From a candidate division WOR-3 bacterium (GTDB taxonomy: Bacteria > Hydrothermota > Tepidihabitantia > Tepidihabitantales > Tepidihabitantaceae), in the NCBI GenBank assembly GCA_013177935.1, contig JABLXZ010000001.1:99794-163793 (forward strand): a stretch of DNA of 64,000 bases. Direction: 5' to 3'. Shown here piece after piece: positions 1 to 64,000 of the stretch (its first letter is position 1; each line of letters opens with the position of its first letter). Made by a program: the position numbers and the translations under genes. Below the pieces are notes generated by a model. The model was not told where the DNA came from, ran no database searches, and saw only the letters and a program-made list of their open reading frames with translations.

Positions 1-2
1 GT

Positions 3-56
3 TGTCTTACCGTGTTAAAGGAGAAGGAGTTGAAGGAAGGTGGTAGTAATGCGTAA
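3..56 (+). CDS. rpmC: 50S ribosomal protein L29, C-terminal end (partial)
   Basis: Only the last 17 codons lie in the window; the gene begins upstream. The frame from base 3 reads [17 protein letters not shown] and stops at TAA 54-56. The TVLKEKEL piece matches the usual C-terminal helix of L29, and L29 normally sits directly before S17 in the S10/spc ribosomal cluster. The end overlaps the proposed rpsQ start (ATG 49) by 8 bases, which suggests translational coupling. L29 lies near the peptide exit tunnel of the large subunit. Only a short piece can be seen, so the call leans on synteny. Confidence 0.75.
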
Positions 57-288
57 GGAACGACGGACGGTGGTAGGCACGGTTATTTCGGCGAAGATGC
101 AGAAGACGGTTGTGGTTGAAACCGAGCGGCTGGTGCAGCATCCCAAATATAAAAAGTACATTAGGAAGCGGACAAAACTGTATGCCCACGACGAACGAGC
201 GGAATGCAAGGAAGGCGACCGGGTTATGATTATGGAAACAAGGCCTTTGTCGAAGTTAAAAAGGTGGCGGGTGGTGAAGAAGTTATGA
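49..288 (+). CDS. rpsQ: 30S ribosomal protein S17
   Basis: S17 is a primary 16S rRNA binder of the small subunit. The 79-residue protein has the family layout: an N-terminal [13 protein letters not shown] strand, the HPKYKKYI basic loop, and a C-terminal [12 protein letters not shown] segment. A GTG at 40 is in frame, but ATG 49 is preferred because AAGGAAGG at 33-40 gives a well-spaced ribosome binding site. Its TGA (286-288) overlaps the rplN ATG at 285, the ATGA arrangement typical of coupled translation. Confidence 0.97.
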
Positions 289-653
289 TTCAAGAATATA
301 GTCGTCTTACTGTTGCCGATAATTCCGGTGCCCGGGTGGCGATGGTTATCAAGATTTATGGTGGTTCAAAACGGAAGTTCGGCTGGCTGGGCGATACCGT
401 GCTGGTTACTGTCAAGGACGCGCTCCCCAATGGACCAATAAAGCCCGGGGATAAGTATAAAGCGGTAGTTATCCGGACACGAAAAGAGTACCGGCGTGAA
501 GACGGTACCTATATAAGATTTGACGATAACGCCTGTGTCTTGATTGACGATAAAGGTGAACCCAAAGGGACACGGGTGTTCGGTCCGGTGGCAAGGGAGT
601 TGAGGGAGCGGAAATTTACCAAAATCATTTCGCTGGCAACTGAGGTGGTGTGA
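285..653 (+). CDS. rplN: 50S ribosomal protein L14
   Basis: L14 binds 23S rRNA at the subunit interface. Starting at ATG 285 the protein is 122 residues, exactly the usual L14 length, and begins [16 protein letters not shown], the conserved N-terminus. Family segments [11 protein letters not shown] (middle) and [14 protein letters not shown] (C-terminal) are clear. A longer in-frame extension back to about base 204 is only an overlap with rpsQ and is rejected. It sits between rpsQ and rplX as in most bacteria. Confidence 0.98.
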
Positions 654-654
654 T

Positions 655-978
655 ATGCAACTGCGTAAGGGTGATGTGGTTGAAGTAATTACCGGTGAAG
701 AACGAGGTCGCCGGGGTAAAATTCTGCGCATCGAGTGGCATAAAGAGAGCAAAAGTTACCGGGCGATTGTTGAAGGAATTAACCTGGCAAAGCGTCACCA
801 GCGAACTCGGGGACCTGATAAACCGGGTGGTATTGTTGACCTGCCCAATCCGATTAATGTCTCCAATCTGGTGCTCATCTGCCCGAAATGCGGCAAGAGG
901 GCGAAGGTGAAACGCGCCGAGCATGAGGGAAGAAGGGTGCGGGTTTGTAAAGTTTGTGAAGAGATTATTGATGTATGA
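655..978 (+). CDS. rplX: 50S ribosomal protein L24
   Basis: L24 starts large-subunit assembly. The 107-residue protein opens with a KOW motif ([19 protein letters not shown]) and continues through the [10 protein letters not shown] and [15 protein letters not shown] segments. It ends in a zinc-ribbon-like part with two CxxC pairs (CPKC and CKVC), as in many bacterial L24 proteins. One base separates it from rplN. Its stop overlaps the rplE start (ATG 975), so translation of the two is probably coupled. Confidence 0.97.
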
Positions 979-1523
979 TACCAAGACTTAAAGAGCTTTA
1001 TCTGAAAAAGGTCATTCCGGCGCTGACCGCACGGTTTGGCTACAAAAACAAGCACCAGGTACCGCGACTTACCAAGGTGGTTGTTAGTGTAACCACAAAA
1101 GAGGCGGTGCAGGATTCCAAGGTGCTCGATGTGATTGCCGAAGACCTGGCGATGATTACCGGACAAAAGCCGGTTAGGACTTTCGCAAAAAGGGCGATTT
1201 CGGCATTCCGGATTCGAGAAGGTATGCCGCTCGGGGTTAAAGTGACCCTGCGTGGTGACCGGATGTATGAGTTTATTGACCGGTTCTTTAACCTTGCGGC
1301 GCCTAAGATTCGAGACTTCCGGGGTTTTCCGCTTGATGCCTTTGATGGCCGCGGCGGTTACAGCCTCGGACTCACGGAGCAGGTGATTTTCCCGGAAATT
1401 GAGGTCGCCAAGGTGAAAAAGGTGTTTGGAATGACAATTACTTTTCAGACAACCGCCAAGCATGACGATGAGGCACGGTTTTTACTGGAAGAATTAGGTA
1501 TGCCGTTTGCAAAAAGGAAGTGA
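975..1523 (+). CDS. rplE: 50S ribosomal protein L5
   Basis: L5 binds 5S rRNA and contacts the small-subunit head. The protein is 182 residues, normal for bacteria. Conserved stretches include PRLTKVVVS near residue 30, [27 protein letters not shown] near residues 58-84, and the C-terminal [27 protein letters not shown]. The ATG at 975 overlaps the rplX stop. rpsN follows after one base. Confidence 0.97.
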
Positions 1524-1524
1524 T

Positions 1525-1710
1525 ATGGCAAGAAAATGTTTGATTGTTAAGTCACAGCGTGAGCCCAAATTCAAGGTGCGTAAACACAACCGCTGTCAGG
1601 TTTGTTTCCGTCCCCGGGCATATTATCGCAAATTTGGATTGTGTCGGCTTTGTTTTCGGGAACTTGCGCTTCGGGGCGAGATACCCGGGGTGCGTAAGGC
1701 AACCTGGTAA
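1525..1710 (+). CDS. rpsN: 30S ribosomal protein S14 type Z (zinc-binding)
   Basis: This is the short 61-residue S14 that binds one zinc ion. Two CxxC pairs, CQVC and CRLC, form the zinc knuckle, and the protein ends in the conserved [14 protein letters not shown] 1525 (MARKCLIVK) is chosen over an upstream in-frame codon at 1507, which lies inside rplE; AAGGAAG at 1513-1519 is the ribosome binding site. It keeps the standard place between rplE and rpsH. Confidence 0.97.
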
Positions 1711-1721
1711 GGAGGATAGCG

Positions 1722-2111
1722 TTGGATCCGATTTCTGACTTCCTTACGCAGATTCGTAATGGAATTGCGGCCCGGGTGAAAGAGATAAATGTTCCCCACT
1801 CCCGGTTAAAATATGAGATTGCCCGGGTGTTGCTCGAAGAAGGGTTTATAAGCAACTTTCGGGTTGAGGGTGAGGGGCCAAAGAAGCGAATTATTGTTAG
1901 TTTGAAGTATCTTGATGACGGCGCTTCGGTAATTCGCGGGCTGGAAAGGGTATCAAAACAGAGTCGGCGGATATATGTTGGGTATCGGGACCTGCCCCGA
2001 GTGATGGGAGGTCTTGGCGTTGCGATAATTTCAACCCCAGCCGGCATTATCACCGACCGAGAAGCCCGTCGCCGCAAAATCGGGGGCGAGCTTATTTGTA
2101 AGGTGTGGTAA
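1722..2111 (+). CDS. rpsH: 30S ribosomal protein S8
   Basis: S8 binds the central domain of 16S rRNA and in other bacteria also represses its own operon. The 129-residue protein begins at a TTG (1722) behind GGAGG at 1711-1715. MDPISDFLTQIRNGIAA is the conserved N-terminus. The C-terminal GVAIISTPAGIITDREARRRKIGGELICKVW is the S8 signature region. rplF follows after three bases. Confidence 0.97.
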   Translation: MDPISDFLTQIRNGIAARVKEINVPHSRLKYEIARVLLEEGFISNFRVEGEGPKKRIIVSLKYLDDGASVIRGLERVSKQSRRIYVGYRDLPRVMGGLGVAIISTPAGIITDREARRRKIGGELICKVW

Positions 2112-2114
2112 ACT

Positions 2115-2684
2115 ATGGCGAAGACATATCGTCCTTTGTCAATACCCGATGGTGTTGAAGTAAAACCGGAAGCCGATAAGGTTACTGTAAAGGGTAAACT
2201 GGGTTCCTTGACGCTTTCGCTTTATCCTGGGGTGAAAGTGAAGGTTGAAAATCGCGAGGTGGTAGTTGAGGGGAGCCCCGAAGTCGAGCGCAAGTATGTA
2301 GGGACGATGCGCGCTTTGCTCAGGAATATGCTCGTTGGCGTGAGCAGTGGTTATCAAAAGGTTGTTGAGCTGCGGGGAATGGGTTACCGTGCTCAGAAAA
2401 CCAAGACCGGTGTACAGTTCAACTGTGGCTTTTCTCATCCGGTTGATTTTGTAATACCGCCCGGCATATCGGTTGAAATTAACCAGGTTCCCAATCCGGA
2501 AGATACAAAAGAGCAGATGTTTGAAATTATTGTGTCGGGGATAGACAAACAGGTTGTCGGAGATACCGCAGCGCGGATGCGAGCGATAAAACCAGCAGAC
2601 CCGTACCACGGCAAGGGTTTCCGGTATCGAGGGGAATGGGTGCGGAAAAAGGCGGGGAAGCGGGCGGTCGCAGCCCAGGGTTAA
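2115..2684 (+). CDS. rplF: 50S ribosomal protein L6
   Basis: L6 lies near the factor-binding site of the large subunit. The 189-residue protein shows the duplicated L6 fold, with a first half ending near GTMRALLRNMLVGVSSGYQK. The C-terminal signature is DPYHGKGFRYRGEWVRKKAGK. It is the last ribosomal gene of the run: rplR, rpsE, rpmD, rplO and secY, which normally follow, are not here. The next feature is a tRNA gene with its own promoter. Confidence 0.97.
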   Translation: MAKTYRPLSIPDGVEVKPEADKVTVKGKLGSLTLSLYPGVKVKVENREVVVEGSPEVERKYVGTMRALLRNMLVGVSSGYQKVVELRGMGYRAQKTKTGVQFNCGFSHPVDFVIPPGISVEINQVPNPEDTKEQMFEIIVSGIDKQVVGDTAARMRAIKPADPYHGKGFRYRGEWVRKKAGKRAVAAQG

Positions 2685-2699
2685 GTCATTTCTTAATAG

Positions 2700-2727
2700 T
2701 TGACCGGATTTCAGCAAATGATATTAT
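2700..2727 (+). promoter_or_regulatory. Promoter of tRNA-Glu
   Basis: TTGACC (2700-2705), a 16-base spacer and TATTAT (2722-2727) form a strong housekeeping-type promoter. The expected start near 2734 lies three bases before the tRNA 5' end. The -35/-10 spacing matches that of other promoters in the window. Confidence 0.6.
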
Positions 2728-2736
2728 TGAGATGTT

Positions 2737-2811
2737 AGCCCCATCGTCTAGTCCGGCCCAGGACGTCTGGTTCTCAGCCAGAAGACTGGGGTTCAAATCC
2801 CCATGGGGCTA
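2737..2811 (+). tRNA. tRNA-Glu (anticodon CTC)
   Basis: A full cloverleaf can be drawn. The acceptor is AGCCCCA with TGGGGCT, the D arm carries GTCTAG and CCCAGGAC, and the anticodon stem TCTGG/CCAGA closes the loop TTCTCAG. The T stem TGGGG/CCCCA closes TTCAAAT, and the discriminator base is A. The anticodon CTC reads GAG. The 3' CCA is not encoded and must be added after transcription. The gene stands alone between rplF and fabH. Confidence 0.93.
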
Positions 2812-2837
2812 TTTTAATATTGAACTAACTACCTGGA

Positions 2838-3818
2838 ATGAAATCAATTAAAATTGTCGGCACGGGCAGCGCATTACCGGAAAAGGTTCTCACTAATTTT
2901 GACCTTGAAAAGATGGTGGACACAAGCGATGCCTGGATTGTAGAACGTACTGGGATTCGAGAACGACGGATTGCCGACGAGAATACCGCAACATCTGACC
3001 TTGTTGCGGTAGCGACCGAAAGGGCTTGTGCTCAAGCCGGATTGAAGCCTTCGGACCTTGATACGATTATTGTTGCGACCAGTACCCCGGATACCGTTTA
3101 TCCCGCAACCGCCTGCTGGGTCCAGAAGCGATTGGGAATTGCTGGCAGTGCGGCATTTGATATCAGTGCGGGCTGTTCCGGTTTTCTTTTTGCGCTTGAG
3201 GTGGCAGCTAATTTGATTGTTGCCGGCACAGCCCGGAAGGTTGCGGTTGCGGGCGGTGAGGTGATGTCGAAAGTAGTTAACTGGAAGGACCGAGCAACCT
3301 GTGTGCTATTTGGCGATGGTGCGGGTGTTGCCATCGTAGTACCTGGTGACGGTAAATCAGGAATTCTGTCGTCCAACTGGGGTTGCGATGGGAATCTTGC
3401 GCCATTGCTTTATCAGCCCGCCGGTGGTACAAGGCTCCCGACCAGTGAAAAGACGCTCAGGGAAATGGCGCACACCGTTCATATGGAGGGCAATCAGGTT
3501 TTTAAGCATGCGGTGCGGGCAATGGGCGGGGCAGCATTGAAGGCACTTTCCGAAGCCGGTATCAGCGCTCAGGATGTTAAACTTTTTATACCGCATCAGG
3601 CAAATATGAGAATTATGGAGGCAGCGCGCGAGCGAACCGGGATACCAGTTGAGAAGATGTTTGTCGTTCTTGACCGTTATGGGAATATGTCAGCGGCAAC
3701 GATTCCGGTGGCGATTGATGAGGCGTGGAGGCAGGGGCGAATTCAAGACGGCGATATTCTACTTTTGACCGCTTTTGGCACCGGTTTTACCTGGGCAGCA
3801 GCCGCGTTGCGCTGGTAA
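2838..3818 (+). CDS. fabH: 3-oxoacyl-ACP synthase III (KAS III), copy 1
   Basis: KAS III condenses an acyl-CoA starter with malonyl-ACP to begin fatty acid synthesis in the cytosol. The 326-residue protein has the full catalytic triad: Cys113 in ISAGCSGF, His253 in IPHQANMR and Asn283 in RYGNMSAA. The N-terminal GTGSALPEKVLTN and the GDGAG turn are also typical. No ribosome binding site precedes ATG 2838; the gene lies 26 bases after tRNA-Glu and may be read through from the tRNA promoter. A second, clearly related fabH faces it (3875-4918), so starter specificity may be divided between the two. Confidence 0.95.
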   Translation: MKSIKIVGTGSALPEKVLTNFDLEKMVDTSDAWIVERTGIRERRIADENTATSDLVAVATERACAQAGLKPSDLDTIIVATSTPDTVYPATACWVQKRLGIAGSAAFDISAGCSGFLFALEVAANLIVAGTARKVAVAGGEVMSKVVNWKDRATCVLFGDGAGVAIVVPGDGKSGILSSNWGCDGNLAPLLYQPAGGTRLPTSEKTLREMAHTVHMEGNQVFKHAVRAMGGAALKALSEAGISAQDVKLFIPHQANMRIMEAARERTGIPVEKMFVVLDRYGNMSAATIPVAIDEAWRQGRIQDGDILLLTAFGTGFTWAAAALRW

Positions 3819-3874
3819 AACCCAATAAATAGAATTTCAGTTAATTTCGGTCGGTCTTTTCCAGATTATCAGAG

Positions 3875-4918
3875 TTAGAAACGGACCAAGGCGCCACCCC
3901 AGGTCAAACCGGCACCAAAGGCAACAAGAATTGCCCGGTCACCCGGACCAATAAGATTGTTTTTACGTGCTTCGTCAAGGGCAATGATTGTTGATGCCGA
4001 AGAGGTGTTGGCATATTTCTGAATGTTGACGAAAACCTTTTCCATCGGGAAGTTGAGGAGTTTTGCCATCGCTTCGATGATTCTGAGGTTAGCCTGATGG
4101 GGAATAATAAGTTTGATTTCTTCGGCTTGTAACTTTGTTTTCTCAAGCAGGCGTCGGACTACATCCGCCATGGAACGGACAGCGATTTTGAAAATTGCGC
4201 TGCCATTCATCTTCAAGTAATGCAGCCGCTGCTGGACCGATTCGACCGAAGCGGGAATTGCTGAACCTCCAGCCGGCATATAGAGGTCTTTGCCGTGAGA
4301 ACCGTCGGCACCGAGATAGGTGGCAATAATGCCGCGCTCTTTTTCGGTGGATGCTTGTAGTATTGCGGCGCCGGCGCCGTCGGCAAGCAGAACTGCGGTA
4401 CTGCGGTCCGTCCAGTCGGTGATTTTCGACAGGACTTCAACACCAACAACCAGGACGGTGCGATAGGCACCGGTAGCGATGAATTGGCGGGCAGTAGTAA
4501 GGGCGTAGATAAAACCCGAGCAACCGGCAGCGATGTCCATAGCCGCGGCATTGGCCGCTCCCAGTTTATGGTGGAGGATGCAAGCGGTCGAAGGAAAAGG
4601 CATGTCACCGGTTACCGTTGCGACAATAATCAGGTCGATTTCCTCGGGTTTGAGTCGGGCATCAGTGAGTGCCTGCTGGGCAGCCCGCAGGGCAAAGTCG
4701 GAAGCGGCTTCTTCCGGTTTAGCGATTCTGCGTTCTTTCATCCCGGTACGCTCCGTAATCCATTCGTCTGATGTGTCAAGAATTTTCTCTAAGTCGTCAT
4801 TGGTCAGGATGCGTTCTGGGACCGCAAAGCCGGTACCAGTAAGGATAGCCGAGTACAATGTCGGTTGATGGTCGGCGTCGTCGACAATTGACCGGGGGGA
4901 AGTAACAGTATAATTCAT
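3875..4918 (-). CDS. fabH: 3-oxoacyl-ACP synthase III (KAS III), copy 2
   Basis: This second KAS III is 347 residues with an N-terminal extension of about 22 residues compared with copy 1. The triad is intact: Cys133 in IAAGCSGF, His274 in IPHQANLR and Asn304 in KYANTSSA. It is convergent with copy 1, with 56 bases between their stops and no obvious terminator. Its promoter (4929-4956) ends only 10 bases before ATG 4918, so the message may have almost no 5' leader. It could prefer a different acyl-CoA starter, for example branched or longer chains; the sequence alone does not decide. Confidence 0.94.
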   Translation of the reverse strand: MNYTVTSPRSIVDDADHQPTLYSAILTGTGFAVPERILTNDDLEKILDTSDEWITERTGMKERRIAKPEEAASDFALRAAQQALTDARLKPEEIDLIIVATVTGDMPFPSTACILHHKLGAANAAAMDIAAGCSGFIYALTTARQFIATGAYRTVLVVGVEVLSKITDWTDRSTAVLLADGAGAAILQASTEKERGIIATYLGADGSHGKDLYMPAGGSAIPASVESVQQRLHYLKMNGSAIFKIAVRSMADVVRRLLEKTKLQAEEIKLIIPHQANLRIIEAMAKLLNFPMEKVFVNIQKYANTSSASTIIALDEARKNNLIGPGDRAILVAFGAGLTWGGALVRF

Positions 4919-4928
4919 ATTATTAACT

Positions 4929-4956
4929 ATTTTAGGTATTTTTTTTATTAAGTCAA
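4929..4956 (-). promoter_or_regulatory. Promoter of fabH copy 2
   Basis: On the minus strand TTGACT (4956-4951), 16 bases, then TAAAAT (4934-4929). The expected start near 4922 leaves only about four bases before the ATG at 4918, which suggests a near-leaderless message. Confidence 0.6.
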
Positions 4957-4967
4957 TAAATGTTTAA

Positions 4968-6082
<1,115 letters not shown>

Positions 6083-6083
<1 letters not shown>

Positions 6084-7264
6084 TGGAAAAAGTTACGGTG
6101 CGTGACCTGCCGGTTGCCGGGAAGCGGGTTTTTGTTAGGGTCGACTTCAATGTCCCGTTTGATGGTGCGGGCAATATTGCCGATGATACCAGAATCCGGG
6201 CGGCGCTGCCGACCGTCCGCTGGCTTCTGGAGGCGGGAGCTACTGTTGTGCTCGGGTCTCATCTGGGAAAGCCAAAAGGGAAGCCTGACCCGAAATTTAC
6301 TTTGCGACCGGTGGCACTGCATTTTGAGACCTTGTTGAGGCAGACGGTATATTTTGCACCGGAATGCGTTGGTCCTGAGGTTGTTAAACTACTAAAAACG
6401 GTTCCGCCCGGTTCGGTGGTGTTGCTGGAAAATCTGCGGTTTCATCCGGAAGAGGAGAAAAACGACCCGGTTTTTGCCAAGAGTCTGGCGGCACTGGTTG
6501 ATCTTTATGTCAATGATGCCTTTGGCACGGCACACCGTGCTCATGCATCAACGGTTGGTATGGCGAAATTTTTTGCTCAGCCCGCCGCCGGTTTTTTGAT
6601 GGAGAAGGAGCTTGAATATCTGGGTAGAGTTCTCAAGTCACCAGAGCGTCCATTTGTTGTTATGATTGGCGGGGCGAAAATTTCGGATAAGGCGGGGGTA
6701 ATAAAGAACTTACTGCCAATGGTGGACAAGTTATTAATTGGCGGCGGTGTGGCTTTTAACTTTCTGAAGGCACGTGGTTTAAATATCGGTAAATCTATAT
6801 ATAATGAAGACCTTATGGCTGAAACCAAGAATTTAGTTAATGACAAGCGAATTGTTCTGCCAGTTGATGTACGAGTGGCACTACCTTCTGATGTAGAAAA
6901 GGGTGTACAGGTAAAGGTGACTGAAATACCGCAGGACGGGATTGGGTTAGATATCGGCGACGAAACGGTTAACTTATGGACGAAGATATTAAGCGAAGCG
7001 CGGACCGTAGTTTGGGCGGGTCCAATGGGGATGTTTGAAAAACCGGAGTTCAGTCGGGGAACGGTGGCGATTGCTCGAGTGTTAGCAGAGGTAACAAAAC
7101 GAGGGGCGGTAACGGTTGTTGGGGGCGGTGATACGGTTGCGGCTGTAAAAATGGCGGGTGTTGAAAACATGATCAGTCACATATCTACCGGCGGTGGTGC
7201 GACATTGGAGTTTTTGGAGGGGAAGATTTTGCCCGGGGTTGCGGTACTGAGCGATAAAAAATGA
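6083..7264 (+). CDS. pgk: Phosphoglycerate kinase
   Basis: The enzyme transfers phosphate from 1,3-bisphosphoglycerate to ADP in lower glycolysis. At 393 residues it is a normal bacterial length. Family signatures include KRVFVRVDFNVPFD near residue 14, GSHLGKPKGKPDPKF near residue 58, the VVLLENLRFHPEE segment near residue 112, and the C-terminal STGGGATLEFLEGK. It overlaps gap by one base and tpiA by four bases (ATGA), indicating coupled translation of the three glycolytic genes. Confidence 0.97.
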
Positions 7265-8031
7265 GCGAGAAAACACTCCCGCCGTTGGTGGCGGGTAATT
7301 GGAAAATGTATAAAGGTGCCCGCGAGGCGGGTGAGTTCATCCGATTGCTTTCTCAAAAAGTGGGAAATGTAAAGGACCGAGAGGTAGTTGTTTTTCCGCC
7401 ATTTACCTCAATCCCGACCGTTGCCCAGGTGTTACAGGAGGTTGCCAGCACGATAAGTTACGGAGCGCAGGATGTGTTCTGGGAGGCAGAGGGTGCATTT
7501 ACCGGCGAGGTTTCTCCGGCATTTCTTGCTGAGCTGGGATGTCGGTATGTGATTGTTGGGCATTCGGAACGGCGTCATCTGTTGGGCGAGACTGATGAGA
7601 TGTGCCGTCTTAAAGTGGCTGCGGCATTACGTTACGGGATTAGACCAATCCTCTGCTGTGGTGAGACATTACAGGAGCGCGAGGCGGGGGAAACTACCGA
7701 TGTGATTAAGAAACAGTTGACCGCGGGACTTAGCGGTGTGGCGGCGGATGCAAGTTTCGACATCGCCTACGAGCCGGTCTGGGCGATTGGCACCGGGAAA
7801 AATGCCACCGGAGACCAGATTGGTGAGGTTCACAGTTTTATCCGGCGCTGGCTTGGTGAGCGGTACGAAAAGGCAACAGGTGGCATTAGAATCATTTATG
7901 GCGGAAGTGTAAAGCCGGCAAATATTGACAGTTTAATGGCGCAGCCAGAGGTTGACGGCGTGCTCGTGGGTGGCGCAAGTCTTGATTTGGAAAGTTTCGT
8001 TCGTATTGTCAACTACGGCAGGGTAAAGTGA
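7261..8031 (+). CDS. tpiA: Triose-phosphate isomerase
   Basis: The enzyme interconverts dihydroxyacetone phosphate and glyceraldehyde 3-phosphate. The 256-residue protein has all catalytic residues: Lys15 in AGNWKMYK, His101 in VGHSERR and Glu171 in AYEPVWAIGTG, with the flexible loop-6 segment directly after. The C-terminal YGGSVKPANI and VDGVLVGGASL phosphate-binding segments are intact. The gene starts inside the last codons of pgk. The order gap-pgk-tpiA-secG is common in bacteria. Confidence 0.97.
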   Translation: MSEKTLPPLVAGNWKMYKGAREAGEFIRLLSQKVGNVKDREVVVFPPFTSIPTVAQVLQEVASTISYGAQDVFWEAEGAFTGEVSPAFLAELGCRYVIVGHSERRHLLGETDEMCRLKVAAALRYGIRPILCCGETLQEREAGETTDVIKKQLTAGLSGVAADASFDIAYEPVWAIGTGKNATGDQIGEVHSFIRRWLGERYEKATGGIRIIYGGSVKPANIDSLMAQPEVDGVLVGGASLDLESFVRIVNYGRVK

Positions 8032-8047
8032 GATGATACATTCACTC

Positions 8048-8075
8048 TTGACTTTACTGTTGATTCTGATAATCT
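8048..8075 (+). promoter_or_regulatory. Promoter of secG-rplU
   Basis: TTGACT (8048-8053), 16-base spacer, TAATCT (8070-8075), 21 bases before secG. It could allow transcription of secG-rplU apart from the glycolytic operon upstream. Confidence 0.5.
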
Positions 8076-8096
8076 ACTGATAAGGAGTAAAAGAAT

Positions 8097-8441
8097 ATGT
8101 ATGGAGTACTGATTTTTCTGCATCTTTTAGTCGCGGTCCTTTTGGTGCTGGTGGTTTTAATCCAACAGCCTCAGAAAGGTGGACTGGGAACGATACTCGG
8201 TGGTGGTGAGTCGATATTTGGGGGTGGTGGTGCGGCACCGTTTATGGCGAAGATAACATCGGCGCTGGCGGTGGCGTTTATGTTGACTTCACTTGGACTG
8301 GTTTTGGTTGGCGCCCGAAGAATCAAGGCGGGAGCGAATCGAACTTCGGTGAAGTCCGATAGCGAAGTAGTAAAAGTTACTCAACTGGAGAAGAAAGATG
8401 TACGCAGTAGTGAAAATAGCAGGTTTTCAATACCTTGTTAA
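8097..8441 (+). CDS. secG: Protein translocase subunit SecG
   Basis: SecG is a small inner-membrane partner of SecYE in protein export. The 114-residue protein has two membrane segments, about residues 3-23 and 53-75, joined by the typical QQPQKGGLGTILGGGESIFGGGGA loop. TAAGGAG upstream is a good ribosome binding site. The last 14 codons overlap rplU by 44 bases in another frame, an unusually long overlap for this densely packed region. The C-terminal tail is low in conserved features, so the overlap is probably tolerated rather than functional. Confidence 0.92.
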   Translation: MYGVLIFLHLLVAVLLVLVVLIQQPQKGGLGTILGGGESIFGGGGAAPFMAKITSALAVAFMLTSLGLVLVGARRIKAGANRTSVKSDSEVVKVTQLEKKDVRSSENSRFSIPC

Positions 8442-8715
8442 ACCAGGGGAGGTTGTAACAGTACCTCGTCTGGAAGGAGAACCGGGTAGTCCGGTGCGAT
8501 TCGATGATGTTTTGATGGTCCGCACTGAAGACCAAGCAATAATTGGTAGACCCAATGTTACCAATGCTTATGTTGAGGGTAATATCATTGAGCACCGTCG
8601 GGGTGAGAAGGTGACCGTTTATAAGTTCATCCGTCGGGAGAATTACCGGCGCAAGAAAGGTCATCGACAACCGTTAACCCGGGTGAAGATTACCAAGATT
8701 GGTTATGAGAAATAA
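8398..8715 (+). CDS. rplU: 50S ribosomal protein L21
   Basis: L21 binds 23S rRNA. The 105-residue protein begins with the standard MYAVVKIAGFQYLVKPGE and contains the basic YKFIRRENYRRKKGHRQPLTRVKI segment. ATG 8398 gives the usual family start, although it lies inside secG. The common partner rpmA (L27) does not follow; a secreted protein gene comes next after 36 bases. Confidence 0.95.
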   Translation: MYAVVKIAGFQYLVKPGEVVTVPRLEGEPGSPVRFDDVLMVRTEDQAIIGRPNVTNAYVEGNIIEHRRGEKVTVYKFIRRENYRRKKGHRQPLTRVKITKIGYEK

Positions 8716-8751
8716 GGGATGGGCAATTGCCATAAAGTGCAGGAGGAGGTT

Positions 8752-9609
8752 ATGAGAAAAAACTTGCTGGGATTGGTGATGCTGGGTATCTTAATTATCG
8801 GAAGTGGTACTATCAGGGCGAATTTGCTGGAAAATGGCGATTTCTCATCCTGGGTAAGTCCGACTCAGCCGGACGGTTGGATTGTTGAAGACAGTACCAA
8901 GGCAAAAATCGAGCGGTGTGCTGATACGATACATTCGGCACCTTACGCCTGCCGGATAACAAGGTTGGTGACCGGAACCGGAAACAATTACGGCTTAAAG
9001 CAGTTCATTCCAGTAACCCCGGGCACTATTTACACCCTGAGTGCCTGGTATTTTGATGATGATGTCAACGCCCGGGGCGGAATTGTGATTACTTGGTGTC
9101 GGGAAGATTCAAGTGCAATTAACAGCACAACGGTAGCATATACCGATTCTGCAATTCACACCTGGCAGCGTTTGGTTAAGACCGATACCGCTCCCGACAG
9201 CGCTGTTTTAGCCAAATGCTTGCTACGGGTGTACGGATTTACCGGGAGTCCGGCCGGTGGTGTGGTATATGTTGATGATGTGGAGTTTGACCAGGGTTCT
9301 GGGGCGGTTTCGGAAGAGGGTACGAGTGGTCAGCGCGGTGCATTACTTAATACTCTTCCGATGGGAAACGAAAAGGTCGAAATTAAGTTGACTATCGATA
9401 GAACAGTAAATGGCAGGTTAAATGTCTACAATTTGATTGGGCTTAAGTGTAGCGAAGTGTGGCGCGGTAGACTTGTTTCCGGTAGTTATAACTTCTACTG
9501 GGATGGCAGGGACGAAAATGGGAGACGGCTACCTCAGGGGGTTTACTTTGTTGTACTGGAAGGGGATGCTGTAAAAGCGCAAACGCGGAAATTTATTCTA
9601 AATCGGTAA
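8752..9609 (+). CDS. Secreted carbohydrate-binding-like protein with FlgD-type C-terminal domain
   Basis: The 285-residue protein has a signal peptide (MRKNLLGLVMLGILIIGSGTIRA) and then a jelly-roll domain starting NLLENGDFSSW and ending VVYVDDVEFDQ near residue 190, the pattern of CBM4/9/22-like modules. The last 80 residues are FlgD-like / type A sorting style, with LNVYNLIGLK, YNFYWDGRDENGR and GVYFVVLEG. ATG 8752 with AGGAGGAGG upstream is preferred over an earlier in-frame ATG at 8719. No substrate can be named. The C-terminal domain suggests delivery to the cell surface. Confidence 0.8.
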   Translation: MRKNLLGLVMLGILIIGSGTIRANLLENGDFSSWVSPTQPDGWIVEDSTKAKIERCADTIHSAPYACRITRLVTGTGNNYGLKQFIPVTPGTIYTLSAWYFDDDVNARGGIVITWCREDSSAINSTTVAYTDSAIHTWQRLVKTDTAPDSAVLAKCLLRVYGFTGSPAGGVVYVDDVEFDQGSGAVSEEGTSGQRGALLNTLPMGNEKVEIKLTIDRTVNGRLNVYNLIGLKCSEVWRGRLVSGSYNFYWDGRDENGRRLPQGVYFVVLEGDAVKAQTRKFILNR

Positions 9610-9650
9610 GGGAGTTAAGGAAGTTGAATAAAGGAGTTTTAGACCAACGG

Positions 9651-9686
9651 GGCGGAAGAGAGCTGGAAACTTTTCCGCCAGTTTTA
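9651..9686 (+). terminator. Candidate intrinsic terminator
   Basis: GGCGGAA (9651-9657) pairs with TTCCGCC (9673-9679), followed by AGTTTTAAAG. It lies between the L21 / secreted-protein unit and the HTH gene. The T-run is short, so termination may be partial. Confidence 0.4.
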
Positions 9687-9720
9687 AAGTTAAGAAACCA
9701 GAAAGAGAGGGTGAGAAAAT

Positions 9721-10074
9721 ATGAAGGCTAAAAAGGAGAAAGGTATGGCACTCACTGCAATCCAAAAGATCGAAAAACTGGGTAAAAAGGTTGCCAGTAT
9801 GACCCAGGCGGAACTCGCTCGGGCGGTCGGTGTTTCTCGAGAGCGAATCCGTCAACTTGTGCCACGGATGAAGATTAAACCTGGTCGTCGGGTTGTTGCC
9901 TGGCACCGCACGATATCCAAAGCGCAGCGCGCGGCGATGGTTAAGATGCATGAAGCCGGTGCTTCCTTAAATGCAATTGCTAAAAAATACGGTGTCAGCG
10001 AGTATCATGTGCGGGAAGTCATCCGACTGGCACGGGGTGAAGCTAAGGGCAAGAAGTCTTCGGGGCGCAAGTAA
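9721..10074 (+). CDS. Small basic protein with two helix-turn-helix segments
   Basis: The 117-residue, Lys/Arg-rich protein has a first HTH around residues 34-56 (TQAELARAVGVSRERIRQLV), resembling sigma-70 region 4 or KorB-like helices. A second lies around residues 80-108 (GASLNAIAKKYGVSEYHVREV), resembling recombinase-type HTH. The C-terminus is a basic tail. ATG 9721 follows GAGAGGGTGAG; an alternative ATG at 9745 sits behind AGGAGAAAGG and would remove eight residues. It is likely a DNA-binding regulator or nucleoid-associated protein, but no target is evident. Confidence 0.75.
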   Translation: MKAKKEKGMALTAIQKIEKLGKKVASMTQAELARAVGVSRERIRQLVPRMKIKPGRRVVAWHRTISKAQRAAMVKMHEAGASLNAIAKKYGVSEYHVREVIRLARGEAKGKKSSGRK

Positions 10075-10111
10075 AGTACAGAGATAAGCAGAGGAACTCT
10101 TTAAAAATTAA

Positions 10112-10185
10112 TGGGCGATACCCGAATCGAACGGGTGACCTCTGGTATGTGAGACCAGCGCTCTAACCAGCTGAGCTAATCGCCC
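10112..10185 (-). tRNA. tRNA-Val (anticodon CAC)
   Basis: On the minus strand the cloverleaf has acceptor GGGCGAT/ATCGCCC, a D arm with AGCTCAGCTGGTTAGAGC, and anticodon stem CTGGT/ACCAG around the loop CTCACAT. The T arm is ACCCG/CGGGT with loop TTCGAAT, and the discriminator base is A. Anticodon CAC reads GTG. CCA is not encoded. It is a single gene with its own promoter. Confidence 0.94.
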
Positions 10186-10198
10186 TAAATCTGTTTGT

Positions 10199-10226
10199 AG
10201 TTTAACGAACTCTATATCGTAGTCAA
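10199..10226 (-). promoter_or_regulatory. Promoter of tRNA-Val
   Basis: Minus strand TTGACT (10226-10221), 16-base spacer, TAAACT (10204-10199). The start near 10192 leaves a 5' leader of about seven bases before the tRNA. Confidence 0.6.
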
Positions 10227-10362
10227 GTTTTAAATAAACGAAATCTCACGGGTAGAAGGCCCGGTTTACCCATACCCAAATGGACGGTTGTATCGTAGAT
10301 AATCTCAGTTTAATAACCATTTCAGTTGCCAACTATTTTCGCCAAACTTAGCAGGATCTGAA

Positions 10363-12309
10363 TTAAATCGTTGACTGGATTGAGATATTTTTGAGCATAG
10401 CGGTTGTGGTTTGAATTCCTTTTTCGTCTTTTATTCTCTGATAGATTCTCAGTGCTTGTTCAAGATTGGATTGTGCTTCATTGGGTTGGGATATGGCAAG
10501 AAACTCTCCCAGTTTTACAAGACAGTCGGCTTCGCCCTGCGGGTCGTTGAGAAGGCGAAAAAGTTCTAACGCTTGAAGGAGGTACTGTTTTGCACCGGAC
10601 CCATCGTTGAGGGAATAAAAGACATCGGCTAAAGCACGGCGGATGTTTGCTTCGCGCCGATTGTCGTGCAACTGGCGATTCAAATTTAACGCCTCTTCCA
10701 GGCGTTCCTTAGCCTGTGCCGGTTGATTTTGTTTATGTAGTACCAGGCCGATGTGGTAAAGGTCATCAATTGTTGCCGAACGGTTCATTAGACTCTGGTG
10801 TCTACTTAAGGCGTCGCTAAAATCTTTTAACGCCTCCTGCCAGTTTCCTTCCAGGAATTTAATTAAACCCTGCTCGGCAATAGCATCAGCAAGGGTCGCC
10901 TTGTCTCCGGAGCGGTGGGTTAACTCAATGAGTTGTTCGAGCGCGGCACGGGCTTTTTTCCTGTCTCCTGAGATTCGGTAAGCACGGCAGAGTTCAAGAA
11001 GTGCCTTTATCTCGTGCCGGATGTCGGCGCTGCGCCGGCTTAATTCCCGGGCTTCTTCAAGTTGAACGATTCCTTGGGACGGTTCATTTTGCAGAACCCA
11101 GAGACGACCGGAGAGGATAAGGTCGCCCGCCAGTTCTTTTTCCCGGTTCGGTTCGCGGTCGAGCATTATCGCTTCATCGATAAGCGCTCGAGCGCGTTGA
11201 TAATTTTGGTGCATAATACAGTTGACGGCAAGCCCGATGAGATTGCGACTGATGAGTTTACGGTCGTTGACTTTTCGGGCAAAACTGAGCCCCTGTTCAA
11301 AAAATTCCCGGGCGATGTCAATGGAATCGGTATGCTCATGAGTCAAACCCAGTTCGTAGAGGGTCCGTGCCTGGCCGCGCAGGTAATTGAGGTCACGGTA
11401 AATTTGCAACGCCCGGTCAAGGGCATCGATGGCACGTTTGTAGTCCTGTTGTGCACGATGGATTGTGCCGATGGCGGTGAGATGCTCGGCTTCACCCAGT
11501 CGGTTGCGAAACTGGCGTGACATATGCAAGCCATCTTCGTAGGCAGCCCGCGCCCGGTCCAGTTCACCCCGGGTGAAAAGTAGGTCACCGATTGCGGTAT
11601 ACTGCGCCACCGCAGCCCGGTGGTCACCGATACTTTCCAGTAAGCGAAGGGCGGTGCGGTGGTGTTCAAGTGCTGCTTCAATTTGGTTTTTTTGTGCTAA
11701 GATTTCCGCAAGGTTGATAAGGGCGCGCGCTTCCCAATCAGCATATTTTATCAAACGGCTGAGGCGAATTGTCTCTTTTAACAATGTCTGAGCTTTTGAC
11801 AGGTCATTTTTTTCCCGGGCGATTCGGGCAGCGAGAAAACAGGCCGCAGCGGTTGCGCTAATTGAGCCGAGTTTGCGGGCGATGTTGAGTGCCTGGATAA
11901 ACTCCTGTTCGGCAAGTTCGAGTTTCCGGTTAAAAAACTGGCAACCACCACAGAGTAGATGAAGGGCAACAAGTTCGGTTCCTGCTGCTTCCTTTTTTGC
12001 TTCTTCCCAGCGATTTAGGGCTTTATCCCATACCCTGCGCTCTGCCATTTTCATACCGGCTTCGAAAAGACGGGCGACTTCTGCTTTATTTGTGTGAGTC
12101 AGACCGTCAATATAAACGATGCCGAGGCGGCGACCAAATTGATTAAGGCGGGTGTAGTAATTACGGAAGGCGGTTCGTTCAATCAAAGACAACTCTTGTT
12201 CAAGGAGGAGGAGTTTGTGGCGCAGGCGGGTTTGTTTCCTCACTAACAGTAGAATTACGCCAGCGGCGGTAATGACCAGCATGGTTAAAACAAATAAAAC
12301 AATTTCCAT
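10363..12309 (-). CDS. Membrane-anchored tetratricopeptide repeat protein
   Basis: The 648-residue protein has one N-terminal membrane segment (about residues 3-23), then a basic, coiled-coil-like stretch (LRHKLLLLEQELSLIERTA) to about residue 50. After that there are TPR-type helical repeats to the C-terminus. Repeats of the form A-x-x-x-L/Y-x-x-AL-x-x-x-x-x-G recur at 40-residue spacing (for example near DKALNRWEEA, KRAIDALDRALQIY and WQEALKDFSDALSRH). It is probably a protein-interaction scaffold facing the cytoplasm. The promoter at 12316-12343 would start transcription at or next to the ATG, so the message may be leaderless. No partner gene adjoins it. Confidence 0.85.
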   Translation of the reverse strand: MEIVLFVLTMLVITAAGVILLLVRKQTRLRHKLLLLEQELSLIERTAFRNYYTRLNQFGRRLGIVYIDGLTHTNKAEVARLFEAGMKMAERRVWDKALNRWEEAKKEAAGTELVALHLLCGGCQFFNRKLELAEQEFIQALNIARKLGSISATAAACFLAARIAREKNDLSKAQTLLKETIRLSRLIKYADWEARALINLAEILAQKNQIEAALEHHRTALRLLESIGDHRAAVAQYTAIGDLLFTRGELDRARAAYEDGLHMSRQFRNRLGEAEHLTAIGTIHRAQQDYKRAIDALDRALQIYRDLNYLRGQARTLYELGLTHEHTDSIDIAREFFEQGLSFARKVNDRKLISRNLIGLAVNCIMHQNYQRARALIDEAIMLDREPNREKELAGDLILSGRLWVLQNEPSQGIVQLEEARELSRRSADIRHEIKALLELCRAYRISGDRKKARAALEQLIELTHRSGDKATLADAIAEQGLIKFLEGNWQEALKDFSDALSRHQSLMNRSATIDDLYHIGLVLHKQNQPAQAKERLEEALNLNRQLHDNRREANIRRALADVFYSLNDGSGAKQYLLQALELFRLLNDPQGEADCLVKLGEFLAISQPNEAQSNLEQALRIYQRIKDEKGIQTTTAMLKNISIQSTI

Positions 12310-12315
12310 CGGTAA

Positions 12316-12343
12316 ATGATAATGGGCAAAACTTAAATGGCAA
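12316..12343 (-). promoter_or_regulatory. Promoter of the TPR gene (leaderless candidate)
   Basis: Minus strand TTGCCA (12343-12338), 16 bases, TATCAT (12321-12316). The predicted start, about seven bases further, coincides with the A of the ATG at 12309, and no Shine-Dalgarno sequence is present. Confidence 0.55.
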
Positions 12344-12468
12344 ATGATGCCGAGCGGTTTTGAGTGTTTGTTAGCTTCTTCCCCTTGATGGTTTGTTTTG
12401 ATTGCGGCAAAAGGTTTGCTCGGGCGTGTTTAAGTTCTTGAATGGGAAGTGGAATAAGATGCCTAAAT

Positions 12469-12497
12469 TTGACAGAAGGGGATTAACCAGCGACAAT
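12469..12497 (+). promoter_or_regulatory. Possible promoter of the 12503 lipoprotein gene
   Basis: TTGACA (12469-12474), 17 bases, GACAAT (12492-12497). The -35 is perfect and the -10 weak. The start would fall at about the GTG codon (12503). Confidence 0.35.
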
Positions 12498-12502
12498 AAG
12501 GG

Positions 12503-13378
12503 GTGAAACATTGGATTATTGCGCTAACTTTGGGCTGGGCGACAGTTATAACAGGATGTCGGGGAACCGGTAAGGTTGAGCCGTTTAAGCCGGACGCGTT
12601 GCTGGAACCGATAACAGTTAAAGAGCTAAGCGAAGATGCGGTTGCAATTTGTGCCGATGGGGGGCGGTTACTTCTGTTGAGTGCTTCTGGAACGCGGGTT
12701 CTCGTAATTGACACCGGTTTCAGCCGGGTCGAGACATTACCGTTGAATATAAGGCTGGTGCCGCCAAGGGGAATTGGTGCTGACCGATATTACATTTATG
12801 TCTATGACGATAATGTTCTTTACCGTCTGGCAAAAGATAAACTAACAATGCAGGGAATTTTGAGTAATGTACGGGTTGCCGGATTGGCGGGCTATGCTCC
12901 AGGAGAGGTTCTGGTGAGTGACCGGGAGCGGCAGTTGGTGTTATTGAAGACCCTTTTTGGCGAGAGTCGGGTTTTTCTGGACAAGGTTGATTTGCCGCAA
13001 CCCGGGGCAATGGCAAATTTTCCGGACGGGGTTTTTGGTATCTTAAGCGCGTCGGACCGGCTTGTTAAGGTAAATCGGGCGGGAATTGTGGTTGGGATGG
13101 TAAAGGTTCCTTCTGGTGTTGATATACTATGTGCTGATAAGTTGGGTCGGGCGCTGGTATTAAAAAGCGGCGAACCGGTCTTGTGGCTGGGTGAGGCTGA
13201 TAAGTTAAAGGGTTATGAGTTGAGCGGGTCGGTAGCACCGCAGGGATGCGCAGTCACGGGTGGGCAATTAGTGATTCTGGATAAGGGGAACCGGTTGATT
13301 TTTTATCGTTTGCCAGCGCTTTCCGGTTTGCCCGGGAATGAGGCGGAGCAGGAAAACGGGCTGTTTCCCGGCAGATAA
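12503..13378 (+). CDS. Beta-propeller-like lipoprotein
   Basis: The 291-residue protein starts at GTG 12503 and carries a lipoprotein signal with the lipobox VITGC, so Cys19 is the probable lipid attachment site. The rest is rich in short beta-strand repeats with Asp/Gly turns (DGGRLLLLSASG, YIYVYDDNVLYRLAKDK, PGEVLVSDRERQLVLLK), suggesting a six-bladed or NHL-like propeller. It ends exactly one base before the start of the next gene, a 1066-residue barrel-like protein, so the two are almost certainly made together and may act together at the envelope. Confidence 0.75.
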   Translation: MKHWIIALTLGWATVITGCRGTGKVEPFKPDALLEPITVKELSEDAVAICADGGRLLLLSASGTRVLVIDTGFSRVETLPLNIRLVPPRGIGADRYYIYVYDDNVLYRLAKDKLTMQGILSNVRVAGLAGYAPGEVLVSDRERQLVLLKTLFGESRVFLDKVDLPQPGAMANFPDGVFGILSASDRLVKVNRAGIVVGMVKVPSGVDILCADKLGRALVLKSGEPVLWLGEADKLKGYELSGSVAPQGCAVTGGQLVILDKGNRLIFYRLPALSGLPGNEAEQENGLFPGR

Positions 13379-16300
13379 ATGCTGGGAGTTTATTTTCTAT
13401 TTCTGCAGTTAACAACTTTATCAGGCCAAGTGCCCGTGACTGACTACGGTCAAATTTCTGTTTGGCCGCTGGGCGAGCGCCTGGAACGGGTTTTTGTTGC
13501 CGATGGAATAAATGCGGTGTATCCGGTTGGGAAAGGTTTTGAAGTCGGTGAGGTGCAGGCGGTCCTAATCCTGGGCAGCGATTCGGTTTTTGTTAATTCT
13601 CGGCTTCTGCCGCGGTCAGCGTATCTGCTTAATGTCCGAGAGGGAAAAGTGATTTTTCTTGTACACCTGCCCGAGCTGGCTATCGTTCGGGTGGTGTATC
13701 GCTATTTAAGTTTTAGTGACCGCCGGACAATGCCGAAAGGGGAAGTTTTGAGAGTGCTTGAACCGGCGCGCGGGGAGACACTGATTACTGTGGCAAGGAT
13801 AGATACAATCGGTGCGGAGCCATCCGGGAACTGGACGGTTTCCGGGAGCAAGTCACTTGGATTTTCTGCGGGCAGCGTTTCCGGCGTTGGTATTGACCAG
13901 GCAACAAACCTAATTCTTTCCGGGCAGGTGGAAGATGTTTTTGTCGAGGCGGAGCTTTCTGACCAGAGTACGCCAATACCGCCCGAGGGGACAACAAGAG
14001 AACTGGAGGAGCTGGACCGGATTGCGATTGCCGTGCGAGGCCGGGGCTGGCAGGGAAATTTTGGCGATGTGGAACTGGGATTTGATGGGGGGATGTTTGG
14101 CAAGGTGGCGCGGCGGACACTTGGTGCGGTTGTTAAAGGGAGTTTAGGCAATTTTTCGGTTACCGGGGGTTATGCGAAGCCACGAGGCGAGTTTGGCTCA
14201 TTGGTGTTAAATGGCATTGATGGGGTTCAGGGTCCATATCCACTGGCACCGGATGGCAGAGCAGCCGAAATTGTGCCGGGGAGCGAGAAGGTTTATCTTG
14301 ATGGCAAGCTGCTGGTGCGGGGCTGGGATGCCGATTACACGATTGACTATTCTACCGGTGAGCTAATTTTTACCAATCGGCACTTAATTGACCACCGTTC
14401 CCGAATAGAGGCGGAGTTTCAGTTTGTCACCGGTGAGTATGAACGGAGTGGGGTTGTTGCCGGGGTTGGGTTTCAACCCGGTCCATTTGGTTTTGAATTG
14501 ACATTTTTTCAGGAGGGCGATGACCCTAACAGAACCCTGGCGCTGGAGTTGAGCGAGGAGGAGAAAAAGTTGTTGGGCGCGCTGGGTAAAGATACCAGTC
14601 GGGCGTGGTTGCCCGGTGGGAAGTTTGTCGGGGAAGGCAAAGGCGATTATGTACAGGAGGAGGGTCATTTTCGGTATGTTGGCAGCGGCAGGGGTGACTA
14701 TCAGGTGCGTTTTACCCTGAAGGGAGATTCGCTTGGTTCTTATGTGTACGACGACAGTTTACTGGCATTTCGCTATGTTGGCAGAAACCAGGGAAACTAT
14801 GTTGACAGTGTCCGGGTTGTTTTACCCAAAAGACAGGAGGTGGGTTACGGGAAGATGGTTTTTGACCTTGGCAGATTGCAAGGTGCAGTTGAGGGGGCAT
14901 TAAGCCAAAGGAGTGCGAATCTATTTGCTCAGAATGGGGCAAGTGACCAGGGTGGAGGCTTGAATCTGAATTTAGGTTGGCAGGATACAATCTGGGGAAT
15001 AGAGTATCGGCACCGGGTCGCCGGAACCGGGTTTGTTTTTCCTGGTGCTAAACCGGAGGTCGATTTTTCCTATCGCTGGGCGGGTAGCCGTCAGGAGGAA
15101 CGGAAGAAGAGCGACGAGTTTTTTGTTCGGGTCGCACCCTTAAACTGGCTGGAGTTTACCGGTGAGGCAGGCAGAATGGAGCAATTTTCAGGAAAGGAGT
15201 TGGTTCGTGTGGGCGGAAAGGGCAGGATAGGATTCTTAACCCTTGATGGGTTTAAGGTGGATGATTTTTTCCGGGTTGGTGCCACTGTTGCCCCGCGTAT
15301 TTTCTGGCTTTTTCCCCGGTCCGGCCTGGTGTTTGAGGAACAGGGCATGGGGCGCAATCGGGGTTGGGAAATTGGAGTTGACCTGAAGCCAGGGGAAAGG
15401 TTTTTTGGTGGCGCGGGTTTTCAACTGGTTTACTTCGACGAGAAAGACACCTTAATGTCCCGTTGGCTCGGTAGTGGGGAAAGCCGATTGCTAAACCTGA
15501 ACTGGGATTGGTCGTTAATGGAACGGCTGAAGTTTGAAGGGGTTGGGGGTTATCAGATGCGTTTTTACTACGACTCGACTAATTCGAACTGGAGTCGGAT
15601 TTTTGGTACGGTGAACACCGTCTGGAATCCGGTTTCGGGAGTGAGATTGGCAACCGATTTAAGTCAATCTTTTCGTCAGGTGCAGTTACGCGATGAACAG
15701 TTCCGCTATGTTGGACCGGGTCAGGGGCAGTATGTACGCGACTCAATTACTGGTGGTTATCTGCCTTCACCGGATGGAGATTACGAGCGAGTTGTGGTCT
15801 TTCTCGGCAGGTTTGCCGCAGCGCAGGAATTGGGGTGGAACGGGATGGTCGAGTTCAGTCGTTATGAGCCGCTAAACCTTTCCCTTTCTTTTACCCGCAA
15901 CTGGACCCGCTCGGATACCGGTCTGTTGAGTGAACTTTTTCGGACCGACCTGCGTGCCGAACTGAATTCTTTCGTACCGGTTTTTAGCCCGAGTGCGGGT
16001 TTTTCTATTGACCGCAGTCAGGACCGAACCCTTACCTTTACAGGAAGAGGGGTGACTAATTATCGGGTGTTTCTTGAGATGGCAAGCGGTGCACTTAAAG
16101 AACTGGAGTTGCAGGGAAAAGTGGAGCGTGCGGAGCGAACACGGCGACTGGTTTCCGGTGAGGTTGACTATGAAGAAAAAGGATGGCGCTTTTCGTTTTC
16201 CCCGATTATTGGCAAACAGTTGCGGCTGGAGGTTATTCTGGCTTACGAACCCAAGGAGTTAAGCGAGCCGCTCGCTTACCCGGAACTGGGCAAGTTTCGA

Positions 16301-16579
16301 CTGGATGCTCTTGAAGGTTGGTTAGCAAGGAGCAGTTCATTTGCTTCAAAAACAAAGTTGCGGGTTAGAGCAGGGGGGACCTATCGCCGGGCGTCAGTTG
16401 AGGTCTTACCCTGGGATGTGGAGTTGAATCAGCCTTTGGGATTTGTGCCAGAGGTGGGCGTAGAACTGGAGCAGATTTTCAGCGAAATTTTCAGCGCTAC
16501 CGGGAGATACAACTACACCGACCGGCCCGGACGAACGGCAGAACACGAAGTAAGTTTTGAGTTACGGGCATTTTTTTAA
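13379..16579 (+). CDS. Large outer-membrane / surface protein with repeated YVGxGxGxY motifs
   Basis: The 1066-residue protein starts with a hydrophobic segment (MLGVYFLFLQLTTLSGQ) acting as signal peptide. Residues 20-330 include ordered beta-rich domains (VYLDGKLLVRGWDADYTIDYSTGELIFTN near residue 305). A motif F-x-Y-V-G-x-G-x-G-x-Y recurs near residues 414, 436, 463 and 774. The C-terminal half alternates aromatic and polar residues in short strands and ends in EHEVSFELRAFF, with a terminal Phe as in many outer-membrane barrels. It follows the lipoprotein at 12503 without spacing. Localisation to the outer membrane is inferred; its function is unknown. Confidence 0.7.
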   Translation: MLGVYFLFLQLTTLSGQVPVTDYGQISVWPLGERLERVFVADGINAVYPVGKGFEVGEVQAVLILGSDSVFVNSRLLPRSAYLLNVREGKVIFLVHLPELAIVRVVYRYLSFSDRRTMPKGEVLRVLEPARGETLITVARIDTIGAEPSGNWTVSGSKSLGFSAGSVSGVGIDQATNLILSGQVEDVFVEAELSDQSTPIPPEGTTRELEELDRIAIAVRGRGWQGNFGDVELGFDGGMFGKVARRTLGAVVKGSLGNFSVTGGYAKPRGEFGSLVLNGIDGVQGPYPLAPDGRAAEIVPGSEKVYLDGKLLVRGWDADYTIDYSTGELIFTNRHLIDHRSRIEAEFQFVTGEYERSGVVAGVGFQPGPFGFELTFFQEGDDPNRTLALELSEEEKKLLGALGKDTSRAWLPGGKFVGEGKGDYVQEEGHFRYVGSGRGDYQVRFTLKGDSLGSYVYDDSLLAFRYVGRNQGNYVDSVRVVLPKRQEVGYGKMVFDLGRLQGAVEGALSQRSANLFAQNGASDQGGGLNLNLGWQDTIWGIEYRHRVAGTGFVFPGAKPEVDFSYRWAGSRQEERKKSDEFFVRVAPLNWLEFTGEAGRMEQFSGKELVRVGGKGRIGFLTLDGFKVDDFFRVGATVAPRIFWLFPRSGLVFEEQGMGRNRGWEIGVDLKPGERFFGGAGFQLVYFDEKDTLMSRWLGSGESRLLNLNWDWSLMERLKFEGVGGYQMRFYYDSTNSNWSRIFGTVNTVWNPVSGVRLATDLSQSFRQVQLRDEQFRYVGPGQGQYVRDSITGGYLPSPDGDYERVVVFLGRFAAAQELGWNGMVEFSRYEPLNLSLSFTRNWTRSDTGLLSELFRTDLRAELNSFVPVFSPSAGFSIDRSQDRTLTFTGRGVTNYRVFLEMASGALKELELQGKVERAERTRRLVSGEVDYEEKGWRFSFSPIIGKQLRLEVILAYEPKELSEPLAYPELGKFRLDALEGWLARSSSFASKTKLRVRAGGTYRRASVEVLPWDVELNQPLGFVPEVGVELEQIFSEIFSATGRYNYTDRPGRTAEHEVSFELRAFF

Positions 16580-16602
16580 TCGGTGACCAAATCAGTTTTT
16601 GC

Positions 16603-16632
16603 TTGACAGGAGGCGGGGTTTTGGTGTATTGT
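16603..16632 (+). promoter_or_regulatory. Possible promoter upstream of the 16739 gene
   Basis: TTGACA (16603-16608), 18 bases, TATTGT (16627-16632). The -35 is perfect but the spacer is longer than in the other candidates of the window. It would give a leader of about 100 bases. Confidence 0.35.
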
Positions 16633-16738
16633 TTTGTGCGGAGTTTATCAGGATGCACATCCATTTTTTGAGGAATAAGCATCAAAAAAGGTTTAAATCG
16701 GAAGAGTTCCGCATACCCGGCAAACCAAGGAGGGTGCT

Positions 16739-17320
16739 ATGATGTCTTCAAGCCGGTCAGGTGCTCCGAGAATGGGTCCACCGCGGCGCGGCGCCAAAAA
16801 ATCCAGTTCATTTCAGATGATGTTGTTTCTGGTTGTGGCGGTTCTGGTGGTGGTAATCATTGCTGTGGTTGCGTTTGGCGGCAAAAAGGGCGGAACCACA
16901 AAGACCGCCCGGGAAAAGAGGTCCCGAACTACGACGGTTGCAAAGACCGATGCCGGTTCGGAAACGCAGACGAGAGTCAGGAGTTCTGGCGGAAGAAGAG
17001 AACGAGAGGGCCGGCGTAGAATGACAAGAGAAGAAAGGGCAGCCCAGCGGCGAGAACGCAGGAAAAGGGAACGGGAAACGGGCCGGGTTACGGTCCGAAG
17101 TTCCCGGGGCGGTTACAGCACAAGAAGAAGCACTACGCCGGTTTTAAGAGCGATTATCGCGGAGCCGAGTGGTGGACGGGTGGCAGTGATTGGTGAACGG
17201 AAAGTTAAGGCAGGTGACCAGATTGAGGGGCGCAGGATTACCGAGGTAGGACCGGACAAGGTTAAGGTAGAGTATTTTACCAAAACCTACGAGGTAAAAC
17301 TTAATCAACCACTTTACTAA
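16739..17320 (+). CDS. Single-pass membrane protein with GspB/PilP-like C-terminal domain
   Basis: The 193-residue protein has a basic cytoplasmic N-terminus, a membrane helix at about residues 26-46 (MMLFLVVAVLVVVIIAVVAF) and a very Arg-rich linker to about residue 135. The small C-terminal domain reads RAIIAEPSGGRVAVIGERKVKAG, then GRRITEVGPDKVKVEY. That domain resembles the periplasmic piece of type II secretion / type IV pilus proteins (GspB, GspC, PilP), which contact the secretin or its partners. The similarity is by pattern only. AAGGAGGG precedes the tandem ATG codons at 16739 and 16742. No other secretion gene is adjacent. Confidence 0.65.
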   Translation: MMSSSRSGAPRMGPPRRGAKKSSSFQMMLFLVVAVLVVVIIAVVAFGGKKGGTTKTAREKRSRTTTVAKTDAGSETQTRVRSSGGRREREGRRRMTREERAAQRRERRKRERETGRVTVRSSRGGYSTRRSTTPVLRAIIAEPSGGRVAVIGERKVKAGDQIEGRRITEVGPDKVKVEYFTKTYEVKLNQPLY

Positions 17321-17354
17321 AGATAGAACAATAGTTAGATATAGCCGTTTTGTT

Positions 17355-17915
17355 TTGTTGCTCGGGCTGTTGTTAACCGCCGTTTATCCCCGAGAACTGA
17401 TTTTTAACGGCGATTTTGAACTGCCCCCAGATTCAGGATGGCAGATTGTGCGCTGGGGTCTTTTTCCTGATACCGGTAATTGCCGTTTGCGCTGGCAGCA
17501 CAGTTTTAATCCGGACCGGGACTTTGAGGTACTGATTCACAAGATGCTTCATCAGGGGATGAAACTTTATCAGCGCGTGGAAACTCCTTCAATTGACAGT
17601 TTAGAGTTTTCCGTTTCCTGCCGGCTCACCGCCAAAAGTGAAAGTGATAGCCTGTTTGCCGCGGCAGCGGTCTGTCTGGAGTTTCTTGATAATGAAGATT
17701 CGGTTCTGGGCGAGACAAGGGTTTATTTCGCGACCCGGGGTTGTGATTGGCAGAACAGCCTATGGTTGCATCTCATTCCTGCCCCGGACTCATTGAACTG
17801 GTACGATTACCGTTTTCTGCTCCGGGATGAACTGGAAAGTCTGCCCGGAGTTCAGCCCGAACTGGTTAAGGCGGTTCGGATTGGACTGCTCGGGTTTGTC
17901 CTTGACAACTGTTGA
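17355..17915 (+). CDS. Secreted FlgD-domain protein, N-terminal part before an in-frame TGA
   Basis: From a TTG at 17355 this 186-residue part begins with a hydrophobic stretch (LLGLLLTAVYPRE) and a jelly-roll domain opening LIFNGDFELPPDSGW. It stops at TGA 17913-17915, just before the last strand of the domain. The same frame continues without another stop to 19289, and the next residues (GVYPAAKVFADDISLH) are the expected domain end. The start is also unusual: no ATG or ribosome binding site is present. An ATA at 17331 stands where an ATG would give a complete signal peptide (VRYSRFVLLLGLLLTAVYP). Both faults could come from G-to-A changes, which favours a decaying gene. Recoding of the TGA is the alternative. 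Confidence 0.6.
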   Translation: MLLGLLLTAVYPRELIFNGDFELPPDSGWQIVRWGLFPDTGNCRLRWQHSFNPDRDFEVLIHKMLHQGMKLYQRVETPSIDSLEFSVSCRLTAKSESDSLFAAAAVCLEFLDNEDSVLGETRVYFATRGCDWQNSLWLHLIPAPDSLNWYDYRFLLRDELESLPGVQPELVKAVRIGLLGFVLDNC

Positions 17916-17946
17916 GGGGTTTATCCGGCGGCGAAGGTCTTCGCCG
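17913..17946 (+). promoter_or_regulatory. In-frame TGA with SECIS-like hairpin
   Basis: The TGA at 17913-17915 is followed by CGGCGA (17929-17934), loop AGGTCT (17935-17940) and TCGCCG (17941-17946), a six-base-pair stem with GGTC at the tip. In the E. coli fdhF SECIS the loop is also AGGUCU and its GGUC begins at base 22 counted from the U of UGA; here it begins at base 24. The bulged U of fdhF is absent, and the stem also simply encodes A-K-V-F-A. Confidence 0.3.
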
Positions 17947-19289
17947 ATGACATCTCCCTGCACACGATTGAGGCACCGGCGCTGGTTTATAAAACATTCC
18001 GGGTTCTGGACAGCACCGGTGTGCCTAACGAAAAAATTGACCGGGGCGAAACGGTCGATTTAACCCTTATTCTGCGCAACGCCGGAGCCGGTATCGGTAA
18101 TACCAGTGGCAGACTCGTCAGTCGAACACCGTTCATTGAAGTCCTGGACGGTGATGGGCTTTTTGGTCCGGCAGGAACCGGGGAAACGACCGCTTCGCTT
18201 GTTGACCGGTTTCGGATTCGGGCAATGGTTGATGCGCCAATCGAGGTACCGCTTTACTGCCGGCTGTTTCTCAGCGGCTCGGGATACAGCGACACAATTC
18301 TAATACCAATAATTGTTGGTGATTCGATGAATCTGCCGGTTGGTCCTGACGCTTATGGTTATCGGATTTATGACTGGACCGACTCCTGTTATCAGGAGAT
18401 GCCGATTTACGACTGGTTTGAACTGCGCGGTATCGGAGAGGTGTTGACAATCGGTGATGATGAGACCAGATGGCTGGAGTTGCCGTCGGATTTTGGTTTC
18501 TGGCGCTATTACGGCGTTAACTACCGACATGTTTCAATCTGTGCCAATGGCTGGATTGCTGCGGACACAACCAGTCGCTGTGACTTTACCAATGTAGAAC
18601 TGCCCTATTCTGGAGCGCCACCCAACATCGTTGCGTTTCTCTGGGACGATTTAGCGCCCAGCCGATACGGGACAATTTTATACCATTATGACCGGCAGGG
18701 GCACCGGTTTGTAATTCAGTTTGACTCGATTTCCTATTTCGGTCTGCCCGACCGCTGGGAAAAGGTTCAAATTCAGCTTTTTGACACCGCAGTTGCCGGG
18801 TCAAACCAGGACAATCCGATTGCCATTCAGTTCCAGACGGCCAACGACTTTCGTTCAGTCACAGTCGGGTTGCAAAATCGGGATGGTAGTGCGGGTTTGA
18901 CCTATCTCTGGAATGGGAATTATCCGCGCACCGCCGCGCCTTTAATTCCAGCGCATGCCTTGTTTATTAAAGCCGGGGTAACAACCGGACAGGTAGAAAG
19001 CCCGGGTGAAATGTTTTGCGATAGACAGTTACGGGTGGTGCCCAATCCTTTCGGGCGCGAGGTGGTATTAGAACTCAATCCGGTTCATAGCATTCCGGCA
19101 GATGCCAAAGTTTATCAACCGGATGGTAGATTGGTTAAGAGGATAACTCCGGAACGGTCAAGAGTGGTGCGCTACTTCTGGGATGGTAGAGATGAGCGGG
19201 GAAGGATGGTTGCTCCGGGTTTGTATTTCATTGTCGTGCCAGATGGTACTGGTCAATTTCAATCGGCAAAGGTGATATTTTCACCATAA
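17916..19289 (+). CDS. Secreted FlgD-domain protein, C-terminal part after the TGA
   Basis: This is the in-frame continuation of the 17355 part; the first internal ATG-like start would be the GTG giving VPNEKIDRGE at 18021, but no ribosome binding site supports re-initiation. It contains a CARDB-like domain (ETVDLTLILRNAGAGIGNTSGRL), then a domain with FWRYYGVNYRHVSICANGWI and FLWDDLAPSRYGTILYHYD that recurs in the 30336 and 35028 proteins. It ends in a FlgD-like domain (LRVVPNPFGREVVLEL, YFWDGRDERGRMVAPGLYFIVV). The reading frame is intact over 1.37 kb, so if the gene is dead the event is recent. Confidence 0.65.
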   Translation, partial: GVYPAAKVFADDISLHTIEAPALVYKTFRVLDSTGVPNEKIDRGETVDLTLILRNAGAGIGNTSGRLVSRTPFIEVLDGDGLFGPAGTGETTASLVDRFRIRAMVDAPIEVPLYCRLFLSGSGYSDTILIPIIVGDSMNLPVGPDAYGYRIYDWTDSCYQEMPIYDWFELRGIGEVLTIGDDETRWLELPSDFGFWRYYGVNYRHVSICANGWIAADTTSRCDFTNVELPYSGAPPNIVAFLWDDLAPSRYGTILYHYDRQGHRFVIQFDSISYFGLPDRWEKVQIQLFDTAVAGSNQDNPIAIQFQTANDFRSVTVGLQNRDGSAGLTYLWNGNYPRTAAPLIPAHALFIKAGVTTGQVESPGEMFCDRQLRVVPNPFGREVVLELNPVHSIPADAKVYQPDGRLVKRITPERSRVVRYFWDGRDERGRMVAPGLYFIVVPDGTGQFQSAKVIFSP

Positions 19290-19307
19290 GATTATATTTG
19301 ACCCGAG

Positions 19308-19335
19308 CGGTTATTAAGTTAAAATTTTCAAATGA
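19308..19335 (+). promoter_or_regulatory. Promoter of the 19394 C25 peptidase gene
   Basis: TTGACC (19308-19313), 16-base spacer, TAAAAT (19330-19335). It lies just after the stop of the preceding gene and leaves a leader of about 50 bases carrying CAGGAGG. Confidence 0.6.
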
Positions 19336-19393
19336 GCGGTTTTCAGAGAAACCGAAGATTGAACAATCCTAAACATCCAACAGGAGGTCCCCA

Positions 19394-22300
19394 ATGGTGA
19401 GGCGTGTGTTTGTAGTGCTGATGGCGATTGTTGCCATCGGTATCAGCCGGGCAGAGTGGCTCACGGTTAATGGTGCGCCCGATGTTCCGGCGGTCAAAAT
19501 TCTCGAGCAGAGTTCAAGGAGCACAACCTTTGAAATCACCGTGCCCGGACTGGAACTGGAACGGGTTGCGGTTGACGGTCAGGAGTTTGTGCGGCTGAAC
19601 CTGCCGGGTGAGGTGATGGCGGTGTTAGATGAGGGTAAGCCCCAGGTACCAAAAGTTTCGGTTCTACTGGGGATTCCGCAGGGTGCAAAGGTTAGCACCC
19701 GGGTTCTGAGCAAGGAGACCGAAAGGTTTAAGGTTGACCGGATTTACCCGTTGCAACCACCCTTGCTTGATAATCAGGAGCCCGGACCGCTGGTAATTGA
19801 CCAGGCTTTCTACACCCAGAACATCTCTTATCCGGGTAAGGATGTGGAATTAATCAATACCGGTGTGTGGCGCGATTTAGGGGTGGCAAATTTGCAGGTT
19901 TATCCGGTTCAGGTCAATCCGGCAAAAGGTGAAATTGAGGTGACAAAACGGATTCGGGTCCGGGTTGACTATTCGGGCGGAAATTACCCTGAATTTGTTG
20001 CTGACTGGATGGTGCCGCTTTATAGCCGCTATGTGGACAACTTCAATCTCCTGCCGGTTAAGCCGTTAACGGACTATACGCCCGGTGTACGCTATCTTGT
20101 TTTCTGCCACCAGAAGTTTGATACCTGCGCCTATCTTAACGATTCGCTTCTTTCTTGGGTTCATCAGCGCGGTTATCAGGTCCGAAAAATCACCAAGGCG
20201 AGTTTTACCGCCCAGGAGATTAAGGACTCAATCCGGGCTGAGTACAACCGCAACAACCCGGCGCTTTTACGCTGGGTGTTGCTCGTTGGTGAATACGGCG
20301 ACATTCCGATGGGCTCTTATTCCGGTGTGGGCCGGTCTGACTTCTGGTATTCGGATATCTCGCCCTGGCCCAGCGGCGACAACTATCCGGAAATCGGCAT
20401 TGCCCGGCTTTCGGTGAAGAATCCGGTTGACCTGTCCCAGCAGATTACGAAGATTCTTAAGTACCAGAAAAATCCACCTTCCACCAACAACTGGCTTGAC
20501 AAACTTTCAATGCCAGCGCATTCCCAAGATTATCCCGGAAAGTATTCGGGCTGTGTGCGCGGGATTTACTTTATGCCCAAGCCTTACTGGAACCCATCGG
20601 TGGTTGAGACGATTATGGGTTATTACACCGGCAATACCACGGTGACCAACGCGATAAATGAAGGCAGGGGTATTGTTGCCTATCGCGGACACGGTGACTA
20701 TATGGAGTGGCAGGCATGGGGTAGGGACGGCTCCTGGTACAACTCGCATGTGAACGCATTGAGCAACGGTGACCTGACACCGGTGGTTTACAATATCGCG
20801 TGTAACTGTGGCGACATCTATCAGGACACCTGCCTTTCGGAAAAGTGGATGAACAAATATCCGGGCGGTGCCGCAGCAAGTTTAGCCGCAACTCAGGCTT
20901 CCTATACCTATCCAAATCACGGCATCTGCTCAACCTTAGTGCGGGCAACCTGTGACACCTGGACAATCACGGTGCCTGGTGTGCGTAACTACGGTCCGAC
21001 CGTGTTCCACCTTGCCGATATCAAGTGCTATGGGGTTGATGCCTATGTGGCGAAGTACTGGCCCAGTTCACCTTATCCTGACAACATCTATATGTATGTA
21101 ATGCTCGGTGACCCGTCAATGCCGGTCTGGGCAGGTGGAATGCCCCAATCACCAAGCGTGACTTTGCCCGATTCAATTCCGCTTGGACCTTACAATCTGA
21201 ATGTCACGGTGCGGGTTGGGAGCAGACCGGTTGAAGGCGCGCTGGTTTGTGCCTACAAAGAGCCAGACATCTATGTCTCGGAACGGACCAATGCCAGCGG
21301 AGTTGCGGTTCTGGCACTTAATGCCAGCACACCGGGTGATGTGCGGATTACGGTGAGTGAAGGTCATGCTGAGCACTCGGTTTCTGGTGTGCAGCATACG
21401 CCGATTCTGCCCTTTACAACAACCAGGCCCGTAGGTGGCGGCGGAACACCACAGCCTTATGTTGTTTATGTTTCCAATATGGTTGTTGACTCACCACCTG
21501 GCGGCAATAGCAACGGCAGGTTTGATCCGGGTGAAACGGGCAAAATCTATGTAACGCTGCGCAATGCGGGCAATACCGAGGCTCAGGGTGTCACGGCACG
21601 CTTGAAATCGAGCAATAACCTTTTTGTAATTACCGATTCCACATCATCTTATGGGAATATCCCGCAGGATTCTTTAAGAAATAACCGCTCTGACCCGTTT
21701 GTTGCTCAGGCTAACGGCTCAATTCCGCCGGGAACGGTTGTGGTCTGTACCCTCAAGGTACATTCGGACAATTACCAGCACGACTGGACCTACACATTTA
21801 GTTTACAGGTGGGACAGCCGCCAATGCCCGGGCAGTTTATGGTTGACCTTGACACCGGCTCGGTGCTCCTTTCGGTGTGTGCAATCGGTTCCATCGGTTA
21901 TGACGAACCGGCAACCGACTTAGGTCAGGGTTTCAAAGTACCGAAAACCGCGGCTTCCTGTCTCTACTTTGGTGCATTGCTCGCGGGCAACTCGCCAACC
22001 TATCTGGTGGACCATTTCTATGGCCAGCCGGCAAGTTCCGGGACAAATCACGACTGGCGCACTCCAGACAGTTTCCGGATGGTGACACCACCGGCACCTG
22101 CGGATGAGCACTGGCTCAATACCCTGACCGATGCGGGCCATTCAACACCCAAAGGTCTGCAGGCGAGTCAGCATCTCTATATGAATAGTGAAAGTGGTTA
22201 TGACGACTGGGCGGTTTTGACCTATGAGTTCACGAACAACGGTTCCCAGCCGATTAACGGTTTCTATGCCGGGATAATTGCCGACTTTGATGTTGGTTCG

Positions 22301-22978
22301 TCGCCGACCACAAACATCGTAACCTCGGACACGGTGCGCCGCGCGGTATTGATGCGCCAGTCATCAAGCGAAAACCCGAGTGCGGGTCTGGTTCTGCTTG
22401 AGCCCGAACGGTATGCCAACATCGGCGCGCTGGACCACGCTATCTATGTTTATCCGGACTCCTGTATGACCGATAACCAGAAGTATCGGGTTCTCAATGG
22501 TACGATTGTTCAGCGCAACTCCAACCGGGCTTATGACTGGTCGGTGTTTGTTTCTGCCGGGCCTCAGGACCTGCCGGTTGGTGGCACCTGGCGGATTGCA
22601 TTCGGCGTTGTTGGTGCGACTACGGTTAACGGGTTCTGGGAGGCGGCGGACAGTTGCCGGCGCTGGTACCAGGCGAACCTGCTTGGCGTGAAAGAGGAGT
22701 CGGGTGAGGTTCAGGCGAGTGCGGCAAAGCCGCTCGTTATCAGTCCGAACCCGTTCCGCAATGGTGCCTTCATCAACTACTTCAGCCCAGAAAAAGGCAA
22801 TCTGGAACTTTTGGTGTTTGATGCAGCGGGCAGAGTTATGGAACAGCACAGTTTTGCGGTTGAACCCGGAGCGGGCAGATTCTTCTACAAACCGGGCAGG
22901 CTTGCCAATGGCGTTTACTTCCTGAAGGTACGGGCACCAGGCTCAAGTGCGGTCGCCAAATTCTTAGTGGTCGAGTAG
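19394..22978 (+). CDS. Gingipain-like C25 cysteine peptidase, type IX-style secreted
   Basis: The 1194-residue protein has a signal peptide (MVRRVFVVLMAIVAIGISRA), a propeptide-like region to about residue 220 and a C25 domain at about 230-590. The catalytic pair is present: His433 in YRGHGDY and Cys470 in NIACNCG. After it come an Ig-like module (SVTLPDSIPLGPYNLNV), a CARDB-like module with NGRFDPGETGKIYVTLRNAG, another beta domain, and a C-terminal sorting domain (ISPNPFRNGAFINYF, LANGVYFLKVRAP). It should be exported and act on proteins at or outside the cell surface. It has its own promoter and is followed by a clear terminator, so it is a single-gene unit. Confidence 0.88.
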   Translation: MVRRVFVVLMAIVAIGISRAEWLTVNGAPDVPAVKILEQSSRSTTFEITVPGLELERVAVDGQEFVRLNLPGEVMAVLDEGKPQVPKVSVLLGIPQGAKVSTRVLSKETERFKVDRIYPLQPPLLDNQEPGPLVIDQAFYTQNISYPGKDVELINTGVWRDLGVANLQVYPVQVNPAKGEIEVTKRIRVRVDYSGGNYPEFVADWMVPLYSRYVDNFNLLPVKPLTDYTPGVRYLVFCHQKFDTCAYLNDSLLSWVHQRGYQVRKITKASFTAQEIKDSIRAEYNRNNPALLRWVLLVGEYGDIPMGSYSGVGRSDFWYSDISPWPSGDNYPEIGIARLSVKNPVDLSQQITKILKYQKNPPSTNNWLDKLSMPAHSQDYPGKYSGCVRGIYFMPKPYWNPSVVETIMGYYTGNTTVTNAINEGRGIVAYRGHGDYMEWQAWGRDGSWYNSHVNALSNGDLTPVVYNIACNCGDIYQDTCLSEKWMNKYPGGAAASLAATQASYTYPNHGICSTLVRATCDTWTITVPGVRNYGPTVFHLADIKCYGVDAYVAKYWPSSPYPDNIYMYVMLGDPSMPVWAGGMPQSPSVTLPDSIPLGPYNLNVTVRVGSRPVEGALVCAYKEPDIYVSERTNASGVAVLALNASTPGDVRITVSEGHAEHSVSGVQHTPILPFTTTRPVGGGGTPQPYVVYVSNMVVDSPPGGNSNGRFDPGETGKIYVTLRNAGNTEAQGVTARLKSSNNLFVITDSTSSYGNIPQDSLRNNRSDPFVAQANGSIPPGTVVVCTLKVHSDNYQHDWTYTFSLQVGQPPMPGQFMVDLDTGSVLLSVCAIGSIGYDEPATDLGQGFKVPKTAASCLYFGALLAGNSPTYLVDHFYGQPASSGTNHDWRTPDSFRMVTPPAPADEHWLNTLTDAGHSTPKGLQASQHLYMNSESGYDDWAVLTYEFTNNGSQPINGFYAGIIADFDVGSSPTTNIVTSDTVRRAVLMRQSSSENPSAGLVLLEPERYANIGALDHAIYVYPDSCMTDNQKYRVLNGTIVQRNSNRAYDWSVFVSAGPQDLPVGGTWRIAFGVVGATTVNGFWEAADSCRRWYQANLLGVKEESGEVQASAAKPLVISPNPFRNGAFINYFSPEKGNLELLVFDAAGRVMEQHSFAVEPGAGRFFYKPGRLANGVYFLKVRAPGSSAVAKFLVVE

Positions 22979-23362
22979 CGATTTACGGTTAATGCGAATG
23001 GGGCGCTCTTTGCAGGGCGCCCCTTAATTTTAATAGAATTTTTTACCCTAACCGGCGGGGCGGGATTGATTGGATTTAACCAGTAGGGAAAATTGTTGAT
23101 TTCGCATCTGATACTGATGCTGGTTGAAAAGCGGGCATTAAAACCGGTTTAGTAGCCGGTGGTAGTTCAAAAAGAAAATCGGGAGTCAGGGTTAAAACCG
23201 TAATAGAAATGGTTTTGGAGATGGTTTTACGCACAATTTCCCATACCATTCCGGAGACTACCCCAGGGTTGGGTAGGGAAAATCGGGCGAGACCGCTAAG
23301 TTTAACAGTATCAACTGATTAGTTTCTTGTCCGGGTTTGCCCGGTGTATACTTTAAAGTATA
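22979..23362. other. Intergenic region of 384 bases without a gene
   Basis: No coding frame is supported. It holds the terminator of the C25 gene (23000-23030), a hairpin CTACCC-CAGGGTT-GGGTAG at 23258-23276, a second small hairpin CCGGG-TTTG-CCCGG at 23331-23344, and the palindrome and promoter of the regulator gene at its right end. The stretch 23031-23250 shows nothing else that I can interpret. Confidence 0.7.
23000..23030 (+). terminator. Intrinsic terminator of the C25 peptidase gene
   Basis: GGGGCGC (23000-23006) pairs with GCGCCCC (23017-23023), and TTAATTTT follows directly. It is 21 bases after the stop codon. Confidence 0.75.
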
Positions 23363-23364
23363 AT
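23337..23364 (+). promoter_or_regulatory. Promoter of the XRE-type regulator, overlapped by a palindrome
   Basis: TTGCCC (23337-23342), 16-base spacer, TATAAT (23359-23364). The perfect 16-base palindrome TATACTTTAAAGTATA at 23347-23362 covers the spacer and most of the -10 box. A protein bound there would block transcription of the regulator gene, the classic layout of autorepression. Confidence 0.5.
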
Positions 23365-23374
23365 GAGAATGGCT

Positions 23375-24382
23375 ATGGACAGGTTTGTCTGGACAAAACA
23401 GATGGGTGCACGGCTGCGCTCATTAAGGCAACGGGCAAATTTGAGCCTCAGGCAGATGGCAGAATTTATGGGAAAGGGTAAAGGGGGATGTAATGTGTTG
23501 AGCCGGCTGGAAAATGCGAGGGTCAAAAATCCATCGATTGGGTTAATTGCCGACTATTTGAGGGTGTGCCGGGCAGGGTTTAAGGAGATTGAGGATTTAT
23601 TAACGGGTTATACGGCGCTACCAGTGCCGCAGAAAAGGGTCGAGAAAACTGCGCAGAGAACCGCACCGGAGAAGAAACCTAAATTCGTTCGGACCGAAGA
23701 GCAGAAGGCGCGACGCCGGCTGGAGGTTTATCTGATGAAACTTCTGCGGCACGATGTTGAGGAGCGGCTTTGTTCAGTTTTGAAGGAGCTGGGTGAGGTG
23801 GTGGCACGCACCAGTGTTTGTGGTGCCCTGTGTCAAATCGGGCGCCGCTGGTTTGAGATTCTGTGGCGCACCCGCAACCGGCCCATAAGCCGGGAGCGGC
23901 AGTTGAAAAAGGAGTCAAGCCGGGCGTTGCCAATAGCGTTGAAAAAAGAGTGGGTTGAACGGGTGCGGCAGGAGATGGCGTTACTGGTTGAGGAGAAGTT
24001 AAGGACGATGGCGGAACTGTCGTCCGAGCAGACATTAGAAACCGTTACCACACCAATCAGGGCTGAAGACCGATTTTTACAGGAGCGGATGGCAGCGCGC
24101 ATTCAAATTCAGGAGTCCCAAAAGCGCCGGCTGGCGATGTTTGCCGATAAAATCGTTGCGGAGTTGAGAAGAGAAAACCTAACGGAAAATAAAATAGCGA
24201 TGGTTAAACTTTCCCTTCTGCCAGAACTGATGCGTATCTGTGATGAGACCCGTTTTGACCCGGCTGAGCGACAACGGCGCATTGAACTATTGCTCTTAAC
24301 CTGGAGGAAATTTCCGCAAATAGCAAGAATAAAGGAGATGTTTCTTGCTTATTATGAACAGGTTAATGATGTAAAGGGATAA
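23375..24382 (+). CDS. XRE-family HTH protein with long helical C-terminal region
   Basis: The protein (335 residues from ATG 23375) has an N-terminal XRE/Cro-type helix-turn-helix, about residues 9-62: MGARLRSLRQRANLSLRQMAEF, then CNVLSRLENARVKNPSIGLIADYL. The rest is highly charged and helical without a recognisable enzyme domain. Three in-frame ATG codons exist (23363, 23369, 23375). The third is chosen because the promoter's expected start (about 23371) lies upstream of it only; none has a ribosome binding site. The palindrome over its promoter suggests self-regulation. It precedes the pgs operon in the same direction but has its own promoter, so a role in controlling that operon is possible but unproven. 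Confidence 0.75.
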   Translation: MDRFVWTKQMGARLRSLRQRANLSLRQMAEFMGKGKGGCNVLSRLENARVKNPSIGLIADYLRVCRAGFKEIEDLLTGYTALPVPQKRVEKTAQRTAPEKKPKFVRTEEQKARRRLEVYLMKLLRHDVEERLCSVLKELGEVVARTSVCGALCQIGRRWFEILWRTRNRPISRERQLKKESSRALPIALKKEWVERVRQEMALLVEEKLRTMAELSSEQTLETVTTPIRAEDRFLQERMAARIQIQESQKRRLAMFADKIVAELRRENLTENKIAMVKLSLLPELMRICDETRFDPAERQRRIELLLLTWRKFPQIARIKEMFLAYYEQVNDVKG

Positions 24383-24426
24383 TGGGAAGAAAGGGTGTGA
24401 GGCGTGGTAACTTATGAGGGCGATAA

Positions 24427-24454
24427 TTGACTTGGGCGAGACCGGTAATATAAT
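24427..24454 (+). promoter_or_regulatory. Promoter of the pgs surface operon
   Basis: TTGACT (24427-24432), 16-base spacer, perfect TATAAT (24449-24454). This is the best promoter in the window. The leader before pgsB (24479) would be about 18 bases. Confidence 0.7.
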
Positions 24455-24478
24455 TTTTTCCAACGACAGGCTCGGTCG

Positions 24479-25645
24479 ATGATTTTTATACTCATTCTTG
24501 TCCTGGTGTTTATCGGGTTTGGACTTGCCGAGTACTATCTCCATCTGAGAAACCTGAAAGCGATTCCGGTGCGGGTGCAGGTTAATGGCACCCGGGGCAA
24601 ATCTTCGGTGACGAGATTGATTGCCGCGGGGTTGCGCGCCGGCGGAATGCGGGTGGTTGCCAAGGTTACCGGCACAAAACCCCGTTTTATTGTTGGTGAC
24701 AGCGAGGAGTATCCGGTGCGGCGGCTGGGCAAGGCAAACATTATTGAGGAGTTGCGGATTGTGCGGCGGGCAAGAGCGTATCAGGCGCAGGCGCTGGTGA
24801 TTGAGTGTATGGCGCTGGTGCCGGAGTATCAGCGCATCGAGGGGCAGATGCTGATTCAGCCGACGCATGGGGTGATTACCAATGTCCGCGCCGACCATCT
24901 GGATGTGATGGGTCCTACGGTTTGGGATGTTGCCCGGGCTTTGAGCAATACGATTCCGCGACGCGGTAAGTTTTTTACTGCTGAGCGCGGGGCACCCCTT
25001 AAGGTGTTGCAGAAACGAATTCGACCAGGGGTGGAGATGACTGTTACCGACCCGGCGACGGTTAGCGATGAGGAGATGCGGGGTTTCAGTTACATCGAGC
25101 ACAAGGAGAATGTTGCGCTGGCGCTGGCGGTGTGTTCCAGTCTTGGTGTTCGGCGCGAGGATGCGCTGCGCGGGATGCAGCGCAGTTTACCCGACTCCGG
25201 GGTGATGCGGATTTATAAAATCGTTGATGGGGGTAAGACACTGGAAGTTGTCAATACCCTTGCCGCCAATGACCCGGACTCAATCGGGATGCTCTGGCGG
25301 CTGGTCAAGGACCACAGTGAGCGCCGGATTGTGCTGGTGAACTGTCGCCGGGACCGGACCGACCGCTCGCGCCAACTGGCGGAACTGGTTAAGGACTGGG
25401 AAAAGGATTACATTGTGGTCACCGGCGGTTTGACGAAAGTTTTTATCAACCGGGCGCGGCAGTTAGGCGTGCCCGCTGAAAAGGTTGTGGACCTGGGTGA
25501 GGAGTTAGAACCGGCGCTGGTCTATGAAAAGGTTTTGAGTCTGGTCAATGAGCGGGCGCTAATTTTCGCCACCGGGAATACGGTCGGTTATGGCGAAAGG
25601 CTGATTAACTTTTTTGCCCAGAAAGGAGGCAGGGTTGATAATTGA
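24479..25645 (+). CDS. pgsB: Poly-gamma-glutamate synthase ligase subunit PgsB (CapB)
   Basis: PgsB is a Mur-ligase-like amide ligase that uses ATP to link glutamates through the gamma carboxyl, working with PgsC at the inner membrane. The 388-residue protein has an N-terminal membrane helix (residues 2-20), the P-loop VNGTRGKSSVTR at 35-46, and the family segments VIECMALVPEYQRIEGQ and TNVRADHLDVMG. Length and order match Bacillus PgsB (about 393). Its end overlaps pgsC by 11 bases. It heads an operon of ten genes ending near 38829. The polymer made here may not be plain polyglutamate; pgsA and pgsE are missing from this locus. Confidence 0.92.
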   Translation: MIFILILVLVFIGFGLAEYYLHLRNLKAIPVRVQVNGTRGKSSVTRLIAAGLRAGGMRVVAKVTGTKPRFIVGDSEEYPVRRLGKANIIEELRIVRRARAYQAQALVIECMALVPEYQRIEGQMLIQPTHGVITNVRADHLDVMGPTVWDVARALSNTIPRRGKFFTAERGAPLKVLQKRIRPGVEMTVTDPATVSDEEMRGFSYIEHKENVALALAVCSSLGVRREDALRGMQRSLPDSGVMRIYKIVDGGKTLEVVNTLAANDPDSIGMLWRLVKDHSERRIVLVNCRRDRTDRSRQLAELVKDWEKDYIVVTGGLTKVFINRARQLGVPAEKVVDLGEELEPALVYEKVLSLVNERALIFATGNTVGYGERLINFFAQKGGRVDN

Positions 25646-26078
25646 AACCATCGGGCTGGGGATGCTACTTTCTTTTTTCCTTACCGAGACGGTCGGGCTG
25701 GCAGCCGGTGGCATTGTTGTGCCCGGTTACATCGCATTGAGTTTAAATGAGCCGGTGCGACTTCTGTCAACCGTAGCGGTGGCGTTTGTTACCTACTTCC
25801 TGTTAAAGTTTTTAAGCCGGTTTATGTTGCTCTTTGGTCGGCGCACACTTCTGCTCGGGGTACTCATCGGCTATCTATTGGGTTATGCGACCAAGATTGC
25901 ACCGCCGCTGAGCTTGAACACCGGCAGGGTGGATTTAAGTGTGATTGGTTATGTTATCCCGGGACTTATTGCCTACTGGATGAGTCGTCAGGGGATTGTG
26001 GAAACGATTTCCACGATGGTGATTGCTGCGGTACTCACCCGTTTTTTGATTACCGCAATATCGGGCGGGGTGTTCTGA
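25635..26078 (+). CDS. pgsC: Poly-gamma-glutamate synthase membrane subunit PgsC (CapC)
   Basis: PgsC is the multi-pass partner of PgsB. The 147-residue protein has four or five hydrophobic segments and the family features GLAAGGIVVPGYIAL near residue 22 and VDLSVIGYVIPGLIAYWM near residue 102. TTG 25635 (reading LIIETIGLG) is the likely start, with AAAGGAGGC five bases before it. An earlier in-frame start would only extend it into pgsB. It overlaps pgsB at its start and touches pgsW at its end (TGATG). Confidence 0.92.
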   Translation: MIIETIGLGMLLSFFLTETVGLAAGGIVVPGYIALSLNEPVRLLSTVAVAFVTYFLLKFLSRFMLLFGRRTLLLGVLIGYLLGYATKIAPPLSLNTGRVDLSVIGYVIPGLIAYWMSRQGIVETISTMVIAAVLTRFLITAISGGVF

Positions 26079-27169
26079 TGCGACGCCGGCGTGGTAAGAT
26101 AAATCGCTGGGTGATTTTTGTTCTGGCGCTAATCGCCCTGTTATTTTATTTTATCGAGACACGAACAAAACGGACGGTGCCGAGCCGCTGGTACGAAACA
26201 AAAATTGCCGCTGCCCGGTTGTCAGCAAAGGCGTTTGAGGTGGTGCGGAACTACCGGTTGAATGAACTCCATCTACCGATTGACTCGGTTAATGACCCGA
26301 ACTTAACCGGTCTGGTCGGGGTTCAATATTCCCAGATTACCTATGGGAGAACCGATTTGAGCGATGCTTTGACGACCACCAACCCGAACTTCAGTGCCGC
26401 CCTAATTGAGATGTTTTACAAAGCCGGTGCCAAAGCCGGTGATACCGTGGCGATAAACTGGGATGGAACATATCCAGCGTTAAATATCCAGATTCTGGCG
26501 GTGGCAAAGACCTTAGGTCTAATACCGGTGATTGTTACCGACCAGAGTGCCGGGATGTGGGGGGCAAACTATCCGGGCTGGACCTGGCTTGAGATTGAGC
26601 AAGTTCTGCGTCAAGCCGGACTATGGGATTTTTCAAGTGTCCTGGCAACCCGGGGTGGAGAGACCGATGATGGTCGGGGGTTTTCGCCCGAAGGCAGGAT
26701 GATTCTTGACAGCGTGGCAAAGTTAACCGGTGTGCCGTTGTTTGTGCCAGAGTCGCTCTCCAAAGCGGTCACAAAACGGGCGGCGATTTTTGAACGGTGC
26801 CGGCTTCTGGTTGCAGTGGGTCAGGCAAGTTCCAATTCCGGTGACCCACTTGTGCGGTTGCCATCAAGAGTAATTACCGAACGCATCGCCAAAGCCGGAA
26901 CCGGGATTGTTGCCGAATTTTTAAACCGGAGATTGCCGGTGATACACATTGGTAGCCCAAGGCGAGTTGCCAGTGATTACCGCTTGCCGATTGCACCGGT
27001 GCCGCTGGGCGAGATTGGCAAGGGCAGGTTGTTTTACGAAGCGCGTTACTCGGTTGTCGGTGCGCTCCTTCTGGCAATAGTTCTGTTCGGTCTATTATTT
27101 CTAATCGTCCGGTATGAGATTGAGTACTACTTTGGTGTTCGGGGTGAAGATGATGGGGAGGCGGTATGA
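26078..27169 (+). CDS. pgsW: Poly-gamma-glutamate system protein, PgsW-like
   Basis: The 363-residue protein belongs by pattern to the proteins that accompany PgsB/PgsC in many thermophiles and uncultured phyla. It has a basic N-terminus and a membrane helix (WVIFVLALIALLFYF), then an extracytoplasmic domain with LVGVQYSQITYGRTDLSDALTTTNPNFSAALIEMF. A second membrane helix lies near the C-terminus (VGALLLAIVLFGLLFLIV). Its biochemical role is not established. It is translationally coupled to pgsC (one-base overlap) and overlaps the next gene by four bases. Confidence 0.88.
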   Translation: MRRRRGKINRWVIFVLALIALLFYFIETRTKRTVPSRWYETKIAAARLSAKAFEVVRNYRLNELHLPIDSVNDPNLTGLVGVQYSQITYGRTDLSDALTTTNPNFSAALIEMFYKAGAKAGDTVAINWDGTYPALNIQILAVAKTLGLIPVIVTDQSAGMWGANYPGWTWLEIEQVLRQAGLWDFSSVLATRGGETDDGRGFSPEGRMILDSVAKLTGVPLFVPESLSKAVTKRAAIFERCRLLVAVGQASSNSGDPLVRLPSRVITERIAKAGTGIVAEFLNRRLPVIHIGSPRRVASDYRLPIAPVPLGEIGKGRLFYEARYSVVGALLLAIVLFGLLFLIVRYEIEYYFGVRGEDDGEAV

Positions 27170-28065
27170 TGAGACCGGTTAGCATGTTGACTGTTTTGTG
27201 CCTGACCGGTTTAGTCGCGGCGGCGCAGATTCAGCCGTTTGGCCAGCCGGCTAAAGTTCAGTTGAATGTTATCAAGCGGGTACCGGTTGACTACTACCTT
27301 TTGACTGGAGACCAGCCGCTGACCTTTAACATAAGCACCGTTTCCGATACCGGAAACTGGCTGCGGATTTACACCCGTTTGTGGTGGCAGAATCGGCAGG
27401 AAGATAAGGCGGTTTATTCAATCCTGTTTATTAAGGGCGGTCAGCGCCAGCGGTTCCGTCTTGAGACCGAACGGTCGAATAAAACACTGGGACCAGCAGG
27501 CCAGCAACTTGGTAAGTGGCGCTCTTTTTTTGTAAAACTGATGCCCGGTGATTCAAACTTCAAACTGGTTTTGGACAGTGCTCAGTCTGATACCGTGGCT
27601 ATACGGCTGGCGTTTGAGACGCCTGCGGTCTGGGAGAGGTTGACAGTTTCGGGTAGTAAAGGTTTGACAGTTATTACCAAACAGGGTAGTGAAACGATGC
27701 GCCGAAGTGGTTACTATCATATTATTCGTGATGAGCCCTGTGAAGTCAGTTTTTCCGGCTCTGGTCCGGTTCGGTTGCGGGTGCGGTTGAATTTTGACCC
27801 GACAATGCGCGGTGAGCAAGTGTTCGGGATTGCGGTTCAGGAGGATGGCAAATTAATTACGGAAAGGAGTTTTAGAGTGAAGAAGGCGCTTACCGCGCGC
27901 TATGAGGAGATGAGCGATGTTGTTCCTTCGGTGGAGCGGGTGTTGAAGTTTGATTTGAAACCGGGTGCGCACCGGCTCAAGATTGTCCTGCAGGGTACGA
28001 CCGCAAAAGGCGGGGCATTGATGATTGAAAGACTTGTAAAGGAAACAGGTTATGGCCAGGATTAA
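27166..28065 (+). CDS. Secreted protein of the pgs operon, unknown function
   Basis: The 299-residue protein has a signal peptide (MMRPVSMLTVLCLTGLVAAAQ). The mature part reads as two beta-sandwich-like halves, for example YYLLTGDQPLTFNIS and RIYTRLWWQN, then YYHIIRDEPCEVSFSGSG. I do not recognise a family. It overlaps pgsW (4 bases) and the next gene (14 bases), so it is an integral part of the operon and probably acts outside the inner membrane, next to the polymer ligase or its product. Confidence 0.75.
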   Translation: MMRPVSMLTVLCLTGLVAAAQIQPFGQPAKVQLNVIKRVPVDYYLLTGDQPLTFNISTVSDTGNWLRIYTRLWWQNRQEDKAVYSILFIKGGQRQRFRLETERSNKTLGPAGQQLGKWRSFFVKLMPGDSNFKLVLDSAQSDTVAIRLAFETPAVWERLTVSGSKGLTVITKQGSETMRRSGYYHIIRDEPCEVSFSGSGPVRLRVRLNFDPTMRGEQVFGIAVQEDGKLITERSFRVKKALTARYEEMSDVVPSVERVLKFDLKPGAHRLKIVLQGTTAKGGALMIERLVKETGYGQD

Positions 28066-29083
28066 ACCGGTAGTGCTTTTTTTGTTTTTGGCGACTGTTG
28101 CCCGGGGTGCGGATTTGTGGCGCACGGTCTGGGAGGCGGATGTTAAATACCATAACAACATCTTTCTTTTTTCCCCATCAGATATTGAGGTGTTCCGGCA
28201 GCGCGAGAATCCGGCACGATTTCCATACAAAACGCTTGATGATGTTGATGTAACAGTCTCTGGACAGTTAGCCTGGATGGGAACGAAAGGTTTTGAGCCG
28301 CAACTCGGTTTGAAAGTTCACCAGTTCATTATGAATTCAGAGAAGAGTTACGGACTGGTGACCTGCCGGATAAAACAGGATTTGGGAAAAGTTGGGACGG
28401 CTAAACTTTCTTTGGTATGGATGCCGAACTATCTGATTCGGTATTATCGCGATAATACCGTCAAGAGCGCTGTGCGGTATGCTGCGTGCCGTTTTAGTGA
28501 GTACCTGTTCGGGTTTGATTTTGAGCGGCAGTTCGGTCCGTTTACCCTGCAACCAGAATACCGTTTTGAAACAGACGATTACATTGCACCGTTTGACTAT
28601 TACGACACCAGGGCGCACCGGACCGGTATTTCAATCGACTGGTGCCCCTGGTCCAACTTTATGCTCAGCGGCGAGTACCGGTTCAAATGGGCAAGGGCAA
28701 AAGGTCCAACGCCGGATATATCTTACGACGAACAGCAGATTGGTTTTCAGGTGGCAAGTAGACCCAGAAGGTTTAATCGGTTCGCAATTAACGCCGGCTA
28801 CAACTGGTCTTATCGGCGTTACACAGCAACTGAAGATGAAACACACGCCGGCAGGATTGACGAAATTCAGGAGATAACCGTGGGCGCCGAATACCGGTTA
28901 AAACCGGTTACACTTTCCTTCACATATCAGCTGGAGTGGCGTGAAGTCAGTTCCCCTTACCAGAACGAGATTGACGAAATAAAGAATTACCGGGCGAGTG
29001 CATTCAGTTTTGGTGCCCGCCTGCCCCTTAAAATCGGTGCGGGCGCAAAGGCACAAAAAGGAAAGAAAGGGGGAGAAAGGTGA
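28052..29083 (+). CDS. Outer-membrane beta-barrel-like protein of the pgs operon
   Basis: The 343-residue protein has a signal peptide (MARIKPVVLFLFLATVARGA). The mature chain is rich in aromatic residues spaced for amphipathic strands: LSLVWMPNYLIRYYRDNT, YRFETDDYIAPFDYYDTRAHR, FAINAGYNWSYRRY and TLSFTYQLEWREV. This suggests a small outer-membrane barrel. The C-terminus has a Lys/Gly tail rather than a terminal aromatic. It lies between two secreted-protein genes of the operon and overlaps both. A porin or export role for a polymer is possible but not shown. Confidence 0.7.
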   Translation: MARIKPVVLFLFLATVARGADLWRTVWEADVKYHNNIFLFSPSDIEVFRQRENPARFPYKTLDDVDVTVSGQLAWMGTKGFEPQLGLKVHQFIMNSEKSYGLVTCRIKQDLGKVGTAKLSLVWMPNYLIRYYRDNTVKSAVRYAACRFSEYLFGFDFERQFGPFTLQPEYRFETDDYIAPFDYYDTRAHRTGISIDWCPWSNFMLSGEYRFKWARAKGPTPDISYDEQQIGFQVASRPRRFNRFAINAGYNWSYRRYTATEDETHAGRIDEIQEITVGAEYRLKPVTLSFTYQLEWREVSSPYQNEIDEIKNYRASAFSFGARLPLKIGAGAKAQKGKKGGER

Positions 29084-30333
29084 AAACGGCGGGCAAATTG
29101 GTTTACCGGCTGTTTTTTTTACTGACGGTAGTCTTTACCGGCTTTGGGGTTTACTGTATTCGTCCCCTGCCTGCTCCGGGTAAAGTGGTGTTGAATCTTC
29201 CAGCACCGGATGCGGTTTTAAATTCGGCAGAAGTTACATTTCAATGGGAAGATGTTGGTGCCGACTCTTATCTGTTACAGGTTGCTCAGGATAGCAAGTT
29301 TAAAAGTTTGGTGGTTGATGATACGGTTGCCGGATATTCGGTGACGGTCAGGTTGAAGACCGATGGTAACTATTTCTGGCGGGTAAAGGCACAGAGCGAA
29401 GAAGGGATTTGGGGTGACTGGTCCGAAACCGGTTCGTTTACGATTCAACGGTTTGCTCTTGTCGGTACGGCCAAGACTACCGGCTATCCTCATAATATTG
29501 CGATTGCCGAAAACCGGGCTTATGTGGCGGATGGTCAGGCTGGTCTGGCGGTTTTTGATATTTCCAATCCTGAGGCGCCGGTGTTTATGGGCGGCTATCT
29601 GGACTCACTGAATGTCGCCTGGGGCGTTGCGGTGCAAGACAGTCTGGCGTTTCTTGCCTATGGTTATAAGGAACTTTTGATTTTAAATGTCCGCCAGCCC
29701 GAGAGTATTAAGGTTACTGGCGTTCTTGAGTACCCGCAACCCGGTTATGGTTACAATCTGGTATTGCAGGACACCTGGGTTTACATCGCGGCGGGCGCTC
29801 AGTTTATCGCCGCATCAGTAAGCGACCCGCGTTATCCCAACCTCCGGTTTCAATACTATTACCCGCGTGACTGCCGGGATGTTGCTTTGCGTGCGCCCTG
29901 GGCTTTTGTCGCCTGTGAACAGTTAGGCGTTGCTGCCTGGCGTCTTGACACCTTTCCACCGGTACAGGTCGGAAGTTTTGATACGCCAGGAAACGCCCGC
30001 GGCATTGCGGTCCGGGATAACCATATTTTTGTCGCGGATGGGCGTACTGGGTTAATAGTTCTTGATGGGTCGGAGCCGGATAGTATCAAGGTGCTGAGTA
30101 CATTAGCCCTTGAGGGATATGCAAATTCAGTTGTGATAGACGATAGCCTGGTGATAGTTTCCTGCGGTTCCGGTGGAGTTGCAATTGTGAACTGTGTTCA
30201 GCCTGAATCACCCGAACTGGTGGCACAGATAAAAACCCCATATGCGTATGCGGCGGGAGTATCTGCCAACCATCACTATTATCTGATTTGTGACCGGGAT
30301 TGGGGAATTGTAACTATCAGGAAGGAGGAATGA
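29080..30333 (+). CDS. LVIVD-repeat beta-propeller protein with fibronectin-like domain
   Basis: The 417-residue protein (GTG start behind GGAGAAAGG) has an N-terminal hydrophobic signal or anchor (VYRLFFLLTVVFTGFGVY). A fibronectin-type III-like domain spans about residues 38-125 (FQWEDVGADSYLLQVAQD, YFWRVKAQSEEGIWGDWSE). Seven or so LVIVD repeats follow, each with a pattern like AYVADGQAGLAVFDISNPEAP. Such propellers usually bind proteins or sugars at the surface. Its start overlaps the preceding gene by four bases, and it ends three bases before the next ATG. Confidence 0.8.
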   Translation: MKTAGKLVYRLFFLLTVVFTGFGVYCIRPLPAPGKVVLNLPAPDAVLNSAEVTFQWEDVGADSYLLQVAQDSKFKSLVVDDTVAGYSVTVRLKTDGNYFWRVKAQSEEGIWGDWSETGSFTIQRFALVGTAKTTGYPHNIAIAENRAYVADGQAGLAVFDISNPEAPVFMGGYLDSLNVAWGVAVQDSLAFLAYGYKELLILNVRQPESIKVTGVLEYPQPGYGYNLVLQDTWVYIAAGAQFIAASVSDPRYPNLRFQYYYPRDCRDVALRAPWAFVACEQLGVAAWRLDTFPPVQVGSFDTPGNARGIAVRDNHIFVADGRTGLIVLDGSEPDSIKVLSTLALEGYANSVVIDDSLVIVSCGSGGVAIVNCVQPESPELVAQIKTPYAYAAGVSANHHYYLICDRDWGIVTIRKEE

Positions 30334-30335
30334 TA

Positions 30336-33300
30336 ATGACCGGGTTGGGAATTTTACTTCTTGTCTTTGGTGCGCACAGTTTTATTGACAGTCCTGTTTC
30401 GGTTTCTTTCCGGTCTCAAACTTTAAATATCACTGTAACACCTCAAGAATCAATTACTGCTAATGCGATTCTTGTTCCAGCACCGGGCGCGGTTTTACCA
30501 GAAGTTTCTTCTGCCCAGAACTGCCAATGGTTTTTTGGCAGGGTGATGAAGGCAGGGGGAGTTGAGGTTGTTCCCTTGATTGTTGTACCCGAAGGTGATA
30601 ACAAGGCAGAGTTAGAACTGAAATTGGTGCAATCGATTGATAAGCGTTGGATGGATAACCCGATGGCGCGTTTGTTATTTCCCTGGTCGAGCGGCTGGGA
30701 AAACAACAATGAAGAAATTGGTTATCTGATTATTGTCCCGGACGATTTTTATGACCACATTCTGCCCTTAGCGCGGTGGAAGGAACTTAAAGGGTTTAAG
30801 GTGTGGGTCAAAAAGACATCAGAGACCGGAACACAGCGGGATGAGATACGGAATTTCATCAGCAACGCCTATGCGACCTGGAACCCAAAACCGACCTATG
30901 TGCTGTTAGTAGGAGCGATAAACAAAATTCCTGCTTTTCCGACACCGGGTGCAACTTCCTGCGTAACCGACCATACCTACTCTTTGGTGGATGGTGATGA
31001 CCACCTTGCGGACCTGTTTGTTGGCAGACTCCCGGCAGCGAATGTGTCAGAACTGGATTGCATTGTAGCAAAAATTGTTAACTACGAATCAAACCCTTAT
31101 ATGGCTGATACATCCTGGTTTCATCAGGCGTTGATGGTCGGCACAAGTTATCAGGAAGGCGGTACACCCGCGGTTACGGCACTGGTTACAAAGCGACGCA
31201 TCCGCGAGCAACTTCTGAGGCGCGGATTTCATAAGGTTGACACCGTATTCTATCCGCCCACGCTTTCTGGTCGGGGACCGGTTGACAGCGCGGTTAATTC
31301 CGGAGTTTTGTTTGTCAATGGTAGAGGCTGGGGTCAAACAAGAATGTGGAACTATCCGCAGTTTGAGATTAACGATGTTTATAACCTGAATAATGGATGG
31401 AAGTTGCCGGTCATTACCAGTCTTTACTGCGGCACCGGTAATTACGGCGCAAACCCCTGTTTTGGTGAGGCGTGGCTGCGTGCCGGTACCCCTACCAATC
31501 CCAAGGGAGGGGTTGCATTCTGGGGGACATCTTATACCGGCACCTCAACCCGCTGGAACAACTGTATGGACTACGGGATTTATCGGGCGATATTTGACCG
31601 CAATGTTACGACCACAGGACCGGCGATGTACTGCGGGAAACTGGAGCAGTTGATGAACTTTCCGTTGCCCGAAGACTCTTCGGACCTGATTTTATATTTT
31701 TACACTTACAACCTTCTTGGCGATCCATCAATGGAGATGTGGACCACGGTGCCCAAAGAGGTTACCGTTTCCTACCCTGCGGTCTATCCGACTGGAAATA
31801 TTTCTTTTCCGGTTTATGTCCAGGATGCTTCGGGCAACCCGGTAAAAGACGCCCTGGTCTGTCTTTACAAGTCAGGCGAGGTGCATTCATTGATGCGAAC
31901 GAACAGCGCGGGCTGGGCACGGTTTGTCATTACCACGACGACACCGGATACGCTGTTTGTCACCGTTACCGGCAAAAATCTTAAACCCCATCTTGGTTTC
32001 AGCCTTGGTGAGGAAAGAGGGGTTCTGGTTGGCATTGCTAATTACGACCCGGAACTTGTTTCACCATCCGAGTTAGCCAATGTCTCTGTGACTTTGAAAA
32101 ATTTTGGTGTTTCACAGCCCGCGAATGGGATTCAGGCGGTTCTTTATTCTCTTGACTCTTTTTCTACGGTAGCGGACTCAATCCGGGATTATGGTACGCT
32201 TAATCCCGGAGAGGAGCGCACCGCAACACCGTTTGTGGTCCAGATTGCACCGTCCTGTACCAGTCAGCAACGATTAAATTTTGGGTTGAGGATAACAGGT
32301 GGTGACAGTGTCTGGACAACAGGGTTTTCGCTTGAGGTTGTGGGCCCGACTATGGCGGTAACCGGTTTAACGGTCTACGATGCCAATGGATTTCTTGACC
32401 CGGGGGAAACAGGAGAGTTGTCGGTACGGGTGCTGAATCGCGGTGATGTTGAAGCGCAAAATGCCACAGGAATTCTGCGTTCTTCTAACAACCGGGCAAT
32501 AGCGGTGCTTGATTCTTCAGGTTATTTTGGAACGGTTGGAGCAGGTAGCACAGGAGAGAATATTAGCGACCGGTTTGTGGTTCAAGCCGCACCGGGCATC
32601 GGTGTTGGCCGGAAGTTTCTTATGTGGTTGGTTTTCAGGAGTTCAGACGGTTTTGAGCAGACTGTAGGATTTCCGATTACAGTGGGCGAGCCAATTGCCA
32701 GCGCACCATTGGGTCCAGATTATCATGGGTATTATGGCTATGATGACACCGATATCGGTTATCAGGAGCGACCGGTTTATAACTGGGTTGAGATTGACCC
32801 TGGGCAAGGTGGGGCAGGAACCCATCTGGAACTCGGTAATGACCAGACGATACCAATTGACCTGCCGTTTACCTTCAAGTTTTATGGAACTGAGTACCGG
32901 ACCATCTCGATTGCCGATAACGGTTACATCGCAATGGGCAGCACAACTTTCAGCGACCAGTACAACTGGCACATCCCTTCGGCACAAGGACCGGACGGCT
33001 TAATTGCGGTGTTCTGGGACGACTTCCGGGCAGACACATTGGGAGCACCCGGCGTGTTCTACTATTACGACGAACCGAATCATCGTTTTATTGTCCAGTG
33101 GAGCCGTGTGTATCATATTCACGGTTTTCGCAGACCCTATATCGGGGAGCAGCAAACATTCCAGGCGATTCTATTTGACCCGGCTTTTCATCCCACAAAA
33201 ACCGGTGATGGTGCGATTGTTTGCCAGTACCTTTATGTACAGAACGATGACACATTATGGCAGAATAGTCACAATTTCGCTACAGTTGGTATTCAGAGCC

Positions 33301-33722
33301 CGAGCCACAACGATGGCTTAGAATGGACATTTGCCGGCAGTTATCCAGTAACCGCGGCTGAGGTTGTACCGGGAAGGGCGATTAAGTTCACAACCAATCC
33401 GCCAGATACATTTACCTTTGTCAGTGAAGACCAGAGCAGAGAGTTTGGCACCTTGTTTGAAGCGAAACCTAATGTTGCCCAGAGCAACGTTTCGTTTATT
33501 ATCAGAGGTATTGATGAGGGCACGGTACAGATTTTTGATGTTACCGGCAGACAGGTGCGCAGGTTTGAAGTATCTAATGCTAAACCGCAAAGTTACCTCC
33601 GCTGGGATTTAAAAGATAACAAAGGTGCGGTGGTTCCGGGTGGCGTGTATCTGGTGCAATTGACGGGAACGAGCCGCGCCGGTAAAATTTTAGAGAACAA
33701 GGCGGTTGTTGTTGTCCGTTAA
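30336..33722 (+). CDS. C25-like protein lacking the catalytic His (Trp at the site)
   Basis: The 1128-residue protein has a short signal peptide (MTGLGILLLVFGAHS) and a gingipain-like fold from about residue 130 to 480. The Cys is kept (Cys365 in TSLYCGTGNYG), but the motif that carries the catalytic His in the 19394 protein (RGHG) reads RGWG, with Trp332. Downstream are a CARDB-like module (GFLDPGETGELSVRVLNRGD), a jelly-roll module with YRTISIADNGYIAMG and AVFWDDFRADTLGAPGVFYYYD, and a FlgD-like C-terminal domain. ATG 30336 is preferred because AAGGAGGA lies at 30322-30329; ATG 30330 is too close. It is probably a structural or binding protein rather than a normal protease. Confidence 0.82.
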   Translation: MTGLGILLLVFGAHSFIDSPVSVSFRSQTLNITVTPQESITANAILVPAPGAVLPEVSSAQNCQWFFGRVMKAGGVEVVPLIVVPEGDNKAELELKLVQSIDKRWMDNPMARLLFPWSSGWENNNEEIGYLIIVPDDFYDHILPLARWKELKGFKVWVKKTSETGTQRDEIRNFISNAYATWNPKPTYVLLVGAINKIPAFPTPGATSCVTDHTYSLVDGDDHLADLFVGRLPAANVSELDCIVAKIVNYESNPYMADTSWFHQALMVGTSYQEGGTPAVTALVTKRRIREQLLRRGFHKVDTVFYPPTLSGRGPVDSAVNSGVLFVNGRGWGQTRMWNYPQFEINDVYNLNNGWKLPVITSLYCGTGNYGANPCFGEAWLRAGTPTNPKGGVAFWGTSYTGTSTRWNNCMDYGIYRAIFDRNVTTTGPAMYCGKLEQLMNFPLPEDSSDLILYFYTYNLLGDPSMEMWTTVPKEVTVSYPAVYPTGNISFPVYVQDASGNPVKDALVCLYKSGEVHSLMRTNSAGWARFVITTTTPDTLFVTVTGKNLKPHLGFSLGEERGVLVGIANYDPELVSPSELANVSVTLKNFGVSQPANGIQAVLYSLDSFSTVADSIRDYGTLNPGEERTATPFVVQIAPSCTSQQRLNFGLRITGGDSVWTTGFSLEVVGPTMAVTGLTVYDANGFLDPGETGELSVRVLNRGDVEAQNATGILRSSNNRAIAVLDSSGYFGTVGAGSTGENISDRFVVQAAPGIGVGRKFLMWLVFRSSDGFEQTVGFPITVGEPIASAPLGPDYHGYYGYDDTDIGYQERPVYNWVEIDPGQGGAGTHLELGNDQTIPIDLPFTFKFYGTEYRTISIADNGYIAMGSTTFSDQYNWHIPSAQGPDGLIAVFWDDFRADTLGAPGVFYYYDEPNHRFIVQWSRVYHIHGFRRPYIGEQQTFQAILFDPAFHPTKTGDGAIVCQYLYVQNDDTLWQNSHNFATVGIQSPSHNDGLEWTFAGSYPVTAAEVVPGRAIKFTTNPPDTFTFVSEDQSREFGTLFEAKPNVAQSNVSFIIRGIDEGTVQIFDVTGRQVRRFEVSNAKPQSYLRWDLKDNKGAVVPGGVYLVQLTGTSRAGKILENKAVVVVR

Positions 33723-33737
33723 AAAGAAAGGGGTGTT

Positions 33738-35027
33738 ATGAAGAGGTTGGTCTTAATCCTTGGTTTTCTTGCAATCATCGCGTCTTCCTGGGCGCTTATC
33801 TTCCACGGTGTCGCAACACCGCCCGGTGGAGAGCACGCCTGGGTTGTGACGATTGAAACTACCGCAGTGTTTCACTCAACCGATTTTGGTTCATCCTGGG
33901 AACCGGTTGAGATTCCTACAATCCGGGACTTTTTTGATGTTTTCTTTTTAACTCCGGATTCAGGCTGGACCTCGGGCAGGTCAGGTGATATCTGGCGAAC
34001 CATCGATGGCGGGGACAGCTGGTCAAGGGTTAATCTCGGTGGTCCGAAACATGCAGCACGCATCAGATTTTTTGACCCTGAGTTTGGCTGGGCAGCAGGT
34101 GGCGATATCGTTCAGTTGAAAAGTACAACCGGTGGTGCCGAATGGGAGCAGATATTTTTAAGGGTTCCGCCATTTCCCGCCGGAGATACCGCTGAGTTTC
34201 AAGGGGTCTGGTTTGTTGACCGGAATTATGGCTGGTTGGTTGCCGGTCACTGGCCCAGTGGCGATACATTTTTAGGTGGACAAGGAGTCATTGCTCGAAC
34301 CAGAGATGGAGGCACCGCAGATAACTGGGAGGTGTTACGCCGCGATAACAACTACGACTTTTATGATGTTTATTTCGCAGACAGCTTGCGAGGCTGGGTT
34401 GTCGGCGGTGATGACCGGAATTTCCGGGCGGTCGTTTTACATACGACCGATGGTGGAAATACCTGGGTTGAGCAGACGGTTCCGGCTGAGGCGCGGTTTC
34501 TGCGTGCGCTAAAGTTCATCAGTCCAACAAAGGGCTGGGCTTGTGGCAGAAATGGTACAATAATCCACACTTCAGATGGTGGAAATACCTGGGTTAGTCA
34601 GATTTCCGGTGCTGATAGTACCCTTTTTGACATCGATTTTGCCGATTCGCTGCGCGGTATGGCTTCAGGAAACGGTGTTGTGGTAAGGACGATTGATGGT
34701 GGTGCGACCTGGCAGGTTTGCTTTAGTGGATTGGAGGAAGGGAGTAATGGGCGGTTGTTTAAAGGGCAGGCTATCCGGTGTCTGGGCACAGTGGGTCGGA
34801 CGATAACTTTTGTAATCGATGAGCAAAATCGGCAGGGCACGATTGAAGTTTATGACCTGTTTGGCCGTCAGTTGGCAATCCTTGGTTTTGGCAACAATAC
34901 AAAGTCTGTGGTCTGGAATGGCAGTGGTTTTGATGGTCAGCCGGTTAAATCCGGTGTCTATTTTGCTCGGCTGAAAGGGGTGTTAAATTCGGGTGTGAGG
35001 TTTGTGTTTATCAGGAGCGAAAATTAA
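33738..35027 (+). CDS. Ycf48/BNR-type beta-propeller secreted protein
   Basis: The 429-residue protein has a signal peptide (MKRLVLILGFLAIIASSWA) and at least six repeats of the form GWxxGxxGxIxxTxDGGxxW: WTSGRSGDIWRTIDGGDSW, then WVVGGDDRNFRAVVLHTTDGGNTW and WACGRNGTIIHTSDGGNTW. These are typical of Ycf48-like and BNR propellers. The last 80 residues form a FlgD-like domain (GTIEVYDLFGRQLAIL, GQPVKSGVYFARLKG). It sits between the two altered C25 genes and abuts the second one exactly (stop at 35027, next ATG at 35028), so a joint function is likely. Confidence 0.83.
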   Translation: MKRLVLILGFLAIIASSWALIFHGVATPPGGEHAWVVTIETTAVFHSTDFGSSWEPVEIPTIRDFFDVFFLTPDSGWTSGRSGDIWRTIDGGDSWSRVNLGGPKHAARIRFFDPEFGWAAGGDIVQLKSTTGGAEWEQIFLRVPPFPAGDTAEFQGVWFVDRNYGWLVAGHWPSGDTFLGGQGVIARTRDGGTADNWEVLRRDNNYDFYDVYFADSLRGWVVGGDDRNFRAVVLHTTDGGNTWVEQTVPAEARFLRALKFISPTKGWACGRNGTIIHTSDGGNTWVSQISGADSTLFDIDFADSLRGMASGNGVVVRTIDGGATWQVCFSGLEEGSNGRLFKGQAIRCLGTVGRTITFVIDEQNRQGTIEVYDLFGRQLAILGFGNNTKSVVWNGSGFDGQPVKSGVYFARLKGVLNSGVRFVFIRSEN

Positions 35028-38000
35028 ATGAAGAAGCGATTAATTGGCATCTTTTTACTTTTTGCGTTAGGATTTGCGGAAGAGGGGGCAAGGTATCTTA
35101 TCATTTCTCATCCTGCATATGTTCCAATAGTTCAACCGCTTGCTGAGTGGAAGACGAAGAAAGGGGTGAAGGCGAAAGTTGTTTCTGTGTCGGAAATTGG
35201 CTCGACCCCTTCACAAATCCAGGCTTATATCCGGGACGCTTACAACAACTGGCCTGTAAAACCGGAGTTCGTGCTTTTGGTTGGTTCACCCAGTCAAATT
35301 CCAAGTTATGGCGGTACCACCGACTGTTACTATGGGGATATGTCTGGAGATTACAAGATGGAGATTTCGGTCGGCAGATTCTTTGCAATGAACGCCCGGG
35401 AGTGCAGTACAATGGTTGCCAAGGTCCTTGCCTATGAGAAACCGAACCTGCAGACAATTGACACCCTTTATTATCTGAAAGGGACTACGGTGGTACGTGA
35501 GGATAACCCTCCCGATGTTTATTATCAGGCAGATGCCAGACTGGTACGCAGTTACTGGCAGACTGCCGGCTATGTTTTAACCGAAAGTCTGTTGAACAAC
35601 GCGGGTCACAACACCAGTCATGTAAATGCTGCCGGCATTGACGGCAGGATGTTTATCACTTACCGGGGACAGGGTGTTTATGACTGGTGGTCACCTTTTA
35701 ACGGAGTTGACCCTTCAAGCTGGAATAATGGGTCAAAGTTACCGATTGTTGTTTCCGGTTCCTGTGCAATGATTGACCTTTCCTCCCAAGGGGGTGGTAT
35801 GCAGGGTGACCGGTTTGTTCGGGCAGGAACACCTTCTGCGCTCGGCGGCGTACTTGCCTATTTTGGAACAACAAATAGTGGTTCACACATTTCCGACCGG
35901 CGCAGCGCCTGTTATCGTGGTTTCTTTACCGCCCTGTTTCAGGAGGGTGAATACCGTCTTGGTCCAGCAACACTGCGGGGCAGGTTCTGGGTTGATTCGC
36001 TTTTTCACCAGCAACAATATTACCAGGAGTGGAATCTTCTTGGCGACCCGGAGTTGAATGTCTGGACCGGTGTTCCACGACAGGTTACGGTTCTGTTCGA
36101 CTCGGTGATTGAGATGGCGCCGCAGGAGATGGTCATTACAGTTTTACGAAATGGGGTTCCGATCCCTGGTGTTCTGGTGTGTGTGTCGATGGACAGCACG
36201 ATTTATGCAGTGGAAACAACCGATGTGCAGGGCGAGGCTCATATCTTGGTGAACCCAACTCACATCGGGATGATGGAGCTGGTTGTCACCGGGAAAAATA
36301 TCCTGCCTTATGAGGGAAGGGCACGGGTAATAACAAGTGGTACACCTTTTATTATTAAGGTTCACAGTTCTATTGACGACTACCTGGGAAATCACGACGG
36401 GTTGATAAATCCCGGGGAGCAGTTTCGTTTGACAGTCAGTTTGAAAAATGTGGGAGGTGTTACCGCGACCGGTGTTACCGGTCTGTTAAGGGTGTCATCA
36501 CCGGCATTGCAGGTATTTGATAGTGTATCAAATTATGGTGCCATTGCACCAGACTCAACCCAGAATGGTGACCCGTATGAACTGTGGGTTGACAGTTTGG
36601 TGCCCGATGGGTTTGTTATCCCGGCGACGATTCTGGTCCGAGATGAGGCAGGGGATTCCTGGCAATATCCGCTTGATTTGATAGTACGGGCGGGTTTAAT
36701 CAGGGTCAATACGGCATACTTTATTGATTCAGCACCCGGTGGAAATGGTAATGGCAGGGTAGGTAGACTGGAAAGCGGTTTGGTCCAGCTGGCAGTGGTA
36801 AATCAAGGCGGTGGTGCGCTGGAGAGGGTGCAGTGTATTATCACCTGTCTTGATACGAATGTGGTGGTAGTGGATTCTTCGGGTTATTATGGCAGGATTG
36901 ACTCGGGTGCGATAAACAACGGTTTGCTGGACCAATTTGCGATTTCCGCTGGACCCGGGCTGATACGAAATCAACCGGTACGCTTTTTTGTGAGAGTTCA
37001 GGGCGATGGTGGTACATACCGTTATTCGGATACATTCAGTTTTGAACTTTCCGGTGAAGAAGGGGTAACAAGCGAACCGACTGGACCTGATGTATATGGT
37101 TACTGGTGTTATGATGATACCGATACAGCCTCGGGACGAGCACCGGTTTACCAGTGGCTGGAACTGGCGCCGCCCGGACCGGGTACGGTTATTTCCGGCG
37201 TTTCCGATTCGGATGCGGTGACAATAACATTGCCCATTCCGTTTACATTCCAGTATTATGGTACAAGAGACAATTTTGTCTCAATCTGTTCCAATGGATT
37301 TCTGACGCTGGGATATACCACTTATCGTTTTGGTTCCAACCGGCAGATTCCCGATACCGCCGGACCGCCTTTTATGATTGCTCCTTTCTGGGACGATTTG
37401 AATCCCGATGAAACCCGCAATGGGTACGGGACCGCATATCAGTATTTTGATACCGTAAATCACCGCTGGATTGTGGAGTTTAAGGATTTTGCGCATTACA
37501 ATCAGCCTAACATCCGCGAGAGTTTTCAAATAATCTTCTATGACCCGGCTTACTATCCAACACCTACTGGCGATGGCGAAGTGGTCTTCCAGTATCAACA
37601 GGTTGCGCTGGGGTCAAGTTGTACTGTGGGCATTGAGGACGGGACAGAAACGCAAGGAATCCAGTATCTATATAACAACAGTTATGCGTCCACTGCTGCT
37701 TATCTTCAGGCGAACCGGGCAATAAAATTTACTACTAACCCGCCGAGAAACATTATGAGTCCCTGGCTGGTGCTTTCTGGTGTTCAGGTGAGCGATACTC
37801 TTGAGGGCAATGGTAATGGATTATGGGAAGCGGGCGAACGGTTGGAGGTCGCGGTTTTTCTGCAAAATCGGGGGAGTTGTGATGCGGTCAACAGTGTTAT
37901 TGTCCTGAATTCAGAAGATGGTGATGCGGTTATTTTCGATTCAGTCTCGGTTTTAGGGTTAATTCCTGCCGGTGCGACAGTTAGCAACATTGCCAATCCG

Positions 38001-38420
38001 TTCCGGCTGGAGATTGTGCCTCAGCCGGAGGATTCAATTCTTGAATTCGGGCTGAGAGTTCAGGCAGAAGGATACATTACACTAAATTACTTTTCGCTCG
38101 GGATTTCTGGTTTAACCGGAGTAGAGGAAAAGCGGTCAGGGTTGCAGGTGGTTGGAATTGAGAAAATTAGACCCAATCCGATTAGCCGTTCTACAGTGCT
38201 TTACTATACTCTTGCTCAAACCGGTGAGGTTGACCTTGCTTTGTTTGATGCTTTGGGTCGCAGGGTCAAAACAATTGAACGCGGTGTTAAGTCCGGTGGT
38301 GTGCATCAGGCTCGTCTTTCTTGCGATGGGCTTTCAAACGGGGTATACTTCTGCCGGCTTTTGGTAAAAAACGGTACGGAAGAGAAGAAGTTTATTCAAA
38401 AGGTGCAGATTGTTCGGTGA
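35028..38420 (+). CDS. C25-like protein lacking the catalytic His (Gln at the site)
   Basis: The 1130-residue protein has a signal peptide (MKKRLIGIFLLFALGFA) directly followed by the C25-like domain, without the long propeptide of the 19394 protein. The site equivalent to the catalytic His reads RGQG (Gln215), while the Cys remains (Cys246 in SGSCAMID). Later modules include two CARDB-like domains (NHDGLINPGEQFRLTVSLKN and NGNGLWEAGERLEVAVFLQN) and a jelly-roll module (FVSICSNGFLTLG, IAPFWDDLNPD). The FlgD-like C-terminus has IRPNPISRSTVLYYT and LSNGVYFCRLL. Architecture parallels the 30336 protein, so the pair likely arose by duplication. Confidence 0.83.
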   Translation: MKKRLIGIFLLFALGFAEEGARYLIISHPAYVPIVQPLAEWKTKKGVKAKVVSVSEIGSTPSQIQAYIRDAYNNWPVKPEFVLLVGSPSQIPSYGGTTDCYYGDMSGDYKMEISVGRFFAMNARECSTMVAKVLAYEKPNLQTIDTLYYLKGTTVVREDNPPDVYYQADARLVRSYWQTAGYVLTESLLNNAGHNTSHVNAAGIDGRMFITYRGQGVYDWWSPFNGVDPSSWNNGSKLPIVVSGSCAMIDLSSQGGGMQGDRFVRAGTPSALGGVLAYFGTTNSGSHISDRRSACYRGFFTALFQEGEYRLGPATLRGRFWVDSLFHQQQYYQEWNLLGDPELNVWTGVPRQVTVLFDSVIEMAPQEMVITVLRNGVPIPGVLVCVSMDSTIYAVETTDVQGEAHILVNPTHIGMMELVVTGKNILPYEGRARVITSGTPFIIKVHSSIDDYLGNHDGLINPGEQFRLTVSLKNVGGVTATGVTGLLRVSSPALQVFDSVSNYGAIAPDSTQNGDPYELWVDSLVPDGFVIPATILVRDEAGDSWQYPLDLIVRAGLIRVNTAYFIDSAPGGNGNGRVGRLESGLVQLAVVNQGGGALERVQCIITCLDTNVVVVDSSGYYGRIDSGAINNGLLDQFAISAGPGLIRNQPVRFFVRVQGDGGTYRYSDTFSFELSGEEGVTSEPTGPDVYGYWCYDDTDTASGRAPVYQWLELAPPGPGTVISGVSDSDAVTITLPIPFTFQYYGTRDNFVSICSNGFLTLGYTTYRFGSNRQIPDTAGPPFMIAPFWDDLNPDETRNGYGTAYQYFDTVNHRWIVEFKDFAHYNQPNIRESFQIIFYDPAYYPTPTGDGEVVFQYQQVALGSSCTVGIEDGTETQGIQYLYNNSYASTAAYLQANRAIKFTTNPPRNIMSPWLVLSGVQVSDTLEGNGNGLWEAGERLEVAVFLQNRGSCDAVNSVIVLNSEDGDAVIFDSVSVLGLIPAGATVSNIANPFRLEIVPQPEDSILEFGLRVQAEGYITLNYFSLGISGLTGVEEKRSGLQVVGIEKIRPNPISRSTVLYYTLAQTGEVDLALFDALGRRVKTIERGVKSGGVHQARLSCDGLSNGVYFCRLLVKNGTEEKKFIQKVQIVR

Positions 38421-38445
38421 GGAGTTATTAGAAAAGAGGTAATTA

Positions 38446-38829
38446 GTGAGATTGCTACTGATTCTTCCTGCTCTCTGGTTCGTGGTTACTTTCTTTAATA
38501 CGGGATGCAATTCCGGTCTTCCACCTCAAAAACCGCAGATATTTGCCCGCCGGGATAGTGGGGCAGTTGGCGACACAATCATAATTCAAATCTACACTCT
38601 GGACCCCGAAGACCAGATGGTAACATACTGGGTTGAATGGGGTGACACAACTGTACCGCAATGGTCTTACTTTTTCCAGAGTGGTGATACCATTGAGCGC
38701 ACCCATATCTATTGTACTCCCGACACCTATTTTATTCGGGTCAAGGCACGAGATATCGACCGAAATGAGTCGCCCTGGTCTGATAGTTTTAAGATGAGAA
38801 TAACCGACACCATCACACCGGGGAGTTAA
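38446..38829 (+). CDS. Small PKD-like lipoprotein
   Basis: The 127-residue protein (GTG start behind AAAGAGG) has a lipoprotein signal ending FNTGC, so Cys21 is the likely lipid site. The rest is one Ig-like/PKD-type domain with DPEDQMVTYWVEWGDTT and the closing HIYCTPDTYFIRVKARD. It is the last gene of the pgs surface operon, 25 bases after the second altered C25 gene and just before the terminator. It may tether or contact the secreted proteins made upstream. Confidence 0.75.
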   Translation: MRLLLILPALWFVVTFFNTGCNSGLPPQKPQIFARRDSGAVGDTIIIQIYTLDPEDQMVTYWVEWGDTTVPQWSYFFQSGDTIERTHIYCTPDTYFIRVKARDIDRNESPWSDSFKMRITDTITPGS

Positions 38830-38878
38830 AGCCGGTTGACAGAGTTTGGTTTCTTTCGAAACCGGCGCCCCGATTTTT
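38819..38878 (+). terminator. Candidate terminator of the pgs operon
   Basis: GCCGGTT (38831-38837) pairs with AACCGGC (38860-38866). GGGG and GCCCC flank it, and GATTTTT follows. A second hairpin, GGTTTC (38848-38853) with GAAACC (38858-38863), uses some of the same bases, so the two structures exclude each other. Confidence 0.45.
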
Positions 38879-38895
38879 GTATTATCGCTATTAAC

Positions 38896-38923
38896 TTGCC
38901 TTGTCCGACAATTTGATTAAACT
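38896..38923 (+). promoter_or_regulatory. Promoter of mazG (leaderless candidate)
   Basis: TTGCCT (38896-38901), 16-base spacer, TAAACT (38918-38923). Only six bases separate it from the ATG at 38930, so the start of transcription would coincide with the start codon. No Shine-Dalgarno sequence is seen. Confidence 0.55.
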
Positions 38924-38929
38924 CAAAAA

Positions 38930-39715
38930 ATGTTTAATGAACTACTCAAGGTGATAAAGACTTTACGACAGAAGTGCCCGTGGGACAGAAAACAGAATTT
39001 AAATTCAACCCGTCCCCTTTTAATAAATGAAGTATTTGAGCTCGATGAAGCGCTGCGCCGCAAGGATAAAGCAGCGATTCAAGAGGAACTTGGAGACTAT
39101 CTATTTATGGGTTTATTCTTGGCGCACCTTCTTGAAGAAAAAGAGGGTGTAAAACTCAATCACATTCTTGCCGGCGTGGTGGAAAAGTTAAAGGTCAGGC
39201 ATCCGCACATTTATGGAACTGTTAAGGTAAAGGGTGCGGATGAGGTCCTTCGGAATTGGGAAGAAATCAAGGCAAGGAAAGGGCGACGTTCTATCCTCTC
39301 CGGGATTCCGATGGGTCTGCCGGCGTTACAGCAGGCGCAGTTGATTCAAGAGCGATGCCGCCGGGTTGGTTTTGACTGGGAGAATCCGAGGGAAGTTCTG
39401 TTAAAGGTGGAGGAAGAGGTCGGGGAATTGAAGAGGGAGTTGGGCCGGCGCAGAGTATACCAAAAGCGGGTTAAGGAGGAGTTAGGCGACCTGCTTTTTG
39501 CTCTGGTTAATCTTTGTCGTCACCTCGGGGTTGATGCCGAGGGTACTTTGAAGGACGCAAACCGAAAATTTCGCGAGCGTTTTGAGGTTGTGGAGCAGGA
39601 GTTCAGAAGACAGAAAAGAGATTTAAACTCAGTTTCGTTAAGGGAAATGGAAAACGTGTGGCAGCGGGCGAAGAAACAAAATAAAAGAAAAGCAAAGGGT
39701 AAAAATAAAAATTGA
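38930..39715 (+). CDS. mazG: Nucleoside triphosphate pyrophosphohydrolase MazG
   Basis: MazG hydrolyses NTPs and dNTPs to the monophosphate and pyrophosphate, limiting damaged or excess nucleotides. The 261-residue protein matches the two-domain E. coli form (263). In the first half CPWDRKQNLNSTRPLLINEVFELDEAL and EELGDYLF form the metal-binding EExxE...EExxD pattern. In the second half VEEEVGELKREL and EELGDLLFALVNL repeat it. The C-terminal tail is Lys-rich. It is a single gene, probably leaderless. Confidence 0.95.
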   Translation: MFNELLKVIKTLRQKCPWDRKQNLNSTRPLLINEVFELDEALRRKDKAAIQEELGDYLFMGLFLAHLLEEKEGVKLNHILAGVVEKLKVRHPHIYGTVKVKGADEVLRNWEEIKARKGRRSILSGIPMGLPALQQAQLIQERCRRVGFDWENPREVLLKVEEEVGELKRELGRRRVYQKRVKEELGDLLFALVNLCRHLGVDAEGTLKDANRKFRERFEVVEQEFRRQKRDLNSVSLREMENVWQRAKKQNKRKAKGKNKN

Positions 39716-39750
39716 ACAGCAGGTTGATTCACAGATGGACACTGAGATGT

Positions 39751-39778
39751 TTGACACCGGCAAAGAAGCAGGTATAAT
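39751..39778 (+). promoter_or_regulatory. Promoter of the GyrI-like lipoprotein gene
   Basis: TTGACA (39751-39756), 16-base spacer, TATAAT (39773-39778), both boxes perfect. The leader to ATG 39817 is about 30 bases and carries AAAAAGGAGAG. Confidence 0.7.
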
Positions 39779-39816
39779 CACCGAAACGAGTCAAAATAAA
39801 TCAAAAAGGAGAGCGG

Positions 39817-40431
39817 ATGGTAGATAAATTGAAATTAACGGCTGTAGTTTCATGTTTTTTTCTTCTGTTTAACTGCGGGCCAAAGTCGGATAAGCCTGAA
39901 AGTACTAAACCAGCGCAGGAGTTTGTGGCACAGATAGAAACGCTGGATTCAATGACAGTGGCGAGTCTGAATCGAACTGCGCCTTACTCGGACATCGGAA
40001 ATGCGATGAATGAATTGAGTGAATGGTTAGAAGCAAACAAGGTTACGGCCGCGGGTGCCCCTTTTGTTTTTTACTATAACAGCCCGCAGCAGGTACCTGC
40101 AGAAAGTTGCAATTGGGCGGTTTGTATTCCGGTACCGGCAGCAACGACGTCCGGTCATAAGGGTGAAATCGTTGTAAATAAATTGCCCGCGATGGATATC
40201 GCCTGGACGATACATACCGGTGGTTATGACAATGTTCAGTCAACCTATGATAAGTTGCTTGAGTGGATTGACGAAGAGGGGTACGAAGTTGTCGGACCAG
40301 CAGTTGAGTTTTTCCTTACCAACGAGAATGTACCGGTTGAGTCGATGAAGACCAAAATCGGGTTTGTGGTCCAGCCTCAACCCGATAACGAGATGGAAGA
40401 GGAGAGCGAACCGGCAGGAGACGGAGGTTGA
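39817..40431 (+). CDS. GyrI-like (effector-binding domain) lipoprotein
   Basis: The 204-residue protein has a lipoprotein signal with FLLFNC (Cys20) and then a GyrI/AraC effector-binding-like domain. Typical pieces are SMTVASLNRTAPYSDIGNAMNELSEWLEANK, CNWAVCIPVPA, and the WTIHTGGYDNVQSTYDKLLEWIDEEGYEVVGP strand-helix unit. The family binds small amphipathic ligands, usually inside regulators; here it would sit on the outer face of a membrane. The C-terminal tail is acidic. It has a perfect promoter and precedes the V-ATPase genes by 65 bases. Confidence 0.8.
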   Translation: MVDKLKLTAVVSCFFLLFNCGPKSDKPESTKPAQEFVAQIETLDSMTVASLNRTAPYSDIGNAMNELSEWLEANKVTAAGAPFVFYYNSPQQVPAESCNWAVCIPVPAATTSGHKGEIVVNKLPAMDIAWTIHTGGYDNVQSTYDKLLEWIDEEGYEVVGPAVEFFLTNENVPVESMKTKIGFVVQPQPDNEMEEESEPAGDGG

Positions 40432-40496
40432 TTTTGACATTTCCACCTGGGACGGGTGTGGAAGTTGGCGGATTGAGGTTTTAGTTTTTGAGGACG

Positions 40497-40820
40497 ATGT
40501 CTGAGTCAGATATAATTCAGCGGATAAAAGACGCCGAAAACGAAGCAAGAAAAATGGTTGCCGAGGCCGAAGAGGAAAAAAGGCGCGCGGTCGCCGAGGC
40601 TGAGGCGGTGGCATCAGAAGTTATCGCACGAACCCGGGAACAGCTTCGGGAGGAATTTGAGCAGGCGTTGACGAAAACGAGTTTAGAGGCAGAAGCGATG
40701 TTAAGAAGATTGTTGAAGGAGGCAAATGAGGAGGCGGAAAGGGTTAAAAAAATTCCGCAGGAGCGTTTTGATAAGGCGATAGAATTAGTTGTGCGTATGG
40801 TAAAAGAACGATGGCAATAG
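40497..40820 (+). CDS. V-type ATPase peripheral-stalk subunit (G/H-like)
   Basis: The 107-residue protein is almost wholly a charged coiled coil (IIQRIKDAENEARKMVAEAEEEKRRAVAEAEAV), ending in a small globular part (RFDKAIELVVRMVKERW). This is the form of the G/H stalk subunit that pairs with subunit E in bacterial and archaeal A/V-type ATPases. It opens a run G-I-K-E and overlaps the I gene by 10 bases. ATG 40497 is used; an in-frame TTG at 40488 is part of the ribosome-binding region. Confidence 0.82.
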   Translation: MSESDIIQRIKDAENEARKMVAEAEEEKRRAVAEAEAVASEVIARTREQLREEFEQALTKTSLEAEAMLRRLLKEANEEAERVKKIPQERFDKAIELVVRMVKERWQ

Positions 40821-43060
40821 AACGGGTCTCCAAGGTTGCGATTGTCATTCACCAATCTAAAAAAGCTGAATTCCTAACCAAACTCCAACAGTTAGGGATT
40901 TTGCATATTGTACGGATTGCTGAGTCTGACGGCGAAAAACGTTTTGCTGATGAAGAGGGTAATCTCAATCAAATCCTGGGAACGATTGAATTACTGGATA
41001 GTTTACAGGATAAAAAGAAAGCAAAGGGAAAAGTACTTCTTGACCGAATGGAGTACGAGCGAATCGCGACGGAATTTGATATTGAGAAGAGGATAAAAGA
41101 AATTCAGCGGTTGACGACGAAACGACAGGAACTCGAGTCAAGGCTGAAGTTTCTGGAAGAGGAGATAAACCGTTTAAAACCCTGGGAAAATTTGAAGCAC
41201 TCGGTTGCCGAGTTTGGTAGTTTTACCAGCGTCAAGGTTTTGTTGGGCAAGTTTCCTACCCGGCAGGAGTATCTTGATGCCCGGTCCGCGCTGGGCGAGA
41301 AGTTGGCGGTAATGGAAGAGGTCGGCGAAACGCGAGGTACGGTGTTTGCAGTGGTTTTAGTTTATCGGGAGGCGTTAGAAGATGTTACGGCGATTCTTAA
41401 CAACCGACATTGGGAAAATGTCGAAATGAAAGATGAAAGCCGCTTGCCAGCGGATGTTATTAGAGACCGGCAACGGGAACAGGAACAAATTAAATCGGCA
41501 TACGAAGAGGTGGAAAAGGAAATTGCCCGATATGCTGCGGAATTACCACAACTGAAAGCACGTGCTGATGCTATTATCAATCAAATCAAACGTCTGGAGG
41601 CAGAGTCTCGTGCGCTCTGGACCGATTCTGCTTTAATAATTTATGGCTGGATTAGAGAACGGGATTACAAAAAGCTGGTGCGTTTGGTTGAAGAGATGAA
41701 AACTGCGGTTGTGACTCGGGTACAACCAGAACCGGGCGAGGAACCACCGGTTGCTTTGGTTAATCGCCGTCTCTGGAAGCCGTTTGAGCTTGTTTTAGAG
41801 TTGTACCAGTTACCTTTACCAAATGAACTTGACCCAACCTGGTTGATTGCTCCGTTTTTTGGGGTATTTTTTGCCCTGTGTCTTACCGATGCGGGATATG
41901 GTATAATTGTAGCGCTGGCGGCTTTACTCTTGATGCGAAAAATGGGTATGGACAACAAGCTATTAGGAATAATCCTTATCGGTGGACTACTGACAATTCC
42001 AGCTGGAGCATTGGTGGGAGGCTGGTTTGGCGATTTGCCTGACCGACTTGGGATTTCGTGGCTTGTTGATTTGAAAAATAAGTTTTTATGGTTTGACCCG
42101 ATGAAAGAGCCGATGAAGTTTTTTGTGCTGTCCCTTGCACTGGGGTATCTCCAGTTGATTGCTGGTATCGCTTTTGAGATAGCAGATTGTATTCGGGTGA
42201 AAAATTATGGTGAGGCGTTCCTTGGTCAACTTCCCTGGTTTTTGTTTATCAATAGCCTTGTCTCGCGACTTATTCTAATGCGTTCTTTACCCGTTTGGGT
42301 TAGTTCTCTTCTTCTAATCGTTACTCTTCTTTCTGTTGCCGGGATTGTGGTTTGGACCCGACGGGAAAAAGAGACGATGGTTTCTCAGACACTGTGGTTT
42401 TTCTTAATTGCCGGGCTTTTAGTTTCCATCGCCGCTCGACTGGGCTGGTTGCCCGAGGAGCTCCTTTTGGTTCGATGGGTGGTTTTGGGTTTGTTTTTTA
42501 TTATGTCCGGATATGCAATTTATTCCATTTTACATCAAATTTTAATAAAACAGGGTGGGCAAAGAGGTCGGTTACAGTGGTTGCCTTTACTGTTAGGTAT
42601 CGGAACAATAGTGACTATTGTACTTTATTTCCTTAAAACCCTGCCGGCGATAGTTCCGGGTTTGTTCGGTACCGCATTCTACTTTTTTGCGCCCGTCGGT
42701 AAAAGATTACTCAAGAAATTTGTCTGGGGTAGCTATGCTCTTTATGGGGCGACGAGTTATATCGGTGTATTACTTTCTTACATCCGATTAATGGCTCTGG
42801 GGATGTGTACTGGCGGGGTGGCAATGGCGATAAATGTGATTGCCTGGATGGTCGTGCGGGTACCGGTTGTCGGAGTTTTGATGGCGTTGATTGTGCTGGT
42901 AATTGGTCATACTTACAACATCGCGGTCAATGTTTTAGGGGCGTTTGTTCATTCGCTCCGCCTGCAATATGTTGAGTTCTTCCCTCGCTTTTATACTGGT
43001 GGGGGAGAACCTTTTGTGCCTTTCAAAGAAGTTCATCAATTTGTAACATGGAAATCATAA
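40811..43060 (+). CDS. ntpI: V-type ATPase subunit I
   Basis: Subunit I is the membrane stator that forms the ion half-channels next to the K ring. The 749-residue protein has a cytoplasmic half (about residues 1-340) with coiled coils (IQRLTTKRQELESRLKFLEEEINRL). Seven or eight membrane helices follow. The functional helix segment YGATSYIGVLLSYIRLMALGM near residue 645 contains the conserved Arg of the family, and the C-terminal HSLRLQYVEFFPRFYTGGGEPFVPF is typical. It overlaps the G-like gene and precedes ntpK by nine bases. Confidence 0.94.
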   Translation: MAIERVSKVAIVIHQSKKAEFLTKLQQLGILHIVRIAESDGEKRFADEEGNLNQILGTIELLDSLQDKKKAKGKVLLDRMEYERIATEFDIEKRIKEIQRLTTKRQELESRLKFLEEEINRLKPWENLKHSVAEFGSFTSVKVLLGKFPTRQEYLDARSALGEKLAVMEEVGETRGTVFAVVLVYREALEDVTAILNNRHWENVEMKDESRLPADVIRDRQREQEQIKSAYEEVEKEIARYAAELPQLKARADAIINQIKRLEAESRALWTDSALIIYGWIRERDYKKLVRLVEEMKTAVVTRVQPEPGEEPPVALVNRRLWKPFELVLELYQLPLPNELDPTWLIAPFFGVFFALCLTDAGYGIIVALAALLLMRKMGMDNKLLGIILIGGLLTIPAGALVGGWFGDLPDRLGISWLVDLKNKFLWFDPMKEPMKFFVLSLALGYLQLIAGIAFEIADCIRVKNYGEAFLGQLPWFLFINSLVSRLILMRSLPVWVSSLLLIVTLLSVAGIVVWTRREKETMVSQTLWFFLIAGLLVSIAARLGWLPEELLLVRWVVLGLFFIMSGYAIYSILHQILIKQGGQRGRLQWLPLLLGIGTIVTIVLYFLKTLPAIVPGLFGTAFYFFAPVGKRLLKKFVWGSYALYGATSYIGVLLSYIRLMALGMCTGGVAMAINVIAWMVVRVPVVGVLMALIVLVIGHTYNIAVNVLGAFVHSLRLQYVEFFPRFYTGGGEPFVPFKEVHQFVTWKS

Positions 43061-43549
<489 letters not shown>

Positions 43550-43552
43550 ACC

Positions 43553-44149
43553 GTGGGAACTGCCGAACTGATTGAGAAGATACACGCTGATGCCCGTTTA
43601 AAGGTAACAGCGATTCAAGAGGAGAAAAAACGAGCGCTGGCAGAAATTGAGCAGCAAACCCAGAAGATAATTGAGACGCTCAAAAAGGAGAACGCCGAAA
43701 GGCTCGAACAACGGATTCGGGCTATGAATGACCGGGCTCGAAGTCAAGCGCAACTGGAAGGGCGTAAAATCGTTCTTGAAGCGAAATGGCAGATGATTGA
43801 CTTAGTGTGTACCGAGGCAAAGAAGGTGATTTTAAGCAGCCCGGATTATCCGAAAATCATAGAGAAACTTGTGAAAAAATACGCATCGCCCCAAGCTTCA
43901 ATTCACCTGTCACCTGATGATACAAAACGATGGGGCAAAGTAGCAGGCATTACACCGGGTGAACCGGTACCAATTACAGGTGGAGTGATTATTAGAGTAG
44001 CTGCGGCCGGTCATGCGGCTGGTAAAGAAGAGCTTGACCTTTCCCTGGACACAATTTTAAATCAGGTGCGGGAGGAGTTTTGCACGGAACTCGCCGCAAT
44101 TCTTTTTGCGTCCCAAGAGAAGGACAATCGGTCTGAAGGGCAAGAGTAA
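43553..44149 (+). CDS. ntpE: V-type ATPase subunit E
   Basis: Subunit E forms the outer stalk with the G/H-like subunit. The 198-residue protein (GTG start) has a long N-terminal coiled coil (ALAEIEQQTQKIIETLKKENAERLEQR) and a mixed C-terminal domain with ITGGVIIRVAAAG and NQVREEFCTELAAILF, as expected for the family. In most bacteria the C, F, A, B and D genes follow. Here the next gene is rfbD, so the catalytic head must be encoded elsewhere if the enzyme is complete. Confidence 0.88.
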   Translation: MGTAELIEKIHADARLKVTAIQEEKKRALAEIEQQTQKIIETLKKENAERLEQRIRAMNDRARSQAQLEGRKIVLEAKWQMIDLVCTEAKKVILSSPDYPKIIEKLVKKYASPQASIHLSPDDTKRWGKVAGITPGEPVPITGGVIIRVAAAGHAAGKEELDLSLDTILNQVREEFCTELAAILFASQEKDNRSEGQE

Positions 44150-44163
44150 TAAGAAGAGACAAA

Positions 44164-45012
44164 GTGCGCTGTCTTGTAACTGGGGCACGGGGGCTTCTGG
44201 GGAAGTATTTAGTCAAATACTTGTACAGTCAACAGAACGAGGTTGTTCAATGGGACTTGCCGGAAAATGATGTTACCCTGGTGGAACAGGTTATCAATGG
44301 GCTGCACTCATTAGACCCGGATGTGGTCTTTCACCTTGCCGCATGGACTGATGTCGATGGTTGTGAGGAAAATCCTGCCCGGGCAATGGCGGTTAACTTT
44401 CAAGGAACCTGGGCGGTAGCTCTGGGTACCGCGGAAATAGACGCTAAACTGGTTTACATCTCAACGGATTATGTGTTTGATGGCAACACGAAAAGGGCGT
44501 ATCGAGAGTCAGACCGTCCCAATCCATTGTCGGTTTATGGCCGGTCTAAGATGATGGGTGAACAGGCGGTAAGGCGCAATAGCCGCAGATGGTTTATCGT
44601 AAGGACAAGCTGGCTCTTTGGAAGCGGGGGGAGAAATTTTGTTGATACCATCCGGCAGAAGTGCGCGGTGGAGGCGGAGATTAAAGTGGTAGCAGACCAA
44701 GTTGGTTCTCCAACTTATGCTCGGGATTTGTGCGAACCACTTTTAGAACTTGCCCGTAGCGAGCATTATGGCATATACCATCTGACAAATTCGGGATTTT
44801 GTTCATGGTTTGAGTTTGCTAAAGAAATTGTTCGCCTTTCTAAAAGTAATTGCGCAGTAATCCCGATTACATCTGAAGAAAGTGGCCGTTGCGCATTACG
44901 TCCTCGATTTTCAGTTCTGGAGAACAGAAACTACCACCACCGGTTTGGCAGAGTTTTAAGGCCCTGGCAGGAGGCACTCAAGGACTATTTTGATGAGATA
45001 TCGTCAACCTAA
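44164..45012 (+). CDS. rfbD: dTDP-4-dehydrorhamnose reductase-like NAD(P)-dependent enzyme
   Basis: RmlD/RfbD reduces dTDP-4-keto-rhamnose in the last step of dTDP-rhamnose synthesis. The 282-residue protein starts at GTG 44164 with the Rossmann motif VTGARGLLGKYL. It has the AAWTDVDGCEENP segment near residue 62, and the catalytic Tyr/Lys pair in PLSVYGRSKMMGE. YISTDYVFDG carries the Ser/Thr of the short-chain dehydrogenase triad. The other rml genes are not nearby, so a related sugar-nucleotide reductase is possible. It overlaps the Nudix gene by 20 bases. Confidence 0.88.
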   Translation: MRCLVTGARGLLGKYLVKYLYSQQNEVVQWDLPENDVTLVEQVINGLHSLDPDVVFHLAAWTDVDGCEENPARAMAVNFQGTWAVALGTAEIDAKLVYISTDYVFDGNTKRAYRESDRPNPLSVYGRSKMMGEQAVRRNSRRWFIVRTSWLFGSGGRNFVDTIRQKCAVEAEIKVVADQVGSPTYARDLCEPLLELARSEHYGIYHLTNSGFCSWFEFAKEIVRLSKSNCAVIPITSEESGRCALRPRFSVLENRNYHHRFGRVLRPWQEALKDYFDEISST

Positions 45013-45397
45013 ATTAGCCGTTGACTGCATTATTTTGTTGGGTAAACGTATTGTGCTGATTGAACGTTTGAACGAGCCTAAGGGTTGGGCACTGCCGGGC
45101 GGTTTTGTGAATTATGGAGAAACAGTGGAAGAAGCGGTGCAACGCGAGGTAAAAGAAGAAACCGGTTTATCTCTGAGCGGGTTGCGTCAGTTTCGCGTGT
45201 ATTCAGCGCCGGACCGCGACCCGCGCGGGCATTGCGTTTCGGTTGTATTTGTGGCTCGAGGCCGGGGTAAGTTGAAGGCAGGAGACGATGCCCGGTCCTA
45301 TAAACTTGTTGCACTGGATAAGGCGACGAAGGAAAATCTCGTTTTTGACCACCAACAGATTATCACCGATTACTTGAAATCTTTAAGAAAAACCTGA
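44993..45397 (+). CDS. Nudix hydrolase
   Basis: Nudix enzymes cleave nucleoside diphosphates linked to another group. The 134-residue protein has the full Nudix box GGFVNYGETVEEAVQREVKEETGL (residues 36-59) with the metal-binding REVKEE. WALPGG just before it and the neutral pocket around the C-terminal AGDDARSYKL fit ADP-ribose or sugar-nucleotide members, but the substrate is open. ATG 44993 lies inside the end of rfbD. Its stop (45395-45397) abuts the stop of the convergent glmL with no base between them. Confidence 0.9.
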   Translation: MRYRQPKLAVDCIILLGKRIVLIERLNEPKGWALPGGFVNYGETVEEAVQREVKEETGLSLSGLRQFRVYSAPDRDPRGHCVSVVFVARGRGKLKAGDDARSYKLVALDKATKENLVFDHQQIITDYLKSLRKT

Positions 45398-47212
45398 TTA
45401 AAATGGGTAAGCGTTAAGCTGTGTTGCCCATTTTGCCAAAGTTTCTCGTCGAGTCCGGTCATCCGCAGGTAAAGTTAACGGTCGTCCCCGGGCATCGATA
45501 ATAACTCCAGAAATGCCACCTTCAACCTGGGATTCGTAGGTTTTTCCTGAACCAGCACCAACATCAAACCCTCGTTCGGGCGTTATGATTGCTCGAGCAG
45601 TTTCTCCTACCGGTAGCGGCAGGCACTTTATATCGCCAAAGTTTACCCGTGCTTCCATCTCTTCACCATTCGACCTTACTATCTTTACATGAACACAGGG
45701 ACGTCCCTCTTTGCCCTGTCCGGCGGGAGCAATGCTGGTGCCCAGATGAATCAGGCAGTCTTTTTCGAACACCTCCTGGGCGGCTTCCGGGTGAACTTCA
45801 GTAAGGACGCCAAGGTGAGGCATCATAAAGATTGAATCAACCGTGAGCCGGGTTACTCCTTCAGGCTGGAAGGCGTCAAGGAGCATCATTGCGGCTTGTG
45901 CCCGTCGCGGTGCATGAGAGAGCGCACCGCCCGAACCGACAACAAGGTTTAGTTCCATCATATTTACGAGGGTTTCGCCCGTTCGAGCCTGAGCAAAGGC
46001 ATCAGAAATTGTACGTTCCTGCTGAATACCTTTTAACCCGACCGCCATTGATTTGTGATGTTCCAGTGCCAAGCGGAGCGCTTCCCGGGCAATTGCCTGT
46101 TCCAGTTTCAGGTCTTCAAGAGTCGATGGGATAGTGGTCGGACGAATCATTTTGTTACGGATACGATTGCGCACTTCGTTGGGCGGAATTTCTAATGGTA
46201 GCCAGCGAATGATATTCTCTTCTCCCGCTTCGACCAAAACATTGGAGACCGAATACGACATACCAAGGTTTGCGGAAACGGTACGGTTGAAAATACCCTG
46301 GAATACACTGAAAACATCGGTTGTGGCGCCGCCGATGTCGACTCCGAGAACCGCGATGTTCTGGGTTTTGCCGATGTTTTCAATTAGCAGTCCAACCGCA
46401 CCGGGTGTGGGCATAATCGGAACATCGGTCCATTCCATTAATTTTTTGTATCCCGGAGCGTGTGCCATTACATGTTCCATAAAGAGGTCATGAATTTTGT
46501 GGCGCGCTGGTCCGAGATTTTCCCGCTCCAGAACCGGCCGGATGTTTTCGACAATCACTAAACTGGTTTTATCTTTTAAGGTTTTTAATACCAATTCCCG
46601 GGCATCGCGGTTCCCGGCATATATCACCGGTAGATTGTAGCCGATGCCGAAGCGTGGCTTTGGGTCAGCCGCGGCGATTAGTTCCGCCAGCTCAACAACA
46701 TGGGAAATTGTACCACCATCGACTCCACCAGACAAGAGAATCATATCAGGCCGCAGGGTTCGAATTCGCTCAATCTTTTCGTGCGGAAGGCGGCCATCGT
46801 TAGATGCAATGACATCCATAACAATGGCACCAGCACCTAAGGCAGCACGGGCAGCGCTTTCTCCGGTCATCGTTAAGACCACTCCGGCAACCATCATCTG
46901 CAAGCCACCGCCAGCCGATGAGGTAGAAATATAAATGTCAGTACCCTCTTTTTCACTCGATTTGGGCTTATAAATTTCATCGCCGCGCACGAGTTTGACC
47001 CCGGACAGTTCTTCGACCTCCATTACCGAATTGAGTACCCCTTTGGTTACATCTTCAAATGGTGCTTCAACGGTAGTGGGTGCTTCACCGCGAACGATGA
47101 GTCGGTATTCAGTCCCACGTTTTTCAATCAGGATTGCCTTAGTTGTTGTCGAGCCACAGTCTGTGGCAAGAATACGGGTTATTTTTTCTTTTTCAAATGT
47201 TGATTTCTTCAT
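45398..47212 (-). CDS. glmL: GlmL/MutL-family protein (glutamate mutase accessory type)
   Basis: GlmL-type proteins accompany B12-dependent carbon-skeleton mutases such as glutamate mutase, probably as ATP-dependent helpers. The 604-residue protein has the actin-like ATPase motifs ILATDCGSTTTKA near residue 14 and VLGVDIGGATTDVFS near residue 290. The long GGVDGGTISHVVELAELI segment near residue 155 is also typical. No mutase (glmS/glmE) is in the window. It is instead the last gene of the glycine cleavage operon, overlapping the 110-residue protein upstream by four bases. Confidence 0.88.
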   Translation of the reverse strand: MKKSTFEKEKITRILATDCGSTTTKAILIEKRGTEYRLIVRGEAPTTVEAPFEDVTKGVLNSVMEVEELSGVKLVRGDEIYKPKSSEKEGTDIYISTSSAGGGLQMMVAGVVLTMTGESAARAALGAGAIVMDVIASNDGRLPHEKIERIRTLRPDMILLSGGVDGGTISHVVELAELIAAADPKPRFGIGYNLPVIYAGNRDARELVLKTLKDKTSLVIVENIRPVLERENLGPARHKIHDLFMEHVMAHAPGYKKLMEWTDVPIMPTPGAVGLLIENIGKTQNIAVLGVDIGGATTDVFSVFQGIFNRTVSANLGMSYSVSNVLVEAGEENIIRWLPLEIPPNEVRNRIRNKMIRPTTIPSTLEDLKLEQAIAREALRLALEHHKSMAVGLKGIQQERTISDAFAQARTGETLVNMMELNLVVGSGGALSHAPRRAQAAMMLLDAFQPEGVTRLTVDSIFMMPHLGVLTEVHPEAAQEVFEKDCLIHLGTSIAPAGQGKEGRPCVHVKIVRSNGEEMEARVNFGDIKCLPLPVGETARAIITPERGFDVGAGSGKTYESQVEGGISGVIIDARGRPLTLPADDRTRRETLAKWATQLNAYPF

Positions 47213-47541
47213 AATTTCTTACCTTCTTGTGCCGGATGTTGTTTTTCACTTTTTGGAGTTTGGGAGCGGTTTTCTTCCAGGGATTCAATGGTCTGGATAA
47301 GAAGTTCGATATTCTCTCTTTCTTCGAGTAGTGCTGCGACCTCATCATATTGATGAAAGGGGAAAATTGCGGTAATTATCGGTTGAAAGAAAACCATCAA
47401 CTGAGAACCAACAAAGGAGAGTGGTTTTACCGATTCAAGCAGGACGATGGCGACTGGGGTAAGACGCAGGTCTACCGTCTTCCGGGCGATTTTGTTAATT
47501 ATTTCGGTTCGTCTTGCTGGGTTAATATCAGTGGGAAACAT
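47209..47541 (-). CDS. Hypothetical protein between gcvPB and glmL
   Basis: The 110-residue protein is not recognised. It has an N-terminal helix (ARRTEIINKIARKTVDLRL), a central hydrophobic stretch with SFVGSQLMVFFQPIITAIFPFHQYDEV that could be a membrane hairpin or buried core, then a helix (VAALLEERENIELLIQTIESLEE) and a polar tail. It shares one base with the gcvPB stop and overlaps glmL by four, so it is firmly part of the operon. A link to the function of GlmL or the decarboxylase is an inference from position only. Confidence 0.65.
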   Translation of the reverse strand: MFPTDINPARRTEIINKIARKTVDLRLTPVAIVLLESVKPLSFVGSQLMVFFQPIITAIFPFHQYDEVAALLEERENIELLIQTIESLEENRSQTPKSEKQHPAQEGKKL

Positions 47542-48983
47542 CAGCCTTGAAAGTTGACATCTAATTGCCGCGAGGCTTTGGCTTCATCCAGGCGCCGTAC
47601 CGGTGTTGTCCAGGGTGCGCCGGTCAAATTTTCTGGTTTAGTTTGAGCTTCAAGGGCGATTGCCTTCATCGCGGCAATGAACTCGTCTAAAGATTCGATT
47701 GATTCAGTTTCTGTGGGTTCAATCATCAACGCCTCAGGAACGATTAATGGGAAATACACGGTTGGAGCATGCAGTCTAAAATCCAGTAAACGTTTTGCAA
47801 CATCAAGGGTTCTGACTCCAAACTGTTTAAGATTGGTGCCGGAAAATACGACCTCGTGCAAAGAACGCCTTTGATAGGGGAGGTCATAAACACCTTCTAA
47901 CTCTTTGCGGATGTAATTGGCATTTAGAACGGCACATTCGGCAACATCTTTTAACCCTTCGGCACCCAGCATCCTAATGTAAGTATAAGCTTTGACAAGC
48001 ACCGCAAATTGTCCCTGGAAGGCAAGTACTCGGCCGATAGAATCGGGTCGGTTGTAATCGAACAGGTATTTTCCATCCTGGAACTTAATGACCGGTTTAG
48101 GCAGGAAGGGCTCAAGGTGTTTTTTTACTGCTACGGGACCAGAACCAGGACCACCACCGCCGTGTGGGGTTGAAAATGTTTTATGGAGGTTGATGTGCAT
48201 CACATCAAATCCGGCGTCGCCGGGACGATGGATGCCGACATAGGCGTTGAGGTTGGCGCCATCGAGGTAAACGAGGGCGCCGTAACTGTGCATAACTTCG
48301 CAAATCTCTTTGATATCTTTTTCAAACATCCCCAGGGTATTGGGGTTGGTGACCATCAAACAGGCAACGCAGTCTGAGCAGGCACGTTTTAGTTCCGCGA
48401 TGTCAATCAGTCCTTCGGGTGTTGATTTGATTTGAACGGCCTGGAATCCAGAGAGCGTTACGGAAGCCGGGTTGGTGCCATGGGCTGAATCTGGAATCAG
48501 GACAACAGTTCGATTTTCACCCCTTTTCTCAAAGTACTTGCGCACCATCAAAATTCCGGTGAGTTCTCCTTGAGCACCCGCAGCGGGTTCCAGTGTTATG
48601 GCGTCAAAGCCGGTCAGTTCTTTTAAATATTCGCCCAGTTCGTACATCAATTGGAGGGCACCTTGTACCAGTTCTTCGTTCTCATGGGGGTGCAAGTTGG
48701 TGAATCCGGGTAGTCTTGCGGTCTGTTCGTTGACCTTGGGGTTGTACTTCATAGTGCAGGAACCAAGGGGGTAAAAACCTTTGTCAACATGGTGATTTAA
48801 AATTGAGAGCCGGGTGAAATGACGAACAAGGTCAACTTCACTAACTTCGGGCAGACGATTGTCGGTGCGATATTCTTCGCCGAACAGTTTCGCTAAATCA
48901 ACTTCCGGGACATCAAGTTCGGGAAGAGACCAAGCCCTACGTCCCTTTTTTGAATAGTCAAAGATCAGTTTTTCGTTCTTCAT
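47541..48983 (-). CDS. gcvPB: Glycine dehydrogenase (decarboxylating) subunit 2
   Basis: GcvPB is the PLP-bearing half of the split P-protein, which decarboxylates glycine and passes the aminomethyl group to GcvH. The 480-residue protein has the PLP lysine (Lys268) in INLHKTFSTPHGGGGPG and the family start HHVDKGFYPLGSCTMKYNPK near residue 64. SAHGTNPAS lies near residue 167. The gene overlaps the DUF6485 gene at its start by four bases. GcvPA is encoded just upstream. Confidence 0.97.
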   Translation of the reverse strand: MKNEKLIFDYSKKGRRAWSLPELDVPEVDLAKLFGEEYRTDNRLPEVSEVDLVRHFTRLSILNHHVDKGFYPLGSCTMKYNPKVNEQTARLPGFTNLHPHENEELVQGALQLMYELGEYLKELTGFDAITLEPAAGAQGELTGILMVRKYFEKRGENRTVVLIPDSAHGTNPASVTLSGFQAVQIKSTPEGLIDIAELKRACSDCVACLMVTNPNTLGMFEKDIKEICEVMHSYGALVYLDGANLNAYVGIHRPGDAGFDVMHINLHKTFSTPHGGGGPGSGPVAVKKHLEPFLPKPVIKFQDGKYLFDYNRPDSIGRVLAFQGQFAVLVKAYTYIRMLGAEGLKDVAECAVLNANYIRKELEGVYDLPYQRRSLHEVVFSGTNLKQFGVRTLDVAKRLLDFRLHAPTVYFPLIVPEALMIEPTETESIESLDEFIAAMKAIALEAQTKPENLTGAPWTTPVRRLDEAKASRQLDVNFQG

Positions 48984-49180
48984 TTCTTTTGCCGTACAGT
49001 TTGAATAAAGTAGCTAATTGAGCGGTTATAGGTTCGTTCGGCTTCGGGTGGGAAAAGGCACCCGGGCAGTTCGTTGTTCGGGCGGTGATAGGCGATGCAT
49101 TCGCAGCATTTGCCTTTCCGGGGACAAGGTTCATAGGTGCAGGTGCAACTATTAAGGTTTTTCTTCAATGAGCATTCCAT
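48980..49180 (-). CDS. Small cysteine-rich protein, DUF6485-like
   Basis: The 66-residue protein contains nine Cys residues in the N-terminal 41, in the pattern C-x8-C-T-C-x4-C-x5-CC-x-C-x12-C (CTCTYEPCPRKGKCCECIAYHR, then LPGCLFP). This matches the small DUF6485-type proteins as I know them. The Cys spacing suggests zinc or iron-sulfur binding. It lies between gcvPA and gcvPB in the operon, with three bases to gcvPA and an overlap with gcvPB, an odd insertion between two subunits of one enzyme. Its function is unknown. Confidence 0.8.
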   Translation of the reverse strand: MECSLKKNLNSCTCTYEPCPRKGKCCECIAYHRPNNELPGCLFPPEAERTYNRSISYFIQTVRQKK

Positions 49181-49183
49181 ATC

Positions 49184-50530
49184 TTATGCACTAAAAGTTT
49201 TAAGGAAATCAATGTAACGGTCAAGTTCCGCCCTGGTGCGTTTTTCCGTTGCGGTTATTAAAAGCCAGTGGTTCCATTCGGGGTTGAAATTTCCCAGGTC
49301 AACACCGGATAGTATGCCAGATTCGATGCCCGATTTTACAATCTCCCGGGCAGGAACCGGCGTTTTGACAGTAAATTCCCGGACAAACTTCCGGTCACTC
49401 AAGAGCGTAAAACCAGGTATGTGTTTGATGGCGTCGGCGATGTAGTGAGTTTTGGCACAGCACTGTTTTGCGATTTCTTTAATCCCTTCACGCCCTGCCC
49501 AGGTTAGATAAATGGTGGCGATTAGAGCACACAACGCCTGGTTCGTGCAGATGTTAGAGGTGGCACGTTCCCGGCGGATGTGTTGTTCCCGGGTCTGCAG
49601 CGCCAGAACATAACCAATTTTTCCGGTAATATCGGTCGTTCTTGCCGCAATTCGACCGGGCATATGACGAATGTATTTCTTCTGGGCAGTGAAGATTCCC
49701 AGATAAGGTCCACCGAAATACAAAGGGATTCCTAAACACTGGCCTTCGGCAACGGCAATGTCGGCATTATAGGCACCGGGCGGCGTAATGATGCCGAGAC
49801 TGATTGGGTCAACAGCGCAAACGAAAAGGGCGCCTTTTTCATGGGCGGTCTGAACAATCTCGCGAACCGGTTCAAGGTATCCAAAGAAGTTTGGGTGCTG
49901 GATTAGTACCGCCGCAGTGTCGTTATCAATGGCGTCATTAAGCGCTTTGAGGTCCGTGGTGAGATCAGCGGTGTAGGGCAGGGTTTGAATCGGGACATTT
50001 AAACCGGTGGCATAGGTGGCAACGACTTCGCGGTAACGGGGGTTGATGGTACCCGAGATGAGGATTTTGTGGCGGCTGGTAATGTCCCGTGCCATATGGA
50101 CCGTTTCGGCAAGGGCTGAGGCGCAGTCGTACATTGATGCGTTGGCGACCTCCATTTCAAACAGCCGACAGATAAGCGACTGAAATTCGTATATCACCTG
50201 CAGAGTGCCTTGGCTGACTTCGGCTTGATAAGGGGTATAGGCGGTATAGAACTCGGGTCGGGAGATAATGGCGTCAATTACAGGAGGGATATAATGGTCA
50301 TAGGCGCCGCCGCCAGCAAAACAGATGAGTCGGTCGGTGCCAAGATTTTTATCGGCGAGGCGTTTGAGTTCGACTGACGCCTCCAATTCAGAGAACGCCG
50401 GGGGAAGATTAAGAGGGTTTCGGAGTTTCAGTTCTTCAGGAATGGAGTCAAAGAGTGAGGCAACATCTTTTACTCCGATTTTCTGTAAGAGGTACTGGAT
50501 GTCTTCTGGAGTGTGAGGAGTGAACTTCAT
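49184..50530 (-). CDS. gcvPA: Glycine dehydrogenase (decarboxylating) subunit 1
   Basis: GcvPA is the other half of the split P-protein and pairs with GcvPB. The 448-residue protein matches the family length. It has the N-terminal FTPHTPEDIQYLLQKIG, the FAGGGAYDHYIPP segment near residue 70, TPYQAEVSQGTLQVIYEFQSLICRL near residue 97, and REQHIRRERATSNICTNQALCALIA near residue 315. gcvH precedes it by three bases. Together gcvT-gcvH-gcvPA-gcvPB can run the glycine cleavage cycle apart from the shared L-protein, which is not in the window. Confidence 0.97.
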   Translation of the reverse strand: MKFTPHTPEDIQYLLQKIGVKDVASLFDSIPEELKLRNPLNLPPAFSELEASVELKRLADKNLGTDRLICFAGGGAYDHYIPPVIDAIISRPEFYTAYTPYQAEVSQGTLQVIYEFQSLICRLFEMEVANASMYDCASALAETVHMARDITSRHKILISGTINPRYREVVATYATGLNVPIQTLPYTADLTTDLKALNDAIDNDTAAVLIQHPNFFGYLEPVREIVQTAHEKGALFVCAVDPISLGIITPPGAYNADIAVAEGQCLGIPLYFGGPYLGIFTAQKKYIRHMPGRIAARTTDITGKIGYVLALQTREQHIRRERATSNICTNQALCALIATIYLTWAGREGIKEIAKQCCAKTHYIADAIKHIPGFTLLSDRKFVREFTVKTPVPAREIVKSGIESGILSGVDLGNFNPEWNHWLLITATEKRTRAELDRYIDFLKTFSA

Positions 50531-50533
50531 TTT

Positions 50534-50941
50534 TTAATGGTGTTGCGACCTTTGAACAAGATTGGTGTACGCCTCTTGGTCGAGAAGTGTTGACAGCTCG
50601 GCAGGGTTGGAGATTTTTATCTTGCACAACCATCCCATGCCATAAGGGTCACGGTTAACCATTGCCGGCGCATCACCTTCCTTTTTGTTAATCTGGGCGT
50701 TGGCTTCAATTACCTCTCCAGATACTGGGGCATAGATGTCGGAAGTTGCTTTGACCGCTTCAATAAAACCGATAGTCTCGGTTTGTTTTACCGTTTTGCC
50801 CAAAGCGGTGATTTCTACATAAACAATGTCGGACAGTTCCTTCTGGGCAAAATCGGTGATACCGATGGTGGCGATATCGCCTTCTACCCGGACCCACTCG
50901 TGGGTTTTGGTGTATTTCAAATCAGCCGGAATAGATGACAT
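50534..50941 (-). CDS. gcvH: Glycine cleavage system H protein
   Basis: GcvH carries the aminomethyl group on a lipoyl arm between P, T and L proteins. The 135-residue protein has the lipoylation lysine (Lys64) in GFIEAVKATSDIYAPVSGEV and the N-terminal YTKTHEWVRVEGDIATIGITDFAQ. Length is normal. It follows gcvT by nine bases in the operon. Confidence 0.97.
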   Translation of the reverse strand: MSSIPADLKYTKTHEWVRVEGDIATIGITDFAQKELSDIVYVEITALGKTVKQTETIGFIEAVKATSDIYAPVSGEVIEANAQINKKEGDAPAMVNRDPYGMGWLCKIKISNPAELSTLLDQEAYTNLVQRSQHH

Positions 50942-50950
50942 TGTGCCTCC

Positions 50951-52048
50951 TTACTTTTTTCTGGAACCATGCTTATAAAAAGGTGGAGCAACGACGACCG
51001 CTTGATGCCGTTCGCCCCGGATTTCAATCGTCAGTTTCGTTCCGACACTGGCTGATTCCCGTTGAATATAAGCCAGGGCAATGCCTTTGTTCAGAGATGG
51101 AGAAAGCGTGCCTGAGGTTACAAATCCAATCGGGTTGCCATTGGCAAACACGGAAAGTTTGGGACGAGGTATCGCCCGGTCTTGCATCTCGAGACAGACA
51201 AGCCGGCGCCGTGGTTTTTCCTTTGCAACCTGTTGCAAAACTTCAGCACCGATAAAACCACCGGGTTTATCAAGTTTTACTACAAATCCCAGACCTGCTT
51301 CAAGCGGGTTTGTTGTTTGGTCGATGTCGTTGCCATAGAGACAGTATTTCATTTCCAGTCGCAGGGTGTCGCGGGCACCAAGTCCGATAGGCTCAATTTC
51401 AAACTCCTTGCCTGCTGCCATAAGTTCATCCCAGACTTTAAGCGCCTGTTCAGCCGGGATGTAAAGTTCAAACCCGTCCTCTCCAGTATAACCGGTGCGG
51501 GAAATCAGGACATCGACACCGGCAACTTTTCCTTCCGCTGCCCAGTAAAATCCAATAGGCGATAGGTCAATTGATGAGATTTTCTGCAAGCAGAGTTCCG
51601 CTTTCGGACCCTGAACCGCCAGCTGGGCGACTTCGGTTGTGACATTTTCTAATTGGACATCACCAAAGAGGTGGTCTTTTAACCAGGCGGTGTCTTTTTC
51701 ATTGTTGGCGCCGTTGACAACAAGGAGAAAATGGTCGGGCAGTCGATAAACCACCAGGTCATCAACGATACCGCCGTCAGGGTAGCACATTACTGAATAC
51801 TGGGCTTGATATACTTCGAGGCTTGAGGCATCATTGGTGGTCATTCGGTTAATAAATTGTAATGCATTGGCACCCCAAACTCTAATTCTTCCCATATGGG
51901 AGACATCAAAAACACCGACGGTGGTTCTAACCCGATGGTGTTCCGGAATGATGCCCCGGAATTGAAGAGGGAGTTGGTAGCCTGCGAATTCGACAATTTT
52001 ACCACCAGCGGCAAGATGCCGAGAATAAAAGGGAGTTGTTTTACTCAT
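50951..52048 (-). CDS. gcvT: Glycine cleavage system aminomethyltransferase (T protein)
   Basis: GcvT moves the methylene group from GcvH to tetrahydrofolate, releasing ammonia. The 365-residue protein shows the family features FDVSHMGRIRVWG near residue 48, TNDASSLEVYQAQYSVMCYPDGGIVDDLVVYR near residues 72-103 (including the folate-site Asp), GYTGEDGFELYIP near residue 193, and EIEPIGLGARDTLRLE near residue 220. It opens the minus-strand operon. Its promoter ends ten bases before the ATG, leaving about four bases of leader and no Shine-Dalgarno sequence. Confidence 0.97.
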   Translation of the reverse strand: MSKTTPFYSRHLAAGGKIVEFAGYQLPLQFRGIIPEHHRVRTTVGVFDVSHMGRIRVWGANALQFINRMTTNDASSLEVYQAQYSVMCYPDGGIVDDLVVYRLPDHFLLVVNGANNEKDTAWLKDHLFGDVQLENVTTEVAQLAVQGPKAELCLQKISSIDLSPIGFYWAAEGKVAGVDVLISRTGYTGEDGFELYIPAEQALKVWDELMAAGKEFEIEPIGLGARDTLRLEMKYCLYGNDIDQTTNPLEAGLGFVVKLDKPGGFIGAEVLQQVAKEKPRRRLVCLEMQDRAIPRPKLSVFANGNPIGFVTSGTLSPSLNKGIALAYIQRESASVGTKLTIEIRGERHQAVVVAPPFYKHGSRKK

Positions 52049-52058
52049 AAGAAAAAAA

Positions 52059-52086
52059 ATGTTAACAAGAAATATATAACAGTCAA
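52059..52086 (-). promoter_or_regulatory. Promoter of the gcvT operon
   Basis: Minus strand TTGACT (52086-52081), 16-base spacer, TAACAT (52064-52059). The start near 52052 gives a leader of only about four bases before ATG 52048. I see no glycine riboswitch in the space up to queD. Confidence 0.6.
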
Positions 52087-52198
52087 GAATATGAATTTAG
52101 GGTGACACCCCAAAATCCCGAATTACTCAATCAAGGGATTAATCCAATTTAGTGTGGATAACTCACAAGAAGACATTTGCCAACGGCTTCGGCGTTGA

Positions 52199-52226
52199 TT
52201 GCCTTAAAATGGTGGTGGGTTAAAAT
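52199..52226 (+). promoter_or_regulatory. Promoter of queD
   Basis: TTGCCT (52199-52204), 16-base spacer, TAAAAT (52221-52226). Start near 52233; the 25-base leader carries GGAGGTGG. A small hairpin CAACG-GCTTCGG-CGTTG at 52181-52197 lies just upstream of the -35 box. Confidence 0.5.
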
Positions 52227-52257
52227 AAGTGGTTAATTGCGTAAAATGGAGGTGGTA

Positions 52258-52599
52258 ATGTGGACGGTAAAGGTTGTGCGTTCTTTCAGTGCCGCGCACT
52301 TTTTAAGTGGCAATGATGGCCGATGTGAAAATATGCACGGTCATAACTATCGGGTCGAAGTGACAGTCGGTTCGGATCGGTTAACGCCACCCGGTATGGT
52401 GGTAGACTTCATCGAACTGCGTTCTAAGGTTGATGCGATTCTGCCGGACCATCGGTTGTTAAATGAGGTGTATAACTTCCCGCCCACCGCAGAAAATCTT
52501 GCCCGGCATTTTTACGAGGAGTTAAAGAAGGTTTACCCTGTTCTCAAAGTTACGGTCTGGGAAAATGAAGATTGCTGTGCCGAATACTTTGAGGATTAA
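52258..52599 (+). CDS. queD: 6-carboxytetrahydropterin synthase QueD (PTPS family)
   Basis: QueD converts dihydroneopterin triphosphate to 6-carboxy-tetrahydropterin in queuosine and other 7-deazaguanine pathways. The 113-residue protein has the zinc-binding histidines His14 (SAAHF), His27 and His29 (MHGHNY) and the catalytic Cys23 in GRCENMHGH. VWENEDCCAEY near the C-terminus carries the conserved Glu. ATG 52258 behind GGAGGTGG is preferred over upstream in-frame starts at 52237 and 52246. The stop overlaps that of the convergent subtilase gene. Confidence 0.93.
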   Translation: MWTVKVVRSFSAAHFLSGNDGRCENMHGHNYRVEVTVGSDRLTPPGMVVDFIELRSKVDAILPDHRLLNEVYNFPPTAENLARHFYEELKKVYPVLKVTVWENEDCCAEYFED

Positions 52600-54137
52600 C
52601 GGGGGATAATCAACTTAACTGAATATGGGGTTTGATTTTCGGGATGGAGAATCAGAAAGTAAATCCCGGAACCGGGTAAGGTAATTTTTGATTGCCTCTG
52701 GTCGAAGCGGTAAACTTTTTTCCCGGCGGGGTCATAAAGTTCAACAGTTCGAACTCCTTCCGGCAGGGTCAGTTCGGTTCGGGTGAAAATTGTGTTGCCC
52801 GAAATGGGGTCGGGCGCGTTACGGTGTTGGAACCCGGCAGGAGACACGTTTATCGGTTTTGAGCCGGTGTAAACTTGGGTTAGTTGTAAGGCGCGAGCGG
52901 CATTAACCATACCGTAGCCGAAAAGATTGTCCTTTCCTGGTGAACCCATATCAATAGCACTTGCCGCAAGGATGGCTCGCACTTCGTTTGGGGTAAGGGC
53001 AGGATTTAGCGAGAGGATAAGCGCTGCGACGCCGCTGACTTCGGGACAGGACATTGAGGTCCCGTTGGCAATTAGATAACTGTTATCCGGCGCGGTTGAT
53101 GTTATCGTAACACCGGGCGCAACAACCTCTTGTTCTGGTCCGTAGTTGGAAAACGATGCCAGTTCAGACAGTTCGTCGGTTGCCCCGACACAGACGCAGG
53201 TGCTCAGGCGAGCGGGATAAGAGACATTAGCTCTGCCATCGTTTCCAGCAGCGGCGATTAAAATCGCTCCCCGGGAAAGGGCATAGTTGCAGGCTTCGTT
53301 TAAAGGTGTGGTAGTGGCATCACCGCCAAGACTTAGATTGATTACCCGGGCGCCATGGTCTACTGCCCAGCGGATTCCAAGGGCGACATCGGTAAGGTTG
53401 CCGTTACCAGAATCGTTGAGCACCCGAACGGCAAGGAGCTGAACCTGTGCCCAGCCCGCAACACCAATAAGGTTATCGGTAACCGCCCCAATGATTCCGG
53501 CGACATGGGTACCATGAAAGGCATTGGGAAGGTTGGGGTTGTCCGGTTTCGGGTCGTTGTCCTGGCCGACATAGTCATAGCCCAGTTCATTTGTTTGGAA
53601 GTTCCGGGCAAGGTCGTAATGGGTGTAGTCAACGCCATTGTCAACAACCGCAACCTTGATTGTTCCTCCTTTAATAATATCCCATGCCTGGTCCGCGTAC
53701 ATAACCCATTTGTCCCACTGAGTGCTCAAGAACATCGGGTCGTTCGGGATAAAGAAGGTACGTGCCGGATAATCAGGTTCTACAAACCTGATTCCAGATA
53801 TTTCAGCAAGTTGTTGTTCAACATTTGTTAAAGATAGAGTAGTTGGCGTTTCAATTACGAGAAATCGGGCTGATGTGTCAATCAGTTTTATTTCAATACC
53901 GGTGAGATGAAGTTTTTTGACGATGTTCAGTTCAGCACCGGGTTCAAACCCGATGACAAATCTGCCCGGAATTGGCTCTCCGGATGTAGATAGTGAAACC
54001 GGACCAGTCGTGTCTGCCACGGCACTATGATAAAGACTTTCAAGGGCAAACATCCGCCTGATGTCGTCCGATGTAATTGCCGGGCAGTCCTGTCTTGGAA
54101 AAATGTTGAGCAGAAGAAGGGTGAAGATATAGACCAT
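52596..54137 (-). CDS. Secreted subtilisin-family (S8) serine peptidase
   Basis: The 513-residue protein has a signal sequence (MVYIFTLLLLNIFP), a propeptide to about residue 125, and a subtilase domain with the full triad: Asp166 in VAVVDNGVD, His208 in HGTHVAG and Ser361 in NGTSMSCPEVSG. The last 85 residues form a FlgD-like / sorting-type domain (TRTELTLPEGVRTVELYDPAGKKVYRF, GSGIYFLILHP), pointing to surface display or release. It is last in a four-gene operon with nfo, a beta-CASP nuclease and a lipoprotein. Confidence 0.92.
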   Translation of the reverse strand: MVYIFTLLLLNIFPRQDCPAITSDDIRRMFALESLYHSAVADTTGPVSLSTSGEPIPGRFVIGFEPGAELNIVKKLHLTGIEIKLIDTSARFLVIETPTTLSLTNVEQQLAEISGIRFVEPDYPARTFFIPNDPMFLSTQWDKWVMYADQAWDIIKGGTIKVAVVDNGVDYTHYDLARNFQTNELGYDYVGQDNDPKPDNPNLPNAFHGTHVAGIIGAVTDNLIGVAGWAQVQLLAVRVLNDSGNGNLTDVALGIRWAVDHGARVINLSLGGDATTTPLNEACNYALSRGAILIAAAGNDGRANVSYPARLSTCVCVGATDELSELASFSNYGPEQEVVAPGVTITSTAPDNSYLIANGTSMSCPEVSGVAALILSLNPALTPNEVRAILAASAIDMGSPGKDNLFGYGMVNAARALQLTQVYTGSKPINVSPAGFQHRNAPDPISGNTIFTRTELTLPEGVRTVELYDPAGKKVYRFDQRQSKITLPGSGIYFLILHPENQTPYSVKLIIPR

Positions 54138-54140
54138 GGT

Positions 54141-54815
54141 CTATTCGATGAAGAACCTTGCCCAGTAGGTCTGGGTTGTACCTGTGGTATTGACAAAAAC
54201 AAGGTAAAATGTGCCGGAAGCGGAGAAACTGTAAGACATGCTGAGTTCACGAATGTCCTGCTGTTCGTAAAGAGGGGTACAGGGTTGATTGGTGCGGAAC
54301 CGGTTAAAGTTTTCCTGGTCAAGAATGAGAAAACGGCTCAGGGTTCCGCTCGTTGCGGTGCGGGTGTCGCCGATGAGCGTTTCCTCAATCTGGGCATTGA
54401 ATTCAACCCAGCGGTAAAAGCGGTTAGCAAGGGTGAACTGGCCATGAAACACATTGCGCTGCTCAATTGTCTGAATTTGGACATTGATTGTGTCGCTGTA
54501 ACCTTTGTTGCCGGAAAGGTCGGTCGCGATACAGTACAGGTAATGCCAGGTTCCTTCCGGTAACTGCCGGGTATCCCATTGAACCGTAACCTGGTTGCTA
54601 CTTTCCTTTGCGAACAGCGTGCCATCGGCGTAAAATTCAATTGCGGCGACCCCGATTGAGTCAAAAGCCTCAGCCGTAACATCAACAACGCCGCTAACCA
54701 TACTCGAATCCGCGGGCGAACGGATAATGCAAATGGGTGGGGTTTGGTCAAGTTGGAGTAATAGGTCGCAACCGGTGATGAGCAATAGCAAGGGGATAAA
54801 AGGTTTAAATCTCAT
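54141..54815 (-). CDS. Lipoprotein with Ig-like domain
   Basis: The 224-residue protein has a lipoprotein signal with LLITGC (Cys16). The first domain (residues 30-115) is an Ig-like, Bacterial-Ig/cadherin-type module (PADSSMVSGVVDVTAEAFDSIGVAAIEFYADGTLF, with TDLSGNKGYSDTINV at its end). The second half resembles pre-peptidase C-terminal-type beta domains (MSYSFSASGTFYLVFVNTTGTTQTYWARFF). It lies three bases before the subtilase gene and may bind or anchor that secreted protease. Confidence 0.75.
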   Translation of the reverse strand: MRFKPFIPLLLLITGCDLLLQLDQTPPICIIRSPADSSMVSGVVDVTAEAFDSIGVAAIEFYADGTLFAKESSNQVTVQWDTRQLPEGTWHYLYCIATDLSGNKGYSDTINVQIQTIEQRNVFHGQFTLANRFYRWVEFNAQIEETLIGDTRTATSGTLSRFLILDQENFNRFRTNQPCTPLYEQQDIRELSMSYSFSASGTFYLVFVNTTGTTQTYWARFFIE

Positions 54816-56184
54816 ACTCCTCGCCTTTTTGCGGAATTAACACTTCGGGAATGCCCATTTCCAAAAGTGGGGTACGGAGCGCCTCAGCCGATTCCAGTTC
54901 GGAGTGGACCAGAAACACCTTTTTGAGTTTTTGGGGGTTAATGTTTTTGACATATTCAAGTAGCCCATTACGGTCAGCATGGGCGCTAAACTCATCCATC
55001 ACTTCGACTTCGGCGCGCAGTTCGTACTCTTCTCCTAAGATTTTTACCACTGGCTGGCGTTCAGCAATTCTCCGTCCCAGGGTGTGTTGAGCCTGAAAAG
55101 AGACAATGAGAATCAGGTTGTTGGGGTTACCGATGCCGTGTTTTAAGTGGTGAAGCACCCGGCCGGCTTCGCACATTCCGGATGGGGAAATGACAATACA
55201 GGGTTCAGTGAGGTAGTTCAACTTCTTAGACTCCTCGGCATCATCGATGTAGCGCAGACCGGGAAAGTCAAACGGGCCGCCCGCATCGTCAATTAACATC
55301 TGGGTTTCGTCGTCAAAATAGGCGGTACTGTTGCGGTAAACCTCGGTGACGCGGCTTGCTAAGGGGCTATCCACGAATACCGGGATATCAGGAATGGCGT
55401 TTTGTTCCCGCAACAGTTTAAGATGGTAGACGATTTCCTGTGCCCGCTCCACGGCAAATGCGGGAATGATGATTCTACCGCCGCGGTTAACCACCCGGTT
55501 GACAATTGTTGATAGGCGCCGGCTAACATCCTCATAGGGACCGTGCTGCCGATTGCCGTAGGTTGCCTCCATTATCAAACAGTCAACTGCAGCAACCTGT
55601 ACCGGGTCACGGATGATGGGCATTTTCTTGCGCCCCAGGTCACCGGTAAAGAGGACGCGCTTGCCTTCGGCTTCGATGTCGATGAGCGCTGAACCAAGGA
55701 TATGTCCGGCATCGTGAAAAACGAGGGAGAAGGGACCAAGGTTTTGCATCCGGGCATAACCGACACCTTCAAGATGGTTGATAGCCCGTTCTGCATCTTC
55801 AGTTATGTAGATGGGTTCTTTGGGTTTTTCACCTTTTTCCCGGCGCTTTTTGTTTAAGTAACGGATGTCAGACTCCTGGATTTTTGCCGAGTCGAGCAGT
55901 AACAACCGGGCAAGCGCAACGGTTGGTTTGGTCATCAATACCGGCCCATTAAACCCATTTTTCACCAGATTGGGCAGGTTGCCGATGTGGTCAATATGGG
56001 CGTGGCTGGCGGCGCACCAGTTTATCTTTGCCGCTTTAAACGGTAGATGGCGATTTATTTCTTCCGCCTCCTGGCGATGTCCCTGAAATAAGCCGCACTC
56101 GAGGAGTAACTGGTATTTGCCCGATTTCAGGATGTGCTGAGAACCGGTTACGGTCTGAACACCGCCCCAGAACTGGATTCTCAC
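54805..56184 (-). CDS. MBL-fold beta-CASP RNA exonuclease/endonuclease
   Basis: This cytosolic family (CPSF/RNase-J-like, YsxN-type) cuts or trims RNA using two zinc ions. The 459-residue protein has the HxHxDH signature SHAHIDH at residues 60-66, an N-terminal GGVQTVTGSQHIL, and the FTGDLGRKKMPI metal loop near residue 195. The beta-CASP insert has the motif ISPSGMCEAGRVLHHL near residue 330. The C-terminal DEFSAHADR supplies a further ligand. It overlaps nfo by four bases and the lipoprotein by eleven. Confidence 0.92.
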   Translation of the reverse strand: MRIQFWGGVQTVTGSQHILKSGKYQLLLECGLFQGHRQEAEEINRHLPFKAAKINWCAASHAHIDHIGNLPNLVKNGFNGPVLMTKPTVALARLLLLDSAKIQESDIRYLNKKRREKGEKPKEPIYITEDAERAINHLEGVGYARMQNLGPFSLVFHDAGHILGSALIDIEAEGKRVLFTGDLGRKKMPIIRDPVQVAAVDCLIMEATYGNRQHGPYEDVSRRLSTIVNRVVNRGGRIIIPAFAVERAQEIVYHLKLLREQNAIPDIPVFVDSPLASRVTEVYRNSTAYFDDETQMLIDDAGGPFDFPGLRYIDDAEESKKLNYLTEPCIVISPSGMCEAGRVLHHLKHGIGNPNNLILIVSFQAQHTLGRRIAERQPVVKILGEEYELRAEVEVMDEFSAHADRNGLLEYVKNINPQKLKKVFLVHSELESAEALRTPLLEMGIPEVLIPQKGEEYEI

Positions 56185-57020
56185 TTTACCAGGCTCCGGA
56201 TGGTGCGCATATTCTCTTTGTCCTCTTTTGTTGAAGTACGAGGTGTTTCCATAATTCCGGGCAAATTTTTCAGTAAAGGATGGTTGACGATTTCCCGGAA
56301 GCCGTTGATGCCAATTTCGCCCTTGCCGATGTGCCAGTGGCGGTCAACCCGCGAACCGAAAGCGGTTTTGGAGTCGTTCAAATGGAGCAGGTACAGTTTG
56401 CCAAAGCCAATTGCCCGGTCAAACTGGCGTAAGGTTTGGTCAATGCCCTCTCGGGTGCGCCACTCGTAACCGGCTTCAAACGAGTGGGCGGTGTCAAGAG
56501 TTACACCAATCCGGTCTTTCTGTTCCACCCGGTCGATAATCGCGCCAATGTCCTCAAACCGGTAACCAACTTCTGAACCCATGCCCGCGGTGTTCTCAAG
56601 CAGGATTTTTACCCGGTTGGCTACACGGTTAAGGATGAAGTTGATGTTGTCGGCAATGCGCCGCAAGGCTGTTTTTTCATCATCACCCAGCGCTTTGCCG
56701 ACATGGACAACAAGAAACTCAATCCCGAGGAGGTCGCAACGCCGGAGCTCCTCCGCGATGTTTTCGATTGACCTTTTTCTGATGGTTGAATCGGACGCAG
56801 CGAGGTTGGGTAAGTACGGGGCGTGAGCAAAAACCGGATAGATGTCCGCCTCTTTCATATCGGATTTGAACTTTGTTATATCATCTTCTTGAAGTTTGGT
56901 TGCTGCCCAGCCCCGCGGCGAACGGGTAAACAACTGAAGTGTCTCGCAGCCCAGTTCAACAGCCCGTGCCCGAACATTGGCAAAACCGCCGGCGATTGAT
57001 ATGTGAAAACCGAAGCGCAT
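56181..57020 (-). CDS. nfo: Endonuclease IV (AP endonuclease)
   Basis: Nfo cuts DNA 5' to abasic sites in base excision repair with three zinc ions. From ATG 57020 (MRFGFHISIAGG) the protein has 279 residues, the usual size. Metal ligands are visible in FAHAPYLPN, VVHVGKALG, LLENTAGMG, TLDTAHSFEAGY, HLNDSKTAFGSRVDRHWHIGKGEIG and IMETPR. An in-frame extension up to 57125 is rejected because it would pass through the promoter. It opens the four-gene minus-strand operon. Confidence 0.95.
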   Translation of the reverse strand: MRFGFHISIAGGFANVRARAVELGCETLQLFTRSPRGWAATKLQEDDITKFKSDMKEADIYPVFAHAPYLPNLAASDSTIRKRSIENIAEELRRCDLLGIEFLVVHVGKALGDDEKTALRRIADNINFILNRVANRVKILLENTAGMGSEVGYRFEDIGAIIDRVEQKDRIGVTLDTAHSFEAGYEWRTREGIDQTLRQFDRAIGFGKLYLLHLNDSKTAFGSRVDRHWHIGKGEIGINGFREIVNHPLLKNLPGIMETPRTSTKEDKENMRTIRSLVK

Positions 57021-57031
57021 GCTGTATTGAA

Positions 57032-57059
57032 ATGTTAACACCAATTGTATCCCAGTCAA
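57032..57059 (-). promoter_or_regulatory. Promoter of nfo
   Basis: Minus strand TTGACT (57059-57054), 16-base spacer, TAACAT (57037-57032). The start near 57025 leaves about five bases before the ATG at 57020. Confidence 0.6.
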
Positions 57060-57299
57060 GTTGTTATGGAGCAAAATTAGGAGCGTAGAGGGAAGCCACG
57101 AGGCAATCAGATTGAATTTTGACAAGCCTCTGGGCAGAATGCAGAAAAAGGCGGGATGATGGAAATGGTGTAACTCATTTGATTTGCGCCGGGATAGGGC
57201 GTCGGCTCAGAACTTTGTAGAGCGGGCAGGACAGTAATCTGACAGAACAACCACGAGCAATTTCAGATGGCGCAACAGGATAACGGTAAGATGTGGGAA

Positions 57300-57383
57300 C
57301 GGGCTGAGCACTGATTTGGGAATCCGGACAAGGTGGAGAAACCCACCCGGTAACAGTTCCGGGGATTACTCCTGGTCAGCCCG
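57300..57383. ncRNA. Candidate structured RNA element
   Basis: CGGGCTGA (57300-57307) pairs with TCAGCCCG (57376-57383). Inside, GGAA pairs with TTCC, CCGG with CCGG, and GGTGG with CCACC around an AGAAA loop, giving a nested stem of about 84 bases. It does not match the conserved cores of RNase P RNA, SRP RNA, tmRNA or a cobalamin riboswitch well enough to name. Strand is uncertain because the stems fold on both. Confidence 0.25.
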
Positions 57384-57635
57384 GGGAAATTTTCCTAACT
57401 ATTTGTAAATCGGTATATTGTTGCAACAAGTCTGTTTTTAAGCGTTAATTTTTTGTCCTTTTTAGCTCTTATAGTTGAGTGGTATAGAACATAATCGAGT
57501 GGTCTTAAAACAGTTGCACGATGTAAAAACACGGCACAATTTAAATAAAGTGTCCGGGTATTTGGTAGCAAGTTGTTGAGGTGTGATTTTTCACCGCTGA
57601 TATCTTATAGATTGTTTAGCACTTTTGCCTAATTC

Positions 57636-57663
57636 TTGACTGGGGCGGCGGTTTCCTTATAAT
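57636..57663 (+). promoter_or_regulatory. Promoter of the ferredoxin-sppA-BFD-oxidoreductase operon
   Basis: TTGACT (57636-57641), 16-base spacer, perfect TATAAT (57658-57663). The start near 57670 gives a leader of about eight bases before ATG 57678. Confidence 0.7.
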
Positions 57664-57677
57664 CAGGTGCTTTTGTT

Positions 57678-58187
57678 ATGGGTTTAAAGAGTTATCAGCG
57701 TACCGGGGTATTGAGTAAGGCAGACCTCAAGGCACGGGGATTAATTCCGGAAGTCGAAAGATTGAAAAAGGGGCCGGTGGTGATTGTAGAATGTGTCGAA
57801 AACATTCCCTGTAACCCCTGCGTTGATGCCTGTCCGCGGCAGGCAATTACGATGAAAGGCAATCTGACCGACACGCCGCAGGTGGATTTCAACCGGTGTA
57901 ACGGCTGCGGAATGTGTGTTTCGCGATGTCCAGGTCTGGCAATCTTTGTCGTAAATTACAACTACTCTTTGAAAGAGGCGACAGTCAGTCTGCCTTATGA
58001 ACTTTTGCCCCGGCCTGAACCCGGAGAGAAGGTTGTTGCCCTTAATCGTCAGGGGAAAAAGGTTTGCGATGCCCGGGTTGTGAAGGTGCTGGATACCAGG
58101 GTTCAAAACCGGTGTGCGGTGGTTACAGTGGCGGTGCCAAAACGGTACTGGAACGATGTCCGGGGCATCGCTTTGAAAGGGCGGTAA
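57678..58187 (+). CDS. Two-[4Fe-4S] ferredoxin-like subunit
   Basis: The 169-residue protein has two 4Fe-4S patterns, CVENIPCNPCVDACP near residues 38-52 and CNGCGMCVSRCP near residues 73-84. A C-terminal beta domain (LLPRPEPGEKVVALNRQGK) follows. This form occurs as the small gamma-type subunit of amine/amino-acid dehydrogenase complexes (proline dehydrogenase or HcnABC-like) together with a BFD-like protein and a sarcosine-oxidase-like flavoprotein; both partners are encoded downstream (60390, 60697). It should pass electrons from the flavoprotein. sppA starts two bases after its stop. Confidence 0.82.
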   Translation: MGLKSYQRTGVLSKADLKARGLIPEVERLKKGPVVIVECVENIPCNPCVDACPRQAITMKGNLTDTPQVDFNRCNGCGMCVSRCPGLAIFVVNYNYSLKEATVSLPYELLPRPEPGEKVVALNRQGKKVCDARVVKVLDTRVQNRCAVVTVAVPKRYWNDVRGIALKGR

Positions 58188-58188
58188 C

Positions 58189-60393
58189 GTGATGATAGGA
58201 ACGATAGTTCTTACCTTGATTCTAACGGTTACACCGCAGATGCCTTTGAGTATTGCTCATACCGACGATGGGTTAGCGATTTTTGCCAATCCGGCTGGTT
58301 TAGGAACTGAGCGGGGATTTGAGTTTTACTATCTTTACGACTTTCAACCAGGGGCGTTTTTGTCCAACAACAGTTTTGGCCTGCGCGCCGGTCCTTTTGG
58401 TTTTTTCTTTGAACCGGAACCGCTGCGTTATGGGCTGGCTTTGGGCGCGAAACAGGACAATTTGCTTGCCGGGGTCCGAATGGTCCGGGATTCAATTACC
58501 CACTGGGATATTGGGGCAATGGTGCGACTTGGTAGATGGGTGTCGCTGGGTGGGGTGTGGCAGGATTTGAATCGCCAGGGTGGCAGAGTCGGCGCGGGTG
58601 CGGCGTTTCGCCCTTTTGGTCCGCGGCTCACGGTTTTTAGCGAAACTTATTTTAATCCATTTCAGCCTTTTGCCGGGCTTGAAATTGAACCTGTTTCTGG
58701 CTTGAAGTTTGGGGGCAGGGCAAAACTGGGAAAAGGGGACGATTTTGCCTTCGTTGCCGGGTTAACGGTAAGTCTGGGCAGATTGGGTGTTGGGGTTTTA
58801 GGGGCACCGAAACCGCGGCAAGTTGCCGGTCTGGTGCGCATCAGCCAGGATTTGTACCGGTCGATTTTACCCCCCAAGAAGCGCTTTCTTGAGTTGCGGT
58901 TGAGCGAACCGGTTGTTGACCAGAAGCCGGGTTTCAGTTTGATGGGGCAAACAAAGGTCCGTACCACCTATTCGTTGCTTGAGTTGCTGCAGCGGGCAAA
59001 AAAGGACCGTGCCCTCACCGGAATTTTTTTGAGGCTGGAGAACGAAAATATCAGTTTTGCCCAGGCTCAGGAGTTGCGTCAGGCGTTAGCTGAATTTCAG
59101 ACTGAAGGTAAAAAAGTTTGGATTTATGCTCCTTCACTGGGGATGATTGGTTATTACCTTGCTTCTGGCGCTGATAAGGTGATTGTTCATCCGATGGGTG
59201 ATGTGGTGATACCCGGGGTTTCCGTTCAGACGCAGTTTATCAAGGGTGCGCTGGACAAGTTGGGAATCAAGACCGAGACCTATCGCTATGGTAAGTATAA
59301 GAGTGCGGTTGAGATGTTCACCGAGGAGACGCTTTCAATCTCCAACCGGGAGCAGTTGCAGGCGCTGGTTGATGGAATTTACGAGGACTTTATTCAAATG
59401 GTAAGTACGGGCAGAAATCTGGATACCACAACAATGGAGAGTTTGGTAGGGCGGGCGCTTTTCCGTGCTGATGAGGCAAAGGCAGTCGGATTGGTTGACA
59501 CCCTGTGTTATGAGGATGAACTGGATTCACTGATCCGGCGTGAGTTCAAAGGTGGGCAGAAGATTGACGAGAAGGGTTTACAACGGGCAGAGGTGGTTTC
59601 GGACCGCTGGGATGAGCCGGCACGGATTGCGGTGATATACGTTACCGGAAGTATTGTTCAAGGTGAATCGGGCACAGATTTCCTAACCGGTGAGCAGCGG
59701 GTTGGTTCGACAACACTCTGTCGGGCGATTAAACAGGCGGGAAAGGATAAGAGGGTGAAGGGGATTGTTCTCCGGGTTGATTCGCCCGGCGGCGATGGTT
59801 TTGCGTCGGATTTAATCTGGCGGGAACTGGAGCTGGTAAAAAAGAAAAAACCGGTCGTGGTTTCAATGGGAACGCTGGCGGCGTCTGGTGGGTACTACAT
59901 CTCCTGCAATGCGGACAAGATTTTTGCCCTTCCCGGGTCAATAACCGGTTCAATCGGCGTGTTCAGTCTTCGGTTGATAACAGAAGGTTTATACAACAAA
60001 CTTGGTATCAGAAGGCAGACGGTTAAGAGGGGGGAACATGCTGACCTGCTTTCTGATTTCCGCGAGGCAACGCCCGAGGAAGATTCGATTTTGCAGAGTC
60101 AGATTGACTGGTTTTATCAACAGTTTATCAACAAGGTGGCAAAGGGCAGGGGGTTGACACTGGCAGGCGTGGACTCCGTGGCACAGGGCAGGGTCTGGCT
60201 GGCAAAAGATGCCAAGAGATTCGGGCTGGTGGATTCACTTGGTGGTCTGATGCAGGCGATAGAGTTCTGCCGCGAAAAAGCCAATCTGGGTACGGATTAT
60301 CGTCTTGAGTTCTATCCGAAAAGGAAGCCCGGGCTGGGTTCATTTTTAGAAGAGAGGTTTAGCGAGTTGTTGTTTGACTATATCAGAAGATGA
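58189..60393 (+). CDS. sppA: Signal peptide peptidase SppA with outer-membrane-like N-terminal domain
   Basis: The 734-residue protein has a signal-like start (MIGTIVLTLILTVTPQ) and about 220 residues of glycine- and aromatic-rich strands (FEFYYLYDFQPGAFLSNNSFGLRAGPFGFFFE, RWVSLGGVWQDLNRQGG), resembling an outer-membrane barrel. Then comes a two-domain 67K-type SppA, about residues 240-700. The catalytic lysine (about Lys371) is in YGKYKSAVEMFT and the serine (about Ser566) in LAASGGYY. SppA normally sits in the inner membrane and clears signal peptides; this fusion would place the protease at the outer membrane or periplasm. The GTG (58189) and ATG (58192) are alternative starts. Confidence 0.88.
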   Translation: MMIGTIVLTLILTVTPQMPLSIAHTDDGLAIFANPAGLGTERGFEFYYLYDFQPGAFLSNNSFGLRAGPFGFFFEPEPLRYGLALGAKQDNLLAGVRMVRDSITHWDIGAMVRLGRWVSLGGVWQDLNRQGGRVGAGAAFRPFGPRLTVFSETYFNPFQPFAGLEIEPVSGLKFGGRAKLGKGDDFAFVAGLTVSLGRLGVGVLGAPKPRQVAGLVRISQDLYRSILPPKKRFLELRLSEPVVDQKPGFSLMGQTKVRTTYSLLELLQRAKKDRALTGIFLRLENENISFAQAQELRQALAEFQTEGKKVWIYAPSLGMIGYYLASGADKVIVHPMGDVVIPGVSVQTQFIKGALDKLGIKTETYRYGKYKSAVEMFTEETLSISNREQLQALVDGIYEDFIQMVSTGRNLDTTTMESLVGRALFRADEAKAVGLVDTLCYEDELDSLIRREFKGGQKIDEKGLQRAEVVSDRWDEPARIAVIYVTGSIVQGESGTDFLTGEQRVGSTTLCRAIKQAGKDKRVKGIVLRVDSPGGDGFASDLIWRELELVKKKKPVVVSMGTLAASGGYYISCNADKIFALPGSITGSIGVFSLRLITEGLYNKLGIRRQTVKRGEHADLLSDFREATPEEDSILQSQIDWFYQQFINKVAKGRGLTLAGVDSVAQGRVWLAKDAKRFGLVDSLGGLMQAIEFCREKANLGTDYRLEFYPKRKPGLGSFLEERFSELLFDYIRR

Positions 60394-60716
60394 AAGTTAG
60401 GAAAAAGTCAGCTAAGATGAGTTCGAAAAAACGGTCCGGTTTCAGGGTTGTCTGTCGGTGTGAGGAGGTTACCGAAGATGAGGTTCGAGCGGTGATTCGT
60501 AATGGGTACCATTCACTAGAAGAGATAAAGAGGATTTTACGAACCGGGATGGGTCATTGCGGCGGCAGAGGGTGTTTGAAGGTTATCGCCCGCTTGATTG
60601 AAGAGGAGACCGGAATTCCGATTGCTCTTCAGAAGTTTCCCAGTTCGCGCCCTCCTTTGAAACCAATTCCATTAGGCCAACTTGGTTCATACAGGAATGA
60701 GCAAGAAGAGCGCTGA
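60390..60716 (+). CDS. BFD-like [2Fe-2S]-binding protein
   Basis: The 108-residue protein has the bacterioferritin-associated-ferredoxin pattern VCRCEEVTEDEVRAVI, then MGHCGGRGCLKVI: C-x-C and C-x4-C ligands for one 2Fe-2S cluster. The central helix-turn is NGYHSLEEIKRILRTG. In proline dehydrogenase or opine oxidase type complexes such a domain is the delta-type subunit. It overlaps sppA by four bases and the flavoprotein by twenty, so the product most likely joins that flavoprotein. A start at ATG 60417 is possible and would drop a basic leader of nine residues. Confidence 0.85.
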   Translation: MKVRKKSAKMSSKKRSGFRVVCRCEEVTEDEVRAVIRNGYHSLEEIKRILRTGMGHCGGRGCLKVIARLIEEETGIPIALQKFPSSRPPLKPIPLGQLGSYRNEQEER

Positions 60717-61833
60717 TGCGATTGTAATTGGTGGTGGAATTATCGGTGCCGCCACCGGTTATTATCTTGCGAAGCGAGGGCTAAAAGTTTTCATTCTTGA
60801 GCGCAAGTTTCCCTGCGCCGGTTCAACAGGCCGGTGTATTGGTGGTATCAGGGCACAGTTTACCCACGATTTGACAATTCGGGTGATGCTGAAAAGTATT
60901 AAGATGTTTCAAGAACTGCATGAGGAGCTTGGGACCGATGTTGAGTGGTATGCAGGTGGGTATCTGTTTCTCGCCTTTGATGAAGCCCGTAAGAAATCAT
61001 TTGAGCAAGCCATAGAAATACAAAGAAGATATGGGCTTAAAGTCGATTTCATTTCAGCTGATGATTGTGGTCGAATCGTCCCCGGATTGAATCGAGAAGG
61101 ATTATTGGGTGGTGCCTGGTGTCCAACGGATGGACAGGCAAATCCATTTAAGGTTACCTATGGCTATCTTGAAGGGGTCAAACGCCTTAATGGCCAGGTT
61201 TTCGTTAATGCCGATGTGAAGAAGATTAATCTTTCTGGTACGCGGGTTGTTTCGGTGGAAACGGCGAATGGAGATGAGTTTTTCTCTCCCATTGTGTTGA
61301 ACGCGGCTGGTCCATGGGCAAGTGAGATTGGCAAACTCGCCGGTATTGAGATTCCGGTGAAACCGGACCGGCATGAGGCGCTGGTTACTGAAGCGATTGA
61401 GCGGTGTTTAGAGCCGATGCTGGTTGATTACCGTGCGGACGGGTGTTACTTTGTTCAGCACTACGGAACCGGCCACTTTATTGGTTGTTATACCCCGGTG
61501 CCGATTGTTCCGGGAGATAGTGTCGATGCCTCTGATGAGTTCATCACCGAAATGCCACGGCGGATGGTACGGCTCCTTCCCAAACTCGCATCAGTAAAAG
61601 TGCTCCGGCATTGGGCAGGTTCTTATGAGATGAGCCCGGATGGTAATCCAATCTGCGGGAAGACGCCGGTAGAGGGTTTTTATGTGTCAGCCGGGATGAG
61701 CGGGCACGGTTTTATGTTCGGTCCGGCACTTGGTGAGTTGATGGCAGAATTGATTACCACCGGCGAATCATCAATTGACCTTTCAGAGTTTCGGCTCGAC
61801 CGGGAGTGGAGCAAAGCCGAAGCGATGAAATAA
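60697..61833 (+). CDS. FAD-dependent amino-acid oxidoreductase (sarcosine oxidase beta-like)
   Basis: The 378-residue protein belongs to the DAO family. It has the FAD-binding DAIVIGGGIIGAATGYYLAKRGLKVFILER at the N-terminus, followed by GSTGRCIGGIRAQF, the usual isoalloxazine contact region. The C-terminal GFYVSAGMSGHGFMFGPALGELMAELI is conserved. With the 4Fe-4S and 2Fe-2S proteins of the same operon it looks like the catalytic beta subunit of a proline, sarcosine or related dehydrogenase; the NADH-oxidase-like alpha subunit is missing. ATG 60697 is preferred over a TTG at 60682. Confidence 0.88.
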   Translation: MSKKSADAIVIGGGIIGAATGYYLAKRGLKVFILERKFPCAGSTGRCIGGIRAQFTHDLTIRVMLKSIKMFQELHEELGTDVEWYAGGYLFLAFDEARKKSFEQAIEIQRRYGLKVDFISADDCGRIVPGLNREGLLGGAWCPTDGQANPFKVTYGYLEGVKRLNGQVFVNADVKKINLSGTRVVSVETANGDEFFSPIVLNAAGPWASEIGKLAGIEIPVKPDRHEALVTEAIERCLEPMLVDYRADGCYFVQHYGTGHFIGCYTPVPIVPGDSVDASDEFITEMPRRMVRLLPKLASVKVLRHWAGSYEMSPDGNPICGKTPVEGFYVSAGMSGHGFMFGPALGELMAELITTGESSIDLSEFRLDREWSKAEAMK

Positions 61834-61899
61834 AACATCCTTTGCCAGCGAACAGGATAATGGGCAACCGGTCGGGATGGGAAGGAGAGTTACAATTTA

Positions 61900-61928
61900 T
61901 TGACGGAAGGGTTGCCGACAAATAATAT
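61900..61928 (+). promoter_or_regulatory. Promoter of tilS-ftsH (leaderless candidate)
   Basis: TTGACG (61900-61905), 17-base spacer, TAATAT (61923-61928). Six bases separate it from the GTG at 61935, so transcription would begin at the start codon. It is the one good promoter here with a 17-base spacer. Confidence 0.45.
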
Positions 61929-61934
61929 CTTTCA

Positions 61935-62921
61935 GTGAAAAGAGTTTCAGTGCTTCATCAGTTTCTTGATACAATTGAGGGGAATCGTTTAGTGGAACCG
62001 GGAGATCGGATACTGGTCGGAATTTCAGGCGGAGCGGATTCCGTTTGTCTTCTCGACCTTTTCCGAGTGGTGGCAAAGAAGTGGCGGCTTGAACTGTTTG
62101 GGGTTCATATCAATCATCAATTGCGGGAGAATGCAGCGCGGGATGAGCGGTTTGTAAAAGAACTCTTGGAGTTATGGGGTATACCGTTAACTTTGGTGCG
62201 GGTTAATGTCACGGGCTATGCACGGCGTTACAAATTGGGGGTTGAGGATGCGGCAAGGCAGTTACGGTACAAAAATTATTACCGGGTAGCAAAAAAACTG
62301 CGTTGCAACCGGGTGGCGCTGGGGCATAATGCGGATGATAATCTTGAAACGATAATCCTCAATCTGGTTCGCGGGGCTGGTTTGCGAGGACTGTCCGGCA
62401 TTCCAATACGAAGGGATATTTTTATCCGGCCGCTTCTAAAAATTGGGCGCGATGCGATTCGCGATTACCTGCGGGCGCGGGAGATAAACTGGGTTGAGGA
62501 TGAGACCAATGAGGATGTAAGATTTCGCCGGAACCTTATTCGGCAGGAGGTTGTGCCGGTCTTGAAGCAATTGAATCCAGCACTGGTTGATACCGTTGCC
62601 CGGAGCGCGGCAATTATTAGCGCCGAGGATAGTTTTCTTGACTTTCTTGCGACCCGGGTGCTGGAGAAAATCGCTCACTCCGAGCAGCGGCAAGTGCTGA
62701 TTGACATTAAGGAGTTTAACAGTTATAATAATGTTTTGAAGCGGCGAATGATAAAAGTTTTAGTTTCGCAGATTGATGCCGATGCCACCGAGCGGCTGAT
62801 TTTTTTAATGGAGCGGGGTAAGGGTGGAAAATATCTACTGCCGGGTGGTACTGAGGTTGAAATCAGGAGAGGTGTTTTAAAAGTGCCGGTGTTCCGGCAA
62901 AGGATTTTTGATGCCGATTAA
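61935..62921 (+). CDS. tilS: tRNA(Ile)-lysidine synthase
   Basis: TilS modifies C34 of tRNA-Ile(CAT) to lysidine so that it reads AUA. The 328-residue protein (GTG start) has the PP-loop SGGADS at residues 31-36 and the family segments [17 protein letters not shown] near residue 57, [11 protein letters not shown] near residue 96 and [11 protein letters not shown] near residue 130. [18 protein letters not shown] lies near residue 197. It is shorter than E. coli TilS (about 430) and seems to lack most of the C-terminal substrate domain, as in many bacteria. ftsH starts inside its last codons. Confidence 0.94.
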
Positions 62922-64000
62922 GCCGTCAGCGAGTAAGGCAATAGGTTCAATTGTTGTCTGGATTTTCATTTTTGTTGCCGCCTGGTTGGTCTGGACAATT
63001 TTTTCCCAGCGTCAGACTGGTGCCGCGCGGATAACTTATACCGAGTTCATCAAGCAGGTTGAGGCGAAGAATGTAGTGCGCGTGGTGCTGACGGAGCAGG
63101 ACATTTCCGGAACACTGCGTACGCCGATTGAGCTCGGTACCGATAAGGGTAAAAGGAGTTTTACCGAGTTTCGAACTACCGTTCCGAAGAATGACCCAGA
63201 ACTCGTTTCCCGGCTTCTGAAGAGCGATGTTTATATCGACGCCCGGGAACGCTCCCAGTGGCCCACGATTCTTATTTCAATTTTGCCCTGGGTGCTGGTG
63301 ATTGGCATCTGGGTGCTTTTTATGCGGCGAATGACATCGGGTCAGGACCGGGCTTTTACTTTTGGCCGTTCCCGGGCACGGTTGGTTACTTCTGACCGAC
63401 CTCAGGTTACATTTCAGGATGTTGCCGGCGTTGAAGAAGCAAAAGAGGAGTTACAGGAGGTAATCGCCTTTCTGAAATCGCCCCAGAAGTTTCAACGGCT
63501 GGGGGGCAGAATTCCTAAGGGGGTACTGCTGGTTGGACCTACCGGTACCGGTAAGACATTGCTTGCCAAAGCGGTGGCGGGCGAAGCCGGGGTACCATTT
63601 CTTTCCATCTCCGGCTCCGATTTTGTTGAGATGTTTGTGGGTGTCGGCGCGGCACGGGTGCGAGACCTGTTTGAACAGGGTAAACGAAATGCTCCCTGTA
63701 TTATCTTTATTGATGAGATTGATGCGGTTGGCAGACAGCGGGGCGCAGGGTTAGGTGGTGGGCATGATGAGCGGGAGCAGACTTTAAATCAACTACTGGT
63801 TGAGATGGATGGATTTGAGGCGGCTGATGGTGTTATCATTATGGCGGCGACGAACCGCCCTGATATTCTTGACCCGGCACTGTTACGGCCCGGAAGGTTT
63901 GACCGCCGGATTGTTGTTGACCTGCCTGATGTTGTGGGTCGTGAGGGGATTTTACAGGTGCATATCCGGAAGATTGCGGTGGCTCCGGATGTTGATGTTA
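62911..64000 (+). CDS. ftsH: ATP-dependent zinc metalloprotease FtsH (partial, 3' end outside)
   Basis: FtsH is a membrane AAA+ protease that removes damaged membrane and some soluble proteins. The first 363 residues are present. Two membrane helices at about 9-26 and 108-130 flank a periplasmic domain, then the AAA module has Walker A GPTGTGKT (about 209-216), Walker [12 protein letters not shown] and the second region of homology [21 protein letters not shown]. Walker A reads GPT where most FtsH proteins have GPP. The zinc site HExGH is beyond the window. It overlaps tilS by 11 bases, the common tilS-ftsH pairing. Confidence 0.96.

Follow-up and report, generated by a model that had tools for sequence, protein, structure and literature searches.

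The window, a stretch of 64,000 nucleotides from a candidate division WOR-3 bacterium, holds ten collinear genes, all on the + strand. They span 24479-38829, with gene junctions of -14 to +25 bases, and the features at the locus are as follows.

24427..24454, + strand: sigma-70-type promoter, TTGACT-16-TATAAT (11/12 match), about 25 bases 5' of pgsB
24479..25645, + strand: pgsB, Mur-ligase-like poly-gamma-glutamate synthase (TIGR04012, 400.2 bits, cut-off 222.7)
25635..26078, + strand: pgsC, integral membrane subunit, probable TTG start (TIGR04011, 122.2 bits, cut-off 96.45; CapC PF14102, 117.7 bits)
26078..27169, + strand: pgsW, protein anchored in the inner membrane, with a periplasmic domain (TIGR04332, 219 bits, cut-off 100)
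27166..28065, + strand: U299, secreted or periplasmic protein of tandem beta-sandwich (jelly-roll-like) domains, judged from the fold of its homologue in L155 and from fusions elsewhere
28052..29083, + strand: Barrel, predicted 14-stranded outer-membrane channel with a conserved extracellular mouth (AF2 pLDDT 90.6; Foldseek; conservation map)
29080..30333, + strand: LVIVD beta-propeller, probable lipoprotein (PF08309, 73.7 bits; N-terminal Cys conserved in orthologues)
30330..33722, + strand: C25a, C25 protein lacking the catalytic His (W334, C367), with a type IX sorting-like tail (C25 match, gingipain R2 alignment)
33738..35027, + strand: Ycf48-like beta-propeller (PSII_BNR; PF14870, 94.7 bits) with a type IX sorting-like tail
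35028..38420, + strand: C25b, second His-less C25 protein (Q215, C246), with a type IX sorting domain (TIGR04183, 35.4 bits, cut-off 23)
38446..38829, + strand: small PKD-like lipoprotein, the tenth gene (PKD_4, E 0.03)
38831..38878 (about), + strand: weak terminator-like hairpin

Two gene starts were corrected: pgsC probably begins at the TTG at 25635, given its spacing behind AAGGAGG, and C25a begins at the ATG at 30330, inside an ATGA overlap. Because TTGAC.../TATAAT-type boxes also lie just 5' of pgsB in the same genus (G111) and in related genera of the same family (G107, G108, G109, G110), the promoter is more than a chance match; the earlier note called it excellent, and it is a good one. 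The single operon proposed there is likewise supported by the promoter, the ten same-strand genes and the tight junctions, but not by its 3' end: the hairpin is absent from the terminator scan list, and its fold is not significant (z -1.39). The PKD-like lipoprotein gene was found only in the window's own family (f1) and is a family-specific accessory.

Poly-gamma-glutamate synthesis has been studied most thoroughly in one-membrane bacteria. Similar to the PgsBCA(E)/CapBCA(E) systems of Bacillus, PgsB and PgsC in the window both score above the NCBIfam equivalog cut-offs and are, by sequence, a poly-gamma-glutamate synthase. We infer that the polymer is of the poly-gamma-glutamate type, and the product could alternatively be another gamma-linked amino-acid chain. 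Unlike those systems, the window operon belongs to a two-membrane cell and also encodes PgsW, a protein of the periplasm, a barrel for the outer membrane and several surface proteins, and a profile search gave no PGA_cap match to pgsA/capA within it. The absence of pgsA noted earlier should be read as a statement on the operon: at another site the genome codes for a PGA_cap protein that has a type IX-like tail, and PGA_cap matches lie on contig C4. PgsW itself had no match in a structure search against solved structures; in the predicted model of the L155 fusion, its PgsW-homologous half has an alpha/beta middle with long helices at both ends.

U299 matches no known family in Pfam or NCBIfam. 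It is fused to the Barrel in several WOR-3 genomes (L112-L114, L116-L119) and to PgsW at other loci (L125, L140, L149, L155), the latter arrangement being seen in Krumholzibacteria-like genomes. In the named FCB loci, the gene after pgsW encodes U299 in 19/19 cases, compared to 0/33 named non-FCB loci. The PgsBCW clusters (TIGR04332) of Planctomycetota, Myxococcota, Spirochaetota and others share the three-gene core with the operon described here, but neither U299 nor the Barrel was found in any of the 33 loci named outside FCB. When an alternative exporter was sought beside pgsBCW in one Spirochaete and one myxobacterium, the neighbours were a CoA-ligase-like protein and a protein kinase. Jelly-rolls are a widespread fold, which counts against reading much into the fold of U299.

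The Barrel has a signal-like N-terminus and its model is a closed, even-stranded fold, the two features by which an outer-membrane beta-barrel is predicted. With orientation set by topology rules, 29 of its 30 most conserved residues map to the extracellular side of the model, the remaining one being Met1. Its nearest Foldseek matches are OmpG (E 2.4e-10) and CymA, both of which are uptake channels. Together with the conserved outer mouth, this likeness could mean that the Barrel and U299 import or sense the polymer or oligo-glutamate and that the operon serves capsule turnover. We regard this as improbable, given that PgsB and PgsC are synthetic enzymes, that fusions link U299 to PgsW, and that profile searches recognised neither a hydrolase nor an inner-membrane importer in the operon.

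PgsW and the Barrel also travel together. Among 147 genomes, 66 have both, 71 have neither and 10 are discordant (66/4/6/71; Fisher 2e-29, uncorrected for phylogeny); in G072, pgsBCW is present and no barrel was found. To survey the wider neighbourhood, we considered as testable those WOR-3 loci whose downstream sequence runs for at least 7.5 kb, and looked for the Barrel, LVIVD, C25a and Ycf48 after pgsW on the same strand. The order PgsB-PgsC-PgsW-U299-Barrel-LVIVD-C25a-Ycf48(-C25b) is retained in 25/43 of these loci, across seven families with differing flanks, so that pgsBCW does adjoin C25-like and propeller genes in related genomes. The earlier note held that related genomes carrying pgsBCW stripped of all seven downstream genes would count against it, and this came true only in part: some WOR-3 genomes have pgsBCW without LVIVD, C25 and Ycf48, yet nearly all of them retain U299-Barrel, often fused. 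The core persists without C25 and Ycf48 in f3, and without all three in f20-f23 and f27. The operon can therefore be divided into a core half, pgsBCW-U299-Barrel, and an accessory half that is dispensable for export.

This division is also what one would expect if the core were one polymer machine and LVIVD, C25 and Ycf48 were merely surface proteins regulated together with it but physically separate from it, and secreted C25 proteins are abundant in the window genome (15 matches). We nevertheless find this reading unlikely, because genes for LVIVD and for this very family of His-less C25 proteins also neighbour pgsBCW, in differing arrangements, in Bacteroidota, Krumholzibacteriota, Marinimicrobia and Melioribacter. 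Chance adjacency arising from plentiful C25 genes was ruled out by the conserved order, the clade structure and the recurrence across phyla. The gene set recurs across FCB bacteria, and the cluster is no local accident.

Alignment to gingipain R2 places W334 of C25a and Q215 of C25b at the position of the catalytic His, as the Trp and Gln sites of the earlier note had implied, while the nucleophile is still Cys (C367 and C246). In every operon C25 orthologue checked, the His is missing and the Cys is invariant. All His-less C25 proteins group within one clade (support 0.97), with true PorU sortases elsewhere. The suggestion that the operon proteins are PorU-type sortases did not survive: against the PorU model NF033707 (cut-off 420 bits), C25a scores 54.4 and C25b 41.6 bits, and two true PorU genes lie at other sites in the window genome. 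Because the catalytic His is lost, we infer that the C25 proteins are binding or structural, neither proteases nor sortases, which is the least certain step of our interpretation. A PorZ identity for the window's Ycf48-like protein likewise found no support, as it has no match to NF052228 (cut-off 260 bits) at E 0.001; matches to this model are weak in 4/16 orthologues and may concern the tail only.

The sorting tails point to type IX secretion. The window genome (G000) encodes the SprA translocon (C1:182776-185607, 452.5 bits joined), and with its TIGR04183 domain above cut-off C25b is a predicted type IX cargo. The tails of C25a (22.1 bits) and the Ycf48-like protein (20.6 bits) fall slightly under the cut-off of 23 in the window, while 12/15 and 10/16 of their orthologues, respectively, match at E <= 0.001. 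Outside WOR-3, SprA is above cut-off in 16/16 carriers compared to 0/20 non-carriers, a link that is confounded with FCB ancestry.

Like the type IX attachment complex (PorU, PorV, PorQ, PorZ), the operon combines a C25-fold protein, a propeller with a sorting-like tail and an outer-membrane barrel in a genome with SprA. It is tempting to speculate that the polymer replaces A-LPS as the anchor for type IX cargo, with C25a/C25b and the Ycf48-like propeller acting as PorU and PorZ do. Only in SprA-bearing lineages does pgsBCW come with U299 and the barrel, the C25 Cys is invariant, and the pairing of C25 with propeller-plus-tail proteins resembles PorU/PorZ (PMC8545088). However, this seems very doubtful to us in light of the lost His and the two intact PorU genes, and because SprA is near universal in the window's phylum (145/147) whereas PgsW is found in 70/147, which argues that general attachment is independent of the operon.

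We instead consider it fairly likely that the operon encodes a trans-envelope system of a two-membrane cell, in which a poly-gamma-glutamate-type polymer is synthesised and delivered to the cell surface. Judging from the known families, PgsB and PgsC would assemble the amide chain and move it over the inner membrane. PgsW may then span the periplasm together with U299, the periplasmic beta-sandwich protein, and the 14-stranded Barrel may let the chain exit through the outer membrane, as gene order, fusions, co-occurrence and fold suggest; this putative export path has good comparative support. At the Barrel's conserved extracellular mouth, the LVIVD lipoprotein would sit together with C25a, C25b and the Ycf48-like propeller, the latter three exported by type IX secretion, and these proteins would retain, cap or organise the polymer. 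The earlier note's proposal of a surface polymer and of proteins for its export or retention is supported by the conserved order, the PgsW-Barrel co-occurrence, the two kinds of fusion and the 14-strand barrel model. A more specific version, which we offer tentatively and think rather unlikely, is that in this FCB two-membrane export machine (PgsBCW, U299, 14-strand barrel) the protease-dead C25-fold proteins hold the polymer at the barrel mouth, possibly covalently, providing an alternative surface anchor to A-LPS.

The proposed trans-envelope system follows the same logic as synthase-dependent exopolysaccharide export (BcsB-BcsC, PgaA-PgaB, PelB), in which an inner-membrane synthase is joined to a periplasmic carbohydrate-binding-like protein and an outer-membrane barrel. 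PgaA is among the Foldseek matches of the Barrel and BcsB also appears among the fold matches, with low to moderate TM-scores to both, and one Barrel orthologue weakly matches the PelB barrel. In contrast to these systems, the operon has an amide ligase in place of a glycosyltransferase, no TPR domain was recognised, and the 14-strand barrel is nearer to OmpG/CymA.

Our literature searches found no published description of this cluster or system and no described poly-gamma-glutamate route across an outer membrane, and the operon is probably an undescribed machine for polymer synthesis and export through two membranes. It offers a specific, testable route (PgsW, U299, Barrel) in a large bacterial group that includes Bacteroidota, where genetics is sometimes feasible, and it ties polymer export to C25-fold proteins that form a new clade and have lost the protease His. 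The matrix surrounding Cloacimonadota flocs has been described as most probably poly-gamma-glutamate (PMC13082233), and if the same genes occur there, the cluster would supply candidate genes for that matrix.

The ten genes of the operon lie on the + strand at 24479-38829 in a 1.96-Mb genome; the spacing between neighbours runs from -14 to +25 bases. The promoter that the earlier note placed before pgsB is borne out by TTGACT and TATAAT boxes 25 bases 5' of the gene, and like boxes precede pgsB at the matching position in related genomes from the same genus and family. The terminator-like hairpin at the operon end is weak. Upstream, an HTH_31 protein is encoded at 23363-24382, 96 bases 5' of pgsB, a position it holds in the same genus only; it is possibly a local regulator. 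At 39751-39778, a perfect 12/12 sigma-70 promoter (TTGACA-16-TATAAT) stands directly 5' of a small lipoprotein-like gene at 39817.

PgsB, PgsC and PgsW each score over their NCBIfam cut-offs. The window's next two products, U299 (from 27166; secreted or periplasmic) and Barrel (from 28052; a predicted outer-membrane channel), gave no family match above threshold, and only a few orthologues match weakly to miscellaneous general families (U299) or general beta-barrel families (Barrel). Further products are an LVIVD propeller, whose N-terminal Cys is conserved among orthologues, and two C25-fold proteins, C25a and C25b, with a Ycf48-like propeller between them; the tenth gene is specific to the family. 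C25b exceeds the type IX sorting domain cut-off, while C25a and the Ycf48-like protein fall slightly below it and most of their orthologues match.

PgsW (TIGR04332) occurs in 70 and Barrel, by a profile built for it, in 72 of the 147 genomes of the WOR-3 phylum, with both in 66 and neither in 71 (Fisher 2e-29, uncorrected for phylogeny). Of the discordant genomes, several are fragmentary or carry the locus where a contig ends; G072, in which pgsBCW is present and Barrel was not found, is probably a true exception. In 25 of the 43 loci that have 7.5 kb or more of downstream sequence, Barrel, LVIVD, C25a and Ycf48 come after pgsW; these 25 span seven families, and their flanking genes differ. 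The remainder are staged: family f3 has the core (pgsBCW-U299-Barrel) plus LVIVD only, f20-f23 and f27 the core only, and in a few loci genes are rearranged or missed.

Scanning GTDB genomes for PgsW gave 80 loci. Where at least 1.2 kb lay downstream, U299 follows PgsW in every WOR-3 locus (12/12) and every other named FCB locus (19/19); the count is 0/33 for named loci of Planctomycetota, Myxococcota, Deltaproteobacteria, Spirochaetota, Nitrospirota and Gammaproteobacteria. Loci of Bacteroidota, Krumholzibacteriota, Marinimicrobia, Fermentibacteria and Melioribacter also carry LVIVD and a C25a-like gene, the latter upstream or downstream. The type IX translocon SprA exceeds its cut-off in 16/16 tested carriers outside WOR-3 and 0/20 non-carriers, an association confounded with FCB ancestry; four Spirochaetes gave weak matches. 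Because 145/147 genomes of the WOR-3 phylum have SprA, type IX secretion there is independent of the operon.

Seven WOR-3 loci, none of them in the window's order, encode U299 and Barrel as one reading frame (535-654 aa; both profiles match significantly), and four loci from Krumholzibacteria and their relatives do the same for PgsW and U299 (670-686 aa). In the latter, an extra hydrophobic stretch separates the two parts and would put U299 back in the periplasm. The two kinds of fusion thus join U299 to a partner in each membrane, the inner and the outer, and gene order runs along the same inner-to-outer path. The window's Barrel model has 14 strands (mean pLDDT 90.6) and, among solved structures, is closest to the 14-strand channels OmpG and CymA, with PgaA lower in the list. 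Outer loops are usually the variable part of outer-membrane proteins, yet Barrel's 29 most conserved residues (Met1 aside) map to loops and strand halves that topology rules assign to the outside, which suggests a conserved site for docking or gating there. In a PgsW-U299 fusion model (L155; pLDDT 89.5), the U299 part comprises beta-sandwich domains matching carbohydrate-binding jelly-rolls, including BcsB, with low TM-scores.

Alignment with gingipain R2 places W334 (C25a) and Q215 (C25b) at the catalytic His, with the Cys kept in both. All operon C25a orthologues checked, in every phylum, lack the His and retain the Cys; the GHG motif is kept in 7/10 C25 domains examined from the home genome. 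C25a, C25b and the His-less members from other phyla form a single clade (support 0.97), separate from the home genome's GHG paralogues and adjoined by one Fermentibacteria sequence with GHG. Judging from this tree, the loss is therefore old, and may have been a single event. A third His-less C25 (YRGSG; genome contig C1:635552-636547), outside the operon, groups in the C25b clade. Two genes for the type IX sortase PorU exceed the NF033707 cut-off away from the operon in this one 2-Mb genome (C2:384457-387573 and C1:432864-435992). At 19394-22978, just 5' of the operon, lies a C25 protein with a propeptide, an intact GHG motif and a sorting-like tail, probably an active gingipain-type protease; it adjoins the operon in the genus only.

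In Cloacimonadota, PGA genes and a matrix considered most probably PGA have been reported (PMC13082233) and PGA synthesis inferred (PMC8542988); the passages searched in these two papers do not describe the present cluster. We found no paper in the open-licence literature linking PGA synthesis to secretion by the type IX route or to an outer-membrane channel of its own. Comparison shows a conserved gene order in the cluster, gene fusions and co-occurrence, a predicted channel fold for Barrel and loss of the His in the C25 proteins. A 975-aa protein encoded away from the operon (L198:2051-4978; C4, about 203.5-206.5 kb), with a PGA_cap (CapA/PgsA-type) match of 217.8 bits, a PKD domain and a type IX-like C-terminal tail, may supply the missing PgsA function extracellularly. 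From their known families, PgsB and PgsC would synthesise a gamma-linked amide polymer; PgsW, U299 and Barrel would form its outward path, and LVIVD, C25a, Ycf48 and C25b, whose role is the least certain, would act at the surface.
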